Origin: a virus
DNA: 64,000 nucleotides
Strand: one strand, 5' to 3'
Virus record (IMG/VR): IMGVR_UViG_3300042341_001202
Location: 62,001 to 126,000 of that record
Below are positions 1 through 64,000 of the stretch, one piece after another (the stretch's first letter is position 1; each line of letters begins with the position of its first letter). The position numbers were made by a program, and so were the translations under genes. A model generated the notes under the pieces. That model made no database searches and was not told the origin of the DNA. It saw only the letters and a program-made list of their open reading frames with translations.

Positions 1-714
<714 letters not shown>

Positions 715-715
<1 letters not shown>

Positions 716-1140
716 TGGCAGTAATCAGCAGAGTAAATCCCAATTTTCCAGTTCCTGGTATTGATCAAAGCTCAAAAGGCTTTCGAGACAATTTCTCCAC
801 TATCAAAACAGAGATTGAAAATCTTCAAGGCAAAACAATCTTGATTACTGGCGATGTAGTATCTGGACCAGTGCTTATTGATTCAGGCACAAGTCCAGTA
901 ATTATCTCCACAGTGGGTTTGGTGTTTCGTCAAAGTTTTGTAGCTGCGGACTTAGTGGGAGGTGTGCTCCCAGTAGCTCATAACCTGGGACAGAAAATAG
1001 TTTTGGTGCAGGTAAGCAACAATTTGAGCCAAGTAATAACACCTGATAGCATTACGCTCACAAGTACCAGCGCATGTTCAATTGATTTAACAAGTTTTCT
1101 GCCACTTGTGGGTAATTGGAACTTGATAGTGAGGGCTTAG
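715..1140 (+). CDS. Small virion structural protein (fibre-associated)
   Basis: A 141-residue protein of two recognisable pieces. The N-terminus (residues 5-26: N-PNFPVPG-DQSS-GFRDNF) matches the N-terminus of the giant structural protein at 11781-19274 (INTNYPVAG-DNES-GFRDNF), probably a shared virion-attachment module. The C-terminal ~55 residues (HNLGQ-IVLVQV, ending WNLIV) resemble the C-terminus of the protein at 35296-36003 (HGLAQ-LVFVQV, ending WYVLV). It is therefore likely a small modular fibre or fibre-tip protein. It starts on the stop of the collagen-like gene and ends convergently against the clamp-loader gene. Confidence 0.65.
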
Positions 1141-1146
1141 CCCTCA
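1130..1146. terminator. Possible shared terminator hairpin between convergent genes
   Basis: TGAGGGC-TTA-GCCCTCA forms a perfect 7-bp stem at the junction of the two convergent genes ending at 1140 (+) and 1137 (-). Only three T follow on the + strand, so it is weak as an intrinsic terminator, but the position fits. Confidence 0.4.
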
Positions 1147-2078
1147 TTTGCCACACTGCTGAGTTCAATCAAACATGCTGAAAAATTGATCTCAGGATCA
1201 GCACACATGGCATGGTCTCTCAGCCGGTTAGCAATGATAACAATCGCTGCATTCTGTTGTTTATCACTTGGACCCCACCAGTTGAGATTTTGATACAAAA
1301 GTCGATAAGCTTCTTCAAATTCAGCACCTTGCAGCTTGGGTGCCAACAGCTTTCTGGCTTCTTGAATCTTGCCTTCGCGGAACAGTCCAACAGCTTGCAC
1401 GATGTAGTCGCTTGTGGCGCTAGCAGTGCCTTCACCTGGTCGTTGTAGTGTTTTGTTGATGCAGTTTTGTTGCAGCATGTTGATACACTTGCGTAGATCA
1501 GGATAGCATGCTGATACGTAATCATCCAGAATCTCAAAATTATGTTCAGTGAGATCAATGCCTTCGCTCATAAGAACTGTAGCAATGCGCTCTACAAACT
1601 GATCGCGTTCAAGGCTTTGGATTTCAAATGTTTGGCACCTGCTCTTGAGTGCTGGAATGATTTTGTGACCATAATTAGCAGTGAGAATGAAACGTGCCCC
1701 ATCACTGTAGGTCTCAACCATGTTGCGCAATCCTGATTGCGCTGCGACAGTTAGACCGTCAGCTTCGTCGATAATCACATAACGAAACTCGCCCATGGGC
1801 ATAGTAGACACAAAGTTTTCAAGATCACGTACAAAGTCGATACCATTTGTTGTAGATCCATTTACAAACTTGATATCTGAATTATCTACATCCAGCTCTC
1901 TCATCAGCATCATAGCTAGTGCAGTCTTACCAATTCCTGGATGCCCAATTAGCAATAGATTAGGCAGATGGCGCTCAGCTACCCAAGTTTCCACTTGGGC
2001 TTTCTGAGCACTGTTACTCCAAACATACTCACTAAGTTGGCTTGGTCGATATTGTTGTACCCAAAGCTTTTTGCTCAT
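1137..2078 (-). CDS. 44: Sliding clamp loader ATPase (T4 gp44-like)
   Basis: A 313-residue AAA+ ATPase of the clamp-loader type, which opens and loads the replication clamp with a gp62-like partner. From the ATG at 2078: N-terminal WVQQYRP (typical RFC/gp44 opening), Walker A GHPGIGKT at ~45-52, Walker B VIIDEADG at ~101-108, sensor-1 region around TANY (~133) and the SRC motif at ~146-148. T4 gp44 is 319 residues, so this is full length. I chose the ATG at 2078, which has GAGGG five bases upstream, over a GTG at 2105 with no such signal. It is last in a minus-strand run of small genes beginning near 3938. Confidence 0.92.
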   Translation of the reverse strand: MSKKLWVQQYRPSQLSEYVWSNSAQKAQVETWVAERHLPNLLLIGHPGIGKTALAMMLMRELDVDNSDIKFVNGSTTNGIDFVRDLENFVSTMPMGEFRYVIIDEADGLTVAAQSGLRNMVETYSDGARFILTANYGHKIIPALKSRCQTFEIQSLERDQFVERIATVLMSEGIDLTEHNFEILDDYVSACYPDLRKCINMLQQNCINKTLQRPGEGTASATSDYIVQAVGLFREGKIQEARKLLAPKLQGAEFEEAYRLLYQNLNWWGPSDKQQNAAIVIIANRLRDHAMCADPEINFSACLIELSSVANEG

Positions 2079-2133
2079 CTTGCCCTCATGCAATTTCATA
2101 TACACATGAGTTTGTAGTGTAGAGAAAACTGTG

Positions 2134-2466
2134 TCAACAGTCCTCTACAAGGAGAATGCTTTCTGGCTCTACCATTCTCACAACTGTGATTTCGCCATCA
2201 GGAGCAGCCACAGACACTCCACGGCTCCAGCGACCGTGAGAGATCAGCACACGATCTCCCTTTTTGACATCATCTACGTCCTTGCCTACTGAATAAACTG
2301 TAGCCCAGCGTGGACGTACGCCACGCTCTTTCCCATCGTCGTCACCAATTATGAGACCACTTTTGGTTCGACGCTCACCATGTTCCATGTTATGCACTAG
2401 GACTCGATTAGGCAATGGGCGAATCTCACCCTCTGTGTGCCAATCAAAAGGTTCAAAATTAGTCAT
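2134..2466 (-). CDS. GroES-type co-chaperonin (gp31-like)
   Basis: A 110-residue protein with the GroES fold pattern: IRPLPNRVLV near the N-terminus (residues ~15-24), a mobile loop with SGLII (~36-40; the GroEL-binding tripeptide region), then GV-P-WATVYSVGK and KKGDRVLISHG. In T4-like phages such proteins (gp31) replace or modify host GroES so that GroEL can fold the large capsid protein. No GroEL is encoded here, so a host chaperonin partner is implied. The ATG at 2466 overlaps the end of the upstream gene; an in-frame TTG four codons earlier is less likely. Confidence 0.88.
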   Translation of the reverse strand: MTNFEPFDWHTEGEIRPLPNRVLVHNMEHGERRTKSGLIIGDDDGKERGVRPRWATVYSVGKDVDDVKKGDRVLISHGRWSRGVSVAAPDGEITVVRMVEPESILLVEDC

Positions 2467-2842
2467 CTTTTTCTGCAATTTTCCGTTTTGGTGTTGGTGT
2501 AATAACTCCAGATCCCACTAGTTCTTGAATTGTGGGAAACTCAACATCAGGCAAAGTAGCTGCTCTTGGGGTAGGCATAGGAGGAGGTGCTGCTTGTGAG
2601 AGAGGTTGTTCGCTTTTGATATCAGCAGTAAAAGTTTGTGACATGGCTCTAGCCGCAGCCCATTCAGCTTCAACCTGTTCTTGTGTTTTCAAAATGATAC
2701 CCCCCTCGCCAAGAATGTCACCCTTTGCATTCATGCGTGCATTTCCTAATGCAACTTGTTGCTGATTTTGTAAGCTCAAGGCTGAAAAATCTATAATTTC
2801 TCCCCGCATACTTCTGTGTTGACGTCTAAAATGTCCGGCCAT
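2459..2842 (-). CDS. Conserved T4-like phage hypothetical protein
   Basis: 127 residues. The basic N-terminus (GHFRRQHRS-RGE-IDF) and the NARMNAKGDILG-GG-I-KT-EQV segment resemble a protein I recall from T4-like marine phages, but I cannot assign a function. The C-terminal half has a Pro-rich stretch and a Lys-rich end. AAGGA lies seven bases before the ATG and a late-promoter-like motif at 2871-2878 precedes it, so it probably begins a transcript through GroES and the clamp loader. Confidence 0.7.
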   Translation of the reverse strand: MAGHFRRQHRSMRGEIIDFSALSLQNQQQVALGNARMNAKGDILGEGGIILKTQEQVEAEWAAARAMSQTFTADIKSEQPLSQAAPPPMPTPRAATLPDVEFPTIQELVGSGVITPTPKRKIAEKDD

Positions 2843-2866
2843 TATGGTTCCTTGCTCACTGTAAAA

Positions 2867-3373
2867 TTAGTATTTAATTTTGAAAAATTCCTGGTAGTCA
2901 AGATCATAGTCTAAGGGATTGATTTTGTTAACGCCAATAAGATATAGCACAAAACAGCTTACGCTACTCCCTCTGCCTACTCCCCACACTAACCCGTGAC
3001 TCCTCCAAGTATCTACAAGATAGATCAAATGATGGAAGATGGGTTCAGCATTTAGTGAAGATATGAGTCCCAGTTCCAGAAGTGCTCGTTGCGTTTGTTC
3101 TTTGTTAACACATCTTGTTAGACAATACTGTTTCAAATCAATGCATGTGTATTCCTCAGGCGTAAACCAGTCACGCTTTTTTGGATCAGATGCATGACTG
3201 GGGATAGGCCAATAATCTAGTTTTTCACATTGCTGCAAGAATGCACTTTTTGCTGGTGAATCTTGCCACTCAAAAATATTATCCAGCTTGTTTTGATACG
3301 CCAATTCAATAATTCCTTGACCACTCACAAAAGGAGTTCCTTCATTGTCAAAAACTACAAGGTCGTTATTCAT
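2867..3373 (-). CDS. Fragment-like homologue of DNA polymerase III alpha subunit (C-family palm)
   Basis: 168 residues. The last ~75 match the segment of bacterial DnaE just before the catalytic aspartates: RALLELGLI, then HGLVWGVGRGSSVSC (~127-141, compare DnaE GPGRGSGAGS, a nucleotide-binding loop) and LIGVNKINPLDYDLDYQEFF (compare L-ITDLDPL-FDLLFERF). The protein stops before the PDFDVDF catalytic motif, so it cannot be an active polymerase alone. The N-terminal ~80 residues are not recognised. It sits two bases after the gene at 3376-3678. A role in binding host replisome parts or DNA is conceivable but unproven; C-family ancestry is fairly secure from the motif order. Confidence 0.7.
   Translation of the reverse strand: MNNDLVVFDNEGTPFVSGQGIIELAYQNKLDNIFEWQDSPAKSAFLQQCEKLDYWPIPSHASDPKKRDWFTPEEYTCIDLKQYCLTRCVNKEQTQRALLELGLISSLNAEPIFHHLIYLVDTWRSHGLVWGVGRGSSVSCFVLYLIGVNKINPLDYDLDYQEFFKIKY
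2871..2878 (-). promoter_or_regulatory. Late-promoter-like motif ATTAAATA
   Basis: On the minus strand ATTAAATA lies 28 nt before the ATG at 2842, the same spacing seen for other TATAAATA-like motifs in this window. It falls within the last codons of the upstream gene (2867-3373). T4 late promoters consist of TATAAATA alone at -10. Confidence 0.5.
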
Positions 3374-3375
3374 AA

Positions 3376-3678
3376 TTATAGTATAGTATACTGTTTTGGA
3401 CCACGCTTTTGTTTGGAAAGGTCTTCTAACTCTTCTTCCAAGGGGTCAGTATTTACAATAACATTTTTGGAAGGATTTTTTGCAGTGTCCTGAGCTGACA
3501 GTCTTTGTTCCATCTCTAAATCCAAACTGCCTAGGATACTTTGAAACTGGTCCCATATTTCACTACTGCCTTGCCCCCAGATTCTTAGCCTTTGCATCCT
3601 GCTTAAAATATCATTTTTTCTTTTTTCCAACTCTTCAAAAGAGACAGCAGTCAAATCATTTATTAGGGGGTGTGTCAT
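3376..3678 (-). CDS. Conserved small phage hypothetical protein
   Basis: 100 residues, charged and probably helical. The opening HPLINDLTAVSFEELEKR followed by an S-M-RLRIWGQGSSEIWDQ segment recalls small proteins of T4-like marine phages (PLI-DL---S--ELE) of unknown function. The C-terminus is acidic then basic (EEELEDLSKQKRGPK). Its ATG overlaps the stop of the zinc-ribbon gene upstream (ATGA), so the two are translationally coupled. Confidence 0.65.
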   Translation of the reverse strand: MTHPLINDLTAVSFEELEKRKNDILSRMQRLRIWGQGSSEIWDQFQSILGSLDLEMEQRLSAQDTAKNPSKNVIVNTDPLEEELEDLSKQKRGPKQYTIL

Positions 3679-3938
3679 GGTGGTTTGTTTTCTTTTTCAA
3701 TTAAACCAGCGAATAGTTTGTTTGTTACCTTCCATCCTGCACCACATTTACTGCAATAAAATTGCAGAGTACGAAAAATGATATTATTAAATGAAAAGCT
3801 TGTTTGAGTTTGGCAGGAAGGACATGTAAAGTCAATTTTTTTGACTGGTATATAGCCAGTGGGCTCAACTTGTTCCACAGAAAAATGGTTATTGACTTTT
3901 GCAGCACGCTTATTTGGGAATGGAATAATCTCACACAT
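3675..3938 (-). CDS. Small zinc-ribbon protein
   Basis: 87 residues with two CxxC pairs (C39-x2-C42 and C62-x2-C65) about 20 residues apart, a treble-clef or zinc-ribbon arrangement that should bind one zinc ion. The spacer is aromatic and hydrophobic. Such proteins often bind nucleic acid or polymerase, but nothing in this sequence fixes the role. It heads the run of small genes 3938 to 1137. Confidence 0.65.
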   Translation of the reverse strand: MCEIIPFPNKRAAKVNNHFSVEQVEPTGYIPVKKIDFTCPSCQTQTSFSFNNIIFRTLQFYCSKCGAGWKVTNKLFAGLIEKENKPP

Positions 3939-3981
3939 TAGACAGCATCTGTAGGTTTACCAATATGTGCTGTGTTGTATT

Positions 3982-4314
3982 TTAAGGGCTAAATTCAATT
4001 CCGGTGGCAGTAAAGCTTAAGTTGCCTATTGCACTCTTGACAAATATACTATCACCTGAATCCAAACCAATGCCTGTCACAGCAAATACTCCGTTGCCTA
4101 TCAAGGGTGTATCAAATGCAATATACCGGGCAGTAGTCAAGCTTTGTCCGTCTGGTACTAATGCTATTCGGAAAAACTCGCTGGTATTTCCTTGATTTGC
4201 CACAAACAGTGTTATTTGGGCTTGTCTTTGCAAGGGCACGCTATACAACTGACTGGGAACAGCAGTATTCAAAGGGCGCAGCTGGTTAAATATTTTAGGA
4301 GTAGTGTTAGCCAT
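3982..4314 (-). CDS. Small virion structural protein, beta-rich
   Basis: 110 residues, almost no Cys, Ala/Thr/Gly/Ile-rich with alternating hydrophobic strands (LYSVPLQRQAQITLFVANQG, then IGLDSGDSIFVKS). Length and layout match two other proteins in this window, 11365-11718 and 38389-38748: N-terminal strand, a loop with N, an FRIAL-like strand, then a G-DSI/GH-VRV strand and a final strand. I infer a family of small beta-sandwich fibre or baseplate accessory proteins. It has a GATAAATA motif 32 nt upstream. Confidence 0.6.
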   Translation of the reverse strand: MANTTPKIFNQLRPLNTAVPSQLYSVPLQRQAQITLFVANQGNTSEFFRIALVPDGQSLTTARYIAFDTPLIGNGVFAVTGIGLDSGDSIFVKSAIGNLSFTATGIEFSP

Positions 4315-4346
4315 TGAGTGATATTCCTAGTATGAACCGTCTGCAA

Positions 4347-4354
4347 TATTTATC
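4347..4354 (-). promoter_or_regulatory. Late-promoter-like motif GATAAATA
   Basis: GATAAATA on the minus strand, 32 nt before the ATG at 4314, overlapping the stop region of the gene at 4350-4817. Confidence 0.55.
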
Positions 4355-4817
4355 CCATGTTCTCGAAGCCACCCATCCCTTGAGACTTTTGAACACTTTC
4401 CAATACTGTTTTTGGGTCTACCCAGCAATCATTGCGATAGGGGATCATTTCCCACATCAAAAATTGATTACTTGTTAAAAAACTACGGTTCAGGAGTAGA
4501 TTCTCATTTTCGGCATGACCATAGATGTTGGGATCACTTTGTCCCCACACTACTACACCTTTTTTGCCTAAACTCCATGCATAGTGTTGAAAAAATGTGT
4601 CCACAGAGATCCATGTATTGCATGCCAGAATCAGTTGAGCCAAATCTTTCAGATTTAAATTTTTGCGGAAATCTTCAACCAATTGAAGTTCGCCATCCAC
4701 CCCCACTTGCACCACTGGTGGTGGTAATAATTTCACTAGGTCACCCCAGTAGGGATAGTTTTTGGGATTGGTTTGGCCATTACGTAATGGTTTACTCCAG
4801 GGCGCGATCAGAATCAA
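4350..4817 (-). CDS. GT9-like glycosyltransferase C-terminal half
   Basis: 155 residues starting with ILIAPWSKPLRNG, then the segment CNTWISVDTFFQHYAWSLGKKGVVVWG-SDP-IYGH. This is the C-terminal (nucleotide-sugar-binding) Rossmann half of ADP-heptose:LPS heptosyltransferase-type GT9 enzymes; the N-terminal half is missing. The missing half appears to sit at the C-terminus of the preceding gene (4814-5785). The only start is a TTG overlapping that gene's TGA stop (TTGA), so this is probably a second cistron of a split protein, or a GT2-GT9 fusion interrupted by a frameshift. Confidence 0.65.
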   Translation of the reverse strand: MILIAPWSKPLRNGQTNPKNYPYWGDLVKLLPPPVVQVGVDGELQLVEDFRKNLNLKDLAQLILACNTWISVDTFFQHYAWSLGKKGVVVWGQSDPNIYGHAENENLLLNRSFLTSNQFLMWEMIPYRNDCWVDPKTVLESVQKSQGMGGFENMG

Positions 4818-5785
4818 TTGTCAACTCCATACAGTTTGCGATAGGCCTTTTCCAAGCTTTCAGTCCAATTCCACTGTTCCATTTTTTGGTATACGTTTAA
4901 GTAACTTATGTCACCAAACAAATGCACTGCCTCACCAATACTGCGTCCTGCTACGATTTCTGGATAACAGGAAAACACAACTGGATTTTTTAACAAAGGA
5001 AGAACTTTCTGGAACACAACATGATCACCCATACCGCAGTCAAGCACTACCATAGTATGGTCTCTATAATGTAAATGATTGCGGAAAATAGCATCATCTT
5101 TGGAATACATCAATTCATCTTGTTGTCTTATTCCACCAACAGGATTTTTCAAATGCCATGTTATTACACCAGGTACAATGAAGATATCAAAGCCCTTTTG
5201 TTTCAAACCCCATGTGAACAGGGTTTCTTCTCGGAACCCCACTGGACTTAAGCCCAAATTGTAGTCATGTATGCCTGCTCGATACACGAAACTACAATGC
5301 AAATGATCAACAGCTTTTTTCTCAGCAATGTAATCCCATTGAATGCTTTGTTCTTCAACTTTATCAATGGAACCAGTGGCGTTGGTATTTTTCAAAAATG
5401 GTGGTGTGAGTATACTACCTCCTACCGCACCAGTGTTGGCATTTAGATGACTTTTAAAGATTTTCAATGCATTGGGTTCAGCCACAGCGTCGTCATCTAG
5501 ACGCCACACCCATTCAAACCCCATACGATTGGCAATCTGATGGTTATGATGCGGACCCTGTTTCCGCCCAAAAATTACTTCCCAAGACAGTTTTTTCTCT
5601 TCCAAGATGCACAGAACATGGCGTAGAGTAGGTATCTCTCTAATATCCTCAGTAGGGTCATTGTCATCAAATATGACCAAGTGGTCAGGTAGTTCTGTTT
5701 GAGTTGCCACACTCATGATGCTCATGGCCAGTGTGCTGTGGTATCTGCCTCGAGTAGTAATGCTGCACAAGACTCCTTTTTTCAT
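4814..5785 (-). CDS. GT2-family glycosyltransferase with GT9-like C-terminal start
   Basis: 323 residues. Residues ~1-245 are a GT-A glycosyltransferase: N-terminal SITTRGRYHSTL, and the metal-binding WRLDDDA at ~95-100, followed by acceptor-side residues around GFREETLF. Residues ~246-323 change character: MVVLDCGMGDHVVFQKVLP looks like the N-terminal donor-independent half of a GT9 enzyme (GLGD motif). The matching C-terminal half is the next gene, 4350-4817. The ATG overlaps the stop of the GT2-FkbM gene upstream (ATGA). It probably modifies a surface glycan or virion protein; substrate unknown. Confidence 0.75.
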   Translation of the reverse strand: MKKGVLCSITTRGRYHSTLAMSIMSVATQTELPDHLVIFDDNDPTEDIREIPTLRHVLCILEEKKLSWEVIFGRKQGPHHNHQIANRMGFEWVWRLDDDAVAEPNALKIFKSHLNANTGAVGGSILTPPFLKNTNATGSIDKVEEQSIQWDYIAEKKAVDHLHCSFVYRAGIHDYNLGLSPVGFREETLFTWGLKQKGFDIFIVPGVITWHLKNPVGGIRQQDELMYSKDDAIFRNHLHYRDHTMVVLDCGMGDHVVFQKVLPLLKNPVVFSCYPEIVAGRSIGEAVHLFGDISYLNVYQKMEQWNWTESLEKAYRKLYGVDN

Positions 5786-7248
5786 ATTTTCACTCTTTCG
5801 TACTTCTCATTCCATACACCAGTTTGCGTTACTGTGCCATCTATGCCAAACCACAACAAGGGTATTTCAAATGTTTTCTTGAAACCATTGTTTTCAAGAT
5901 GTTCTGCAATTCTTTTGATATCCCTGAAATTGGAGTTGGGATTCATGTCATTGTGAACTTCCACAAAAATGGTTTTGAAGCGGCTCAAAACTTCAATTGG
6001 TGTATTCAGTAATACATTGAATTCATGCCCTTCAATATCCAGTTTCAAAACCAATTCAGTTCCCTCAATATTGTGTTTTTTTAACAGAGAAAGTAAGGTT
6101 ATGGTTTTCACAGACAGATTTTTTGGATCATAGGGTTGGAGCTGGCTGTTGACATCATCATCTTTGATTGATACCAATATGTCTTCTTGATCTGTAACAG
6201 CAAGATTATCTATCTGTATTTGAGGCAAAGAGCTTACTACATCTGCTAAATGTGTGGAGTAGACTTTGGGGTTAGCCTCTATAGCCAAGACTTTTGTGGC
6301 ACCATGAATGAGACTGAATATGCTAAATGTGCCAATATGAGCACCAATATCTACAACAATATTGCCTTCAAACTCATTTGGCAGAACATGATAACAATTT
6401 ATTTTGAATATTTCATCAAATAACACATTATTCAACTTTTTGAGCAGGCTAATTGGTTTATGAAATTTAGGCAATGTTTCTTGAAGCAGTTGCCAAGAGA
6501 ATTGGGCAGCGTTGGCTTCCACCCAAGCGGGATTATATTTTTGCGCAACCTTGATCATGTTCCCAGTGAAAATATTATCCCAATCCGGCACAAGTGATGG
6601 ATCATGAACTGTGCCTTCACCTTTGTGGTATAAAGGAAAATCACTTAACCACATTTTTAAATTATAGTCCATGGTGTTTTGCGCCACTTCAATTACTTCA
6701 AATCCTGCGTTTTCAGCCTCAATGGAAAATTCAATATCTTCTCCGCTACCAACACCATAGTCTTCATTCAACAAGCCTATTTTTTCAAAAACTTTTTTGT
6801 GAATCATCACACAAAAGAAAATAGCAAAATCACGGCCTGCATGTTCACTATACATTTTGTTTGTGCACGAAATACCGCATCGCACATTTGTTTCAAAGGG
6901 CAAGACCAGCCTAGACAACCAAGTGCCTTTTTCTTGACCCAGCAAAGTTACATCATTACTTAGTAATACAACTAGATCACAAGAGGCTTCTCTTATGCCT
7001 ACATTAGTGGCTTTGGAAAATCCCAATGGGGCGTCATTCCAAACAATTTTGAAATGATCCTCCATTCCCAGCACTTGAAATTGTTTTTGTAAGTTGGTTA
7101 GATAGGTTTTAGTATTATCAACACAGCCATTGGCTGAAATGATCAATTCTATATCTCGCATGTGCGAATATCTAAAAATTGACTCTAAACAGGGCTTGAG
7201 TAGGTCTTCACAGTGATTATAAGTGGGTATAACAATACTATATCTCAT
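5782..7248 (-). CDS. Bifunctional GT2 glycosyltransferase / FkbM methyltransferase
   Basis: 488 residues. Residues ~1-235 are a GT2 glycosyltransferase: YSIVIPTYNHCEDLL at the start and LLSNDV (95-100) as the DxD-like metal site. Residues ~290-480 are an FkbM-type SAM methyltransferase: motif I VVDIGAHIGTF (298-308), acidic loop AIEAN, and LKLDIEGHEFNVL (~401-413) typical of FkbM. It would transfer a sugar and O-methylate it. It follows the collagen fibre gene on the same strand, so the fibre is an obvious candidate target (inference). A degenerate relative of its first ~130 residues lies at 41553-41985. The start codon lies inside a hairpin. Confidence 0.85.
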   Translation of the reverse strand: MRYSIVIPTYNHCEDLLKPCLESIFRYSHMRDIELIISANGCVDNTKTYLTNLQKQFQVLGMEDHFKIVWNDAPLGFSKATNVGIREASCDLVVLLSNDVTLLGQEKGTWLSRLVLPFETNVRCGISCTNKMYSEHAGRDFAIFFCVMIHKKVFEKIGLLNEDYGVGSGEDIEFSIEAENAGFEVIEVAQNTMDYNLKMWLSDFPLYHKGEGTVHDPSLVPDWDNIFTGNMIKVAQKYNPAWVEANAAQFSWQLLQETLPKFHKPISLLKKLNNVLFDEIFKINCYHVLPNEFEGNIVVDIGAHIGTFSIFSLIHGATKVLAIEANPKVYSTHLADVVSSLPQIQIDNLAVTDQEDILVSIKDDDVNSQLQPYDPKNLSVKTITLLSLLKKHNIEGTELVLKLDIEGHEFNVLLNTPIEVLSRFKTIFVEVHNDMNPNSNFRDIKRIAEHLENNGFKKTFEIPLLWFGIDGTVTQTGVWNEKYERVKI

Positions 7249-7259
7249 ATAATGAGATA
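7241..7259. promoter_or_regulatory. Hairpin covering the start codon of the GT2-FkbM gene
   Basis: TATCTCAT-ATA-ATGAGATA, an 8-bp perfect stem with a 3-nt loop. The minus-strand ATG (7248-7246) is in the stem and no Shine-Dalgarno sequence is visible just upstream, so initiation may depend on coupling or unfolding. Confidence 0.4.
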
Positions 7260-7285
7260 GTTGTTTTCATTCAGAAGGTCAATAT

Positions 7286-11280
<3,995 letters not shown>

Positions 11281-11309
11281 TTATCTCTACAACCGTGCCA
11301 ATAGTGGGA

Positions 11310-11317
11310 TATTTAGG
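11310..11317 (-). promoter_or_regulatory. Late-promoter-like motif CCTAAATA
   Basis: On the minus strand, 32 nt before the ATG of the giant collagen fibre at 11277. Confidence 0.5.
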
Positions 11318-11364
11318 TGCAAGATGGTATTTTGACTTTTGGTATCTAGTCCTGGAAAAATTCA

Positions 11365-11718
11365 TTATGTGTTGGCGCTTTCCACAATACTTAGGACTAC
11401 ATCTAAATTATTGGCCCCAGCAGCATCTGTGAAAACTCTCACTCTGTGTCCTTCTTCAAGCACGAGGCGGCCAGTCAAAACACTCAAAGCGTCCTCAATG
11501 GGAATTTTGGCATTACGGACCAAGAAAGTAACTGTAATATCTTTCACATGAGCAAAACTTACTTTTGCAGTAACATTACCCACATTGGAAATTTGGGCCA
11601 AAAGAACAATTGCTGTTACACCTACAGGACATGTATAGATTTCCTCAAAAGAAGCAGGACCTACGGCTGTGATTCTTCTTGTAATAGTTCTAAAAGTATT
11701 CAGCGGCAAAACAGCCAT
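11365..11718 (-). CDS. Small virion structural protein, beta-rich
   Basis: 117 residues from the ATG at 11718, which has GGAGG five bases upstream; an in-frame GTG four codons earlier lies within that ribosome site and is not the start. Strand-rich sequence with YTCPVGVTAIVLLAQISNVG, VSFAHV, then LEEGHRVRVF and a final strand. It resembles 38389-38748 (LEEGDSIRL) and 3982-4314 in length and order, suggesting a small beta-sandwich fibre or tail accessory family. It lies between two large fibre genes and has an exact TATAAATA 34 nt upstream. Confidence 0.65.
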   Translation of the reverse strand: MAVLPLNTFRTITRRITAVGPASFEEIYTCPVGVTAIVLLAQISNVGNVTAKVSFAHVKDITVTFLVRNAKIPIEDALSVLTGRLVLEEGHRVRVFTDAAGANNLDVVLSIVESANT

Positions 11719-11752
11719 AGGAACCTCCACAAAATAACGCTATACGACTGGG

Positions 11753-11760
11753 TATTTATA
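11753..11760 (-). promoter_or_regulatory. Late promoter TATAAATA (exact)
   Basis: Exact T4 late-promoter consensus on the minus strand, 34 nt before the ATG at 11718, with a GGAGG ribosome site in the leader. One of two exact matches in the window. Confidence 0.7.
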
Positions 11761-11780
11761 GGTATGTCAACTACCTTGTC

Positions 11781-14700
11781 TTAACCACTAGACTCAATAC
11801 TCAAAATAAATGGTGTTACAAGGCCAAACAAGCTTTTGGCAAACACACGTCCACTAAGTGTGCCAGTATTCTGATTGATAACTAATCCTTCGCCAATACG
11901 GAAGTCACCTTTGTGATCGGTGCTAGTGTAGTAAATTCTCCCACCGCGTCTCATTACAACTTCGTTTTCCTGTATAGGTACACCACCTAACTGAGGCAAG
12001 CAGGTGTTGATATCTGTTCCTGCGCCCACATATTCAAAAGTGTGACTGGATGCAGATGCAACACTTACTTGATAAAAGTTTACAGTTTCATCATCCAAAG
12101 GTGCATAGTCTGTAACTTCTTCAAGTGTGACAGTTGTTTCGTTTTCCACAGTATCGCTGAGCAGTGACCCACCGGCTCCTACTAAATCAGCTGCTACTGC
12201 ATCCACAATAAATCCAGTGTCACGTGTACACAAGCTCAGTTGATCAGCTGTTAAGAACCCTGGACCAAAAGTATTCAACACATATTGCGTTACTTCTGCT
12301 TGAATAAATTGCTTGTTCAATCGTAACAATTGACTGGAATTATTCCAGCGTAGATTTTTGGGACCATAGAGGGGGTTTATTGTGCTGATCAATACATCAA
12401 AAGAGGCTTCCAAGTTTTGTGAGCTATAACTGCCATAATTTAATGCTGGGTTGACTACTTGTGGCACAACCCCCTGGATAGGTATAATTGCACTATTGGT
12501 GATAACGTCCATAACCAACGTGCGTAGTTGGGTCAAAGCAGCGATGGTTTGACTTTCTTGCCCACCAATCAAGCTGGTTACACCGTTCCAGTAATTTCTA
12601 CCACTACGCAAGGCCTCAATTACTCCACCTTTTGTTGCATCAAGTGTCATGCCATCTACAATCAATCCCACATCTCGTTCACACAGTGTCAGTTGTGCGG
12701 GTGATAAAAATCCAGGATAGGTAATACTTACCCATGCACCAATTTCAGCTTGGAGGAATGCTCTGTTGGCCTGTAGGAGCAGTCCTGCATGGGTATATCT
12801 TATATTGGCTACACTTAAGCCATCGTTAATAAATGTGGTTATATGGTCGAAAAATGCTGTTACGCCATTCAAAGTAGCTGCTCCACCACTCAAACTTCCA
12901 TTTGTAACTTGTGCTACAGAAACTTGCAGCGGAACAACAGCAGTGTTTTGAACTATGTTTTGACTTAGACTCTTGGCGAAATTTATGGCCTGAATAGTTT
13001 GTGTTGATTGACCAGGTATCAAACTGGTTACACCATCCCAATAGCGTTGGCCACTTCTGAAACTAAGGCTTGCTGCCAATGGTGCTGGTATTACAGGGCC
13101 CCCATTTATTACCAACGGCGTGGCACTACTTATAGTGTAGTATTTTGGATACAATTTAGCCTCAGCAATAGCAGGAGTACCCCCAGCCCCAATGATATCA
13201 CCACTGACGCTGTCAATAACTTGGCCAATGAGTTTGGCAAAATTAGCTTTCTCATCTGTAGTCATAGACACCAAAGTATTTGCATATGCTGTTACTTCAG
13301 CTTGTAAGAATGCATAATTGGCTTTCAAAAGAGCACTTGCACTATTATATCCTGTAAATGGCAGGCCGTTGGAGATCAAGTTGGTGATAACATTCACTGC
13401 TGCTGTTAAGTTAGAGGCAGCATACACTCCATTTGTAAGCACTGGATTGACACTTGCGGTCACTGCTGTTTGGAAAGGTGCACCTGGGTACGCACCTGGT
13501 GGAGTTGATATATTGTTGATAAGATTCAACCCCCATGCCAAGATATAATTGATCGCATCAATAGTTTCCGCAGCTTGTCCTGGAAGCTTACTGACTATCC
13601 CATTCCAGTAAGATTGTCCTGCTCGTATACTTCTTACAAAGCCGCCAGTTGAACAGTCAATTGAGAGAGCATCAACAATGTATCCAACATCTCTGCTGCA
13701 TAGTGCTTGTAGTCTAGCTGCCTCTGTGGGATTACCACCAGCTAATGCGTTGAAGAATCCTGGATACTGCCAATTCACATAAGCCAATACCTCTGCTTGT
13801 AAGAAGGCTTTGTTCAGGAGCAGCAAGCTACTGGCATTGTCGTAAGGACTCAGGCTTGTCCCGTAATTTATTATTTGACTTGTATTTGTAAAGAACGCAG
13901 TCACCCCAGTTGTGGCATCCAATCCGTTGGGCAAAGCTGGATCAACAACAGGCAGCTCAGTAGCTTGATAAGGACTGCCAACATATCCGGCAGGTGGGGT
14001 TGGGTTGTTATCAATCAGATTATATGCCCAGTCTCTAGCATATGTGATAGCTAGCAATGTATTTGCTGTGTCAATAGGACTGACTGCTGCCTTAGCAGTC
14101 AAAAAGCTGAAGCTTTCAGCATCACCACCTTGGAATCTTACTCGAGGACCAGCACTGTAACTGTTACCGCCGCTTGCTAGATCAATAGCTGCAAGGCCCA
14201 TACTGAGATCAAGTAAGCATCCTGTGCCACTTCCACTGAGAACATACTGAGTTTCAACGCCATTTAGTGTAGGCATCTTTGAATATTTGCCAGCTGTGTC
14301 AATAACAACTCTTGTTACAATACCAGACGTAAATCCATTTGATGCGACAGCAACTACTCGGACACGAGTTCTCGCCGTGCCTTCTCCTCCAACCACCTCG
14401 AGCAGGTCATTTATTTGATAGCCTTGCCCACCATTGAAATAGGTGTTGTTTGAGGTTGTAAAGACACTGTTTACGCTAGCACCAACAGCTTGATACCAAA
14501 TTTGGCCAGCTTTGGCACCAGCGCCCCCGCCTCCTGAGAAGCGCACAGTGGGGTCAATTACAAAGTTTGATCCTGGATTTGTAATCCGTATATTTGTGAC
14601 AACACCAGCTGTTACCTCAGTAATAGCTGTTGCACCAGTGTCGCCATTACCTGATCCTCCACCACCCTCAATAGTGACAATGGGTTGAGCTATATAACCA

Positions 14701-17700
14701 CCGCCCTGACTTATGAGTGTGACTTCACGAATTGTGCCAGTTGTGTTGTCATACTCTGCACGACCTTTGGCTGTGATGCCACCGCCACCACTTATAGTAA
14801 CAGTGGGGCTTGTGTAACCTGTGCCACTGCTGGCGAGATTTATACTGTTTACGCCAAAATTGATACTGCAACTGAATCCAGTTCCTATGCCGCTGCTAGT
14901 GGTAGCCGCACCAGAAACTATAGGGAGGTCTGTGTATTCGCCTTCATCAATCACAAAAACTGATGTTACTGCACCTCCCAAACCTACAGCAGCTACTTGA
15001 AGCAACACTGGCGTATTCACTTGCAGATTTGGGAAAGTTCCTCCACTAATTGTTATGGTGTCGTTAAGTGCATAACCGCGACCACCATTCAAAATAGCCA
15101 CTCCGCTAGCTATATCGCTTCTGCAACTGTAAATCACCGCACCAATAATTGCTCCAGTACCACTGGGATCGTAAATTGTTGCGTATGCGCCGCCTGTATA
15201 ACCAGATCCTTTTTCTATATTATTCAACGCGGTAATAGCTCCACTTGTTACTACTGCTTGAAATTCAGCACGCTGTCTTGCGTAACCAATTGGTGGATCC
15301 AACAGCACTAGGGGTGTACTAGTATATCCCTGTCCTTGATCAATTACTTGTATTTCGCTCACATAGCTGAACTCAGGACCAACAGTAGCCACAAGGCCCA
15401 CAAATGGACGTTGGATAATATTCTTGATGTCAATAGTATCAACACGGAATCGTCCCGTGCCAGCTTTGATTCTGCCGCCATAGAGATAGGGACTTATGCC
15501 ATCAGCCAAAATACCAATATCTCCGAAGCTGGTATTGCTGTTGCTTATGCTGCATGTTGCACCATTTTCTACCCATGTGCCAATTGTAGTACAGATAGTG
15601 AAGATTGACACCAACTGTGCGTAACCTTGGTTTGTAATGTAGATGCCAGGACCGCCTTGGTTATATTGAGTGAAGCCATCCAAAACCATACTCTTCAAAC
15701 CTTTGGCAAGGTTTCCATCCACTTTCATCCCACCGCCAGTTTCGTTAAAACATGTGCAGTTTTGAACATAAGGACTTGTGCTGATTACTCCTGCTCCCCC
15801 AGGCACACCAGGAGGAAGATCGGGATCGCCTGCCAAAGGAGGATAGGTGATAGCAAATCCTGGCGCCTTACCACCTCTGAAACTCACGCCTGCAATGTAA
15901 CAGGCATTGTTGACCCAAAAGAAGTCTTTTGTAGGATTATTGTAAAAGAGATTTACTCTACGCAAGTTATCGCCAATAACTGACACTCGCTCAGGCAAAT
16001 AGATGGGGTTGTTTTCGTAATAGTTGCCGCTTCGGACAAAAATTGTTGTAAATGGTTTTGCGATTGCAGCAGCAGCTTTGACGGTTCTTTTTGCCCGGTC
16101 TTCAGCCAAACCATCATTGTTGTCATCACCATCTTTTGTTACCCAAATTACGTTAGTAACAGCAGGTGCAGTACCTTTGCTAACGCCAGTTACTACCAAA
16201 TCACCAACACTTACTCTGGCGCCTGTCATTACAGGTGTTACACGAGCCGTATTACCAGACGGGCTTGGTTGCACAATTGCTTTGGGTGTATTTGTGTATC
16301 CACTACCACTGCTGTTGACTATGGCAGCAATCAGACCGTAGCTGAGATTTACCCTAGCGCCAGTTCCTGTTCCACCAACTACAGGGTTGTTCAGCAATGT
16401 GGGTAGGAAACTATAGTATCCAGGATCAGTAATAATAAGAGTGTTGATCTCACTCACCATATTGAATTGAACGCCGTAACCGCTGCCGCCAGTGGCTTTG
16501 TTATTGGTCAAAGGTGGCAGGGTGTAGTAAGGTCCTTGATTTTGGAGTTGGCAAGTGCTCTCAGTAACACTGTATTTGGCTGCTGTTTGATATTCAGTAA
16601 GTAGGCCACGGCCACTGCCACCAACAGCGGGGTTAGCCACAATATTGGGCAGTTCTCTATAAGACCCTGAGTTGTTGATTGTTATGTCTGTTACACGTCC
16701 GCCCAAAATAACAGAAATAACTGAGCCATTACTAGGAGGGTTCACAAAGGTAAGCCTGGTCACACTAGCGGGCTGACTTACTGTGTAGTTTGTACCCAGT
16801 GTTTGTTTCACGTTGTCAAGAGTCACATACAAATCAAAATAGTCAGCTGGTATAATTGCACGGCTGAGATCAAAGTTTGTTTCAACCCCGTCACCTGAGA
16901 AACTATTGTAAAATACACCAATTACATCGCCAGCTTGCAGAGAAAAGGCTGGCAAGAATGTGATATCTGTTTGCAGGCCGTTGGGCGCAAAGCTGTATAC
17001 AGCCCCTAGGATAATCGTGCCATTTAACGTAACAGTAACGCCACTATAATCCAATGGATCAATAGTGAATGGAACTGTATAGGTTTTGATTGCTGGATTT
17101 GTAACAAAATTGTTTGTATCATATTTCCCCGATATTTGAATGGGGTCAGCTGAGATAATAGATGTGGCAGGTGTGCCTGAACCACCAAAAACAGTGATTT
17201 CCTCACCTGTGATGTATCCCACACCTTGTGCAATTATTTGTGGTTCAATCAATTTGACTCTAGTGATAATAATAGTAGCTGATGCTGGTCCATCACCACC
17301 ACTGACAGTGAGAATATCATTGGGCTTATACCCACGTCCTTCATTGTTGGCATCAACAAGTATGCTCTTGATTCTAGCTGTTTCCACTTGTAACAAAGTG
17401 GGTGCAGAGAATACTCCGCCTTGAACTGTCAAGGCGTCGCCTGGCGTATATCCAGCGCCACGATCCCAGGGCACAACGATAGGTACAGCGCCCATAACAG
17501 CTTCTGCAACAGCTTGCACGCCACCAGGTGGTGGTGGATCAATTGTAATAGCTGGAACAAGTGTGTATCCGCTTCCAGGATTGTTGATATTCAAGCTAGT
17601 AACTTGCCCTTTGGCATTCAAATTCAAAATACCTGTAGCCAAGCTGTTGGTGATTACATCATTATCAATTAAAACTTGGTCTACAGCCAGCTTACTGGCG

Positions 17701-19274
17701 TTGAGTTTAGATCCGTCCCATTTGAGATCTGCTGATCCAGCAAATGTTCCCCCATTATTGAATTGAACAGCTTGTGTGGGTCCACCAGGTGTGCCCCCTG
17801 GTCCGGCTGGGCCGGTGGGACCTCCTAAGGGGCCGGTTGGGCCGGTTGCACCAACAGGACCAGCAGGGCCGCCTGACGGTGCAGGAATGGGTTGTGGACC
17901 TGTCTCCAAAATGTTGATGATAAGATCAATACGTGCAACAATGTCATTTGTCCAAAGTCCACCATCAGTGTAGGCGATGTCAAATACTTGGGGCACCAAA
18001 CTGTAAACAGGTGCAACTGAGGTGTTTGTAACCACATCGTTCATCAGGGTTTTTAGATGGTTCAAGGCCGCAACAGTAACCTCTACCTGTCCAGGTATTA
18101 CTGTTTTCCCAGACTCATAATATTTGTTGCCAGCTAGGTAGCTATTGAGATTGATGCCACTCAAAACATCGCTCATAACACACGCGGCAATCAGTTGCAC
18201 ATCACGAGCACATTTGTTTTGATCGTAAAAGTAAGGGGCTGGAAATTGGTTGTTGATCCAGCCAACTACTTCTTGACTCAAGAATTCAAGGTTCAAATAT
18301 ACCAGTGTTTGTGCGCTGAAATTTCCCAACGAGGTGGGAACAAAGTTGGCATATTCAGTGCTGGGTCCAGTTAGGATAATATTATTGATAATCGCAATAT
18401 TGCTGGCAATAGGAGCATAGGCTACTACGCCGCCACTGAAGCTGGGTATAATTACTTGACTGGGTGGTACAACAGCTGGATAATCTGGTACAATAGCGAT
18501 ATTAGCAACGATTTTTTGAACCAAACTCAATGCATAAGTTAACGCATCAACAGTCAATTGTTTCTGCGCAGGTGTATTATAAATTAAAACACTTGTAACA
18601 CCGTTCCAGTAAGCGTTGCCAGCTGCAACACTGTTATAAGTAGAGCCCAGCAATGTGTCATTCATTACAGCAAACAGGATAGTAGTCAAGTCTCTGCTGC
18701 ATTTTTCCAGTTGAGAGGGGGTTAAAGAATAACCCAGGGGATAATTGCCTTGTACCCAAGAATTAACTTGCGCCCGAATAAATGGCAAATTGTAGATAAC
18801 CAAGGCAACTGCGTTCAATAAACCTTGATTTTGTGTAATTTGACCAGGGCTACCATCTGACAAGAGGTACCAAGCTGTGCCGTTGTAATATTCCAACTTG
18901 TTATAATCAGTATTGAATCTGATCATACCTGTAGAGGGAGCAAGTGGGTTACTTGCTGGCCGTTGCGCCGTCAAGCCCACTGGAACCCTGATAGCTCCAG
19001 TCCCAGGGAATTGGATGCTGTTTTCTAAATCGCTGTTTTGGAATCTTGTTACAACCAAGGTGCCGTTGGGATCGCTTGTTAAAACAACCTTGTTGCTTTG
19101 AACAGGTCCAGATAACCTCACTGTGGTATTTTGTAGGTTGGAGATTTCAGCAGCCGCAACAGCAAGTTGAACTCTCATTGCCTCAAAATTGTCTCTGAAA
19201 CCCTGACTTTCATTGTCAGAACCGGCCACAGGATAGTTGGTGTTGATACTGTCTGGTCTAATGTTGCTGGTCAT
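11781..19274 (-). CDS. Giant virion structural protein with collagen-like and beta-helix parts
   Basis: About 2497 residues from the ATG at 19274 (a GTG 15 codons earlier is less likely, since it lies on the promoter motif). The head INTNYPVAG-DNES-GFRDNF is shared with 715-1140. Then comes a fibre module (LTAQRP-SNPLAPSTGMIRFNTD, EYYNGTAWY), a short collagen-like stretch ([15 protein letters not shown]), many GSGYT-P repeats (GGxGTG, beta-rich), and a right-handed beta-helix/pectin-lyase-like core opening VTKDGDDNNDGL and including GDNLRRVNLFYN. Repeated blocks of ~150 residues (SGRNYWNGVTSLIGGQ, TLCERDVGLIVDGM) follow. The C-terminus KGDFRIGEG-VINQNTGTLSG resembles structural proteins of T4-like marine phages. 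Likely a long tail fibre or whisker-like appendage. Confidence 0.85.
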   Translation of the reverse strand: MTSNIRPDSINTNYPVAGSDNESQGFRDNFEAMRVQLAVAAAEISNLQNTTVRLSGPVQSNKVVLTSDPNGTLVVTRFQNSDLENSIQFPGTGAIRVPVGLTAQRPASNPLAPSTGMIRFNTDYNKLEYYNGTAWYLLSDGSPGQITQNQGLLNAVALVIYNLPFIRAQVNSWVQGNYPLGYSLTPSQLEKCSRDLTTILFAVMNDTLLGSTYNSVAAGNAYWNGVTSVLIYNTPAQKQLTVDALTYALSLVQKIVANIAIVPDYPAVVPPSQVIIPSFSGGVVAYAPIASNIAIINNIILTGPSTEYANFVPTSLGNFSAQTLVYLNLEFLSQEVVGWINNQFPAPYFYDQNKCARDVQLIAACVMSDVLSGINLNSYLAGNKYYESGKTVIPGQVEVTVAALNHLKTLMNDVVTNTSVAPVYSLVPQVFDIAYTDGGLWTNDIVARIDLIINILETGPQPIPAPSGGPAGPVGATGPTGPLGGPTGPAGPGGTPGGPTQAVQFNNGGTFAGSADLKWDGSKLNASKLAVDQVLIDNDVITNSLATGILNLNAKGQVTSLNINNPGSGYTLVPAITIDPPPPGGVQAVAEAVMGAVPIVVPWDRGAGYTPGDALTVQGGVFSAPTLLQVETARIKSILVDANNEGRGYKPNDILTVSGGDGPASATIIITRVKLIEPQIIAQGVGYITGEEITVFGGSGTPATSIISADPIQISGKYDTNNFVTNPAIKTYTVPFTIDPLDYSGVTVTLNGTIILGAVYSFAPNGLQTDITFLPAFSLQAGDVIGVFYNSFSGDGVETNFDLSRAIIPADYFDLYVTLDNVKQTLGTNYTVSQPASVTRLTFVNPPSNGSVISVILGGRVTDITINNSGSYRELPNIVANPAVGGSGRGLLTEYQTAAKYSVTESTCQLQNQGPYYTLPPLTNNKATGGSGYGVQFNMVSEINTLIITDPGYYSFLPTLLNNPVVGGTGTGARVNLSYGLIAAIVNSSGSGYTNTPKAIVQPSPSGNTARVTPVMTGARVSVGDLVVTGVSKGTAPAVTNVIWVTKDGDDNNDGLAEDRAKRTVKAAAAIAKPFTTIFVRSGNYYENNPIYLPERVSVIGDNLRRVNLFYNNPTKDFFWVNNACYIAGVSFRGGKAPGFAITYPPLAGDPDLPPGVPGGAGVISTSPYVQNCTCFNETGGGMKVDGNLAKGLKSMVLDGFTQYNQGGPGIYITNQGYAQLVSIFTICTTIGTWVENGATCSISNSNTSFGDIGILADGISPYLYGGRIKAGTGRFRVDTIDIKNIIQRPFVGLVATVGPEFSYVSEIQVIDQGQGYTSTPLVLLDPPIGYARQRAEFQAVVTSGAITALNNIEKGSGYTGGAYATIYDPSGTGAIIGAVIYSCRSDIASGVAILNGGRGYALNDTITISGGTFPNLQVNTPVLLQVAAVGLGGAVTSVFVIDEGEYTDLPIVSGAATTSSGIGTGFSCSINFGVNSINLASSGTGYTSPTVTISGGGGITAKGRAEYDNTTGTIREVTLISQGGGYIAQPIVTIEGGGGSGNGDTGATAITEVTAGVVTNIRITNPGSNFVIDPTVRFSGGGGAGAKAGQIWYQAVGASVNSVFTTSNNTYFNGGQGYQINDLLEVVGGEGTARTRVRVVAVASNGFTSGIVTRVVIDTAGKYSKMPTLNGVETQYVLSGSGTGCLLDLSMGLAAIDLASGGNSYSAGPRVRFQGGDAESFSFLTAKAAVSPIDTANTLLAITYARDWAYNLIDNNPTPPAGYVGSPYQATELPVVDPALPNGLDATTGVTAFFTNTSQIINYGTSLSPYDNASSLLLLNKAFLQAEVLAYVNWQYPGFFNALAGGNPTEAARLQALCSRDVGYIVDALSIDCSTGGFVRSIRAGQSYWNGIVSKLPGQAAETIDAINYILAWGLNLINNISTPPGAYPGAPFQTAVTASVNPVLTNGVYAASNLTAAVNVITNLISNGLPFTGYNSASALLKANYAFLQAEVTAYANTLVSMTTDEKANFAKLIGQVIDSVSGDIIGAGGTPAIAEAKLYPKYYTISSATPLVINGGPVIPAPLAASLSFRSGQRYWDGVTSLIPGQSTQTIQAINFAKSLSQNIVQNTAVVPLQVSVAQVTNGSLSGGAATLNGVTAFFDHITTFINDGLSVANIRYTHAGLLLQANRAFLQAEIGAWVSITYPGFLSPAQLTLCERDVGLIVDGMTLDATKGGVIEALRSGRNYWNGVTSLIGGQESQTIAALTQLRTLVMDVITNSAIIPIQGVVPQVVNPALNYGSYSSQNLEASFDVLISTINPLYGPKNLRWNNSSQLLRLNKQFIQAEVTQYVLNTFGPGFLTADQLSLCTRDTGFIVDAVAADLVGAGGSLLSDTVENETTVTLEEVTDYAPLDDETVNFYQVSVASASSHTFEYVGAGTDINTCLPQLGGVPIQENEVVMRRGGRIYYTSTDHKGDFRIGEGLVINQNTGTLSGRVFAKSLFGLVTPFILSIESSG

Positions 19275-19302
19275 GGATATCCACACTAATCGCGTTTTTT
19301 CA

Positions 19303-19310
19303 TATTTATG
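19303..19310 (-). promoter_or_regulatory. Late-promoter-like motif CATAAATA
   Basis: On the minus strand, 28 nt before the ATG of the giant structural gene at 19274; part of a divergent pair with 19365-19372. Confidence 0.6.
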
Positions 19311-19364
19311 GGTTGGCACAATTTGTGTTTTTGATCCATGATTTAACAGTCATCAAGCGTCACG

Positions 19365-19372
19365 CTTAAATA
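19365..19372 (+). promoter_or_regulatory. Late-promoter-like motif CTTAAATA
   Basis: Lies only 3 nt before an ATG at 19376 but 36 nt before the TTG at 19409, which has a good ribosome site. A late start about 6 nt downstream of the motif would exclude the ATG. Confidence 0.45.
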
Positions 19373-19408
19373 CTCATGGTGCCCAACTCTCTACTGGAGG
19401 AACGCCAC

Positions 19409-20164
19409 TTGCAAAGAAGATTGAAACGCTCTAACAGAGCCAATCCTCGAGAAGATCGCAACATTTTTGACAACAAAAATGTTCGAAACAACATCATCGA
19501 ACTTGAGCAATTTACTAAACATCTCAAACAAAAAGTTGAGTTGATTCCCAAAAACCTCAGTCAAGAAACTTATATTGAAAAGCTGGAAGACCCAAACATA
19601 AACATTGTGTTTGCCATTGGTCCAGCAGGTACTGGTAAATCATATCTTGGCACACTATATGCCATCCAATGCTTGAAAAATGGCAGTGTTAGCAAGATTG
19701 TGATTACCCGACCAAATATCAGTTTAGATGACAAAGACATTGGCTTTTTGCCTGGTGACATTTTTGCCAAAATGGCTCCTTGGACTAGGCCAATCTTGGA
19801 GATTTTTGAAGAGTTTTATTCAACCAAACAAATTGCTACAATGCTGGAAAACAATGTGATAGAGCTGCTTCCTATGGCTTTCATAAGAGGCAGAACATTG
19901 AAAAACAGCATTATTCTCCTCGATGAGGCACAGAACACTACAAAACTCAGTATGGTTTCTGCGCTGACCCGAATTGGTGAGAACAGCAAGATGATTGTGA
20001 CTGGAGATACGAAACAAAGTGATAGGGGAACATCAAATGGTCTCACAGATTTCTTACAACGATACAAACCAAACAAACGAGTGGCTGTTGTTGAATTTCA
20101 ACAACAAGATGTTGAACGCCACCCAGTAATCAATACCATACTGGACTGGTACGGAGAAAACTAA
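19409..20164 (+). CDS. phoH: PhoH-like ATPase
   Basis: P-loop ATPase of the PhoH family, common in marine phages; the biological role is unsettled (RNA-linked ATPase, phosphate-stress gene in hosts). Walker A GPAGTGKS, then TRPNISLDDKDIGFLPGD, Walker B SIILLDEAQN and the sensor-like VTGDTKQSDR, all standard PhoH signatures. I place the start at the TTG (19409), which has GGAGG eight bases upstream and suits the promoter spacing, giving 251 residues; an ATG at 19376 would add 11 residues but has no ribosome site. The basic N-terminus (RRLKRSNR) precedes a helical segment. It begins a plus-strand run diverging from the giant structural gene. Confidence 0.9.
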   Translation: MQRRLKRSNRANPREDRNIFDNKNVRNNIIELEQFTKHLKQKVELIPKNLSQETYIEKLEDPNINIVFAIGPAGTGKSYLGTLYAIQCLKNGSVSKIVITRPNISLDDKDIGFLPGDIFAKMAPWTRPILEIFEEFYSTKQIATMLENNVIELLPMAFIRGRTLKNSIILLDEAQNTTKLSMVSALTRIGENSKMIVTGDTKQSDRGTSNGLTDFLQRYKPNKRVAVVEFQQQDVERHPVINTILDWYGEN

Positions 20165-20180
20165 ACAACCTTTTGTGAAC

Positions 20181-20188
20181 CATAAATA
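20181..20188 (+). promoter_or_regulatory. Late-promoter-like motif CATAAATA
   Basis: 26 nt before the ATG at 20215. Confidence 0.55.
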
Positions 20189-20214
20189 CTGGAAAATTGG
20201 GCACTTCTAGTATT

Positions 20215-20742
20215 ATGGTTCACAAAATTCTCGAAAATTTTTCAGATCAAGCTGAAGAAGTAATCAAAAAGCTTACAGCCAAACAAGACTTATTGGATGT
20301 TATGCTGGATATTGAGGATTACTTTGATAACAACAATCTCTATGTATTTGACAATTGGTTCAAAGGTGAGCTTGTAAATGGCCCATTGGTAAAAAAATAC
20401 TGGATTGAAGTGACCTTCAAATACCCATACCATCACATGCCTGATCCTGAAGGTGGGTTGAGACTTACTCAACATGGCACCAAAATACAATATGAAAAAA
20501 CTTTTCAAACGGTGCCTGTGCCTATCCATAGTCCTGATGACTATGAACCTGGTACCAAGAAGCCGCGAATGAAAAAAGAAAAGGTTTGGCTTATTCACAT
20601 GAAAATACCACGCCGCTTTGTTGAAACTCTTGATCCTGAAATGCTAGACATTTACGATGAAGAGGTAGAGGACACCGACATGGACAATGCTGAAGACCAG
20701 ATGGCGCAAGGTCAGGCACCTGGGTTGGAGATGAATACATGA
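20215..20742 (+). CDS. Conserved T4-like phage protein of unknown function
   Basis: 175 residues from the ATG at 20215 (a TTG six codons earlier overlaps the leader). Recognisable features: a DIEDYFDNNNLYVFDNW segment, then KYWIEVTFKYPYHHMPDPEGGLRL, KEKVWLIHMKIPRRFV and a very acidic tail. I recall similar proteins in T4-like cyanophages, paired with a gene like the next one, but know no function. It overlaps the following gene by four bases. Confidence 0.75.
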   Translation: MVHKILENFSDQAEEVIKKLTAKQDLLDVMLDIEDYFDNNNLYVFDNWFKGELVNGPLVKKYWIEVTFKYPYHHMPDPEGGLRLTQHGTKIQYEKTFQTVPVPIHSPDDYEPGTKKPRMKKEKVWLIHMKIPRRFVETLDPEMLDIYDEEVEDTDMDNAEDQMAQGQAPGLEMNT

Positions 20743-21452
20743 ACCTGAAGGAAGGACTGCGCAAAGGTGACTTGGACGGGTTGATACTTCCGCTTGTTAC
20801 TGTGGATGAATATGAGTCCAAAATTGGCGATGATGAAGCTGTTGTTGTGGGATTTTATGCATTGGAAGCGGATGCTGCGCACGATTTAAGTAATTTTATT
20901 GAGAGAGCGCCTTACATGGTGTTGGATACTGATGTAAGTCCAGCCCCAACAAAGGACGGTTACTACGTATGCTTTGCTGAACTCAATCGCACACTGGACT
21001 TTCCTAACGCTTTGATTTCCTTGTTAAATGATATAACAAAACTATGTAATATTGATGATTGGCAATTTACTACTGTGAACTTACCCAAGGACAAAATTGT
21101 GCCCTTGACTGAGAAAAATTTGAAAAAAACTGTAAACTGCAATGTACGTGAAACCAAAAACACTGACGAACAAAATGTCAAAAGGTTCTTCAAACATAGC
21201 AGCTTGAAAGAAGTATCGTGGGCAGATGGGCAACTAACTCTCTCTGAACGTGCATACAGAAAAACGTTTCAGGTAGACACCTTGACAAATGTTGTGCCCC
21301 AAGGCCCGGTGGATTTGAGTGAATCAGGCAGTAGCGAATGCAGAGTTCTAGAAAAAGCATTAGCGGGGCCCTACAGCGTCCACAAGCTGGGAGAGCAGTT
21401 GGTTGTGGAAAATTGGAACCTCCAAAAATTTTTAGTGTTAACACCCCTCTAA
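20739..21452 (+). CDS. Conserved T4-like phage protein of unknown function
   Basis: 237 residues. The N-terminus LKEGLRKGDLDGLILPLVTVDEYESK and the DTDVSPAPTKDGYYVCFAEL segment resemble a conserved T4-like cyanophage protein that accompanies the previous gene; no function is known to me. The C-terminal ~70 residues are less conserved-looking. The ATG overlaps the upstream stop (ATGA). After it the coding run breaks off into a long non-coding stretch. Confidence 0.75.
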   Translation: MNLKEGLRKGDLDGLILPLVTVDEYESKIGDDEAVVVGFYALEADAAHDLSNFIERAPYMVLDTDVSPAPTKDGYYVCFAELNRTLDFPNALISLLNDITKLCNIDDWQFTTVNLPKDKIVPLTEKNLKKTVNCNVRETKNTDEQNVKRFFKHSSLKEVSWADGQLTLSERAYRKTFQVDTLTNVVPQGPVDLSESGSSECRVLEKALAGPYSVHKLGEQLVVENWNLQKFLVLTPL

Positions 21453-21455
21453 GTG

Positions 21456-21483
21456 TTGTTACTAGCGTCACCTCCCCTATAAT
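21456..21483 (+). promoter_or_regulatory. Candidate sigma-70 promoter TTGTTA-N16-TATAAT
   Basis: TTGTTA (21456-21461), a 16-nt spacer, and a perfect TATAAT (21478-21483). The predicted start is near 21490. The -10 is in the left arm of an 8-bp palindrome (CCTATAAT, 9-nt loop, ATTATAGG, 21476-21500) that also places TATAAT on the other strand. It differs from the late motifs and would serve the non-coding stretch and the small genes after it. Confidence 0.45.
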
Positions 21484-21489
21484 CTACGA

Positions 21490-22009
21490 ACTATTATAGG
21501 TTTTGATATCGTGGTAATGTGTCCACGGGCGGAAGGGATGGTGACCCATCAGGAACGCAAACAACTCGGCGCCCCTATACGCCGGACCGGGAAGCACCGC
21601 TGTTTGTCTTGACACATGCTCTCCAGTGCGAACCCGGAATACACAACCAAGTGACAAAGTAGGTTGAAAAATTATCTTTGCGATGTGATGCATCGCATAA
21701 AAAGGATCGCTCTGAGGTGGTCATTCTCATCGATCAGGACGCAATTCAAGGTAGCTGATGCCCTTGGTTGTGTTTGCCGCTGCTGAACCCTGTGTTCGAG
21801 GTAGTGAATGCATACTGGTACCGAGCAACCGCCAGTTTTTGGTTTTCCCAAACATTCATCCAAATCATGCTCTCTATACGGCGCCATACCAGGCACTTGA
21901 GACAATTTACCTCCCCAATTAGCCGTTGGGGAGAGTATGATCTCTTCCAACACCACCCAGAACATGAATATATGAAAATCTTCTATTGCATCATAAAATA
22001 TCAGATGCT
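21490..22009 (+). other. Long structured stretch with no convincing gene (candidate leader or ncRNA)
   Basis: About 520 nt with no plausible plus-strand gene in a genome where gaps are usually under 100 nt. It holds several perfect hairpins: TGCGATG-tgatg-CATCGCA (21679-21697) and CTCCCCAA-ttagccg-TTGGGGAG (21911-21933), plus shorter ones such as GATGG-tgac-CCATC near 21536 and GGCG/CGCC near 21568. Base composition looks more GC-rich than nearby genes. No tRNA, tmRNA or intron core was recognised. Two overlapping minus-strand frames (69 and 97 codons) exist but look like chance. Confidence 0.4.
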
Positions 22010-22198
22010 ATGTTGATCTCAGATAAAAAGGATCGGCAAAAAATGTGGTTTATTCTGCTTATGGCTGTGATAGCCGCAGTGTATGGCCTAGGAATGGTAG
22101 CTAATATCATAGGCTACTTTTTCCTATTCATTGGGCTTGGAATTGCCGCTCTAGTGGCACTGATCGTTATCGGTGCCGTTCTCGCAGATGGGAACTGA
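22010..22198 (+). CDS. Small two-helix membrane protein
   Basis: 62 residues from the ATG at 22010. A charged N-terminus (SDKKDRQK) is followed by two hydrophobic segments, about residues 12-33 and 35-57, containing Gly and small residues, and an acidic end (ADGN). Holin-like, immunity or envelope roles are possible; nothing is diagnostic. It is first of a close-set group (22010-23369) after the structured stretch; the next ATG follows two bases after its stop. Confidence 0.55.
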   Translation: MLISDKKDRQKMWFILLMAVIAAVYGLGMVANIIGYFFLFIGLGIAALVALIVIGAVLADGN

Positions 22199-22200
22199 AG

Positions 22201-22560
22201 ATGACAGTGTGGGACAAAATTGCCGCTAGGGCTTATGATAATCAGGACCCGTGTCCTGTTCACCCGCTACGCCCTACTCTGGGTCCCAATCCCAGTGCAG
22301 GAGAGGCTCAGGCATATGCTGATGCGCTCACGCATTATGAGAAGGTAGCTCTACCCGAACACGAGGTGGCTTATAAGCTATACATAGCTCAATGTGCCGA
22401 GTTGGCTGCACCTTTCCAAGATGATCTCGAAGAGTATTATGGCATGAAGGGTCATCCCAAAGCAGAGCTGCTCTACTGGAAGAGCTATGAGCGTGGTCAC
22501 TACGCGGGCTTCAGTCAGATTGCCAGCGCCTACAGTGACCTTGTGGAACTTGTGAAGTGA
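22201..22560 (+). CDS. Hypothetical protein
   Basis: 119 residues, not recognised. The N-terminal half has a CPVHPLRPTLGPNPS segment with Cys, two His and many Pro, then a helical, Ala/Glu/Tyr-rich second half (YADALTHYEKVALPEHEVAYK). It is tightly packed between the small membrane gene and a short gene before the RNA methyltransferase, suggesting one transcript. Confidence 0.6.
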   Translation: MTVWDKIAARAYDNQDPCPVHPLRPTLGPNPSAGEAQAYADALTHYEKVALPEHEVAYKLYIAQCAELAAPFQDDLEEYYGMKGHPKAELLYWKSYERGHYAGFSQIASAYSDLVELVK

Positions 22561-22573
22561 GAGAAAGCTGCTG

Positions 22574-22747
22574 TTGCCCCAGCCTGTCACTGTGCAGAGT
22601 AACCGACAACAGTTGGATGCTCAAATAGAGTGGTGCCAGCAGAATCTGCCACGCTATACCTGGCGATGTTATGTCACTCATTTTTGGTTTGACAGTCAAG
22701 AAACTGCTACCCATTTTGCCTTGATATGGAGCACAAACGATGGTTGA
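22574..22747 (+). CDS. Short probable gene with TTG start
   Basis: 57 codons from a TTG at 22574; no ATG is available. The product (QLDAQIEWCQQNLPRY, then WRCYVTHFWFDSQETATHFA, ending LIWS) has the look of small phage proteins with an amphipathic helix and an FWF-x-A-FAL-W pattern. It fills the gap between two genes and its TGA overlaps the ATG of the methyltransferase (ATGGTTGA), typical of coupling. The start is uncertain (a CTG lies just upstream). Confidence 0.4.
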   Translation: MPQPVTVQSNRQQLDAQIEWCQQNLPRYTWRCYVTHFWFDSQETATHFALIWSTNDG

Positions 22748-23369
22748 CGTTCGACTGCTGCGTGATGCTGCTATTGCAGAGAGCAACAACGGCTTCAACG
22801 TGCATGATGAGCTAAAAACTCTCACAGTTGAAGAGCTCAAGAATGTAACCCAAGCTAGCCTCAAAAATTTTGAAGTTCTGTGCCTCAACGTGCTGGGCGA
22901 CTTGAACATTAGCACCATTATCAGAAGCAGTCACCTTTTTGGGGCTCGTAAGGTGCATGTGTTTGGTCGCCGACGCACTGACAACAGAGGCCTAGTGGGA
23001 GCTCAAAATTACACCCAAGTGGACCGGGTACAAGGACTCCTAGAGGATGGGGTTACTATCGATCCTGATGCCTTTTGGCGTTATGTGGACCAGGAGAGGC
23101 TCTATCCTGTTTTTGTTGAGCAGGGAGGCACCAATGTTTATGAGTTTGATTGGAATGAGAGCCTACTAGATGCCAACAGCCTTGGTCGAACCATGTGCTT
23201 GATCATGGGCACTGAGAACAGCGGCATTCCACAAAGCATTCTCAAGGATGTTGACATGGTAGACCAAGCTGTGAGCATTCCTCAAACCGGCGTCATCCGA
23301 AGCCATAATGTAAGCATGGCTTTTGCTGTTGTGTGCGGTCAGATGGTTAGCGCACTTAAATGGTATTGA
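22740..23369 (+). CDS. SpoU/TrmH-family RNA 2'-O-ribose methyltransferase
   Basis: 209 residues with the three SPOUT motifs in order: motif 1 NISTIIRSSHLFGA (56-69), motif 2 LIMGTENSGIP (154-164) and motif 3 SIPQTGVIRSHNVSMA (179-194), which form the trefoil-knot SAM site. These enzymes methylate a ribose 2'-OH in tRNA or rRNA. The target cannot be read from sequence; no L30e-type N-terminal RNA-binding domain is visible and the length is close to TrmH. With IF-1 nearby it hints at phage tuning of host translation (inference). A hairpin follows its stop. Confidence 0.88.
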   Translation: MVDVRLLRDAAIAESNNGFNVHDELKTLTVEELKNVTQASLKNFEVLCLNVLGDLNISTIIRSSHLFGARKVHVFGRRRTDNRGLVGAQNYTQVDRVQGLLEDGVTIDPDAFWRYVDQERLYPVFVEQGGTNVYEFDWNESLLDANSLGRTMCLIMGTENSGIPQSILKDVDMVDQAVSIPQTGVIRSHNVSMAFAVVCGQMVSALKWY

Positions 23370-23371
23370 CG

Positions 23372-23396
23372 TAGCGAAGATATTTCGCTATAAATG
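23372..23396 (+). promoter_or_regulatory. Hairpin fused to late-like motif TATAAATG
   Basis: TAGCGAA-gatat-TTCGCTA (23372-23390) directly after the methyltransferase stop, running into TATAAATG (23389-23396). It may end the upstream message and start the next; the motif is 82 nt before the ATG at 23479. Confidence 0.4.
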
Positions 23397-23416
23397 AATT
23401 GAGCGTTGTGCTCGAT

Positions 23417-23439
23417 CTTGTGAAAGTGGTTTTCACAAG
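23417..23439 (+). promoter_or_regulatory. Leader hairpin before 23479
   Basis: CTTGTGAAA-gtggt-TTTCACAAG, a perfect 9-bp stem in the 5' leader, about 40 nt before the ATG; AGGAG follows nine bases before that ATG. Possibly an mRNA-stabilising 5' stem-loop. Confidence 0.4.
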
Positions 23440-23478
23440 TTAACTCCAAAAAATGCTGCGGCATAGGAGAAGACTAAA

Positions 23479-23673
23479 ATGGCTCGTAATTTTGATATCG
23501 CTCAGCGTGCTTTTGATAACCGTTTTGTTGTCTGGGCAGAAATTGATCACCCCGAAGCAGACCGTGATTGGTACCTGAAGAACGGACTTGCAGTACCCCA
23601 GCAGTGGGTGGCTGTAGCTGTTACTCATACCAAGGAGGCTGCTATCCGCGCCACCAAACAGGTTAAGATTTAA
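23479..23673 (+). CDS. Small hypothetical protein
   Basis: 64 residues: MARNFDIAQRAFDNR, then WAEIDHPEADRDWY and a basic end (RATKQVKI). Not recognised as a known family. It has its own structured leader, a good AGGAG ribosome site and a strong terminator 30 nt after the stop, so it is probably an independently and highly expressed unit. Confidence 0.65.
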   Translation: MARNFDIAQRAFDNRFVVWAEIDHPEADRDWYLKNGLAVPQQWVAVAVTHTKEAAIRATKQVKI

Positions 23674-23703
23674 CCTCAAAAACAAAAAACTTGGATACTA
23701 CCT

Positions 23704-23735
23704 GAGCTGGGAATTATTTTCCCAGCTCTTTTTTT
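23704..23735. terminator. Strong intrinsic terminator
   Basis: GAGCTGGGAA-TTATT-TTCCCAGCTC, a perfect 10-bp stem followed by seven T on the plus strand. It ends the 23479 gene. On the minus strand the stem falls in the last codons of the convergent gene at 23714-24100. Confidence 0.9.
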
Positions 23736-24100
23736 CTGATGGCTTGATCAAACAGCTCTAGTATCTGTTGTTTTGTTTGAGGTTCAATTTGCTGGCAACG
23801 GGTGATTTCCGCATCAGGAAAATACTGCAAGATTTCAGTCACAGCTTGATTTTCTGACTCGGCAACAATAAACGAAGCCAACTCCACATCTTGAATATAA
23901 TTTTGGTTGATTTCATCTAGCAGTGATTGGTTCTTGGTTTGAAACGCATCAGCTACCAATTCCTCAGTTACAGTCAATGAGCTCTTGCAGGATGTTCTTT
24001 TTTTATACATGTGGCCCTGTTGTAAGGGATACCAGACCCAAGGAGTAGTAACTTCCTCTTCTTGCCATGTTCGCCAACTTATGTAGTGGATGCTGTTCAT
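23714..24100 (-). CDS. Hypothetical phage protein
   Basis: 128 residues from the ATG at 24100. The opening NSIHYISWRTWQEEEVTTPWVWYP is distinctive and recalls small proteins in T4-like marine phages; the rest is acidic and helical (EELVADAFQTKNQSLLDEI, then QQILELFDQAIRKKEL). No function assigned. A longer version from a TTG at 24163 is possible but less convincing. Its 3' end overlaps the bidirectional-looking terminator. Confidence 0.6.
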   Translation of the reverse strand: MNSIHYISWRTWQEEEVTTPWVWYPLQQGHMYKKRTSCKSSLTVTEELVADAFQTKNQSLLDEINQNYIQDVELASFIVAESENQAVTEILQYFPDAEITRCQQIEPQTKQQILELFDQAIRKKELGK

Positions 24101-24240
24101 AATAGGTTGAAGCCTTAAATCATCTTCTGAGATGAGTCTACTGGACTCCCTGGAGCTATGCAAAAATAACTGTCAATGCTTTCATATTACACTTAATGGT
24201 GTTGAGGAAAAAGGCTATCAGGATGGTACATAACGACTTG

Positions 24241-24248
24241 CCTAAATA
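24241..24248 (+). promoter_or_regulatory. Late-like motif CCTAAATA next to IF-1 start
   Basis: Ends 6 nt before the IF-1 ATG. If it works as a T4-type late promoter the transcript would begin about one base before the ATG, giving a leaderless message; no ribosome site is seen. Confidence 0.4.
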
Positions 24249-24254
24249 CCTTAT

Positions 24255-24503
24255 ATGAGCAAAGAAGATTACATCACAGTCAACGGCACAGTTATTGAAG
24301 TTTGTCCCAACAGTCTGTTCAGAGTACAATTGGAAAACGGACTTACAATACTAGCTCACTTGGCTGGCAAATTGAGAATCAACAACATCAATGTCCATCA
24401 TCTTGATCATGTGACCGTAGAGCTAAGCGCATATGATTTGACGAAAGGACGCATTGTCTACCGACAAAAGCGCCCTCCTCGGAATTCCAACGCTACTCAT
24501 TGA
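24255..24503 (+). CDS. infA: Translation initiation factor IF-1 homologue
   Basis: 82 residues matching bacterial IF-1 (about 72) along its length: MSKEDYI at the start, [31 protein letters not shown], then [19 protein letters not shown], the OB-fold signature that sits in the ribosomal A site. The C-terminal extension [11 protein letters not shown] is phage-specific. The match from residue 1 fixes the start. Phage-encoded initiation factors are uncommon; this one could bias initiation toward phage or leaderless messages (inference). It overlaps the convergent glycan cluster by 11 bases. Confidence 0.9.
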
Positions 24504-25671
24504 CCTCAGTTGAGTCCAGTGTAGCCTCATTATCGTTCAGGACTACTGCCACATCATTGTCTGTATTTTGAAGGTTGGGCACTAAGACAACAGTTTCTGT
24601 TGATTTTTCCACATTGCTGTCAAACCAATCTTGGATAATCTTAAGGTTGTTTTTTAGTCTGCCATCATTTGAATTGTGTTCAACCGCCTTGGAAGCGTAA
24701 TCTAAGCTTTCTGTTCTTAACCCCAAATTCCAAGCACTTATGCTGGCAAGATCATGTGGTAACCAACTCCATGAGTCTTCGTTACAAGTGTAGTCCATTG
24801 GATGTTGAGTGATCTCTAGGGCTTTTACAGCATGTTTGTAGCATTCACCCCAATTGGCTTTTGTATAATAATATCGAGCTAGCTCAACCAATGGCTCTCT
24901 ATGATTTGGAGTTTCCATAGTAGCCATCTTCAACCAGAACTCTTTGTTTTCATCATCCACTGATGCCAAGTTTTGCATTGCAAATCCTCGCTCTACATTC
25001 CAGCAAGGCATTGTCAAGAACTCTTTGTAAGTTTTGATGCAATCTTCCTTCATACCTCGATACATATATTCTCTGCCCAGATAAGCTCGCATGCGTGCAT
25101 CGTGAGGATATTCTCTCACTGCTTCCTGAAGCAATGGTAGATCGCCGTTTTTGTTTTTGAATTCAGGGTAGTGGAGGATACGCAGCTCGGGGCAACTGGT
25201 TTGAACTTCAGGCACACGGCTGCATAACCCTTCGTGAGTCGCACCTACCCATCGAAAACCTCGTCGCGCATGGATGCGATCTCCATTCCAGATGCGGCCA
25301 GGCACACCAGGTGACAACCAATTCCAAATATATGTATATCTAAGTCTAGTGGTTTCTGGTGTCCATGACTTTTCCAACAGTTCTCGCCAGCCGTTATCAA
25401 GACGTTCATCCATATGAAGACAAATGCATACATCACAATCAGCTGGTAACAAACTCATTGCGATATTATATGCATCATCAAAACGCCAAGGACTGATCAA
25501 TGTATCATATACAGAAACTTTATTCTCTTGTAAAATTTGTTTTGTATCATCTGTGCTGCCTGTATCTATTACTACTCGGTAATCAGCATCTGCACATGAC
25601 AGGGCCCAAGCAGCAGCATTTTTGTTCTCGTTCAATGCCGGAGCATAGACGCCTATTTTCAATTTTGTCAT
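24493..25671 (-). CDS. GT2-like glycosyltransferase with TPR-like C-terminus
   Basis: 392 residues. The N-terminal ~190 are a GT2-type domain: [14 protein letters not shown], then [11 protein letters not shown] (~33-43, nucleotide-binding turn) and CLHMDERL (DxD-like, ~90). The remainder is helical repeat sequence ([43 protein letters not shown]) of TPR type. It resembles the next upstream gene throughout, so the two are tandem duplicates that have diverged. The ATG overlaps the upstream stop (ATGA), with GGAG eight bases before. It is last in the cluster transcribed from 30741. Confidence 0.82.
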
Positions 25672-26732
25672 CCTTTGTTCTCCAGGACAGATTTCACAAA
25701 CTCATAATTGGATTTGATGCGGCCATCTTCTGGCTCAAGACGTGCAGCTTCTTCAAACATTCTGAGGCTTTCGTCCTTTAGGCCGAGGTTCCAAGCACCT
25801 AATCCGCATAGATCATACATTCTTCCTCCCCAAGCGTGCGAATAATCAAGATAGCTGTTGCTCTTGTGAGCACATTTCAAACCTTCTTTAGCAGCCGCAT
25901 AGAGATTGGGCCAATCAGCATTGTTGTAGTAATATTCGGCTAGATTTAACCAAACTTCTCGTCGTGTGGGACTTTCAACAGAACTTAGTCTCAGCCACTT
26001 CAATTCTTCATGGGGTAGACATTTGGCTAACCACTTCATAGCCTCGCTCCGTTCATCAGCCCAACCACTTTCAGGCATGGCAAGATACTTTTGGAAATGT
26101 TCAGCAGCATTTTCAGGCTGATTATACCAAGCATACTCTCTTGCCAACCAATAGCACAATTGACTGTCACGTGGCATCTCTTTGTAGCTTGTTTCCAGCA
26201 AGGGTAGATATTGGCCACGACTTTTGCTAGGATCTTGTTTGTGCCACATAACAACACTGGGGGCTACGACGGTTTTTTCATCACCAATGGGAAAAATAGT
26301 TTCATGCACTGCACGCTTCCATCGATAACCAAATCTACTATGCAGCTTGTCTGCAAGGAATTGACTAAGTGGTTGGTCATTGGCATCAAAGTTGTGAACA
26401 TAATGATAGCGCAGTCTTGTTGTGCCAGGTAACCAATGTTTTTCCAGCTCTTCTCGCCAACCGGGGGCCATCATCTCATCCATGTCCATAGAGATACAGA
26501 CATCAACATCTTCTGGAACCAATGCTAGTGCCATGTTGCGTGCATCATCAAACCTCCAAGGTTTGATTTTAATAACACTTACTTGTACACCACGTTCTCG
26601 CAATGCCTCCACAGTGCCATCTGTGCTGCCAGTGTCAGCTACGACTAGATAGTCAGCTTCTTTGACACTGTCACACCAACGCTCTACAAAATGTCTTTCG
26701 TTAAGGGAGATAGTATATACAGCTAGTTTCAT
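25668..26732 (-). CDS. GT2-like glycosyltransferase with TPR-like C-terminus (paralogue)
   Basis: 354 residues, paralogue of 24493-25671: KLAVYTISLNERHFVERW, VVADTGSTDGT (~30-40), PWRFDDARN and SMDMDEMM as the metal site, then ~160 residues of TPR-like helices (CYWLAREYAWYNQPENAAEHF, LAEYYYNNADWPNLYAA). Bacterial enzymes of this design glycosylate surface polysaccharides or proteins; the acceptor is unknown. The ATG overlaps the upstream stop. Confidence 0.82.
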   Translation of the reverse strand: MKLAVYTISLNERHFVERWCDSVKEADYLVVADTGSTDGTVEALRERGVQVSVIKIKPWRFDDARNMALALVPEDVDVCISMDMDEMMAPGWREELEKHWLPGTTRLRYHYVHNFDANDQPLSQFLADKLHSRFGYRWKRAVHETIFPIGDEKTVVAPSVVMWHKQDPSKSRGQYLPLLETSYKEMPRDSQLCYWLAREYAWYNQPENAAEHFQKYLAMPESGWADERSEAMKWLAKCLPHEELKWLRLSSVESPTRREVWLNLAEYYYNNADWPNLYAAAKEGLKCAHKSNSYLDYSHAWGGRMYDLCGLGAWNLGLKDESLRMFEEAARLEPEDGRIKSNYEFVKSVLENKG

Positions 26733-27472
26733 GTAATCACCTTTGGCAAAGAATCAGGATCAGAAATATATGGAGTATACCACCATCCTGTATATCTACG
26801 TTGTACCACATTTAACGGCAAATCTGCAAAACAGACTTCAATATTATGGTGTTTTAAATGGGTATCAAACGCTTTGTGAGGATGAAAGTCTTTGTCTGAG
26901 AAGCAGGAAAATCTTTTGCCTGCTTGATTTGCTGTGCTGCTGTTGCCTATAAACCAAAAATCGCAAGGACTGCCACACCCAAATTTACGTTGAACCAGAA
27001 GTTGGTTGTAATCAAAACACCACTGAGGCAAGGAGTTTTGATAGATGACATCAGCTCGGCTTACAATGACAAAATCGTATTTTTGAGAAAAACAGCTTGC
27101 CATCTCAACAACTCTTTCTTGTGCCCATAAATTGGCCCACATTGCTAGAGGATAATCTTCAACAGAGCCAATATTTGATTTCAACTGTGCAAGTGAGTTT
27201 GAAAAACACTGGGAATCCAAGCTAAATGTCTCAGATTGTAAAGGACATAAGCTTGATAACATTGAAAAATCCTGGTGTGTTGGAAAACCACCAGGATTTT
27301 TATGTGTGTATCGTGGATGGTTTGAATCTGCAGGATACATTCCCAAGGACGATGCATCGTAAACACAGGCAAACAGGTCTATGTTCAAACAGCTAAACAA
27401 ATGAGTTCGCAAGCTAGCTGCAACATTGTTGAAATGTCGATAAGGGCCATACAGGCACAGTGCTAGTTTCAT
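26729..27472 (-). CDS. Putative glycosyltransferase of the LPS/capsule type
   Basis: 247 residues from the ATG at 27472, overlapping the previous stop (TAATG). The opening KLALCLYGPYRHFNNVAASL and central KYDFVIVSRADVIY (a D-x-x-x-R-AD pattern with a possible DxD role) match the gene at 28646-29314 (VALCFSGLPRFVRE, EYDVIIRARFDWF). Both belong to a loosely defined family in phage and capsule loci. Enzymatic role inferred from family look and neighbourhood. Confidence 0.6.
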   Translation of the reverse strand: MKLALCLYGPYRHFNNVAASLRTHLFSCLNIDLFACVYDASSLGMYPADSNHPRYTHKNPGGFPTHQDFSMLSSLCPLQSETFSLDSQCFSNSLAQLKSNIGSVEDYPLAMWANLWAQERVVEMASCFSQKYDFVIVSRADVIYQNSLPQWCFDYNQLLVQRKFGCGSPCDFWFIGNSSTANQAGKRFSCFSDKDFHPHKAFDTHLKHHNIEVCFADLPLNVVQRRYTGWWYTPYISDPDSLPKVIT

Positions 27473-28179
27473 TATACTACCTTGATCCAAGGAGTGTATT
27501 TTTGAATATCATGTTGCTCATAAGTGAACTGACTGTTTCGAGTAGTGTGATAGTAGATTTTTTTATGAGTTAGCAGTTCGCCAACGCTGTGAATGAAGTT
27601 GAAAACACTGCTATCAATGAGGTGTATCTCTTGTGCATTTTCAATTACACGTATCCAGGAAAGAAGATTTGATGTAACATTATGTGAGACTTTTACAATA
27701 CGTACATCGTGAGCACTTTCATCTACCCATTTCAAAGGCACCCTTCCACCAATGCTGGGCTCGTCATGGACTAATCTATACGGGGTAGAGTCTCCCACAA
27801 CCATATCATACACTGCGTCAACATCAGGAATACATTGTGGTAATTTGAATTGGGAGAATCGGTATTCATAAGGTAAGCCAAATTGCTCATAGTACCACCT
27901 GTACCACCGTGCACTTGTGGGTCGATGCATATACACATCAGCTTCGATTATAGGTATGCCAAAACAATCTAAGCTGTTTTCAACAGTCTCACTAATACCG
28001 TCTATTTTTAGTAGTTTTACTTTGGGATTGTCTTGATATAAACAGGAAACTGTGGGCCAGTTGTGAGGTTTCACAGGCACAAATACCTGATCGTATATTT
28101 CTGAGAAATAGTTGACTAAGCCATTACAAATGAAATAATCACCCAATCCCAGTTGGTGTGCTACTATTACTTCTTTCAT
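27472..28179 (-). CDS. GT9-like glycosyltransferase
   Basis: 235 residues with an N-terminal VAHQLGLGDYFICNGLV, the GLGD-type motif that opens heptosyltransferase-like GT9 proteins, and a C-terminal segment EIHLIDSSVFNFIHSVGEL corresponding to the GT9 donor-site helix (D-S-x-x-x-H). It is shorter than typical GT9 enzymes (~330), with a reduced middle. Overlaps both neighbours; the start is shared with the GDPD stop (ATGA). Confidence 0.65.
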   Translation of the reverse strand: MKEVIVAHQLGLGDYFICNGLVNYFSEIYDQVFVPVKPHNWPTVSCLYQDNPKVKLLKIDGISETVENSLDCFGIPIIEADVYMHRPTSARWYRWYYEQFGLPYEYRFSQFKLPQCIPDVDAVYDMVVGDSTPYRLVHDEPSIGGRVPLKWVDESAHDVRIVKVSHNVTSNLLSWIRVIENAQEIHLIDSSVFNFIHSVGELLTHKKIYYHTTRNSQFTYEQHDIQKYTPWIKVV

Positions 28180-28649
28180 TGTGCACCTACAGGATGCAAC
28201 AGGCTTATCCAGTCAGAGCATATTCCAAACGCATCCCAGCTCAAGCATTCAGCTAATTTATCAAGTGGGGTGTGCCATTCAGGCATTACTGCTATACTAT
28301 TTGAGAACAATGGTTTGTTTGGTGATGTCCACCAGTAATTTTGGCTTGTTAATACACGCTCATCATTTTCATGCCAAAAATAGTTCAACATTGGGTGCAA
28401 GTGGTGTAACTGGCTCAACTCTTGGCAAGCTTTTGCATTCTTAGCGTGAATCCATAAGTTTTGCTGTGTTAGGAAATCAGTTGTTACTCTAATTGATGGA
28501 GCATCATGCCCCAACATCCAGCCGTCTGTGTACCAAACATCAATTTCCACGTCAATTCCCAACTCCAAACAAGTGTGGATTGATTGGGGAGTGTTTTCAG
28601 CTTTGGGATCAGGACCATACAAAAGTCCTCGATGTGCAATCAATCTCAT
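28176..28649 (-). CDS. Glycerophosphodiester phosphodiesterase-like protein
   Basis: 157 residues. Motifs of the GDPD TIM-barrel: HRG at 6-8, AENTPQSI (E18-N19-T20), EIDV (35-38) and LGHDAP (H48-D49), all near the start as in true GDPDs. The family usually runs ~240 residues, so this is a shortened form. In capsule loci such enzymes may trim or transfer glycerol-phosphate groups on glycans (inference). Translationally coupled on both sides. Confidence 0.78.
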   Translation of the reverse strand: MRLIAHRGLLYGPDPKAENTPQSIHTCLELGIDVEIDVWYTDGWMLGHDAPSIRVTTDFLTQQNLWIHAKNAKACQELSQLHHLHPMLNYFWHENDERVLTSQNYWWTSPNKPLFSNSIAVMPEWHTPLDKLAECLSWDAFGICSDWISLLHPVGAQ

Positions 28650-29314
28650 GGTATAATTCCTGTTGGTCTTACTATTCCGTTATGCCAGTTGTGTTCTTTG
28701 ACTGGTATGTTGTGTAACAAAAGATGGCTTTTCAAAAACAACTCGCCACAAAAATCCACCTTGTAGTCTTGATAGAGTGTAGGAAGCCAATCCACTAGTT
28801 GTGCGTAAGTTTTCATAGTTGTACTGCTGCCATATGCAAATTGGTCACTTATGCCCAGATACTCTTGGTCCAAGAACTGGAATCGATGCCCAGATAATCC
28901 CGGTGTATGGGCTACATTTACTGCGTTGTTCAATTCCAGCTCCACAGTTTGAAGGAACCAATCAAATCTTGCACGGATAATCACGTCATACTCAAACCCA
29001 AAATTAGTTTGATAGTCAAGCGCCAAGCCAATGGCTTTTTGAATTCCAGTATATTGTGCAAGTTGATTTTGTGGTATAGTACGGTATGCCCAAATGCGGT
29101 CTGTGTACAGGCTTACATCATATTTTTTAGGTTGTTCCCAGGACAGGATTTTGGGTTGATATAAGCTCCAAAAATTATTGGGGTCAAAATCTAGATTTTG
29201 CCAAGTGTGAATGAATACGTCAGGTTGATATACGTCTAATAGACATCGTTTCCAGTAACGATGCGTTTCCCTTACAAATCTTGGTAAACCTGAAAAACAA
29301 AGTGCCACACGCAC
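28646..29314 (-). CDS. Putative glycosyltransferase of the LPS/capsule type
   Basis: 222 residues starting at a GTG directly after the cupin stop. Opening RVALCFSGLPRFVRETHRYW and DVFIHTW are typical of a glycosyltransferase-like family seen in phage and capsule clusters; EYDVIIRARFDWF is the probable acidic nucleotide-sugar site. Related to 26729-27472. Its stop overlaps the start of the phosphodiesterase gene. Confidence 0.6.
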   Translation of the reverse strand: MRVALCFSGLPRFVRETHRYWKRCLLDVYQPDVFIHTWQNLDFDPNNFWSLYQPKILSWEQPKKYDVSLYTDRIWAYRTIPQNQLAQYTGIQKAIGLALDYQTNFGFEYDVIIRARFDWFLQTVELELNNAVNVAHTPGLSGHRFQFLDQEYLGISDQFAYGSSTTMKTYAQLVDWLPTLYQDYKVDFCGELFLKSHLLLHNIPVKEHNWHNGIVRPTGIIP

Positions 29315-29644
29315 CTAGTCACCCAAGGTCAAGAGTTGTTTGTCATTCATACTGGGAACCTTGACACAAATAATACTTGTGTCCTCAAGAAACTCAGGAT
29401 TGGTGATTTCCCAAGGATACAGAATAAAAATATCTCCAGAGCTGAGCTCAGTGTCTTGAATTCTCATTCTCCCGCTGGTAATGAGATTGATCTCAGTAAC
29501 TTTTGTGTGAAAGTGCGGATCAGGAGGATCACTGGATTTGTGTGTGCGAAAACCAACTTCAAAGTCTTTTGTGGGCCAAGCAGTGGGCTCAAAATCGCCC
29601 ACAAACCATCCTCGTAGCATATTGTTGTGTTTCAACAACTTCAT
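29315..29644 (-). CDS. Cupin-fold protein
   Basis: 109 residues with cupin motif 1 as PHFHTKVTEINLITSGRM and motif 2 around LSSGDIFILYPWEITNPEF. Small single-domain cupins in sugar clusters are often isomerases, epimerases or regulators; residues for metal binding (H-x-H, E) are present in motif 1. It overlaps the nucleotidyltransferase gene by four bases (ATGA) and is likely coupled to it. Confidence 0.75.
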   Translation of the reverse strand: MKLLKHNNMLRGWFVGDFEPTAWPTKDFEVGFRTHKSSDPPDPHFHTKVTEINLITSGRMRIQDTELSSGDIFILYPWEITNPEFLEDTSIICVKVPSMNDKQLLTLGD

Positions 29645-30741
29645 AGACCAAATGACTCCCAGTTCACAATTCCAAACCCTTGATCAGTTAATACATTTAC
29701 AGCCAGTGCTCTATTACTGTCAGCTTCACTAAGCTTGTCATTTACAATTACTCTTGTACCACTTGTAACACCCATCAACAGTTGATCATACGCTATACCA
29801 ATACTCTCAAGCTGTGCAACTGTGGCAGCTCTAGTACTTTCTTTTCTGGCTGTAACAAGTATAATAGTGTGCCCTTGGCTATCCCATTGGTTGAACTTTT
29901 CTCGTACACCGTGTAGTATTTTTGGCTCAACTCGCAATGCCTCACTTATGGAATGCTGATGTTGAATAAGGGTGCCGTCAATGTCGCAAAAAATTGTTTT
30001 GGGCTTGCTGCTGTAAAACTCCTTCACCTTACCCAAATACCGTGCCACATCTTCTGGAGTGCCCAACGGAATATAAATGTTTGGAGCAACAAAATATGGG
30101 AAAATGCTTGAGCCTTGTTGAATGAGATAGTTGTAAGTTTCGCTTATGTAACACTCAGGCCGGCCGTGAAATGTAAATTCTGACAGGAGTTTTTCTGCAC
30201 TTTCTACAAAATCACAGCCGCGTTTCCAATAGTGAAAACCAATTAGTGCATCATCTGAGATGGGATTTTTCTCCACAACCTGTACTACTCGACTGTTTTT
30301 GATCTCAGCAAAGCTGTTCTTGGGATCCCTTTCTTTGTGAAGCACAACTGCCCCATCAACTCCGGTATCGCTTGTAAATTTTAAAAACTCTCGAGGATCC
30401 CAATTGATGATTTGATCGCAATTATAAATCACTAGCGGCTCATTGTTGTTGATAAACTCTCGAGCACACAATGCTGTTTGGCTGGCACCATTTGTGACAC
30501 GATCTATTTCAATTATCTCACATTCAGGGCGTAGTTGCTTCAATAGACTGTTCAGCTGGTGTGAATATGCTGGGTTCTCATATTTGCGTGTTACAAAAAT
30601 AAATTTTCCATCAACATCAAAGCTTTTGATGCTATGCTCAATCAGTGTGCGAGAGTTAACCTCAATAAGCGGTTTAGGCTCTTGTATCCCAATGTTGGAA
30701 AATCTAGAGCCCAACCCTGCCATTGGTATGAGAATATTCAT
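29641..30741 (-). CDS. Sugar-phosphate nucleotidyltransferase fused to HAD phosphatase
   Basis: 366 residues in two domains. Residues ~1-240: nucleotidyltransferase with IPMAGLGSRF (5-14), EPKPLI (21-26) and VIYNCDQI (~104-111). Residues ~248-366: HAD phosphatase/kinase-like domain with FCDIDGTLI (251-259), LVTAR, and VNDKLSEADSNRA. Together they could make and activate a sugar phosphate, feeding the glycosyltransferases downstream. First gene of the minus-strand glycan operon; AAGGA lies six bases before the ATG. The sugar is unknown; heptose or glycerol chemistry is suggested only by GT9/GDPD neighbours. Confidence 0.85.
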   Translation of the reverse strand: MNILIPMAGLGSRFSNIGIQEPKPLIEVNSRTLIEHSIKSFDVDGKFIFVTRKYENPAYSHQLNSLLKQLRPECEIIEIDRVTNGASQTALCAREFINNNEPLVIYNCDQIINWDPREFLKFTSDTGVDGAVVLHKERDPKNSFAEIKNSRVVQVVEKNPISDDALIGFHYWKRGCDFVESAEKLLSEFTFHGRPECYISETYNYLIQQGSSIFPYFVAPNIYIPLGTPEDVARYLGKVKEFYSSKPKTIFCDIDGTLIQHQHSISEALRVEPKILHGVREKFNQWDSQGHTIILVTARKESTRAATVAQLESIGIAYDQLLMGVTSGTRVIVNDKLSEADSNRALAVNVLTDQGFGIVNWESFGL

Positions 30742-30782
30742 GACTGATCCTTATCTACAAAATAAATTGTAGTGGATGTCAG

Positions 30783-31454
30783 CTATCTATCAAATATTCG
30801 GCCCAGTTGATCTGCCGTTTGTTTCACAATGTCTTCGTTATTACGTACTTGAGCAGCAGGAGTGGGCTCTGTATAGTCAACACCAACAAAGCCCAAAAGG
30901 TCACCATTATTTGAGAAAAATGCACAACGGGTTATGTGCAATGCTGCTCTGGATTCATAATACCAATAGAGTGCACTATCTGGTCGAGCATTGATATTGG
31001 TCAAACTCACGCATTTTCTCTTGAGAAATTCAGTACTCATGTTGGTGATCAAACTGCTGGGCAGCCTTTGCCCAAAGTTCATGATCCTATTGGTACCAGG
31101 TTTAATTACTTCGTGAGTATTTGTGTGGAAAATAAATGGCACATTATTGGGGCTAGGAATACCATTGTGAAATCGGAAAATATATGCACGGTTGGAATTG
31201 GTAGTTGTAAGTATTTGATTTAGTGATTGATTGGCTGCTGTATCCACTGCAACGCTGACTTGTAATTCTCTTGCAAAGTTGTTCATGCTGTTACTGCGTT
31301 GCCAAAGATCAATCACAGGTTGAAAATGAAAAGCAACAATGTAGCTGGTGCTTATCATGCACAGCAGGCAGAAAATCACAAACAAATGCCACAGCATCTT
31401 CAAGGGATGAACCGTTCGAAAATATGATATTAGGACGCGAGCAATATCAGACAT
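30783..31454 (-). CDS. Membrane-anchored protein with GAF/Cache-like domain
   Basis: 223 residues: one transmembrane segment (~19-42, rich in F/L/I/C), then ~170 residues that look like a GAF or Cache-type sensor: RAYIFRFHNGIPSPNNVPFIFH and a final FFSNNGDLLGFVGVDYTEP. No catalytic or signalling output domain is present. I cannot name a function; a membrane-bound ligand sensor, or a structural lysis component, are possible. It diverges from the DnaJ promoter. Confidence 0.6.
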   Translation of the reverse strand: MSDIARVLISYFRTVHPLKMLWHLFVIFCLLCMISTSYIVAFHFQPVIDLWQRSNSMNNFARELQVSVAVDTAANQSLNQILTTTNSNRAYIFRFHNGIPSPNNVPFIFHTNTHEVIKPGTNRIMNFGQRLPSSLITNMSTEFLKRKCVSLTNINARPDSALYWYYESRAALHITRCAFFSNNGDLLGFVGVDYTEPTPAAQVRNNEDIVKQTADQLGRIFDR

Positions 31455-31468
31455 GTAATTTTCCCATC

Positions 31469-31497
31469 AACATATTTACAAAGTTTTGTGTGTTCAA
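31469..31497 (-). promoter_or_regulatory. Possible sigma-70 promoter TTGAAC-N17-TATGTT
   Basis: On the minus strand, TTGAAC (31497-31492), 17-nt spacer, TATGTT (31474-31469); predicted start near 31462, eight bases before the ATG at 31454. Four of six matches in each box. Confidence 0.3.
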
Positions 31498-31519
31498 TAA
31501 GTTGCTAGTTTTTCCTGCA

Positions 31520-31548
31520 TTGACAAGGCAGCAATATAAAAATATAAT
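31520..31548 (+). promoter_or_regulatory. Perfect sigma-70 consensus promoter for dnaJ-clpA
   Basis: TTGACA (31520-31525), exactly 17 nt, TATAAT (31543-31548). With standard spacing transcription starts at 31555, the A of the dnaJ ATG. It is the only full consensus promoter I see here and implies use by host RNA polymerase early in infection. Confidence 0.8.
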
Positions 31549-31554
31549 ATACAT

Positions 31555-32412
31555 ATGAAAGATTATTATAGTATCCTTGCCGTGCAAGAAAATGCAACTC
31601 AAGATGAGTTGAAAAAGGCTTATCGCACACTTGCAATGCAGTATCATCCAGACCGTAACAAAAGCAGTGAATCTGAGAGTAAATTCAAAGAGATCAATGA
31701 GGCTTATGATACTCTAGGTAACGAAGACAAGCGTCAAGCTTACGATCAGCAACGCAAGTTTGGTGGAAGTCAGCCAGGTGGATTCCATTTTGAATTCCGT
31801 GGAGGAGGATCACCCTTTGGTGATATTTTTGAACAAATCTTCCGAGGTCAAGGATTTGACCACTTTAGCCAACGACCAAGTCGTAATCCTGACACGCAAG
31901 TTCAGTTGAATATAACCTTGGAAGAAGCGTTCACAGGAAAAAGTGTACCAATTCAATTTACTGATAGTGCTGGCCAAAACATCAATTTAGTTGTGAACAT
32001 ACCTGCAGGTATTGATAGTGGGTATAGGTTACGATATGCTGGCAACGGTAGCCGAACACATGCCAATTTAGCACCTGGAGATTTGTATATTACTGTGTTT
32101 GTTACGCCGCACTCTGTGTTCGAGAGGAGTGGGCCTCATTTGTTGACTACACTGAAGGCCAACATTTGGGAAACATTAGTGGGGGTTGACAAGCTTGTTA
32201 GTGTGATTGAAGGCGGTGCAGTTTCCATGAAAGTCCCGCCTTTGTCCAAAGATCAAACTCTACTTAACGTCAAAGGCAAGGGCATGCCGCTCAGTAGTAA
32301 TAGTTCTTCACGTGGTGACCTCATGGTCAGACTCCATGTAGAGCTGCCACAAAAGCTGGATCAAGATCAGCTTGATGCCATTTCAAAATGGGCACACCCC
32401 CAAACATCTTAA
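31555..32412 (+). CDS. dnaJ: DnaJ/CbpA-type J-domain co-chaperone
   Basis: 285 residues. J-domain at 1-67 with the essential HPD (31-33) that stimulates DnaK; a Gly/Phe-rich linker (~70-105); then two substrate-binding beta domains (LNITLEEAFTGKSVPI to the C-terminus). There is no CxxCxGxG zinc centre, so it is a class B (CbpA-like) protein. A partner DnaK is not in the window, so host DnaK is implied. The ATG sits at the predicted transcription start with no leader. The stop is 22 nt before the clpA start, forming a proteostasis module. Confidence 0.93.
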   Translation: MKDYYSILAVQENATQDELKKAYRTLAMQYHPDRNKSSESESKFKEINEAYDTLGNEDKRQAYDQQRKFGGSQPGGFHFEFRGGGSPFGDIFEQIFRGQGFDHFSQRPSRNPDTQVQLNITLEEAFTGKSVPIQFTDSAGQNINLVVNIPAGIDSGYRLRYAGNGSRTHANLAPGDLYITVFVTPHSVFERSGPHLLTTLKANIWETLVGVDKLVSVIEGGAVSMKVPPLSKDQTLLNVKGKGMPLSSNSSSRGDLMVRLHVELPQKLDQDQLDAISKWAHPQTS

Positions 32413-32434
32413 ATCTTTCACCAGGACAGCACAT

Positions 32435-34741
32435 ATGAAAGAGCCCTTTAATTCAAAAAATGATTTTGAGCAAGTAATAAATCGAAGTTACTCTATTGCA
32501 ATAAAACATCATCACGAATATGTGGTGGTAGAGCATGTGCTGATAGCACTATTGGAATTTCAAGACATTGACACCATGTTAACAGCCTTGGGTTGTTCTC
32601 CAAAAAAGCTCAAAGCTGATGTAGTCAGTTATCTCAAAGATTCCAAATATCATAGTATTGTGCCTGACGGAGTGTATCAACCCAAATACACCTCCACACT
32701 GATGAGTGTAATCAAGCAAGCCAAAGCGCAAAGCTTGTTCATGGGCAAAACTGTTATGAACAGTGTGGACATGTTGCTGGCACTTTACAATGCAGAACAA
32801 AGTTGGGCTGTGTATTTTTTACAAAAACACAACATCAACAAAAGCAATATCACCTCGTATCTTACACAAAATAGTCAAGAAACGGATGAGATGGGCATGA
32901 GTGAAGACGATGCAAGAATGGTGTTGTTTCAATTTGCCACCAATTTAAATCAACGTGCCAAACAGGGCAAGATCACTGCACTTATTGGTAGAGACACTGA
33001 TGTTGATCAACTAGTTGAAACGCTGGCCCGAAAACTCAAGAACAATGTTATACTTGTGGGCCATCCAGGGGTAGGCAAAACACAACTTGTGGAAGGACTT
33101 GCCAAGAGAATAGTGGAACAAACCGTGCCAAAAGTTCTTTTGAATCAAGAAATCTGGAGCTTGGATATCAATAGCATTGTTGCTGGGACCAAATATCGTG
33201 GCGACTTTGAAGACAGAATGAAAAACATTATTACGGCGTTAAAAAGTTTGCCCAATGTTATTATTTTCATTGATGAAATTCATATGATTATGGGTGCTGG
33301 CGGCAACAGCAGCAATGCAATGGATGCAGCCAATATTCTCAAGCCAGCGTTGGGTCGGGGAGAAATTCGCACTATTGGTTCCACAACATATGACGAATAT
33401 CGGAAGTATTTTGAAAAGGATCGAGCACTACTTCGGCGTTTTGAGAAACAAGATGTAGTTGAGCCCAGTGTAAGTGATGCTAAAAAAGTAATTCAAGGAT
33501 TGATCAAAACTTTTGAAAAGTTTCACAATGTAACTTATGCACCAGGATGTGCAGAGGCAGCAGTTGATCTCAGTGTAAAATATATTTTCAACAAGTATCT
33601 GCCAGATAAGGCAATTGATTTGATTGATGCAGCTGGTGCAACAGTGAAAATCAAAGGAAAAACCAAAAAGGTTGTTCAAGTAGAGAATATTGAACAACAA
33701 GTTTGTAGGATTGCCAAAGTCAGCCTTGAAAACTTGGAAACATCTGAGAGTAATAAATTATCTACTCTAGATAATGATCTCAAAAAAGTAATTTACGGCC
33801 AAGACACAGCAGTAGACACTCTTGTTGATGCAGTGTATTTGGCTTATAGTGGACTACGAGAACAAAACAAAACACTGGGAAGCTTCTTGTTCACAGGGCC
33901 AAGTGGTGTGGGCAAGACTGAACTGGCCAAGATGTTAGCAGACAAACTGGGTTATAGTTTTGTTCGCTTTGACATGAGCGAGTTTCAAGAAAAACATTCT
34001 GTTGCTAGATTTATTGGCAGTCCCCCTGGATATGTGGGTTACAGCGACGGCAGTGCTGGCAGTGGTGCTCTTATCAACGCACTAGAGCAAACACCCAGTT
34101 GTGTGCTGCTGTGTGACGAAGTGGAAAAAGCTCATCCTGATGTATTGAATGTTTTTCTGCAAGCGATGGATCAAGGCAGCATCACAAGCCAAAATCAAAA
34201 AACAGTGAGTTTGAAAAATGCAATCTTGATTTTTACCAGTAATCTTGGTGCTGTGGAAATGGAAAAGCATAGTATTGGCTTTGGTGCTACCAAAAACAGT
34301 GATGCAGACAAAGAAGCTGTAAAACAATTTTTCCGTCCAGAGTTCAGGAATCGATTGGATGCAGTAGTGCCATTTGGTGCGTTGAACAAAGAAACCATGC
34401 AGAAAGTTGTTATCAAATTCATTCAACAACTGAATCAAGCTTCACAAAGCAAAAATGTGTGTGTAGTAGTTGATCCTGATGCGCAAGAATGGTTGGTGAA
34501 GAATGGTTTTGACCCTTCGATGGGAGCTAGGCCTTTGAGTCGGGTAATTGACAACCATATCAAAAAGCCCATGAGCCGCCAGATGTTATTTGGAAAGTTG
34601 AAGTCAGGAGGAAGAGTGTTAGTTACACTTGATGCAGCAGCACATAAGCTGAAATTGGAATTTTTAGGCACAGTATGTAGTCTCCCCACAGGCCCAAATG
34701 AGGCCTTTAATGAAAACAACTCAGAGGTGTCTGCGCAATGA
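32435..34741 (+). CDS. clpA: ClpA-like AAA+ unfoldase
   Basis: 768 residues (E. coli ClpA 758). N-domain ~1-145; D1 with Walker A GHPGVGKT (209-216), pore loop KYRGDFE (253-259), Walker B IIFIDEIH (276-283); D2 with Walker A GPSGVGKT (488-495), pore GYVGY (532-536), Walker B VLLCDEVE (557-564). No ClpB-type coiled middle domain, so it is ClpA. The ClpP-docking loop is kept as SIGFG (~613-617). No ClpP is encoded here, so it could redirect host ClpP. The ATG at 32435 has AGGA eight bases upstream; an upstream in-frame start inside dnaJ is unlikely. Confidence 0.93.
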   Translation: MKEPFNSKNDFEQVINRSYSIAIKHHHEYVVVEHVLIALLEFQDIDTMLTALGCSPKKLKADVVSYLKDSKYHSIVPDGVYQPKYTSTLMSVIKQAKAQSLFMGKTVMNSVDMLLALYNAEQSWAVYFLQKHNINKSNITSYLTQNSQETDEMGMSEDDARMVLFQFATNLNQRAKQGKITALIGRDTDVDQLVETLARKLKNNVILVGHPGVGKTQLVEGLAKRIVEQTVPKVLLNQEIWSLDINSIVAGTKYRGDFEDRMKNIITALKSLPNVIIFIDEIHMIMGAGGNSSNAMDAANILKPALGRGEIRTIGSTTYDEYRKYFEKDRALLRRFEKQDVVEPSVSDAKKVIQGLIKTFEKFHNVTYAPGCAEAAVDLSVKYIFNKYLPDKAIDLIDAAGATVKIKGKTKKVVQVENIEQQVCRIAKVSLENLETSESNKLSTLDNDLKKVIYGQDTAVDTLVDAVYLAYSGLREQNKTLGSFLFTGPSGVGKTELAKMLADKLGYSFVRFDMSEFQEKHSVARFIGSPPGYVGYSDGSAGSGALINALEQTPSCVLLCDEVEKAHPDVLNVFLQAMDQGSITSQNQKTVSLKNAILIFTSNLGAVEMEKHSIGFGATKNSDADKEAVKQFFRPEFRNRLDAVVPFGALNKETMQKVVIKFIQQLNQASQSKNVCVVVDPDAQEWLVKNGFDPSMGARPLSRVIDNHIKKPMSRQMLFGKLKSGGRVLVTLDAAAHKLKLEFLGTVCSLPTGPNEAFNENNSEVSAQ

Positions 34742-35055
34742 ACAAAACATCAGCTATTCAAAGCTTGTGCCAAAAAGGATTGATAAGCAAAGGCACAGTC
34801 ATAGGGGTTGCTGAGTCAGCATCCTCTAGAGTCTATCATAGATTTGTAGTTGCACATGCTATACTTGCGCCCTGTGTAAAAATTACAGGAGTGCATACAC
34901 AAAACAACAGCAGTCTTGACTTGGATATCAACAAGATTGTGGAAGTGGATGGCATGGGGCTAGATCGCTATCTGCAACATGCAGATCTTGACGCCAATGG
35001 CCTACAAATCAATCGTGGAAAAAAGCGTGGCAGAAGGCCAAAAAACAGAGGATAA
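34738..35055 (+). CDS. Hypothetical protein with basic tail
   Basis: 105 residues, not recognised. The body alternates short hydrophobic strands (GTVIGVAESASSRVYHRFVVAH) and ends with a strongly basic tail (RGKKRGRRPKNRG) that could bind nucleic acid. The ATG overlaps the clpA stop, so it is coupled to ClpA; an adaptor or inhibitor of ClpA is an attractive guess supported only by position. Confidence 0.6.
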   Translation: MNKTSAIQSLCQKGLISKGTVIGVAESASSRVYHRFVVAHAILAPCVKITGVHTQNNSSLDLDINKIVEVDGMGLDRYLQHADLDANGLQINRGKKRGRRPKNRG

Positions 35056-35058
35056 ATA
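35051..35058 (+). promoter_or_regulatory. Late-promoter-like motif GATAAATA
   Basis: 21 nt before the ATG at 35080, overlapping the stop of the previous gene; AAGG follows at 35067. Confidence 0.55.
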
Positions 35059-35079
35059 CTCTAATCAAGGACCTTATAA

Positions 35080-35256
35080 ATGGCACAAATAGCCTGTCAA
35101 ACTATTTCAATTTCCATCAGCAAACTTATCAAGGATGATGAACAACTGGCTAGTGTGCTCTCTTCTGAGCAGCTTTTGGCATTGTTTGAAAGCTTGCCCA
35201 GTGTTGTAGAGCAGCTACTTGAAGACAGTAAACTGGTTATTGAAGTCTCTATTTGA
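35080..35256 (+). CDS. Short acidic helical protein
   Basis: 58 residues: MAQIACQTISISISKLIKDD, then EQLASVLSSEQLLALF and SVVEQLLEDSKLVIEV. It is acidic and predicted almost fully helical after the first 12 residues. Unknown function. Support comes from a GATAAATA motif 21 nt upstream, AAGG nine bases before the ATG, and clean fit between neighbouring genes. Confidence 0.55.
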   Translation: MAQIACQTISISISKLIKDDEQLASVLSSEQLLALFESLPSVVEQLLEDSKLVIEVSI

Positions 35257-35262
35257 CCTTTC

Positions 35263-35270
35263 CATAAATA
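35263..35270 (+). promoter_or_regulatory. Late-promoter-like motif CATAAATA
   Basis: 25 nt before the ATG at 35296, just after the stop of the short gene at 35080-35256. Confidence 0.55.
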
Positions 35271-35295
35271 TCGACAAATCAATTGTTGAGAAATT

Positions 35296-36003
35296 ATGGA
35301 AAGTCTTGTCTTATTACCAACTACTAGCGGTAAGGTCAATGTAACTGGCGAAAAGCAAAAAGGCGCAGGCTACACCAATTTTCTTGGCGGTAGTCATACA
35401 GTAGCCCTAACGTTAACAAATTTTACAGGCCGGATTTTAATTCAAGCCTCGTTGGCAGATAATCCAGTTGAACAAGACTGGTTTCCTGTTTATCTACAGT
35501 CAGACCTGCCTTATGTACAATTCCCTAGAGATTTGTTCAATCCCAGTGGCCTATTTGGTGGGGACACCGGCAGCTTTGCATATACATTTGTAGGCAATTA
35601 TGTTTGGGTAAGAGCTGTTGTAAGCAGAGATTATTTGACTCCAGCACCTATTGACGACAGCACGGTTGGCAGTGTTTCTGAAATACTTTTGAACTTTGGT
35701 GCCCTGAGTCCTGGATTTATCCCCAAAGGCCCCATACAAGGTCCCACCGGTCCTGCTGGCCCTCCTGGGTCTGCCCCAGTCACCAGCTTCCAAATGCCGT
35801 TTTCATCTCAAAATATTGTGACCGATGTGTTGACCGTTGTTCATGGCCTTGCACAGAGACTTGTGTTTGTTCAAGTATATGACACCAACTACCAACTGGT
35901 AAATCCCACAACAATAACCTTAATTGATGAGATGACTTGCCAATTGAATTTATCTGGGCAAGTGCCTATTTCTGGAGTTTGGTATGTTTTGGTGTCTAAA
36001 TGA
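35296..36003 (+). CDS. Virion fibre protein with shared C-terminal module
   Basis: 235 residues. The N-terminal ~145 are beta-rich (LGGSHTVALTLTNFTGRILIQAS, then FAYTFVGNYVWVRAVV), followed by a short collagen-like hinge (GPTGPAGPPG, ~153-162) and a C-terminal ~60-residue domain (HGLAQRLVFVQVYDTNYQLV, ending WYVLV) that matches the tail of 715-1140. It probably is a small trimeric fibre or fibre adaptor. First of the plus-strand fibre block. Confidence 0.7.
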   Translation: MESLVLLPTTSGKVNVTGEKQKGAGYTNFLGGSHTVALTLTNFTGRILIQASLADNPVEQDWFPVYLQSDLPYVQFPRDLFNPSGLFGGDTGSFAYTFVGNYVWVRAVVSRDYLTPAPIDDSTVGSVSEILLNFGALSPGFIPKGPIQGPTGPAGPPGSAPVTSFQMPFSSQNIVTDVLTVVHGLAQRLVFVQVYDTNYQLVNPTTITLIDEMTCQLNLSGQVPISGVWYVLVSK

Positions 36004-36024
36004 CAAACATATGTGGTGTAAAAT

Positions 36025-36354
36025 ATGAGAGCTAAAGAATTTATTCGAGAATTTACTGTAAATGTGCCTGTTACAATCAACATCCCCTTGGGCGATGTGT
36101 TGAAAGCGCAAGCTGACAGTGATGTGATAAATCCTGGAGTGCGTTATGGTGAAGAGGGCGATGCCAAGTGGAGTCCACCACTCCAACAACACCTTGACAC
36201 TGTAAAAGACAGCGTGGGGCCCACAACTGAAGATCCCACTGTGATAAACCCAGAGGATGATTTTCATACACCTCAACAGTCCAATATCTCAAAAATTACA
36301 GCAAAAAAAGATTTCATACCAACTGTAAGTATCAAACCCTCTATTTTGGGTTGA
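36025..36354 (+). CDS. Hypothetical protein with MRAKEF-type N-terminus
   Basis: 109 residues. The MRAKEFIRE opening is typical of many small T4-like marine phage proteins of unknown function. The rest is polar with GDVLKAQADSDVINPGVRYG, Pro-rich and probably partly disordered. It lies between two fibre genes; a TCTAAATG sequence 22 nt upstream is a weak late-like motif. No function assigned. Confidence 0.6.
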   Translation: MRAKEFIREFTVNVPVTINIPLGDVLKAQADSDVINPGVRYGEEGDAKWSPPLQQHLDTVKDSVGPTTEDPTVINPEDDFHTPQQSNISKITAKKDFIPTVSIKPSILG

Positions 36355-36361
36355 AGCTCTT

Positions 36362-38374
36362 GTGACTCAAATTCGTAAAATTTGGACCAGCAAGTTCACA
36401 AATGATATAAATGAGTATGTTGGTCGCGATGGGGAGATATTCTACGCAAGCGGGGAAGTTGAGTTACGTTTTTCTGACGGCGTAACTCCTGGTGGGTTAC
36501 CATTTACCCCTGGCGGTGGAGGGGGTACTGGCACAACTGGCGCACAAGGACCCACTGGGCCAACAGGGGCAAGAGGCATTAGTGGTTATTCTGGGGTAAG
36601 CACCCTTGGCTCAACTGGACCAACTGGGCCCAACAGTGCTAGTGGTTATTCTGGGATATCAGGTTACTCAGGCGAGTCTGGAACAAGCGGCTACTCTGGC
36701 AGCGGAGTATCAGGCTACTCTGGTCAAGGTGGTTATTCAGGAACTTCAGGAAAATCTGGAGAATCTGGGTATTCTGGTGCCAGTGGGTATTCTGGTGCCA
36801 GTGGGTATTCTGGTGCCAGTGGGTATTCAAGTGAGTCTGGCCGGTCAGGTTACTCTGGTGAAAGTGGTTATTCTGGCAGTGGAGTATCAGGCTACTCTGG
36901 AGAGAGTGGGTACTCTGGAGAGAGTGGGTACTCTGGAGAGAGTGGGTACTCTGGAGAGAGTGGTTATTCAGGTTATTCAGGTTACTCTGGTTATTCAGGT
37001 TACTCTGGTTATTCAGGTTATTCTGGAGAGAGTGGTTATTCAGGTTATTCTGGAGAGAGTGGTTATTCTGGGATATCAGGTGAGTCAGGCTATTCTGGAG
37101 AGTCAGGTGTCTCTGGATATTCTGCCTATTCAGGATACTCTGGAGAGAGTGGTTATTCAGGGGCATCAGGTGAGTCTGGCTATTCAGGAGAGAGCGGATA
37201 TTCTGGAGGCAGCGGAACTAGTGGAACTAGTGGTGTAAGTGGATGGAGCGGCACAAGTGGAACTAGTGGATGGAGCGGCACAAGTGGAACTAGTGGATGG
37301 AGCGGCACAAGTGGAACCAGTGGATGGAGCGGCACAAGTGGAACTAGTGGAACAAGTGGCACAAGCGGCTGGAGTGGCACAAGTGGAACTAGTGGATGGA
37401 GCGGAACAAGCGGCTTTAGTGGTGTCAGCGGAACTAGTGGGTTCAGCGGAACTAGCGGAGCAAGCGGCTTTAGTGGTGTCAGCGGAGCAAGCGGCTTTAG
37501 TGGTGTCAGCGGATTCAGTGGAGCAACTGGCTTAATAGGACCTACTGGTAGTGGCGCAACTGGTGCAACTGGCACCCCAGGTGTAACAGGTGTAACAGGA
37601 CCAACAGGTCCTGTTGGTCCTGCGTCTACATTAGCAGCTAGTTCTTACATTTTAACTGCTATCTTAACAAGTGATCAAACAGTTGCTAGCGCAAGTACGT
37701 TAGTTTTACCCTTAGCTGATTATTATGATCCACAAAACTGGTGGAACGCCAGCACATATACATTCAAACCAACTGTTGCAGGTTATTATAATTTAAGTTT
37801 CGGTGTTTGGGTCAGTGCAGCGTCTGTGGCAACTAATCAATATAACGGCCAGATACTTAAAAACTCTGGAACTATATTAATTGCCCAAGTTCAAACTGTA
37901 ACGTCTACGGGAATTTCACTTGGTGGCAGCAAAGTTGTTTACTTCAATGGATCTACTGACTCTGCTCAAGTTACTGCCTTTAACGGTACCGGAAGTAATG
38001 TTACAGTGCAATATGGCACTGCTGACGGTCCAGGAACTTGGCTTTCAGCACATTTAATTGCATATGGCGCTGATGGAGTAACAGGACCTACAGGCGCTAG
38101 CGGAACTAGTGGCGTAAGTGGATGGAGTGGCACAAGTGGCTGGAGTGGCACCTCTGGGTTCAGTGGATTCAGTGGCACAAGTGGATTCAGTGGCACAAGT
38201 GGATTCAGTGGAACAAGCGGCTTTAGTGGTGTCAGCGGAACTAGTGGCACAAGCGGCTTCAGCGGAGCAAGCGGCTGTAGTGGTGTCAGCGGCTTTAGCG
38301 GAACTAGTGGATTCAGTGGCGGAGCAGGTGTTACTACAGGCAAAGCTATTGCGATGGCAATTGTTTTTGGATAA
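36362..38374 (+). CDS. Collagen-like GYSG/GTSG fibre with C1q-like domain
   Basis: 670 residues from a GTG at 36362. N-terminal ~50 residues (VGRDGEIFYASG, ELRFSDGVTPGG) are a head motif found on phage fibres and receptor-binding proteins. Residues ~60-400 are G-x-S-G repeats, first GYSGESGYSG, then GTSGWSGTSG and GFSGVSG. Residues ~425-565 are a globular domain: TFKPTVAGYYNLSFGVWVSA is a good C1q/TNF-type signature. A second short GTSGFSG tract and a ~15-residue tail close the protein. This head, collagen, C1q order recalls collectins. It probably forms a trimer with the jelly-roll as receptor binder. Confidence 0.85.
   Translation: MTQIRKIWTSKFTNDINEYVGRDGEIFYASGEVELRFSDGVTPGGLPFTPGGGGGTGTTGAQGPTGPTGARGISGYSGVSTLGSTGPTGPNSASGYSGISGYSGESGTSGYSGSGVSGYSGQGGYSGTSGKSGESGYSGASGYSGASGYSGASGYSSESGRSGYSGESGYSGSGVSGYSGESGYSGESGYSGESGYSGESGYSGYSGYSGYSGYSGYSGYSGESGYSGYSGESGYSGISGESGYSGESGVSGYSAYSGYSGESGYSGASGESGYSGESGYSGGSGTSGTSGVSGWSGTSGTSGWSGTSGTSGWSGTSGTSGWSGTSGTSGTSGTSGWSGTSGTSGWSGTSGFSGVSGTSGFSGTSGASGFSGVSGASGFSGVSGFSGATGLIGPTGSGATGATGTPGVTGVTGPTGPVGPASTLAASSYILTAILTSDQTVASASTLVLPLADYYDPQNWWNASTYTFKPTVAGYYNLSFGVWVSAASVATNQYNGQILKNSGTILIAQVQTVTSTGISLGGSKVVYFNGSTDSAQVTAFNGTGSNVTVQYGTADGPGTWLSAHLIAYGADGVTGPTGASGTSGVSGWSGTSGWSGTSGFSGFSGTSGFSGTSGFSGTSGFSGVSGTSGTSGFSGASGCSGVSGFSGTSGFSGGAGVTTGKAIAMAIVFG
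36570..37530 (+). repeat. GYSG/GTSG collagen-like tandem repeat region
   Basis: Tandem G-x-S triplets encoded by near-identical units, including four TCTGGAGAGAGTGGGTAC-type copies (36897-36960) and four GGATGGAGCGGCACAAGTGG-type copies (37240-37400). A shorter tract recurs at 38095-38330 and again in the cassette at 41990-42070. Confidence 0.85.
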
Positions 38375-38388
38375 GGATTTAAAAAGTT

Positions 38389-38748
38389 ATGTCAGCCCCT
38401 AATATAGTAAATGTCACAACAATTATTGGTAAAACTGCGGTACAAGCAGTTGGTACAAGTGCTACAGCAATAGTTACCAATTCAGCAGCAAGTAACAAAG
38501 TCTTTAAAATCAACAGTCTAGTAATTTCAAATGTTGACGGGACCAACAATGCAGACATTACTGTGGATTTGTTCAGAAGTTCTGTAGCGTATAGACTAGC
38601 GAATACCATTTCCGTACCAGCAGACGCATCGCTAGTTGTTATCAGCAAAGATACTTCAATTTATCTTGAAGAAGGCGACAGCATACGTTTGACTGCTAGT
38701 GCTGTAAGTGATCTGGAAGCTGTGTGTAGCTATGAGGAAATCAGTTAG
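38389..38748 (+). CDS. Small virion structural protein, beta-rich
   Basis: 119 residues: ATAIVTNSAASNKVFKINSLVISNVDG, ADITVDLF-RS, then SIYLEEGDSIRLTAS and a last strand. Same length and strand order as 11365-11718 and 3982-4314. AAGGA precedes the ATG. The stop overlaps the next gene's GTG start (TAGTG). Probably a fibre-associated small protein or chaperone; the family is not named. Confidence 0.65.
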   Translation: MSAPNIVNVTTIIGKTAVQAVGTSATAIVTNSAASNKVFKINSLVISNVDGTNNADITVDLFRSSVAYRLANTISVPADASLVVISKDTSIYLEEGDSIRLTASAVSDLEAVCSYEEIS

Positions 38749-39779
38749 TGAATACTAACTTTGATAACGGCGGTGTTATTGGGATTGAAAATAATCCTAC
38801 ATCAACTACGGCCAAAGGAGTCTGGAGCTCAGAAGCACAAGCTGATGCAAAATACGGGAATACCTGGCCTGGGCAAGCACTCTACGGATTTACGTCAGCT
38901 ACATTTACACCTGGCACTGCTAGCGGCAGTTCAGGACCAACACTGGCACAGGCACAGGGTGGGATGACCGGCACGCCTACACCGTCAGGATGGAACACCA
39001 ACACAGCATATTTCAGCGTAACATCCGGGATACAGCTATGGACGGTTCCTTTGACAGCGTCATACCGGATAACAGCAATAGGTGCTAGGGGAGGCAGCGG
39101 TGCTACCGGTGTTGGTGCCGGTGCACGCATGATAGGCACCTTCTCCCTTACCCAGGGCGAAAAACTCAAGATATTGGTAGGACAACAGGGTGTCACCGGT
39201 AATAATGCGTGCGGTGGTAGCAAGGGCGGCGGCGGCGGCAGCAGCTTCGTGACTAAACAGGACAACACCATACTGATCATAGCTGGCGGAGGCGGCGGAG
39301 GTTCGGCAGGCACATGGGCCAACAAGGATGCCAGCATACTCACCTCTGGCAATGCCGGGGGAGATACCGGAGGAGGTGGAGGCACACTTGGTTCTGGCGG
39401 TGGTGCCACCAATGGATGTGTTTCAGTTGGTGGTGGCGGTGGTGGCTATAGCGGCAACGGCGCAGCTGGCGGCGGCGGTGAAGGCGCTTCAAGCGGCGGT
39501 AACAGTTTTCTCAATGGCGGCACGGGGGGGACCGGAGGTGTGCAATACGGTGGCACGGCGGCTAACGGCGGGTTTGGCGGTGGAGGCGGTGCCAGCAGCT
39601 ACCTAGGTGGTGGTGGTGGTGGCTACAGTGGCGGCGGTGCTGGCGGTGTGGGGGCGTGTACCTGTCCTGCCTTGGGACCAGGAGGTGGCGGTGGCAGCAT
39701 CAACAACGGCAGCAACCAATCCAACACAGCCGGGGTAAACACCACCGGAAATGGCAGCGTACTCATTGAAAAACTCTAG
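38748..39779 (+). CDS. Glycine-rich tail adhesin
   Basis: 343 residues from a GTG. The N-terminal ~75 residues (GGVIGIENNPTSTTAKGVWS, then YGFTSATFTPG) are a fibre head with G-VWS. The C-terminal ~230 are dominated by glycine runs (SKGGGGGSSFV, IIAGGGGGGSAG, YLGGGGGGYSGGGAGG) separated by short variable stretches. This is the pattern of polyglycine-II adhesins such as gp38 of S16-like phages and of ALK-type Gly-rich domains, where the loops between glycine strands bind receptor. Four Cys are conserved-looking. A good candidate receptor-binding protein. Confidence 0.75.
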   Translation: MNTNFDNGGVIGIENNPTSTTAKGVWSSEAQADAKYGNTWPGQALYGFTSATFTPGTASGSSGPTLAQAQGGMTGTPTPSGWNTNTAYFSVTSGIQLWTVPLTASYRITAIGARGGSGATGVGAGARMIGTFSLTQGEKLKILVGQQGVTGNNACGGSKGGGGGSSFVTKQDNTILIIAGGGGGGSAGTWANKDASILTSGNAGGDTGGGGGTLGSGGGATNGCVSVGGGGGGYSGNGAAGGGGEGASSGGNSFLNGGTGGTGGVQYGGTAANGGFGGGGGASSYLGGGGGGYSGGGAGGVGACTCPALGPGGGGGSINNGSNQSNTAGVNTTGNGSVLIEKL

Positions 39780-39798
39780 CAGATAAAAGACCGTATAA

Positions 39799-40674
39799 AT
39801 GGGCAAAGGCAATATCATAGGCAAACCAAATGATCCAACTACTTCAGTAGCTTCAGGAGTATGGTCTTTGAGAGAAAATTTTTTGGCAGTAAAGCATAAT
39901 CGTTGGCCACCCGTAATTCTTTCCCTTGGACAACAGGCATATACCACTCCCGGTACATACACATGGACATGCCCTGCGGGAGTAAATAGCGTGAGTGTAG
40001 TATGCGTTGGGGGAGGGGGCGGAAAAGGTGCCACAGCGACCACATATCTAGGTGGCGGTGGCGGTGGTTTGGGTTATAAAAATAACATCAGTGTTACGCC
40101 AGGCACATTATATACTGTGGTTGTTGGTGCAGGTGGCGGTGCTGGTGCAAATGGTGCTGCTAGCTATTTCATATCCGCTTTAACCGTACAAGGTGGAGGT
40201 GGAACTTATGCAGGTGCAGGTGGAACTTATGTTGGAGACGGCGGAGGTAATGGTGGTGCTTCAAATACTGGCGCGTATTCTGGTGGTGGTGGCGCAGGTG
40301 GCTACACAGGTAATGGTGGTGCTGCGGGCGTTACAAGTGGCGCATCAGGACCTGGCAACGCTGGTTCCGGCGGTGGCGGCGGTGGAGGTAGCTCTTATTA
40401 TGCAACAGCTGGGGGCGGCGTAGGAATACTGGGACAAGGAGCAAATGGAACAGCAGGGGGTAATGGGGGAGCGAGTAGCAGTGCAGGCGGCGGCGGCGGC
40501 AGTGGTGGCGAAAATGGCAAGGGTTACACAGGTACAGGTGTGGGTGCATTGTATGGCGGCGGTGGGCTTCAGAGTGACGGCGGCGGTAGCGTTAGTGGCG
40601 GGAATGGGGCCGTTCGCATAATATGGCCAGGAACCACTAGACTGTTCCCGACAACCCAGACTGGGAATCTATAA
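39799..40674 (+). CDS. Glycine-rich tail adhesin (second copy type)
   Basis: 291 residues. N-terminus KGNIIGKPNDPTTSVASGVWSLRENF shares the I-G--N-PT-T--GVWS pattern with the preceding adhesin. Then YTTPGTYTWTCPAGVNSVSVVCVGGGGG, a widespread phage tail-tip signature, and long Gly-rich blocks (YLGGGGGGLGYKNNISVTPG). The end reads GNGAVRIIWPG, typical for this family. Likely an alternative or paired receptor-binding protein. Confidence 0.75.
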   Translation: MGKGNIIGKPNDPTTSVASGVWSLRENFLAVKHNRWPPVILSLGQQAYTTPGTYTWTCPAGVNSVSVVCVGGGGGKGATATTYLGGGGGGLGYKNNISVTPGTLYTVVVGAGGGAGANGAASYFISALTVQGGGGTYAGAGGTYVGDGGGNGGASNTGAYSGGGGAGGYTGNGGAAGVTSGASGPGNAGSGGGGGGGSSYYATAGGGVGILGQGANGTAGGNGGASSSAGGGGGSGGENGKGYTGTGVGALYGGGGLQSDGGGSVSGGNGAVRIIWPGTTRLFPTTQTGNL

Positions 40675-40675
40675 G

Positions 40676-40849
40676 ATGTTGTTGACAAACCTCAAGCTGC
40701 TGGATGACCCTTCAAAATACCATGAACGGAAGGATTCATGCCAATCATGTTCGAGATTTACTATAATGAAGACTTGCCAGGAATGCGGATGCATCATGCT
40801 AGCGAAATGGAAGTTCCATTTCGCCAAATGCCCATTGGGCAAGTGGTAG
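40676..40849 (+). CDS. Short zinc-binding-type protein
   Basis: 57 residues with cysteines at 22, 25, 34, 37, 39 and 52: CQSC, TCQECGC and FAKCPLGKW. The spacing and C-terminal CPLGKW match a family of tiny phage proteins with two CxxC-type sites. It starts one base after the adhesin stop. The longer frame at 40738-41028 overlaps it but lacks the Cys logic and is taken as a shadow. Confidence 0.65.
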   Translation: MLLTNLKLLDDPSKYHERKDSCQSCSRFTIMKTCQECGCIMLAKWKFHFAKCPLGKW

Positions 40850-40912
40850 ATTACAAGATGATATTTGTCAAGACAATCACTACTGTCGCAGTCAATTACT
40901 ATTGCAATCATT

Positions 40913-40930
40913 CACTATTGCAAAATAGTG
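40913..40930. other. Hairpin with GCAA tetraloop in the 180-nt gap
   Basis: CACTATT-GCAA-AATAGTG, a 7-bp stem with a GNRA-type loop. ACTATTGCAA occurs twice (40898-40907, 40914-40923). The gap 40850-41029 holds nothing else I can support beyond the ribosome site of the next gene. Confidence 0.35.
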
Positions 40931-41029
40931 CTTATAGTATCTCACTTGATAACAACAACAAAAACTCTATCTCGGAGGTCTCATCAATACTACTATGCCA
41001 AGATTCTCAGGAACTTAAGGAGACATAAT

Positions 41030-41533
41030 ATGCTGTATTCCTATAAAAACCAATGGCCTCAGTCGTTGCCATTCAGGATAAGACTATTAGATGGTAGAAC
41101 ACGAACTGATCCTAGCACTTTCACTCCAGAAGAAATTGATGATGCTGGATATGTGCCTGTAAGTGATCCTCCTCAACTACAGGACAATGAGAAATTGTTG
41201 TGGAATGATATCACAGGTGCGTGGATAGTGACCGAATATACCCTGGAAGAACTTGAAATGCTGAAGCAGACAAAATGGAAAGATGTGCGACAACAGAGAG
41301 ATATACTTATTCAGTCGGTTGCATGGAGAGTTGAACGCTGTAATCGATACTTAAGATTGGGTCTCACTCCAATTGATGATATCCTCACTCTCGAACGCTA
41401 TATTCAAGAACTAGCTGATATACCTCAAACACAACAAGATCCTTTCAATATTATTTGGCCTAGTTTACACATTGTTCCTGTGGAATCAGTGAATCCTTAT
41501 CCTCCGGGATTCCTTCCGGAGATGAACGTGTAG
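41030..41533 (+). CDS. Tail fibre assembly-like protein
   Basis: 167 residues from the ATG at 41030, which has AAGGAG eight bases upstream. N-terminal half: LPFRIRLLDGRTRTDPSTF-PEEIDDAGY. C-terminal half: RDILIQSVAWRVERCNRY, TLERYIQELADIPQTQQDPFNI-WP, the pattern seen in phage tail fibre assembly chaperones (R-D-L-W-x-R, then Y-ALRDIP). It probably helps assemble one of the fibres or adhesins next to it. Homology is motif-level only. Confidence 0.65.
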   Translation: MLYSYKNQWPQSLPFRIRLLDGRTRTDPSTFTPEEIDDAGYVPVSDPPQLQDNEKLLWNDITGAWIVTEYTLEELEMLKQTKWKDVRQQRDILIQSVAWRVERCNRYLRLGLTPIDDILTLERYIQELADIPQTQQDPFNIIWPSLHIVPVESVNPYPPGFLPEMNV

Positions 41534-41552
41534 TTTCAATCTCTAAATTGTA

Positions 41553-41985
41553 GTGCTATCAAAAAGTTTGTATAATTTTGTTGTGACTCTACAATTCAAA
41601 TACTCTATTATCATACCAACCTACAACCACTGCAATGACTTGTTAGAACCTTGCACTACAAGCCTTTGCTCTCATAACAAAATGACTGACGTTGAATTGA
41701 TAGTCAGCGCCAATGGTTGCACAGACAACAAATGTGACTATCTACAAGATCTACAACAGCAATTTGTCAGTGTTGGCATGGCTGATCACTGTCAAATTGT
41801 ATGGAGTGATCAACCCTTGGGATAAAGTGGTGCCAACAATCTAGCTATCAAGCTAGCCAAAGGTCAACGCATAATTTTGCTCAACAATGATGTTGTGTTT
41901 CTGCCTCAAGAGAGAAATTTTTGAATTTGAGCTCTCAATCAACCATTTGAAATCAACCCCCGAGCAGGAATAAGCTGTGTATTCA
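41553..41985 (+). pseudogene. Degenerate GT2 glycosyltransferase remnant
   Basis: Translation in one frame gives KYSIIIPTYNHCNDLLEPC, ELIVSANGCTDN, QIVWSDQPLG, then stop (41823), SGANNLAIKLAKGQRIILLNNDV, two more stops (41922, 41928) and RAGISC. This aligns with residues ~1-130 of the GT2-FkbM protein at 5782-7248 (YSIVIPTYNHCEDLL, ELIISANGCVDN, VVLLSNDV, RCGISC). Three in-frame stops and loss of the rest show it is dead. Homology ends at 41985, where the same frame runs straight into fibre repeats. Confidence 0.85.
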
Positions 41986-42137
41986 AAAGCTGGAGCGGAA
42001 CAAGTGGATGGAGCGGATTTAGCGGTGCGGGCACAAGTGGATTTTCTGGCACTAGTGGATGGAGCGGAACAGCCGGCAGCTCAACCTCAATTACTGCTAC
42101 AAATACCACAACAAATTCAACATTTTATCCGGTTTTT

Positions 42138-42527
42138 GTGGACACTGCTGGCTCTAGCACTACTCCTAGGATACGCAGCACTGCAACAGCATTCACCTAT
42201 AATCCTGGCACTGGTGAAGTGGCTGCTGTTGACTTCAACAGCATCAGTGATGCTGCGTTCAAAACAAACATCTCAACAATTACCGACAGTTGGGCTATTC
42301 TCAAGGAACTCAATCCCGTTAGTTTTGACTGGAAGCATGCCAGCAAACACAGTTTTGGTTTATTGGCTCAAGAAGTAGAGCAAGTTATACCATCTCTTGT
42401 GAGTACAACCGCGTCAGGGAAAACTGTGGCATATATTCAGTTGATACCGCTGTTGTTGAAGGCATTGCAAGAGCAGGCCGAAAGTATTGAAGTATTGAAA
42501 AAACACTTGGGACTAAATCAAAGTTAA
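42138..42527 (+). CDS. Orphan fibre C-terminal cassette with S74 chaperone domain
   Basis: 129 residues from a GTG at 42138, but the same frame is open back to 41931 and carries GTSG/GFSG collagen-like repeats from 41988 (SWSGTSGWSGFSGAG), then TNTTTNSTFYPVFV. The domain itself ([48 protein letters not shown]) is a close relative of the last ~150 residues of the giant collagen fibre 7300-11277. There is no normal start or fibre head. It could be a silent donor cassette, an ORF making only the chaperone, or simple wreckage. Confidence 0.7.
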   Translation: MDTAGSSTTPRIRSTATAFTYNPGTGEVAAVDFNSISDAAFKTNISTITDSWAILKELNPVSFDWKHASKHSFGLLAQEVEQVIPSLVSTTASGKTVAYIQLIPLLLKALQEQAESIEVLKKHLGLNQS

Positions 42528-42545
42528 GTAATGTTCTCACGTCTC

Positions 42546-42553
42546 TATAAATA
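42546..42553 (+). promoter_or_regulatory. Late promoter TATAAATA (exact)
   Basis: Exact late consensus 33 nt before the ATG at 42587, with GGAG in the leader. It probably drives the whole RCC1-type propeller array. Confidence 0.7.
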
Positions 42554-42586
42554 AGTGCAACCGAGTACTCTAAAAGGAGCGCGAAG

Positions 42587-42844
42587 ATGGCCATAAAAAT
42601 ATCAGGCGTTACAGTCATCGCCGATAACCAAAATTTGACTATTACTGGGTATGCCAATTTCAGCGGCACATCTGCACTAAAATTGCCTGTGGGCACAGAT
42701 GGTGAAAGACCAACAGCAGCAACAGGACAAATCCGTTACAATACTACGCAAGCCAGTTTTGAAGGCTACGACGGCACAGTTTGGGGCAGTTTTGGTGGCC
42801 AAGACAACACTGCTCGAACACTAGCTTTGTTGGCACTGACTTAA
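42587..42844 (+). CDS. Short fibre-type structural protein
   Basis: 85 residues: ISGVTVIADNQNLTITGYANF, then KLPVGTDGERPTAATGQIRYNTTQASFEGYDGTVWGSFGG split across the second half. The P-GT-x-RP--A-GQIRYNTT---FEGYDG--W unit is a very common phage fibre module, also in the giant protein near its N-terminus (GMIRFNTD, EYYNGTAWY). This small protein likely forms a base or collar piece for the propeller proteins that follow. Good promoter and ribosome site. Confidence 0.75.
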   Translation: MAIKISGVTVIADNQNLTITGYANFSGTSALKLPVGTDGERPTAATGQIRYNTTQASFEGYDGTVWGSFGGQDNTARTLALLALT

Positions 42845-42848
42845 TCAC

Positions 42849-44198
42849 ATGTCTGTGGCTGCTGGCAAACTCATCACACAAGCCAACGCATGCATTGTCT
42901 TGGCCAATCAAGATGTTCTGCAAACTGCTCAGTTGGCAGGTATTCAAGCGGCTTTGAATGGGATCTATTGTGTAGCAAATTGTGCAGCATTGCCAACAGC
43001 ATGTGACAATACAGGCAGGTTTATTTGGATAACGGACATTGGCGACTATCGCTACAGTGATGGCACCCAATGGACCAATGACTTCAATACAAATTGGACA
43101 GGCGCATGTGTGTTTGGGTGGGGTTGGAACCTCTGTGGAGGTTTGGGCAATAATACAACAACTTCCCAGAGTTCACCTGTTCGAGAAATAAGCTCAAGCT
43201 GCAATTGGGTTACTGTCACTAGCAATACAACATCAGCAGGAATAAAATCAGACCTTTCACTATGGACTTGGGGTTACAACAATTGTGGTGCACTGGGCAA
43301 TAATGCAACAGCTAACCAAAGTAGTCCAGTTCGTGAAATAAGTAGTTCTTCAACCTGGACAAGTGTAGGGTCATTTGCGTTCCATCTTTTGGCTTTAAAA
43401 TGTGATAGCACACTGTGGGCATGGGGCGACAACTTTTGCGGTAATTTGGGCGATGGCACCAAAACAACCCGCAGTTCTCCAATCCGCGAGGTATCATCAA
43501 GTACAAATTGGTGTTCAATCAGCAGTGGAGGGCTGCGACACTCTGCTGCTGTCAAGTCTGATGGCAGTCTGTGGACCTGGGGAGTCAACACATGTGGAGT
43601 ACTGGGAACCAACAACACAACTAACTTCAGTTCACCAGTGCGAGAAATAACAAGCGGAACCTCCTGGTGCAGAATACAAAACGGTTACAACCTAGCAGTT
43701 GCGTTGAAAAAAGACAATACACTTTGGAGCTGGGGCTCAGGTGGATATGGCGTTCTCGGTAACAACTCTACCTCAAATGCCAGCAGCCCAGTTCGAGAAG
43801 TTTCCAGCTCTACAAATTGGTGCACATTTGGGCCTGGCAAGTATCATTCAAATGCTATAAAAACCGATGGCACTCTGTGGGCATGGGGTTTAAATACATG
43901 TGGAGAGCTGGGAAATAATACTGCAACCAGCCGGAGCAGTCCTATACAAGAAATTTCATCATCAACAACTTGGTGTCAAGTATCTGGTGGATGCGCGCAT
44001 ACCGCGGCGTTAAAAACAGATGGCACATTGTGGACCTGGGGAAATGCATCATGTGGCGCGTTGGGGAACAACACAGTTACATCAGTTTCCAGTCCTGTGA
44101 GAGAGATAACATCAGCCACGTCGTGGAGTTGTGTAACTAGCAGTACAAGGCAAACAATGGCCATTCAAGGTAAAATTTCAGGATTTGTAGCACTATGA
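42849..44198 (+). CDS. RCC1-type seven-bladed propeller protein, head type A
   Basis: 449 residues. Head ~1-95: helical start, AALPTACDNTGRFIWITD and DYRYSDGTQWTNDF. Then seven ~50-residue RCC1 repeats (D-LW-WG-N-CG-LG-NT----SSPVREI-SS--W), a complete propeller. In eukaryotes RCC1 repeats bind chromatin/Ran; in phages such propellers are likely host-binding or virion surface parts (inference). Blades here differ more from one another than in the later copies. Head matches 47569-48930. The stop overlaps the next ATG. Confidence 0.85.
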   Translation: MSVAAGKLITQANACIVLANQDVLQTAQLAGIQAALNGIYCVANCAALPTACDNTGRFIWITDIGDYRYSDGTQWTNDFNTNWTGACVFGWGWNLCGGLGNNTTTSQSSPVREISSSCNWVTVTSNTTSAGIKSDLSLWTWGYNNCGALGNNATANQSSPVREISSSSTWTSVGSFAFHLLALKCDSTLWAWGDNFCGNLGDGTKTTRSSPIREVSSSTNWCSISSGGLRHSAAVKSDGSLWTWGVNTCGVLGTNNTTNFSSPVREITSGTSWCRIQNGYNLAVALKKDNTLWSWGSGGYGVLGNNSTSNASSPVREVSSSTNWCTFGPGKYHSNAIKTDGTLWAWGLNTCGELGNNTATSRSSPIQEISSSTTWCQVSGGCAHTAALKTDGTLWTWGNASCGALGNNTVTSVSSPVREITSATSWSCVTSSTRQTMAIQGKISGFVAL

Positions 44199-45514
44199 AC
44201 TTAAATCAAATTGAATTTGCCCTTAGCCAAAAAATCGCAGCAGGCAACGACAATCTAGATTTGCTCACATATACACGGGCTATTCAACAACTGAGAACAG
44301 GCGCTATGTTTGTTGTAGCCTGTTCTCAATTATTACCTACTGCATCAGCCAGCAATGGTAAATTGTATTTGGTTGAAGACGCTCAAAGAGTAGTTTTCAG
44401 TAATTCTGTATTTTGGATTCCTATTGTATCACAGTCTAACACAGGTTGGGCGTGGGGGTCAAACAGTTGTGGACAATTGGGCACAAGTAATACAACCAAT
44501 CAATCAAGTCCTGTCAGAGAGATTACAAGCTCCTGCAACTGGCTGCAACTCAGAGCTGGTTCGGTAAATTCAATGGGGTTAAAACAGGATAGTTCCTTAT
44601 GGCTTTGGGGCAATAACGTATGTGGTCAGTTGGGAGACAACACTGTTACCAGTAAGTCAAGTCCTGTAAGAGAAATCACCAGCAGCACAACTTGGTGTCA
44701 AATAGGTACGTCTTTTTACACAATGTCTGGTGTTAAAAGTGATGGCAGTTTGTGGGCATGGGGAAAGAACACATATGGCCAAGTGGGTGATAACACTATA
44801 GTTAACAAATCTAGCCCAGTGCGTGAAATCAGCAGCAGTGCCACTTGGTGCCAAACCTCACCTGGATATTCGCATACTGCTGCACTAAAAACAGATGGAA
44901 CCCTTTGGGGTTGGGGAAATAATGGGACTGGGCAACTGGGCACATGCAATCTGTCTAATAGGTCTAGTCCTGTGCGAGAAATTTCCAGTTCAACCAATTG
45001 GTGTCAAGTTTCTGCCGGCCTCTACGGTACCCTAGCACTCAAAACAAGTGGTACTTTATGGGGATGGGGGTCAAACGAGTGTGGCAAATTTGGCAATAAT
45101 AGCACTAGCAATGTATCAAGTCCCGTTCAAGAGATAAGTAGCTCCACCACTTGGTGTCAAACTTCCGCTGGGTTTGCTCACTCTATTGCCTTAAAAACAA
45201 CTAACACACTATGGGCATGGGGTTGCAACGCTTGTGGTGCTTTAGGAGACAACTCTACTGTATCCAGGAGCTCACCAATTCAGGAAGCAACAAGTGCAAC
45301 CAATTGGTGCCAAGTCACTGCCGGCTTTGGCAGAAGTGGCGCTTTAACAACCGCAAGCACTTTATGGATGTGGGGTAATAACAATTGTGGCCAACTTGGT
45401 AACAACTCTACAATCAGAAGTTTATTGCCTATACGTGAAATATCCAGTTCAAGCTCCTGGAGTGAAGTTAGCATAGGACAGGGCCTGTTTACTGTAGCCC
45501 GGCAAACAATTTAA
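44195..45514 (+). CDS. RCC1-type seven-bladed propeller protein, head type B
   Basis: 439 residues. Head: NLNQIEFALSQKIAAGND, YTRAIQQLRTG, LLPTASASNGKLYLVED, with no YSDG segment; matches the head at 48930-50270 (QQLRSG, DLPTAAANVGELYYV). Seven RCC1 blades follow (W-WG-N-CGQLG, SSPVREI). ATGA overlap with the previous gene. Likely a structural or adhesive virion protein assembling with types A and C (inference from gene order). Confidence 0.85.
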   Translation: MNLNQIEFALSQKIAAGNDNLDLLTYTRAIQQLRTGAMFVVACSQLLPTASASNGKLYLVEDAQRVVFSNSVFWIPIVSQSNTGWAWGSNSCGQLGTSNTTNQSSPVREITSSCNWLQLRAGSVNSMGLKQDSSLWLWGNNVCGQLGDNTVTSKSSPVREITSSTTWCQIGTSFYTMSGVKSDGSLWAWGKNTYGQVGDNTIVNKSSPVREISSSATWCQTSPGYSHTAALKTDGTLWGWGNNGTGQLGTCNLSNRSSPVREISSSTNWCQVSAGLYGTLALKTSGTLWGWGSNECGKFGNNSTSNVSSPVQEISSSTTWCQTSAGFAHSIALKTTNTLWAWGCNACGALGDNSTVSRSSPIQEATSATNWCQVTAGFGRSGALTTASTLWMWGNNNCGQLGNNSTIRSLLPIREISSSSSWSEVSIGQGLFTVARQTI

Positions 45515-45531
45515 GATAAAAGGAATAAAAT

Positions 45532-46182
45532 ATGTATGTGTTAGTACATAACGAAAGAGTGTTGGTAGGTCCAATGAGTTGGAATAGGCCAATGTTTGAA
45601 GGCGGTCTGGACCGCCTTAAGATTTCAGCATTGCTGCCGCGCAATGACCCTGAAACCGTTCCTATTGTGATAGACGATGCCACCTATTTGACCACAGCAC
45701 AGCTGGTGATACCCGATCATAACTCTCGAACACAAACCTATTATGGTCCGTTCTGGGATTTCACTAATCCTGCAATTGCCGTTGGTACATTTGAGATCAA
45801 ATACAAGCAAATTTGGGAGATACAAGCTCAGTTGCGAGACGAGGCACAAGCCAATCGCTACACTGCTGAAGTGGGTGGCACACACACTGTGATACAAGGT
45901 AAAAAAGTTACTATTGACACTAGCAGAGAAGGTAGGAACATTTTTGTGCAAAAATACTCTCTTATGGCAACTGATGAAACAGTGAATTGGAAGTTTCCGG
46001 AAACTTGGCTCACTCTCACAAAAGATGAATTAGGCCAATGCGTCGCTGCTGGTGCAGCGCATATTCAAGCCACATTTGACTGGGAAAAACTCAAAGATGA
46101 TGAAATCACTGCCTCAACCACTATAGAGGAGTTGGAAGTGTTAGTGGTAGGCAACGTGCCCAATCTAGTGAGTGGTGGTTAA
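45532..46182 (+). CDS. DUF4376-type phage protein
   Basis: 216 residues: MYVLVHNERVLVGPMSWNR, FEGGLDRLKISALLP, then RDEAQANRYTAEVGGT, GRNIFVQKYSLM, NWKFPETWLTLTKDELGQ and AHIQATFDWEKLKDDEI. This is the layout of the DUF4376-type proteins found beside fibre genes in many marine phages, thought to aid fibre assembly. Placed between propeller genes B and C and not repeated in the second triplet. Confidence 0.75.
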   Translation: MYVLVHNERVLVGPMSWNRPMFEGGLDRLKISALLPRNDPETVPIVIDDATYLTTAQLVIPDHNSRTQTYYGPFWDFTNPAIAVGTFEIKYKQIWEIQAQLRDEAQANRYTAEVGGTHTVIQGKKVTIDTSREGRNIFVQKYSLMATDETVNWKFPETWLTLTKDELGQCVAAGAAHIQATFDWEKLKDDEITASTTIEELEVLVVGNVPNLVSGG

Positions 46183-46193
46183 GGAAGCGCAAG

Positions 46194-47567
46194 ATGGCCA
46201 ATAACCTCTGCTGTGCAACACTTCTCAACTCTGTGGTGAGCGAAATATGCTCAAGTGGCACACTCACATGCAGTATGGATGTGGTGTTAGCAGCAGCATC
46301 ACAAGACGCTGTTGACAGTAATCGGAGTAGTTTCATCAGCATAGATACCTTATTTGGTTGCAGTTGTTCAACTGGGTTACCAAATGGGCATGTTGTTTTT
46401 TTGTGCGATGCACTTGTGCCCGTAGTGAGCCTCAATGGCTGTTGGATTGGTTTTGATGGCAGGAATTTCACTCCTACAGTGGGAGGAGCTCTTTGGAGTT
46501 GGGGCGGCAACAACAACGGTCGATTGGGAGACAACACTATTACCAATCGCTCAAGCCCAGTAAGAGAAATCACCAGCAGCACCACTTGGTGTCAAACTTC
46601 AGCTGGCTTTTATCATACCAGTGCATTAAAAACAGATGGCACACTTTGGAGTTGGGGCAGAGGCAACTACGGTCGATTGGGAGACAACACTGCTACAAGT
46701 AAGTCAAGTCCTGTAAGAGAAATCACCAGCAGCACCACTTGGTGTCAAACTACGTCTGATAACAGAAGTACACATGCAATAAAAACAGATGGTTCACTTT
46801 GGAGTTGGGGCAGCAATGCCTCTGGTCAGTTGGGAGACAACACTATTACCAATCGCTCAAGCCCAGTAAGAGAAATCACCAGCAGCACCACTTGGTGTCA
46901 AACAGCATCCAGTAATTATACTGCCAGTGCAGTAAAAACAGATGGCACACTTTGGAGTTGGGGCTCCGGCGGCTATGGTCGATTGGGAGACAACACTGCT
47001 ACAAGTAAGTCAAGTCCTGTAAGAGAAATCACCAGCAGCACCACTTGGTGTCAAACTTCAGCTGGTGGTATAAGCACTAGTGCTATAAAAAAAGACGGCA
47101 CACTTTGGAGTTGGGGAGGAGGTTTGCAGTTGGGAGACAACACAACAACAAACCGGTCAAGTCCAGTGAGAGAAGCCAGCAGCAGCACTACTTGGTGTCA
47201 AACATCAGTTGGATATCGGCACGCGTCTGCAATAAAAACAGATGGCGCTCTTTGGAGTTGGGGCTCTAACGGGTGTGGTCAGTTGGGAGACAACACAACA
47301 ACTGGTCGCTCAAGTCCAGTGAGAGAAATCACCAGCAGCACCACTTGGTGTCAAACTTCGGCTGGTTGTGTCAATAACAGTGCATTAAAAACAGATGGTA
47401 CACTTTGGACTTGGGGAGGCAATTTGTGTGGTCAGTTGGGAGACAACACTATTACCAATCGATCAAGTCCAGTGAGAGAAATCACCAGCAGCACCACTTG
47501 GTGTCAAACTTCGGCTGGTAAAGTGGATACTAGTGCTATTAAAACTATATTAGTTGTTCCGCAATAA
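46194..47567 (+). CDS. RCC1-type seven-bladed propeller protein, head type C
   Basis: 457 residues. Head ~1-100: Cys/Ser-rich (NNLCCATLLNSVVSEICSS, LFGCSCSTGLPNGHVVFLCD), ending CWIGFDGRNF, matching the head at 50284-51633 (SWVGLDGRVL). Seven blades, highly uniform (LGDN-ITNRSSPVREITSS, TWCQTSAG); blade 5 lacks about three residues (WGGGLQLGDN). Adjacent blades are nearly identical in DNA, pointing to recent repeat expansion or gene conversion. Confidence 0.85.
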   Translation: MANNLCCATLLNSVVSEICSSGTLTCSMDVVLAAASQDAVDSNRSSFISIDTLFGCSCSTGLPNGHVVFLCDALVPVVSLNGCWIGFDGRNFTPTVGGALWSWGGNNNGRLGDNTITNRSSPVREITSSTTWCQTSAGFYHTSALKTDGTLWSWGRGNYGRLGDNTATSKSSPVREITSSTTWCQTTSDNRSTHAIKTDGSLWSWGSNASGQLGDNTITNRSSPVREITSSTTWCQTASSNYTASAVKTDGTLWSWGSGGYGRLGDNTATSKSSPVREITSSTTWCQTSAGGISTSAIKKDGTLWSWGGGLQLGDNTTTNRSSPVREASSSTTWCQTSVGYRHASAIKTDGALWSWGSNGCGQLGDNTTTGRSSPVREITSSTTWCQTSAGCVNNSALKTDGTLWTWGGNLCGQLGDNTITNRSSPVREITSSTTWCQTSAGKVDTSAIKTILVVPQ

Positions 47568-47568
47568 C

Positions 47569-48930
47569 ATGACCACATCAGCAAAAACACTACAAACACA
47601 AATTACTTCACGTTTGGCAGCAGGTGGGCTTACTCCATTAAGCTGTTGTCAGTTGCAGGGTGCACAATGTATTCTCGACACTCAAGCAGTGGTTTCTTTT
47701 TCCAATCTCGCTGCTTTGCCCACTGCGACCTTGAATCAAGGAAGGATGGTGTATCTACAAGACACTTGCCAGTATCGCGTCAGTGATGGCATTTGTTGGA
47801 CAACAGACTTTCGAAGCATCGTGCAGCGTGTTGAACCCAGCGTTTTTTCTTGGGGAGCCAATGGGTTTGGTCAGTTGGGAGACAACACTGTTACTTGTCG
47901 GTCAAGTCCGGTGAGAGAAATCAGCAACAGCGGCAATTGGTGTCAAACTTCGGCTGGTGGTGGTCACACCAGTGCAATAAAAACAGATGGCTCGCTTTGG
48001 AGTTGGGGCTATAACACGGGTGGTTCGTTAGGAGACAACACAACAACAAGTCGCTCAAGTCCCGTAAGAGAAATCAGCAGCAGCAGTAATTGGTGCCAAA
48101 CTGCGGCTGGTAGTAATAGTCCCACTAGTGCAATAAAAACTGATGGCACACTTTGGGTGTGGGGACTCAATCTCTGTGGGCAGTTGGGCGATAACACAAC
48201 AACAAGTCGCTCAAGTCCGGTAAGAGAAATCAGCAGCAGCAGCAATTGGTGCCAAATTGCCTTTGGTGCGAGCATAGCTAGTGCAGTTAAAACAGATGGT
48301 TCACTATGGACTTGGGGATGTGGTATTTGGGGTCAGTTAGGAGACAACTCCACCAATACGCGGTCAAGTCCAGTGAGAGAAATCACCAGTTCCACCAATT
48401 GGTGCCAAACTTCCCCTGGAAGTCAAGTATCCAGTGCAGTGAAAACAGACTCCACATTGTGGGTTTGGGGACGCAATTTCTGCGGTACATTGGGAGACGG
48501 AACCTCAACCAATAGATCAAGTCCAGTGAGAGAAGCCCTCTCTAGTACTTCTTGGTGTCAAACTGCCTCAGGTTCCAATGCCGGCACCGCAGTAAAAACA
48601 GATGGCACACTTTGGACCTGGGGGTACGGCAGTTGTGGTGTGTTGGGAAACAACACCACCGCATGTACTGGAGTACCAGGGCGAGAAATCACCAGCAGCA
48701 ATAATTGGTGTCGAACCTCAACTTCCAGAAATCAGACAGTCAGTGCATTGAAAACCGATGGTTCACTTTGGAATTGGGGCCGGAACCAGTATGGTCAGTT
48801 GGGAGACAACACAACAACTGGTCGCTCAAGTCCAGTAAGAGAAATCAGCAGTTTTACTACTTGGTTTCAAACTTCGGCATCTGCCCATATTAGTGCCTTA
48901 AAAATCCTAACCTGCAAAGGATTCCTTTGA
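47569..48930 (+). CDS. RCC1-type seven-bladed propeller protein, head type A'
   Basis: 453 residues from the ATG at 47569, two bases after the previous stop (TAACATG). Head: LQTQITSRLAAGGLTPL, AALPTATLNQGRMVYLQD, QYRVSDGICWTTDF, paralogous to 42849-44198. Seven RCC1 blades; blade 6 has an unusual TACTGVPGREI in place of SSPVREI. The stop shares one base with the next ATG (TGATG). Confidence 0.85.
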   Translation: MTTSAKTLQTQITSRLAAGGLTPLSCCQLQGAQCILDTQAVVSFSNLAALPTATLNQGRMVYLQDTCQYRVSDGICWTTDFRSIVQRVEPSVFSWGANGFGQLGDNTVTCRSSPVREISNSGNWCQTSAGGGHTSAIKTDGSLWSWGYNTGGSLGDNTTTSRSSPVREISSSSNWCQTAAGSNSPTSAIKTDGTLWVWGLNLCGQLGDNTTTSRSSPVREISSSSNWCQIAFGASIASAVKTDGSLWTWGCGIWGQLGDNSTNTRSSPVREITSSTNWCQTSPGSQVSSAVKTDSTLWVWGRNFCGTLGDGTSTNRSSPVREALSSTSWCQTASGSNAGTAVKTDGTLWTWGYGSCGVLGNNTTACTGVPGREITSSNNWCRTSTSRNQTVSALKTDGSLWNWGRNQYGQLGDNTTTGRSSPVREISSFTTWFQTSASAHISALKILTCKGFL

Positions 48931-50270
48931 TGTCTACCATCAATGTAGCTAATCTAGTGTTCACAATGCAGCAAAAAATATCCAGCACTACTAATGAGCA
49001 GGATTTGTTTTACTACAGCAAGGTATTGCAGCAGTTGAGAAGCGGCAAGGTGTATGTGGTGAACGCAGTGACTGATTTACCAACAGCCGCCGCAAATGTG
49101 GGTGAATTGTATTATGTTGTGTTGAATACCTCACTGTATGTGGCCACAGTTACGGGATGGGGTGTTATAGGTACTACTCCCCTAAACCAAATTTGGAGTT
49201 GGGGCTTTAACGGGTGTGGTCGGTTAGGAGACAACACTGTCACTAGTCGCTCAAGTCCAGTGAGAGAAATCACCAGTTCCACCACTTGGTGTCAAACTTC
49301 AGCCGCCGCTGCCAACGGTGGTAGGACTAGTGCAATAAAAACAGATAGCACACTGTGGACTTGGGGCTACAATGTCTCTGGTCAGTTGGGAGATAACACT
49401 GTTACAAGTCGCTCAAGTCCTGTAAGGGAAATCACAAGCTCAACCACTTGGTGTCAAACTTCAGCTGGTAATGCCCACACAAGCGCATTGAAAACAGATA
49501 GCACACTTTGGAGTTGGGGAAATGCATCCTGTGGTACGCTGGGAAACAACACTGTCACTAGTCGCTCAAGCCCAGTGAGAGAAATCACCAGCTCAACTAC
49601 TTGGTGTCAAACTTCGTCAGGCGGGTTTAACAGCGGCAGCCATACCAGTGCATTAAAAACAGATGGCACACTTTGGACTTGGGGCTGGAACGGTTGGGGT
49701 CAGTTGGGAGACAACACTGTTACGGCTAAGTCAAGTCCAGTGAGAGAAAGTAGCAGTTCAACCACTTGGTGTCAAACTTCAGCAGGCCCTACGAATACTG
49801 CTGCAATAAAAACAAATGGCACACTTTGGACTTGGGGAGAAAACGGGTCGGGCCAGCTGGGAAACAACACCATCACTAATAGTTCAAATCCAAACATAGA
49901 AATTACCAACAGCACCAATTGGTGTCGAACTTCAGCTGGTATCCATACCGCTGCAATAAAAACAGATGGCTCCCTGTGGACTTGGGGATACAATGGCTCT
50001 GGTCAGTTGGGAGACACCACTGTTACCAATCGCTCAAGTCCTGTAAGGGAAATCACCAGTTCCACCACTTGGTGTCAAACTTCTGTCGGGTGGATACATA
50101 CCAGTGCATTAAAAATATATGGCACACTTTGGACTTGGGGCGGCAATGGCTCTGGTCAGTTGGGAGACACCACTGTTACCAATCGCTCAAGTCCTGTAAG
50201 GGAAATCACCAGTTCCACCACTTGGCGTCAAACATCAGCTGGTGGTTTTCACACCAGTGCCTTGAAGTAA
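48930..50270 (+). CDS. RCC1-type seven-bladed propeller protein, head type B'
   Basis: 446 residues. Head: INVANLVFTMQQKISS, YYSKVLQQLRSGKVYVV, DLPTAAANVGELYYV, paralogous to 44195-45514. Seven blades of the homogenised type; the last two blades are almost identical in DNA. It ends abruptly after the A-x-K of blade 7, with no C-terminal tail. Confidence 0.85.
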   Translation: MSTINVANLVFTMQQKISSTTNEQDLFYYSKVLQQLRSGKVYVVNAVTDLPTAAANVGELYYVVLNTSLYVATVTGWGVIGTTPLNQIWSWGFNGCGRLGDNTVTSRSSPVREITSSTTWCQTSAAAANGGRTSAIKTDSTLWTWGYNVSGQLGDNTVTSRSSPVREITSSTTWCQTSAGNAHTSALKTDSTLWSWGNASCGTLGNNTVTSRSSPVREITSSTTWCQTSSGGFNSGSHTSALKTDGTLWTWGWNGWGQLGDNTVTAKSSPVRESSSSTTWCQTSAGPTNTAAIKTNGTLWTWGENGSGQLGNNTITNSSNPNIEITNSTNWCRTSAGIHTAAIKTDGSLWTWGYNGSGQLGDTTVTNRSSPVREITSSTTWCQTSVGWIHTSALKIYGTLWTWGGNGSGQLGDTTVTNRSSPVREITSSTTWRQTSAGGFHTSALK

Positions 50271-50283
50271 ATGGAGACAGAAC

Positions 50284-51633
50284 ATGCCAACACCCTCTGA
50301 AATCCAAACTAGTATTGACTCATTAATAACTGCTTGCGACAGTGTTTGTTTTCCTTTGTTAGCAGCCCAAACCAGTGCTGCTGGAGTTGGCATTAGTTTT
50401 GTTGTTAACACAGTATCAGACTTACCTGACCTAGCTACAAAGTGCATAGGTTTTGGTCAAACAGTTTTTGTCAAAAGTATTTGTGTACCTGTAATATCCA
50501 CTTGTACTTCATGGGTGGGATTGGATGGTAGGGTTTTACGTCGAGATTGGCCTCTTAGACAGATGTGGACTTGGGGTCGTAATATATGCGGTCCGTTAGG
50601 AGACAACACTGTTACAAGTCGCTCAAGTCCAGTGAGAGAAATCACCAGTTCTGTCACTTGGTGTCAAACTTCGGCAGGCAGCGCCTTCACTAGTGCAATA
50701 AAAACAGATAGCACACTGTGGACTTGGGGATACAATGTCCAGGGTCAGTTGGGAGTCAACACTGTTACAAGTCGCTCAAGTCCTGTAAGGGAAATCACCA
50801 GTTCAACTACTTGGTGTCAAACTTCAGCTGGTAATTCTCACAACAGTGCATTAAAAACAGATGGTACACTTTGGACTTGGGGATATAACGGGTGTGGCAG
50901 ATTGGGAGATAACACTGTTACAAGTCGCTCAAGTCCAGTGAGAGAAATCACCAGTTCAACCACTTGGTGTCAAACATCAAGTGGTAGTTTTCACACCAGT
51001 GCATTAAAAACAGATGGTACACTTTGGAGTTGGGGAAATAACTATTGCGGTATGTTAGGAGACACCACTGTTACCAATCGCTCAAGTCCTGTAAGGGAAA
51101 TCACCAGTTCCACCACTTGGCGTCAAACATCAGCTGGTAAAGGTATTACCATCAGTGCAGTAAAGACAGATGGCACACTTTGGAGTTGGGGGTGTAATAG
51201 GTGTGGGCAGTTGGGAGATAACACTGTTACCAATCGCTCAAGTCCGGTGAGAGAAATAAGCAGCAGCACCACTTGGTGTCAAACTTCGGCAAGCGCCTGG
51301 ACTAGTGCAATAAAAACAGATGGCACACTTTGGAGTTGGGGATTTAACCAGTGTGGGCAGTTAGGAATCAACAACACAGGTCTACTATCAAGTCCAGGGA
51401 GAGAAATCACCAATTCCACCACTTGGTGTCAAACTTCAGCTGGTAGTAATCACAACACTGCAATAAAGACAGATGGCACACTTTGGACTTGGGGATTTAA
51501 CGATTGCGGTGTGTTAGGAGATAACACTGTTACCAATCGCTCAAGTCCGGTGAGAGAAATAAGCAGCAGCACCGCGTGGTGTCAAACTTCGGCCGGTTCC
51601 ATGACGGCTGCAATTCTCCAGTGCTATAACTAG
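50284..51633 (+). CDS. RCC1-type seven-bladed propeller protein, head type C'
   Basis: 449 residues. Head: PSEIQTSIDSLITACDSVC, DLPDLATKCIGFGQTVFVKS, SWVGLDGRVLRR, paralogous to 46194-47567. Seven blades; blade 6 is most divergent (LGINNTGLLSSPGREI). Last gene of the array; the glycan operon begins 32 nt later. Confidence 0.85.
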   Translation: MPTPSEIQTSIDSLITACDSVCFPLLAAQTSAAGVGISFVVNTVSDLPDLATKCIGFGQTVFVKSICVPVISTCTSWVGLDGRVLRRDWPLRQMWTWGRNICGPLGDNTVTSRSSPVREITSSVTWCQTSAGSAFTSAIKTDSTLWTWGYNVQGQLGVNTVTSRSSPVREITSSTTWCQTSAGNSHNSALKTDGTLWTWGYNGCGRLGDNTVTSRSSPVREITSSTTWCQTSSGSFHTSALKTDGTLWSWGNNYCGMLGDTTVTNRSSPVREITSSTTWRQTSAGKGITISAVKTDGTLWSWGCNRCGQLGDNTVTNRSSPVREISSSTTWCQTSASAWTSAIKTDGTLWSWGFNQCGQLGINNTGLLSSPGREITNSTTWCQTSAGSNHNTAIKTDGTLWTWGFNDCGVLGDNTVTNRSSPVREISSSTAWCQTSAGSMTAAILQCYN

Positions 51634-51665
51634 CACACAGTCAAATCGCCAACTAAGCTTACTGG

Positions 51666-52496
51666 ATGACCCTTACTCTATTCACCATCACAAACATCCA
51701 GCACGAACTCACTAGTTTCTCACTTCAAAAAACCCTTGCCTCTACACCGATCACCACCACAATTGTGGTGTCAGATCAACCATTAACTCTTGCACAACCC
51801 CATACACAATATCCAATTCCAGAAAACTTTGGCATGCTGGAATACTGTGATTTCTGCCTCAAGAGCATGCACAGCTACATCAACACTGATTTTGTGTTGA
51901 TAGCACACTATGATGGCATAGCCACAAACCCCAAAGCCTGGACTGATGAATATTTTGAATATGATTACGTGGGCAGCCTCTCGCATCCTGAATTTCCGCC
52001 AATGAAAGGCAGCCTGCAAGCCAGTGGCCACTACCAAGAATTTAAAAACGCAGATTGGTTCACCTGTGGCGGAGGATTAAGCTTGCGAAGCCGTCGCCTC
52101 CTCAAAATCCTAGCTGAAGATCCCCAGATCAAAACCCGGAACTACACCCCCAATCACAACACGCCCTTCATCAGTGAGGATGCTGTGATTACACTGCTCA
52201 ACCAGAATTACCTTGAAACTGCCTACAACATTCGATTCGCTCCAGCACATATCAGCTTAAAATTCTGTGCAGAAGTGCTCACTGGTTACACCTCAGCATT
52301 GGGATTTCATGGTTGGTACAACGCACCTTTGTATCTCAGCGAACAAGAATGCCTCTTCTACTTTGAACATTTGGAAAAAATTGACTACAACAAAAACACC
52401 ATGCAAGGGCAATTATTGAAATTTCACACCATGATGAAGGGATATTTACATTTACGTGATTATTTGATTTCTCAGGACAAATGGCTATTATACTAA
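51666..52496 (+). CDS. DUF5672-type glycosyltransferase-like protein
   Basis: 276 residues. Signatures: DFVLIAHYDGIATNPKAWTD, YDYVGSLSHPE, WFTCGGGLSLRSRRLL, FISEDAVI, FGMLEYCDF and later ALGFHGWYN. This order (Q/H-x-D-G, W, YD-Y-G, GGGLSLRS, ED) is that of DUF5672 proteins, putative GT-A glycosyltransferases found with sugar genes. Likely modifies a glycan or a fibre; first gene of the second glycan operon. Confidence 0.75.
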   Translation: MTLTLFTITNIQHELTSFSLQKTLASTPITTTIVVSDQPLTLAQPHTQYPIPENFGMLEYCDFCLKSMHSYINTDFVLIAHYDGIATNPKAWTDEYFEYDYVGSLSHPEFPPMKGSLQASGHYQEFKNADWFTCGGGLSLRSRRLLKILAEDPQIKTRNYTPNHNTPFISEDAVITLLNQNYLETAYNIRFAPAHISLKFCAEVLTGYTSALGFHGWYNAPLYLSEQECLFYFEHLEKIDYNKNTMQGQLLKFHTMMKGYLHLRDYLISQDKWLLY

Positions 52497-52499
52497 GTT

Positions 52500-54104
52500 A
52501 TGAACATATTGGGAATGAATTTTTCTCACGACGGTGCTGTGGCAGTTGTGAAAAATGGCAGATTAACAGCAGCTTTGGGAACAGAACGTGTTACTAGAGA
52601 AAAAAAGGCTTTTGGTGTAACCAACAAAACAATTGAGGCTATACTTCAGGAAGCTTCACTTAAACCTGAGGACATCAGTTGCATAGCATTGGCTGACTAC
52701 AAGGCCAACCACAGCAACGGTGTCTTGGCACTATATGACAGTGATGGCAACACTGTGGAGAGAACTGCCTACTCACTCTACAACAACGACGTGCGAACGC
52801 TTACAGGTGTTTTCCTCGGCAGCCACAAAATACCAGTGTATGTGCTGCCACATCATTTGGCGCATGCCAGCAGTGCCTACTACACTAGCAATTTTGATAA
52901 GGCCATTTGTTTCAGCTTAGACAGCAGTTTTGGCGAACTTGGCGACAACAACATGGTGTTTTTTGGTGAAGGCACTAAGCTTCAAGCTCAAATGTGCCCA
53001 ACACTCATCTCAGGTATTGGGTATGCCATCTTCACCGAGCTGTTGGGTTTCTCCCCAGCCTACAGCAAGGCAGGCACCACCATGGGACTCAGCAGTTATG
53101 GTAAATCACTCACTGGCCCTATTTTTGATGAGATTTTGAAAAAACAATGGTTCAGTGTTCAAGAACACGCTGAGTTGGAATACAGGAAGTTCTGGAGCAA
53201 TGTGTGGGAAAAACTCATTGCCAAGCACCCACATGAGCTCACACACAAGGAAAGCAGTGATTTGGCTGCTACTATTCAAGAGCTACTGGAGAAGAGTGTT
53301 CTGGAAACACTAGCTACACTGCACCAAATTTATCCGCAACGACAGTTATGCCTCAGTGGTGGCAGCATGCTGAACTGCATCTTGAACAGCCGGATAGCTG
53401 AAAGCAAGCTTTGGGAGGGCATTCATCACTTTCCTGCATGTGGCGATGACGGCAATGCGGTGGGCGCCGCTCTTTGGGTAGCGCACCATTTGTTTGACTT
53501 ACCAAGGCAAAATTATCAACCGCAGAATTTATGTTATTTGGGACCTTCTCAAAACACTACCTCCATTGTGGACTACACTAGAGTTTGTGAGCTACTGGCT
53601 CAAGGAGCTATAGTGGCCTGGCACTGGGGCAGAAGCGAATATGGGCCTCGAGCACTGGGCCACAGAAGTCTTTTGGCTGATGCACAAAGCTATCACATGC
53701 GTGAGAAAATAAATTTCGCAGTGAAAAACAGAGAATGGTTTCGACCTATTGCGCCTGTGGTGTTGCAGGAACACGCCCACGATTGGTTCTCCTTGCCAAT
53801 ACCCTCGAGCCCCTACATGCTTTACACTGCACAAGTGCTGAAGCCGCAACTGATTCCAGCAGTGTGTCATGTGGACAACAGTGCACGCCCGCAAACTGTT
53901 ACAGCTGAACAAAATCCCCAGTTGCACCAACTGCTCACTTGTTACCATCAATTGACAGGCGTTCCTGTGCTGTGCAACACCAGCTTGAATGGCGCTGGAG
54001 AGCCCATTATGGAAACTCCTGAACAGAGTTTGAGATTTTTTGAAACCAATGACAGCGTTGCCGCACTGATGTTGAATGGACAGCTTTTGGAGAAATCACA
54101 ATGA
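52500..54104 (+). CDS. NodU/CmcH-family O-carbamoyltransferase
   Basis: 534 residues, full length. N-terminal Kae1-like domain: ILGMNFSHDGAVAVV, HHLAHASSAYY (118-128; histidines that bind the metal in TobZ-type enzymes), FSLDSSFGELGD. C-terminal carbamoyl-transfer domain: LCLSGGSMLNC, GDDGNAVGAAL, and GRSEYGPRALGHRSLLAD. It transfers a carbamoyl group from carbamoyl phosphate, via carbamoyl-AMP, to a hydroxyl, usually on a sugar. Metal dependence (Fe in TobZ) is of interest given the Mrp and cysteine-cluster genes downstream. Overlaps the next gene. Confidence 0.92.
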   Translation: MNILGMNFSHDGAVAVVKNGRLTAALGTERVTREKKAFGVTNKTIEAILQEASLKPEDISCIALADYKANHSNGVLALYDSDGNTVERTAYSLYNNDVRTLTGVFLGSHKIPVYVLPHHLAHASSAYYTSNFDKAICFSLDSSFGELGDNNMVFFGEGTKLQAQMCPTLISGIGYAIFTELLGFSPAYSKAGTTMGLSSYGKSLTGPIFDEILKKQWFSVQEHAELEYRKFWSNVWEKLIAKHPHELTHKESSDLAATIQELLEKSVLETLATLHQIYPQRQLCLSGGSMLNCILNSRIAESKLWEGIHHFPACGDDGNAVGAALWVAHHLFDLPRQNYQPQNLCYLGPSQNTTSIVDYTRVCELLAQGAIVAWHWGRSEYGPRALGHRSLLADAQSYHMREKINFAVKNREWFRPIAPVVLQEHAHDWFSLPIPSSPYMLYTAQVLKPQLIPAVCHVDNSARPQTVTAEQNPQLHQLLTCYHQLTGVPVLCNTSLNGAGEPIMETPEQSLRFFETNDSVAALMLNGQLLEKSQ

Positions 54105-54643
54105 AAATCTATATTGGCGCAGGTGAAGACAGGATTGATGGATATGTGCACTGTGACTACGATCCCAACTGCAATCCTGATTTTTGTTTTGACCTTGAAA
54201 AAGACATTTTCCCATTTCCCACCAACAGTGTAGATGTGTTGAGAGCCACTCATGTGTTAGAGCACTTGGGCGAGGGGTATTTTCACTGTCTGCAGGAAAT
54301 TTATCGAGTGTGCAAACCTGGGGCAAGAGTACATATTCATGTACCTCATCACCGCAGTGATGACTTCTTCAGCGACCCCACGCACAAACGCCCAGTCACT
54401 GTAGATGGCTTGCGCTTGTTTGGCTGCAAATACAACCAATTGGCACGCAAGCAAGGTGCACATGCCAGTAGGCTTGCCGAACGCTACAATGTGGATTTTG
54501 AGGTGGTGGACTACAGCTTGCGACCCATGGAAAAATACAAAGATCAATTTGTGGGGCAACCTAAAGAACAGGTAGAGCAGTATCTTGAACAGCACTGTAA
54601 CATAATCGACGAAGTCTACATTCAGTTAGTGGTAGTAAAGTAA
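54101..54643 (+). CDS. SAM-dependent methyltransferase (type 11-like)
   Basis: 180 residues. MKIYIGAGEDRIDGYVHCDYD provides a G-x-G-like glycine turn and acidic loop; DVLRATHVLEHLGEG and IYRVCKPGARVHIHVPH are the motifs of class I methyltransferases acting on sugars or small molecules (HVLEH, L-PGG analogue). Short for the class. ATGA overlap with carbamoyltransferase gene. Confidence 0.78.
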   Translation: MKIYIGAGEDRIDGYVHCDYDPNCNPDFCFDLEKDIFPFPTNSVDVLRATHVLEHLGEGYFHCLQEIYRVCKPGARVHIHVPHHRSDDFFSDPTHKRPVTVDGLRLFGCKYNQLARKQGAHASRLAERYNVDFEVVDYSLRPMEKYKDQFVGQPKEQVEQYLEQHCNIIDEVYIQLVVVK

Positions 54644-54646
54644 CCC

Positions 54647-56002
54647 ATGAGCTCAACATTTGAGCATGTGAAAACCACAGCACTGGAGTTGGCCAAACAG
54701 GAAAATCATCCACTGGCATTTCAACTCTTGGACCATTATTGGCCCAGAGCGCAAACACTGCTAGAGCTGGAAACTTTGGGCACAGTGAGCCTAAAGATTG
54801 GTCATACAGACTTGGCTGTCAAGTGTGCTGAAACTGTTGCAGGTATGTGCACTACACCTGAAGAATCTTATGTAGCAAGAGTGAACTTAGGCAAAGCCTA
54901 TTATCGTGCAAATCAGCCAGAAAAAGCATTATTTTACAATAAGATAAATTTGGAAATGCGCCCAAATGACTTTGACGCTATAGTGAGTTATGCTGCCAGT
55001 TTGAAGTTAAATGGTGAGCGTGGCGAGAGCGAAAGAGTAATAAATGATTTGAAGTGTCAGCCTTGGGTCACAGCTGACCAGTGCGAGAATCTGCGCATAA
55101 CTGACACTCATCCACTGCTCCGAGCTGGACAAACTGCTGAAGGAATTCGGTGGTTCCTACACACGGACAGAGATCGCACAACTGTTTTTGACATCAAAGG
55201 AATGAGAATTTGGAATGGAGTGAAGGTGCCAGGCCAAACTCTCTATGTGAATGCCTGCGGAGGAGCTGGTGACGAGCTCATCAACATCAGGTTCTTCAAC
55301 CATCTCAAAAACTTGGGTATGCAACCAAAACTTTTCAGCATATTAGACCGCCCTGGATTAGCCCAAGTGTTCCGCCGACATGGATTTGAAGTGTTGGTGA
55401 ATGAGGAGGAGATTGATGTTCATCAGCCCTGGACTTATCTCATGAACTTGCCTATTGATTTGGGTGTTGGCGAACAAGACCTTTGGAAAGGGCCTTATCT
55501 CACAGCGTCTGGCCAACCTCATACCAAACTGCCTGCGTCAAAAAAACTACGTGTTGGGGTAAAATGTCAAGGCAACCCTTATTTTGAGCAGGACATTTAT
55601 CGCTGTATTCCTTTGGAGCAGATGCTGAGTGTGATACCCTCGGATGTTGAAATCTACAATTTTGATCTACAGCACACGCACGAGAGATGCCATAATCTTC
55701 GAGCCAGGATCAACTCCTGGGACGACACACTGGACTATCTCAGTCAAATGGATATTGTGCTCAGCAGTTGTACTAGTATAATACATGCAGCCGCCAGTAT
55801 GGGAGTGCCTGGGATTGTGTGTGTGCCTATTTTGGAATATTATGTTTGGACCAGCACACATACTGACGAGAGCACGCCATGGTATTCAAAAAGCTTACGT
55901 GTACTGAAGCAACAGACTCCAGGGTGTTGGTCTACACCATTGCAGAGAGCAGGTGAAATTATTAAAACAACTCTACGAGAAAAACAACAAAATGACAACT
56001 GA
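54647..56002 (+). CDS. TPR protein with GT9-like glycosyltransferase domain
   Basis: 451 residues. Residues ~1-155 are TPR-like helices (LAKQENHPLAFQLLDHY, VNLGKAYYRANQPEKALFYN). Residues ~195-445 follow the GT9 layout: YVNACGGAGDELINIRFFNHL (GLGD-like motif), RVGVKCQGNPYFEQD, then LDYLSQMDIVLSSCTSIIHAAASMGVPGIV, the conserved donor site. Common design for protein or glycan glycosylation in bacteria and phages. Overlaps the sulfotransferase. Confidence 0.82.
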   Translation: MSSTFEHVKTTALELAKQENHPLAFQLLDHYWPRAQTLLELETLGTVSLKIGHTDLAVKCAETVAGMCTTPEESYVARVNLGKAYYRANQPEKALFYNKINLEMRPNDFDAIVSYAASLKLNGERGESERVINDLKCQPWVTADQCENLRITDTHPLLRAGQTAEGIRWFLHTDRDRTTVFDIKGMRIWNGVKVPGQTLYVNACGGAGDELINIRFFNHLKNLGMQPKLFSILDRPGLAQVFRRHGFEVLVNEEEIDVHQPWTYLMNLPIDLGVGEQDLWKGPYLTASGQPHTKLPASKKLRVGVKCQGNPYFEQDIYRCIPLEQMLSVIPSDVEIYNFDLQHTHERCHNLRARINSWDDTLDYLSQMDIVLSSCTSIIHAAASMGVPGIVCVPILEYYVWTSTHTDESTPWYSKSLRVLKQQTPGCWSTPLQRAGEIIKTTLREKQQNDN

Positions 56003-56771
56003 AAAACACTATCACATGATAAGCGGGCTACCACGGAGCGGAAGCACCTTGCTAAGCAGCATTTTGCGGCAGAATCCAGTGATGCATGCCAGCATTACTG
56101 ATCCACTGGCCACTATGGTTCGAGGAGTGATTGAAACTAGTGTAGACAGTCCTGGTATGCGAACAGAAGTACCAGTGAGTCGCAGAAAAAATCTTGTGCG
56201 AGCATTGTTTGACGGCTACTACCAAGATGTAGACAAAAGTATTTGTTGGAACACCAACCGAGCCTGGACCCGACTCTTGCCACAAATCCAGGAGGTTTAT
56301 CCCAGCTCACGAGTGTTGGTTTGTGTGCGTGACCTCAAATGGGTTTTGGACAGTTTTGAAACTGCACATCGACGACACCCTTTTGACAAAAACACCATTT
56401 TTGGTGGGATTGGCGACAGTGTGTATGATCGGATGAACTTGTTGATGGAGAAGAATGGCATAGTGGAATTTGCCTATACTGGAGTGAAACAAGCTATTAC
56501 TAGTGCAGAAAAACATATGTTGATGTTGATCGAATACGAACAGTTGTGTCGAAATCCCCAAGGCGTGCTCCAGGCAGTGTATAATTTCATCGGAGAACCC
56601 TACTACCCTCATGATTTTGACGCGGTAGAGGCCAGTTGGGACGAGTATGATGCAGAGATTGGTATGCAATTACATAAAATACACAGCAGAGTAGAATGGC
56701 GGCCTAGAGAAACTATTTTGCCTCCAGATATCTTAAGCCAATACTCCAATATGGAAGTTTGGAGATATTGA
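55992..56771 (+). CDS. Sulfotransferase (PAPS-dependent)
   Basis: 259 residues from the ATG at 55992, which overlaps the upstream stop. The 5'-phosphosulfate loop ISGLPRSGSTLLS (10-22) and the 3'-phosphate-binding VLVCVRDLKWVLDSF (~107-121) are canonical; LIEYEQLCRNPQGVL is also typical of bacterial sulfotransferases. It would sulfate a sugar hydroxyl or tyrosine using PAPS. The APS-kinase-like neighbour at 60290 is thus noteworthy. Confidence 0.88.
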   Translation: MTTEKHYHMISGLPRSGSTLLSSILRQNPVMHASITDPLATMVRGVIETSVDSPGMRTEVPVSRRKNLVRALFDGYYQDVDKSICWNTNRAWTRLLPQIQEVYPSSRVLVCVRDLKWVLDSFETAHRRHPFDKNTIFGGIGDSVYDRMNLLMEKNGIVEFAYTGVKQAITSAEKHMLMLIEYEQLCRNPQGVLQAVYNFIGEPYYPHDFDAVEASWDEYDAEIGMQLHKIHSRVEWRPRETILPPDILSQYSNMEVWRY

Positions 56772-56773
56772 GC

Positions 56774-57589
56774 ATGAGTATTCAAAATACCAATCCTCTT
56801 GAGTTGCATGTGATTTTGCGCACTTGTGATCGAGCCAATGTACACAATGATTGGCGGGTGCGCTATTGTGACATGGAAAAAATTGACTTGGTAAAGGGCT
56901 GTTTCAACAGCCTTGTGGCTGCCATCCTACACTGCACTTGGTTTCACGTAAAACTCACTGTGTTGGACGACAGCAGCAGCCCGGCGTTAGTGGAATTTCT
57001 TAAGGAAAAGGGATCTCTCTTACCAAATTTTGAACTGGTTCAATTGGAAACGCAAGGCTATCAAAACTCAGGACATGAGGTGTTTTTGCGTGCCAAAAAC
57101 AGCAGTAGTGACTTAGTGTATTGTGTGGAAGATGACTACTTACATGCGCCATCCTCTCTACAAGAGATGGTGGACAGCTATTTCCTCTTCAAACAAAAAT
57201 TGAACAATGATCAGATAGTATTATATCCATTCGACGCGCCTGAATGCTATGATCCACCTACCCCACCCTGTTGGCTAGTGCATGGCACAGCTCGCCACTG
57301 GAGAAGCGGCATCTACACAACTTTTGTGATGTTGACTGTGCCAAGCTTGATAGAACAAAATTGGGGTTTGTTTGAGGCCTTGAGTTTGAACTACAGCGGC
57401 ATGTATTTGCGCAAGGGCAAGGAAAATGAGTTTCGCTACACAGAAGACAACACTATCTGGAATATTTGGCGGAACGGACCAGCCATTAGATTCAATCCTA
57501 TTCCCAGCTTGGCTCTGCACATGCAATTTGATGCGCAAATGGATCCATTCTTAGACTGGAAACAGTGGTGGCAAAATTATGCCCAATAG
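56774..57589 (+). CDS. GT2-like glycosyltransferase
   Basis: 271 residues from the ATG at 56774 (GGAG nine bases upstream). LELHVILRTCDRANVHNDW, KLTVLDDSSSPAL (nucleotide-binding), YCVEDDYLHAPSSL (acidic metal motif) and EFRYTEDNTIWNIWRN in the catalytic region fit a GT-A transferase. Acceptor unknown. Its end overlaps the YkgJ-like gene by 11 bases. Confidence 0.75.
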   Translation: MSIQNTNPLELHVILRTCDRANVHNDWRVRYCDMEKIDLVKGCFNSLVAAILHCTWFHVKLTVLDDSSSPALVEFLKEKGSLLPNFELVQLETQGYQNSGHEVFLRAKNSSSDLVYCVEDDYLHAPSSLQEMVDSYFLFKQKLNNDQIVLYPFDAPECYDPPTPPCWLVHGTARHWRSGIYTTFVMLTVPSLIEQNWGLFEALSLNYSGMYLRKGKENEFRYTEDNTIWNIWRNGPAIRFNPIPSLALHMQFDAQMDPFLDWKQWWQNYAQ

Positions 57590-57956
57590 AAGTTGCGGGA
57601 GTTGCACTGCCTGTTGTGAAGGCCATCTCTATGGCAATGCCTATGGAAACATTCAAACTCGCGGCACCCCCTGCAGATTTTTGCACACCACAGGTTGCAC
57701 CATTTACATCACTAAACCTGAATTCTGCACTCGGTTTCAATGCCTTTGGCTACAAGGGCTGTTGGACGACAGCATGCGTCCCAGTGAGTGCGGGCTCTTG
57801 GTCACTGTTGAAAGAATGGCAGACAAAACACAAAGGTTGCATGCGACAGAAGTTTGGCCGCAAGTGCCTCTCAGCAGCTATCAAAACTTGGCAAAATGGG
57901 CCAAAGACTTAGACACCACCTGGGAATTGCGAAAGTACCATGAGCTACAATCCTGA
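57579..57956 (+). CDS. YkgJ-type cysteine-cluster protein
   Basis: 125 residues with eight cysteines in the first 55 positions: CGSCTACC (6-13), PCRFL, GCTIY, FCTRFQC (C50, C55). This is the signature of the YkgJ/UPF0153 family, predicted to bind zinc or an iron-sulfur cluster. Its presence among sugar enzymes and upstream of an Mrp-type Fe-S carrier suggests metal-cofactor handling (inference). Confidence 0.78.
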   Translation: MPNRSCGSCTACCEGHLYGNAYGNIQTRGTPCRFLHTTGCTIYITKPEFCTRFQCLWLQGLLDDSMRPSECGLLVTVERMADKTQRLHATEVWPQVPLSSYQNLAKWAKDLDTTWELRKYHELQS

Positions 57957-58605
57957 TTTTTTCAAACCCGAAAGTTTTGAACATGCACAAAGCTTGATCT
58001 TAACTCCTGAAGGTGGCACCACTGCTGGCAGATGGGAAAAAGAAACCCAATGGGCACTCAATATGTTGACCACATTCTCCCCTGTTGATGAAAACAGTAG
58101 AGTGCTGGATTGGGGGTGTGGTGTGGGTCGATTAAGCCAGGCATTGATTCAAGCGCATAGCTGTAGTGTAGTGGGTGTGGATCTGCAACCAGAGATGCTG
58201 GAATTGGCAAATGATTATGTGAATCACAAAAACTTCTCTTCTGTGGCATTGAGTGATGCGCCTGGCTTGTTGAAATCAGGAACTTTCACTCATGTGATGT
58301 GTGTTTGGGTTTTGCAACATAGTCCTTATATAGAGCAGGAAATTCCCCTTCTGTGGCACCTTTTGCAGCCAGGGGGAACAATTTTTGTGGTGGAAAACAT
58401 CACTAAAGCCATTCCCAATCAAACAAGTTTTTATGATGATGGGGTTCCCACCACTACAGTTTTGGAGAAAACAGGATTTGAAACACAAGCACAAGGGCTC
58501 ATCCCTTCCCACGTTACCACACCAAGAGTTCACAAAAACAGCTGGTGGCGATTGCTCACCAAACCCAACAAAAGGATCCTCAATGAACACGACATTCATC
58601 ATTAA
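57940..58605 (+). CDS. SAM-dependent methyltransferase
   Basis: 221 residues. Class I fold: motif I VLDWGCGVGRLSQAL (~50-64), acidic VGVDLQPEML, motif IV-like THVMCVWVLQHSP, then LLQPGGTIFVVEN. A free-standing small-molecule or sugar methyltransferase is likely; acceptor unknown. Overlaps both neighbours. Confidence 0.85.
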   Translation: MSYNPDFFKPESFEHAQSLILTPEGGTTAGRWEKETQWALNMLTTFSPVDENSRVLDWGCGVGRLSQALIQAHSCSVVGVDLQPEMLELANDYVNHKNFSSVALSDAPGLLKSGTFTHVMCVWVLQHSPYIEQEIPLLWHLLQPGGTIFVVENITKAIPNQTSFYDDGVPTTTVLEKTGFETQAQGLIPSHVTTPRVHKNSWWRLLTKPNKRILNEHDIHH

Positions 58606-59512
58606 CGGTGGCGCCGGCCGTGTGATTGCAGCCATACCAGCACTGGAGAAATATGCACGATTGAACCCAACAGACGACTTCAAGGTGCTGATACATGGCT
58701 GGGAGTTGCTGTTCTGGAGCCACCCATTACTGCAAAATCGCAGTTTTAGTATTAGCCAAAAAGGTGCGTTTGACTTGTTCATCCGAAACAATCGTGTGGT
58801 GTGTCCAGAGCCTTATTATATTCACGGCTACTACAATCAGCGTTTGAGCTTAGCTGAGGCCTTTGATGAGGAAATCAACAAAACTGATGATCACTGTGAT
58901 TTGGAACATCCACATCTCTACATCAGCAATCTGGAAAGAGACACTGTGAGACGACTTATCAAGGAAAAGCTAGCCGAAACCAACAAACGTCGACTTGTTG
59001 TAATCCAACCCTACGGCAGCGGCATTGGCATGATGAATGGAAAACCCTATGACAGCAGCCATCGCAGCATGGATCCTGATGACTATCTCAGCCTGGTTCA
59101 AAAATTCAACAAAGACATTTTGGTAGTGTATTTTGGCTTGCGTGAGCTTAAGCACCCTGGAGACAAAACCAGTATTGATCTTGACACCATGAATCCAGAT
59201 CTCAGAATGTATTTGAGTTTTATAGCAGAGTGTGACTATTTTGTTGGGTGCGACAGCGTAGGGCAACACATGGCGCGCTCTATGGCGAAGCCTGGTTTGG
59301 TGATGATGGGCAGTACAGATGAAATCAATGTCAGCTATCCCAACCATTTCAAAATCTACCGTAATGGGCAAAAGCCAGTATATAGCCCTATCAGACTTAC
59401 TGGCACAGATTGTGAATTTGCGGACCGGATGAATGATGGCATAATGCGGTTCAGCAACAAACAAATTGACGAAATCGCACAAATTGTAAATTTTGAAGTG
59501 TTTAAAAACTGA
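58583..59512 (+). CDS. GT9-like glycosyltransferase (heptosyltransferase-type)
   Basis: 309 residues from the ATG at 58583 (AAGGA six bases upstream), overlapping the methyltransferase end. FIINGGAGRVIAAIPALEKY replaces the GLGD loop; RRLVVIQPYGSG-IGM and AECDYFVGCDSVGQHMARSM are the GT9 donor-site and helix signatures. Substrate probably an activated sugar for surface or virion glycan. Confidence 0.8.
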   Translation: MNTTFIINGGAGRVIAAIPALEKYARLNPTDDFKVLIHGWELLFWSHPLLQNRSFSISQKGAFDLFIRNNRVVCPEPYYIHGYYNQRLSLAEAFDEEINKTDDHCDLEHPHLYISNLERDTVRRLIKEKLAETNKRRLVVIQPYGSGIGMMNGKPYDSSHRSMDPDDYLSLVQKFNKDILVVYFGLRELKHPGDKTSIDLDTMNPDLRMYLSFIAECDYFVGCDSVGQHMARSMAKPGLVMMGSTDEINVSYPNHFKIYRNGQKPVYSPIRLTGTDCEFADRMNDGIMRFSNKQIDEIAQIVNFEVFKN

Positions 59513-60297
59513 TGACAGGGTCAAGTGGATTGACAGGTGTGAAGCACCATTTGCTGGTCAGCAGTGGCAAAGGCGGTGTAGGCAAAAGCACTGTAGCTGC
59601 AAACTTGGCAGCCAGCTTAGCTCATCAAGGCTTGCGTATAGGACTATTGGATGCTGATATTTCTGGTCCCAGTCAAGCAGTGATGTGGGCATTACCAGAA
59701 AACACCAGTGTAAAAGTCAGCACTGACCCCCAGCTGAGCTTGCCTTTTGTTCAATATGGTGTAAAAATAACCACGTTGGCCACGAGAATAAGTGAAAGTC
59801 AAGCTGTTAGTTGGCGAGGTCCAATGATGAGTATGGGTGTAATCAATTTGTTGTGCCACACTGATTGGGGAGAACTAGACTGTTTAGTAGTGGACATGCC
59901 TCCAGGCACTGGAGATGTTCACACCAGCATTTGTGACAAATTACCCTCTGCAGGAGTAGTGACTGTGACAACCCCGCAACGGGTGGCTGTTGCTGATACA
60001 AGACGAGGCATGCAAATGTATCAAAACAGAGGATTACGGTTGTTGGGCGTCGTGGAAAACATGAGCACACATGTTTGTGAGAATTGCGGACATACTAATC
60101 ATGTTTTTGGTCACTCTGGTGCAGCCACGTTGTGCCAAGAATTTGATACCAAAATTTTGTGCAGTTTGCCCTTGAATGCTGAGTTGCGATGGCAAGGAGA
60201 TGAAGGCGCTCCACTGGTGGTAGCTGACCCCTCACATATTTTGAGTGCCTTGTTCCTAGATACAGCCAGTGAGATTTGGAGACTTTTGAATGACTAG
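59512..60297 (+). CDS. Mrp/NBP35-type Fe-S cluster carrier ATPase
   Basis: 261 residues. Deviant Walker A SSGKGGVGKST (17-27, with both K20 and K25), LLDADISGPSQ, SWRGPMMSMG, VVDMPPGTGD (126-135), TTPQRVAVADTRRGM, and CENC (189-192), the bridging-cluster cysteines. All hallmarks of ApbC/Mrp proteins, which carry 4Fe-4S clusters to target enzymes. ATG overlaps the previous stop; stop overlaps the next gene. Such a gene in a phage glycan operon is unusual. Confidence 0.9.
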   Translation: MTGSSGLTGVKHHLLVSSGKGGVGKSTVAANLAASLAHQGLRIGLLDADISGPSQAVMWALPENTSVKVSTDPQLSLPFVQYGVKITTLATRISESQAVSWRGPMMSMGVINLLCHTDWGELDCLVVDMPPGTGDVHTSICDKLPSAGVVTVTTPQRVAVADTRRGMQMYQNRGLRLLGVVENMSTHVCENCGHTNHVFGHSGAATLCQEFDTKILCSLPLNAELRWQGDEGAPLVVADPSHILSALFLDTASEIWRLLND

Positions 60298-61219
60298 CAC
60301 ACCAATGGTGAGAGGCATGGTGAAATTGATCCATGCTGACAATTTTTTAAATCCACAGGATGCACAACGAGCCGCACAAGTGGTGCAGGGGCTGAGATTC
60401 ACGCCCAACAGTTATGGAATGGAGTTGGAAAACTTCAACATGGTGCTGGATCGACTTGAGCCGGTAATGAGCAAGGTATTGGGCGAGCGTGTGGTTATTG
60501 ATCACAAGCGCAGCGGAGTGTTTCGCCGTCCCTTGAACAACGTGATTCATTTTGAAGAGTTTGACTCACCCAATGAGTGGGCCTTTGTCTGTGCACTGGA
60601 GAGAACAACTCTCAACCTCTATCATCATATTAACTCCTCTGGCGAAGTTGATGCAGAAACAGCACTTGACGGCTACAACTTCAACTACATGAATTTGTTT
60701 GAGTGGAATTTGCACACCAACATTTTGTTGGAACCCAGCCAAGGTGTGTTTTTCAGGCCGTGGGTATTTCACAGCCTTGATCAGGGTATGGTGCAGTATT
60801 ATCGTCTGTGTACTGATCGCAAGTTTAGAGTGTTGGTGATGGGTGCACCTGGCAGCAATCGTGCAGAGATGTCTCGAAAGCTGCATGAGAAATTGCCAAG
60901 CAGTGCTTTGATGCGCAGTTGGGACGTGAGAGTGCGTGACAAAGACATTGATTTTAGCATTGATGGCAGAATGAGACAAAGCTATCGCATGCTAACTATG
61001 GCACGTAACGATCGAAGCAGTTGTGTGATTTTAGATCATGCATGTCCTCTTGACGATCAACGGCAAGTCATCAATCCTGATGTGTTGGTGTGGATGCGCA
61101 GCGGTGATGAAGCTGAGCTTGAGCCACCACAATATTATGATTTTGAGCTGCTCACAGCGGATGACGAGTCTGTGGACAAAATAATCAAAAAGATTGAAAC
61201 CAAAAAAATCACACTCTAA
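60290..61219 (+). CDS. Protein with degenerate APS-kinase-like C-terminal domain
   Basis: 309 residues. Residues ~1-175 are not confidently recognised: QWAFVCALE-type strands and WNLHTNILLEPSQGVFFRPWVFHSL could be a cupin or double-stranded beta-helix. Residues ~178-300 resemble APS kinase: LVMGAPGSNRAEMSRKL in the Walker A place but without the catalytic lysine, then RDKDIDFSIDGRMRQSYRML (compare DLGFS--DR-ENIRR) and HACPLDDQR-V-NPDVLVWM. Loss of the P-loop lysine argues against normal kinase activity. Near a sulfotransferase gene, so a PAPS link is possible. Overlaps the Mrp stop. Confidence 0.55.
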   Translation: MTSTPMVRGMVKLIHADNFLNPQDAQRAAQVVQGLRFTPNSYGMELENFNMVLDRLEPVMSKVLGERVVIDHKRSGVFRRPLNNVIHFEEFDSPNEWAFVCALERTTLNLYHHINSSGEVDAETALDGYNFNYMNLFEWNLHTNILLEPSQGVFFRPWVFHSLDQGMVQYYRLCTDRKFRVLVMGAPGSNRAEMSRKLHEKLPSSALMRSWDVRVRDKDIDFSIDGRMRQSYRMLTMARNDRSSCVILDHACPLDDQRQVINPDVLVWMRSGDEAELEPPQYYDFELLTADDESVDKIIKKIETKKITL

Positions 61220-61222
61220 ATA
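61215..61222 (+). promoter_or_regulatory. Late-promoter-like motif TCTAAATA
   Basis: 26 nt before the ATG at 61249 with AAGGAG in between; overlaps the stop of the operon's last gene. Confidence 0.55.
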
Positions 61223-61248
61223 ACCAAAAACCTCAAGGAGTAAATTAT

Positions 61249-61572
61249 ATGGATACAACCGTCGCTCTGGAAGAAGCTCTTGAAGAACCAGTAGTGGAGC
61301 CTGTTATTTGTTGGTGCCTGCATCTTATTGATGCCACAGGTAGGCATTATGTGTTCAATATTGACCAGGAACCTATCACAATGTTGGTGAATCAAGACCA
61401 GTTTGTATGGAATGGGGGTGACAACAATTTGCACGGTAAATTTGTAGATCTCTATAACCGACTTATGGTTGAAAAACAAAGCATATGCGTGATGACTCTA
61501 CGCAACAGTTTGATGTTGGGTAGTGACAAAATTGCAGGAGTTCAGTTGTGTATGGATGCATGCTATTTGTGA
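61249..61572 (+). CDS. Hypothetical protein
   Basis: 107 residues, not recognised. Acidic N-terminal 20 residues (VALEEALEEPVVEP), then CWCLHLIDATGRHYVFN, DQFVWNGGDNNLHGKFVDLYN and a C-terminal LGSDKIAGVQLCMDACYL. Good ribosome site (AAGGAG) and a late motif suggest a real, well-expressed small protein. Confidence 0.6.
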   Translation: MDTTVALEEALEEPVVEPVICWCLHLIDATGRHYVFNIDQEPITMLVNQDQFVWNGGDNNLHGKFVDLYNRLMVEKQSICVMTLRNSLMLGSDKIAGVQLCMDACYL

Positions 61573-61587
61573 CCTCAAACCAATTTG

Positions 61588-61595
61588 AATAAATA
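61588..61595 (+). promoter_or_regulatory. Late-like motif AATAAATA next to RyR-protein start
   Basis: Ends 5 nt before the ATG at 61601, the same short spacing as at the IF-1 gene, so a transcript from it would have no leader. Confidence 0.4.
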
Positions 61596-61600
61596 GCTGC

Positions 61601-62179
61601 ATGAGTAATTATATATCGTTGATTGTGCCACAAAAACTGTCTAAATCTGTTGTATTGCAGTGGTTTACCTGTGTTGAAACACAACTACCTAGTGGTCTTA
61701 TTGGAAAGACCACTTTATACAGTCACGATATCACACGAGAAAGTAATTTTTATGCCAAAAAAACCCGTTCAGGCAAATTTTGTTATACAATTCCTTTGGT
61801 TCGCGACATAACTGATAGTGAATTGTACTTCCTGGTTCAAGAATGGAACAAAACTTTCCCCAAAGGCGACTTCCTCATTGACAGTAGCCAAAATACTGTT
61901 ACAGCCTCTCCTGGAGCTACACGCATACAAGACACTGCTATTGACGAAATCTTAAATCTTTGGGCAAAACACCAGCACACTCGCTGGATGAAAGAAGCAG
62001 TTGACAAGGGATGGAAATTTGGTATCAAAATGAGCACAGCCCAGAAAACACACCCACTTATACAACCTTGGGAACAATTGCCCTCTACAGCTAGAGAACA
62101 AAACATAGAGGCTGTAAAAGACTTATTGAGTATCCTAGACAATTTTGGTTACCAGATCAGTCAAAAAACTACCGCCTAA
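61601..62179 (+). CDS. RyR-domain protein
   Basis: 192 residues. The last ~75 (HTRWMKEAVDKGWKFGI, KTHPLIQPWEQL, NIEAVKDLLSILDNFGYQI) are a RyR domain, a helical module first seen in ryanodine receptors and found in bacterial and phage proteins; some bacterial ones are linked to nucleotide-signal or defence systems. The N-terminal ~110 residues (VPQKLSKSVVLQWFTCVET, REYNWNK-like segments) are unassigned. Function unknown. Confidence 0.78.
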   Translation: MSNYISLIVPQKLSKSVVLQWFTCVETQLPSGLIGKTTLYSHDITRESNFYAKKTRSGKFCYTIPLVRDITDSELYFLVQEWNKTFPKGDFLIDSSQNTVTASPGATRIQDTAIDEILNLWAKHQHTRWMKEAVDKGWKFGIKMSTAQKTHPLIQPWEQLPSTAREQNIEAVKDLLSILDNFGYQISQKTTA

Positions 62180-62205
62180 AAACTTGCACCCTTAAAATTA
62201 TCACC

Positions 62206-62269
62206 GTTAAATAAACATGCTGGATACAGTGTTCAGCATGTTTGTATCTCCAGGCAGTTTAGACCTGGA
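62206..62269 (+). promoter_or_regulatory. Structured leader with late-like motif before the vWA gene
   Basis: GTTAAATA (62206-62213) runs into AAACATGCTG, an 11-nt loop, CAGCATGTTT (62213-62243; perfect 10-bp stem). A second stem TCCAGG/CCTGGA (62249-62269) follows, then AAGG seven bases before the ATG at 62288. Confidence 0.5.
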
Positions 62270-62287
62270 CGTGAAAGAAGGCAAGTA

Positions 62288-63040
62288 ATGCAACAAAATA
62301 ATAACCCAGTCTGGGCAAATCCTTTTCCTGCACAATCACTAGTGAATTGGACACCAGCCGCAGCTGGTCGCAATGGAACTCTTATTGCAGTGGTTCTTGA
62401 TGAAAGTGGAAGCATGGGCCGTGTGCGCGATGCTACAATTTCTGGATTGAATGAGTTTGTTGAAGGACAAAAGACTGCCGAAGGCGCTGGTGATGCCTAT
62501 CTCACTATTGTTAAATTTGACGCCCCACAAATCACTACATTGTTTGAAAATCAACATGTGAAGTCTGTTAAGGCACTTACATCAGCTGACTATCAGCCTG
62601 GTGGTGGCACCAACCTAATGGATGCTATTGGGCACACTTTGGAAAAGATCAACAAGGTTCTTAACTCAGTGCCTCAGGCCGAACGGCCAGGTGTGCTGGT
62701 TGTGATTGTAACTGACGGCGAGGAAAACTCAAGCCGCAGCTACAACACAGCTCAAATCAAGGAAATGGTCAAGCTGAGTGAAGCCTCTGACTGGACTTTC
62801 ACCTTCCTTGGTGCCAATGTAGATGCATTTGCAATGGGTCACACATTTGGTATGCAACAAAGTAACACAGTAACCTACTCAACCAACAGCATGGCAGACA
62901 CCATGGATGTGCTAAGCAAGACCACTACTCGTGTTCGCATGGCCAAAAGTGCTGGAGTATCTACCGCTGATCTCTATGCAAGCGAGACTATGTATAGCGC
63001 AGTTGATCGCAACACGGTAATGGGCAACAAAAATGCGTAA
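62288..63040 (+). CDS. von Willebrand factor A domain protein
   Basis: 250 residues. MIDAS metal site: LDESGSMG (D38-x-S40-x-S42), GGGTNLMDAI for the threonine, and VTDGEENSS for the second aspartate. The vWA fold covers ~30-215; a short helical tail follows. Such proteins bind metal-bridged ligands or act with MoxR/TerD-like partners. It overlaps the next gene by eight bases, suggesting a functional pair. Confidence 0.88.
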   Translation: MQQNNNPVWANPFPAQSLVNWTPAAAGRNGTLIAVVLDESGSMGRVRDATISGLNEFVEGQKTAEGAGDAYLTIVKFDAPQITTLFENQHVKSVKALTSADYQPGGGTNLMDAIGHTLEKINKVLNSVPQAERPGVLVVIVTDGEENSSRSYNTAQIKEMVKLSEASDWTFTFLGANVDAFAMGHTFGMQQSNTVTYSTNSMADTMDVLSKTTTRVRMAKSAGVSTADLYASETMYSAVDRNTVMGNKNA

Positions 63041-63770
63041 CGGCTATGGGTTGGATTTTATTATTCGGCCCAAAGGTCGCTCTCCAGCTGATGAATACCC
63101 TCATCGTGGCCAAACCTGGATTGAGGGTCGAGCGGGCAGTAACTATGTTATTGAACTTCAAAACCACACCTTAAGCCCAGTGATGGCTGTAGTGTCTGTT
63201 GACGGCATCTGCGTAATTGATGGCAAGCCCGCCAGTTATGAAAGCAATGGGTTTTTGATTCCAGCACAGGGAACCACAAGCGTTCCTGGCTGGATGTTGA
63301 ATAGGGAACAGGCAGCTGAGTTTGTATTTGGCAGCAAGAAGCATAGTTATGCAGCAGAATCTGGTTCAGACACCAGCAATGTTGGGGTGATTGGTGTAGC
63401 TTGGTTTCTCCAAAAAGAGCCCAGCTACACTGGGCAACCCTTTCCATTTTATGGAGCCGTTGACATTCATCAACTTGGCAAGAGTGTGCTGCGAGCCTCT
63501 GGGTCAATAGCTGCTAGTTCAATGAGTATAGGCAGTGTTGGTACTGGATTTGGTCAAGAAACGTCCTTCAATACCACTCATGTGAGATTTGAACGAAACA
63601 GCAATCAACCGCAGGTTGTTCAAACCATCTTTTATGACAGTGCTGACAACCTTCAAAAAATGGGTATCCGTCTCAAGGAAAGAAACAGTTATCAGACTCG
63701 AGTCGCCTTCCCAGGTAGCGAGCCTGGCTTCTGCAAGCCTCCACCCAGTTGGGTACGAAAAACTCAATGA
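63033..63770 (+). CDS. Conserved hypothetical partner of the vWA protein
   Basis: 245 residues. The segment EGRAGSNYVIELQNHT, then VVSVDGICVIDGKPASYES-GFLIPA and VPGWMLNREQAAEFVFG forms a beta-rich unit I recognise from uncharacterised proteins in phages and bacteria (VSVDGL-VIDGKPAS). No catalytic motif. Gene overlap suggests a complex with the vWA protein. Confidence 0.7.
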   Translation: MRNGYGLDFIIRPKGRSPADEYPHRGQTWIEGRAGSNYVIELQNHTLSPVMAVVSVDGICVIDGKPASYESNGFLIPAQGTTSVPGWMLNREQAAEFVFGSKKHSYAAESGSDTSNVGVIGVAWFLQKEPSYTGQPFPFYGAVDIHQLGKSVLRASGSIAASSMSIGSVGTGFGQETSFNTTHVRFERNSNQPQVVQTIFYDSADNLQKMGIRLKERNSYQTRVAFPGSEPGFCKPPPSWVRKTQ

Positions 63771-63808
63771 CAAATTGACATTGCTGTTTCTGTGCACAAA
63801 TATAATGC

Positions 63809-64000
63809 ATGGAAACAGCAATTTCAGTTTTTGGGGCCACAGGATTTGTGGGCAGTGCATTTGTTCAAAAAACCCAACACAAATGCATAGGTGTTCCTCG
63901 AAATTCCCGAACTCCTCCCACAAACAACATACTGTATCTCATCTCTACAACTGACAATTATAATGTATTCAGTGACCTGCACAAGGACATCAATACAAAT
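63809..64000 (+). CDS. NAD-dependent epimerase/dehydratase (3' end outside window)
   Basis: 64 codons are open to the window edge. The start METAISVFGATGFVGSAF contains the GATGFVG dinucleotide-binding loop of SDR-type nucleotide-sugar epimerases. No stop is reached. An ATG two codon-offsets upstream (63805) is out of frame. TATAAT lies just upstream but no properly spaced -35 is present. It would supply sugars for the nearby transferases. Confidence 0.7.
   Translation, partial: METAISVFGATGFVGSAFVQKTQHKCIGVPRNSRTPPTNNILYLISTTDNYNVFSDLHKDINTN

Follow-up and report, generated by a model that had tools for sequence, protein, structure and literature searches.

How does a broken glycosyltransferase gene come to run, without change of frame, into the tail of a phage fibre? 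The question is raised by positions 41553-42527 of the window, by which we mean the whole 64,000-nt stretch of viral DNA that was analyzed (IMG/VR record IMGVR_UViG_3300042341_001202, positions 62,001 to 126,000). These 975 bp on the + strand translate as a single frame that passes from the 5' part of a glycosyltransferase (GT2) gene through GTSG repeats to an S74 domain. The two points to be settled are (i) where each part came from and (ii) whether the S74 piece still serves a purpose.

A glycosyltransferase remnant in frame with a fibre tail

The fused frame is interrupted by TAA at 41823 and by TGA at 41922 and 41928, and closes with TAA at 42525-42527. After the stops it reads WSGTSGWSG... 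repeats, followed by the S74 chaperone domain. Pfam detects Glycos_transf_2 in the first 90 residues (3.7e-06) and Peptidase_S74 in the tail (2.9e-14). Translation and Pfam thus confirm the original prediction of a GT2 remnant with these three stops, in frame with GTSG repeats and S74. Assembly or sequencing error is ruled out as the cause, because seven further IMG/VR assemblies carry the identical frame, making eight. The 975 bp are unchanged in these further contigs of the same phage (L003-L009); six of the seven show no more than one mismatch to the window across 20,555 bp, and the seventh, which meets a contig end, matches over 14,181 bp. A 35-mer across the junction occurs in exactly those seven IMG/VR contigs and no others. 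The longest contig of this phage is 328,603 bp, and the window's own virus record is 148 kb.

Features of the locus and of related places in the same phage (window coordinates unless a contig is named)
Feature	Position	Strand	Basis or remark
Distantly paralogous pair: GT2-FkbM and a separate fibre with GPT repeats and S74	5782..11277	-	Protein identity, Pfam
Live collagen-like tail fibre: resident head and repeats, ending ...GVTTGKAIAMAIVFG in place of S74	36362..38374	+	Head colinear with L073 fibre 4431-6482; Collagen Pfam
Acquired segment, smallest extent	38335..41995	+	Left edge somewhere in repeats 36523-38335; right edge 41995
p119, 119-aa small cassette protein	38389..38748	+	IMG/VR relatives; S-SKS1 homologue 52%
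Glycine-rich protein, candidate adhesin	38748..39779	+	ORF; weak ALK/LTK glycine-rich domain match; slot shared with other adhesin-like genes
Second glycine-rich protein, candidate adhesin	39799..40674	+	Pfam Gly_rich_2 5.5e-09
Tail-fibre assembly chaperone	41030..41533	+	Phage_tail_APC 3.4e-08; PHROG tail fiber assembly; 94% protein identity to L026
GT2 remnant: glycosyltransferase gene cut after its 5' part	41553..41995	+	Aligns gap-free with the whole gene L026 508-1290
Junction; TGGAGCGGAAC is also a GTSG-repeat word	41988..42001	+	Homology edges: L026 ends 41995, L073 starts 41997
Stranded 3' end of resident fibre gene: GTSG repeats + S74	41996..42527	+	L073 fibre C-terminus homology; S74 Pfam
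85-aa gene, original right neighbour marker	42587..42844	+	87% identity to L073 6546-6803, directly after S74 fibre there
Small serine recombinase, resolvase/invertase family	L301 5845-6486 (G001:C1 ~63.9 kb)		~32 kb off, among unrelated genes

Origins of the two sides of the join

The left side matches L026, a 5.1-kb contig found by searching with the chaperone gene just upstream (41030-41530; 94% protein identity). At the DNA level it can be aligned gap-free with window 41065-41995 (90.4% identity), and homology stops at 41995. The intact GT2 that was to be sought in related phages is present in L026 as a whole gene (508-1290, 260 aa), followed by a GT2-FkbM gene and more sugar-related genes. 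Measured against it, the window copy carries three stops and lacks its 3' half, so that the frame is disrupted where relatives are intact, as in a pseudogene. Where L026 487-935 aligns to window 41547-41995, the two sequences are about 96% identical before ~41735 and 76% identical from that point on, and all three stops fall within the 76% stretch. Such a drop would mean either that GT2 is itself mosaic, with an apparent breakpoint at ~41735, or that the true donor differs from L026.

The right side matches L073, found by searching with the window's protease (32372-34741). Window 31934-36522 corresponds to L073 6-4591 at 77% DNA identity; the match then jumps and resumes at window 41997-44526 (L073 5964-8487). 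In L073 a single fibre gene (4431-6482) combines the head of the window fibre (36362-38374) with the S74 end of the stranded piece, and its C-terminus is the nearest relative of the stranded tail (76% amino acid identity over 141 residues). The 85-aa gene and then an RCC1-repeat gene follow it, as in the window. In L077, which is more distant (protease 56%), a single gene at the same locus likewise joins head and S74, and there is no cassette. Right-hand landmarks are kept in these two relatives only, both of them contig fragments. The two homology edges and the intact state of each side in relatives are thus direct observations, and they locate the two boundaries of a host-recognition swap almost to the base.

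Because the single L073 fibre carries that head and that tail, the "orphan" S74 piece is, judged by homology, the 3' end displaced from the fibre gene at 36362-38374. The tail had originally been described as lacking a fibre head; the head lies upstream in the same orientation, with a new C-terminus. The intact fibre to be looked for at this place in related phages is found as one head-to-S74 gene in both L073 and L077.

Relatives of the two parts also adjoin each other on the other strand of the window, where an S74 fibre (7300-11277) lies beside a GT2-FkbM gene (5782-7248). This pair is real, as originally reported. It is too distant to be the source of the fused piece (66% protein identity for the tail and 53% for GT2), L073 being closer for the tail (76%) and L026 for GT2 (90% DNA). 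An S74 fibre followed directly by GT2 recurs in L019, L020, L021, L023, L028, L030, L033, L039, and L077; modification of the collagen-like fibre by the glycosyltransferase is one possible reason for the pairing.

The acquired cassette and the formation of the join

Between the two homology blocks lies at least 3.7 kb of acquired DNA, encoding a new fibre end, p119, two glycine-rich proteins, the chaperone, and the GT2 fragment. DNA similarity to cassettes of other phages begins at ~38307-38345. The new fibre end reads GKAIAMAIVFG, a C-terminal motif common to many fibres upstream of p119 homologues. Relatives of p119 occur at 80 or more IMG/VR loci, on contigs of very different sizes, with 60-83% identity among the non-identical ones. 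An open frame with this type of fibre end precedes the p119 relative in 46 of 73 loci, and a chaperone relative lies in the same contig in 27 of the 73. The cassette order is shared by L242 and L252, and p119/chaperone pairs occur in L154. Neither p119 nor the chaperone is present in the L073 and L077 contigs (fragments), and each occurs once in the 328-kb contig, which holds no donor copy of the cassette elsewhere. The segment is therefore found in otherwise different phages and missing at the locus from near relatives, as a mobile cassette would be, with the qualification that L073 and L077 are fragments. We found no donor contig spanning both edges, L026 beginning inside the chaperone gene, and no bacterial genomes carrying the chaperone.

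The order fibre, small protein, adhesin-like proteins, chaperone (36362-41533) is directly observed in S-SKS1, L242, and L252 as well. Because the Synechococcus phage S-SKS1 (NC_020851, 6206-15173) has this gene order, the segment is a known kind of putative host-recognition cassette. S-SKS1 encodes a long fibre/baseplate protein, a 120-aa protein, two large proteins, and a chaperone; identity to the window proteins is 52% for the 119-aa protein and 40% for the chaperone, and the two middle proteins are likened by position only. Unlike the window, its annotated stretch has no adjoining GT2 remnant or stranded S74 piece. In the Alteromonas phages V22, A5, and P24, host-recognition modules are common to unrelated phages, and a central fibre, a 107-119-aa protein, a tail fibre, and a chaperone travel together (PMC10579305). 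The likeness lies in a fibre, a ~119-aa protein, and a chaperone moving as a module between unrelated phages. The V22 and A5 chaperones, however, are assigned to DUF4376, whereas that of the window cassette is Phage_tail_APC, and our p119 search matched no Alteromonas phage at E 1e-3. Swapping of host-recognition parts between phages is already a known kind of event.

Two side observations concern these genes. The first glycine-rich protein (38748-39779) resembles human ALK/LTK receptors in their glycine-rich domain (E 3e-10), possibly through composition only. L242 1-1162 contains tandem fibre genes whose head repeats are shared; the end is S74 in one and GKAIAMAIVFG in the other.

We consider it probable that the resident fibre gene took up, by recombination within its collagen-like repeats, a host-recognition cassette from an L026-like phage, and that the old tip was thereby left stranded. 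The cassette would have brought the new fibre end, the 119-aa protein, the two glycine-rich candidate adhesins, the chaperone, and the first part of GT2. The left crossover would have fallen in the repeats, so that the resident head now bears the incoming end. The right crossover would have fallen where GT2 codons and fibre repeat both read Trp-Ser (TGGAGC), cutting GT2 and stranding the resident S74 end behind it, in the same frame through the coinciding codons. The 9-mer TGGAGCGGA occurs four times in the 64 kb; one copy is at the join and the other three lie in GTSG repeats. Because both parents read Trp-Ser in the same frame at the join, the in-frame fusion is probably incidental and would need no selection; by chance one join in three is in frame. 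Fibre tips may thus be replaceable by insertion into collagen-like repeats, with the old tip left behind, and such stranded leftovers can resemble puzzling gene fusions in annotation.

We infer the order and direction of these events from the relatives. The single head-to-S74 fibre is likelier than the cassette state to be ancestral, because L073 and L077, which differ in depth, both keep it and lack p119 and the chaperone. Cassette gain is also more probable than a simple deletion, since at the locus these two show one head-to-S74 fibre and no cassette. Of the originally suggested recent deletion that joined two genes, the joining holds (L026-like on the left to 41995, L073-like on the right from 41997), and the deletion probably gives way to a gain. 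A less simple deletion would start from a tandem array of the present fibre and cassette, a whole GT2 with sugar genes, and a second S74 fibre, and would run from GT2 into the repeats of that second fibre. One such event would yield the same junction; further sugar genes do follow GT2 in L026, and in L242 an S74-type and an IVFG-type fibre stand in tandem, their head duplicated. We nevertheless regard this scenario as unlikely: given the cassette-free single fibre of L073 and L077 it needs a prior gain plus the deletion, and the S74 fibre of L242 and L252 precedes the cassette rather than following it.

State of the stranded tail and comparison with fibre switches

If the cassette was gained in this way, the S74 end left behind it is most probably debris that is not expressed and has not had time to decay. 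The S74 piece (example peptide, SWAILKELNPVSFDWK) shows no sign of excess decay by codon-position counts against L073 or by relative-rate count, which upholds its description as a domain of coding quality. These counts take the place of the proposed dN/dS, as dS of the tail is saturated. Differences from L073 by codon position are 35/23/93, a third-position bias like that of intact neighbours. When L020, L077, and the other S74 tail of the window are used to polarise the changes, 8 lineage-specific amino acid changes fall in the stranded tail and 10 in the intact L073 tail. With no excess decay, the S74 part would either have been cut off recently or still be under selection, recency and retained function being inseparable here under saturated dS and low decay. 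A recent cut is the simplest reading, and an open, undecayed frame alone is no proof of function.

The piece might still be made, either on its own as a small protein, with GTG 42138 as one possible start, or as a GT2-fibre fusion via stop readthrough, and an open frame of 129 aa from this GTG does contain the S74 domain. We think this extremely improbable. Within 41996-42527 there is no in-frame start before that GTG, no ribosome-binding site is visible there, and L073 has an internal Val codon at the aligned position. Readthrough would have to pass the three stops of the GT2 part, which are of two kinds, and neighbour genes end with ordinary stops. A promoter and terminator scan gave a result no better than chance, and the S74 tail matched no solved structures by sequence. 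We infer that the tail is silent.

The original prediction proposed a silent cassette, in which the S74 piece is stored as an alternative end and recombines with the live fibre via GTSG repeats to restore the old tip. The undecayed, coding-quality frame would suit such a role, a serine recombinase is encoded ~32 kb away in the phage, and the repeats of live fibre and stranded piece align in the same frame. The best alignment of those repeats, however, covers 33 of 40 bases with a longest exact match of 21 bp, rather than the long homology or specific sites that a silent cassette would share with the live gene, and there are no strong flanking inverted repeats. Recombinants joining this tail to other fibres were not found; at the assembly level none of the eight assemblies joins the live head to S74. 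Direct orientation rules out inversion, recombination via the repeats would delete the cassette and prevent switching back, and recency accounts for the absent decay. The proposal is thus not supported, and we judge it highly improbable. It is very unlikely, too, that the S74 end is a retained reserve, with rare GTSG-repeat recombination deleting the cassette and restoring the ancestral tip; if true, this would be a one-way, population-level host-range fallback.

An inversion switch is rejected on the direct orientation and on the position of the sole small serine recombinase, ~32 kb away with no nearby inverted sites. This was the only Resolvase-family gene found, and neither a serine recombinase of the large Recombinase family nor a tyrosine integrase was detected. 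Inverted repeats of at least 24 nt were not found near it, and the fibre region has only weak ones; the locus therefore lacks the invertase gene and inverted sites of an invertase-driven switch. Phages Mu and P1 store alternative fibre 3' ends beside the live gene in invertible cassettes with a DNA invertase. The window likewise has an alternative 3' end beside a live fibre gene, but in direct orientation, with no flanking inverted sites and no adjacent invertase. In the gp37/gp38 adhesin exchange of T-even phages, the proteins at the tip are glycine-rich, and the tip is altered when fibre genes recombine. The window resembles these phages in its glycine-rich proteins and tip-changing fibre recombination, but here the old tip stays behind the new one, and no homology of the cassette to gp38 was found. 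The literature on stranded or orphan fibre ends yielded no matching account.

Beyond the stranded tail and the 85-aa gene, window 42849-51633 holds six tandem RCC1-repeat protein genes (~440-460 aa) with differing N-termini, assigned by Pfam for 42849-44195 only and by sequence resemblance for the other copies. A DUF4376 protein (45532-46182) sits among them, and L073 has at least four RCC1-repeat genes in the same place.
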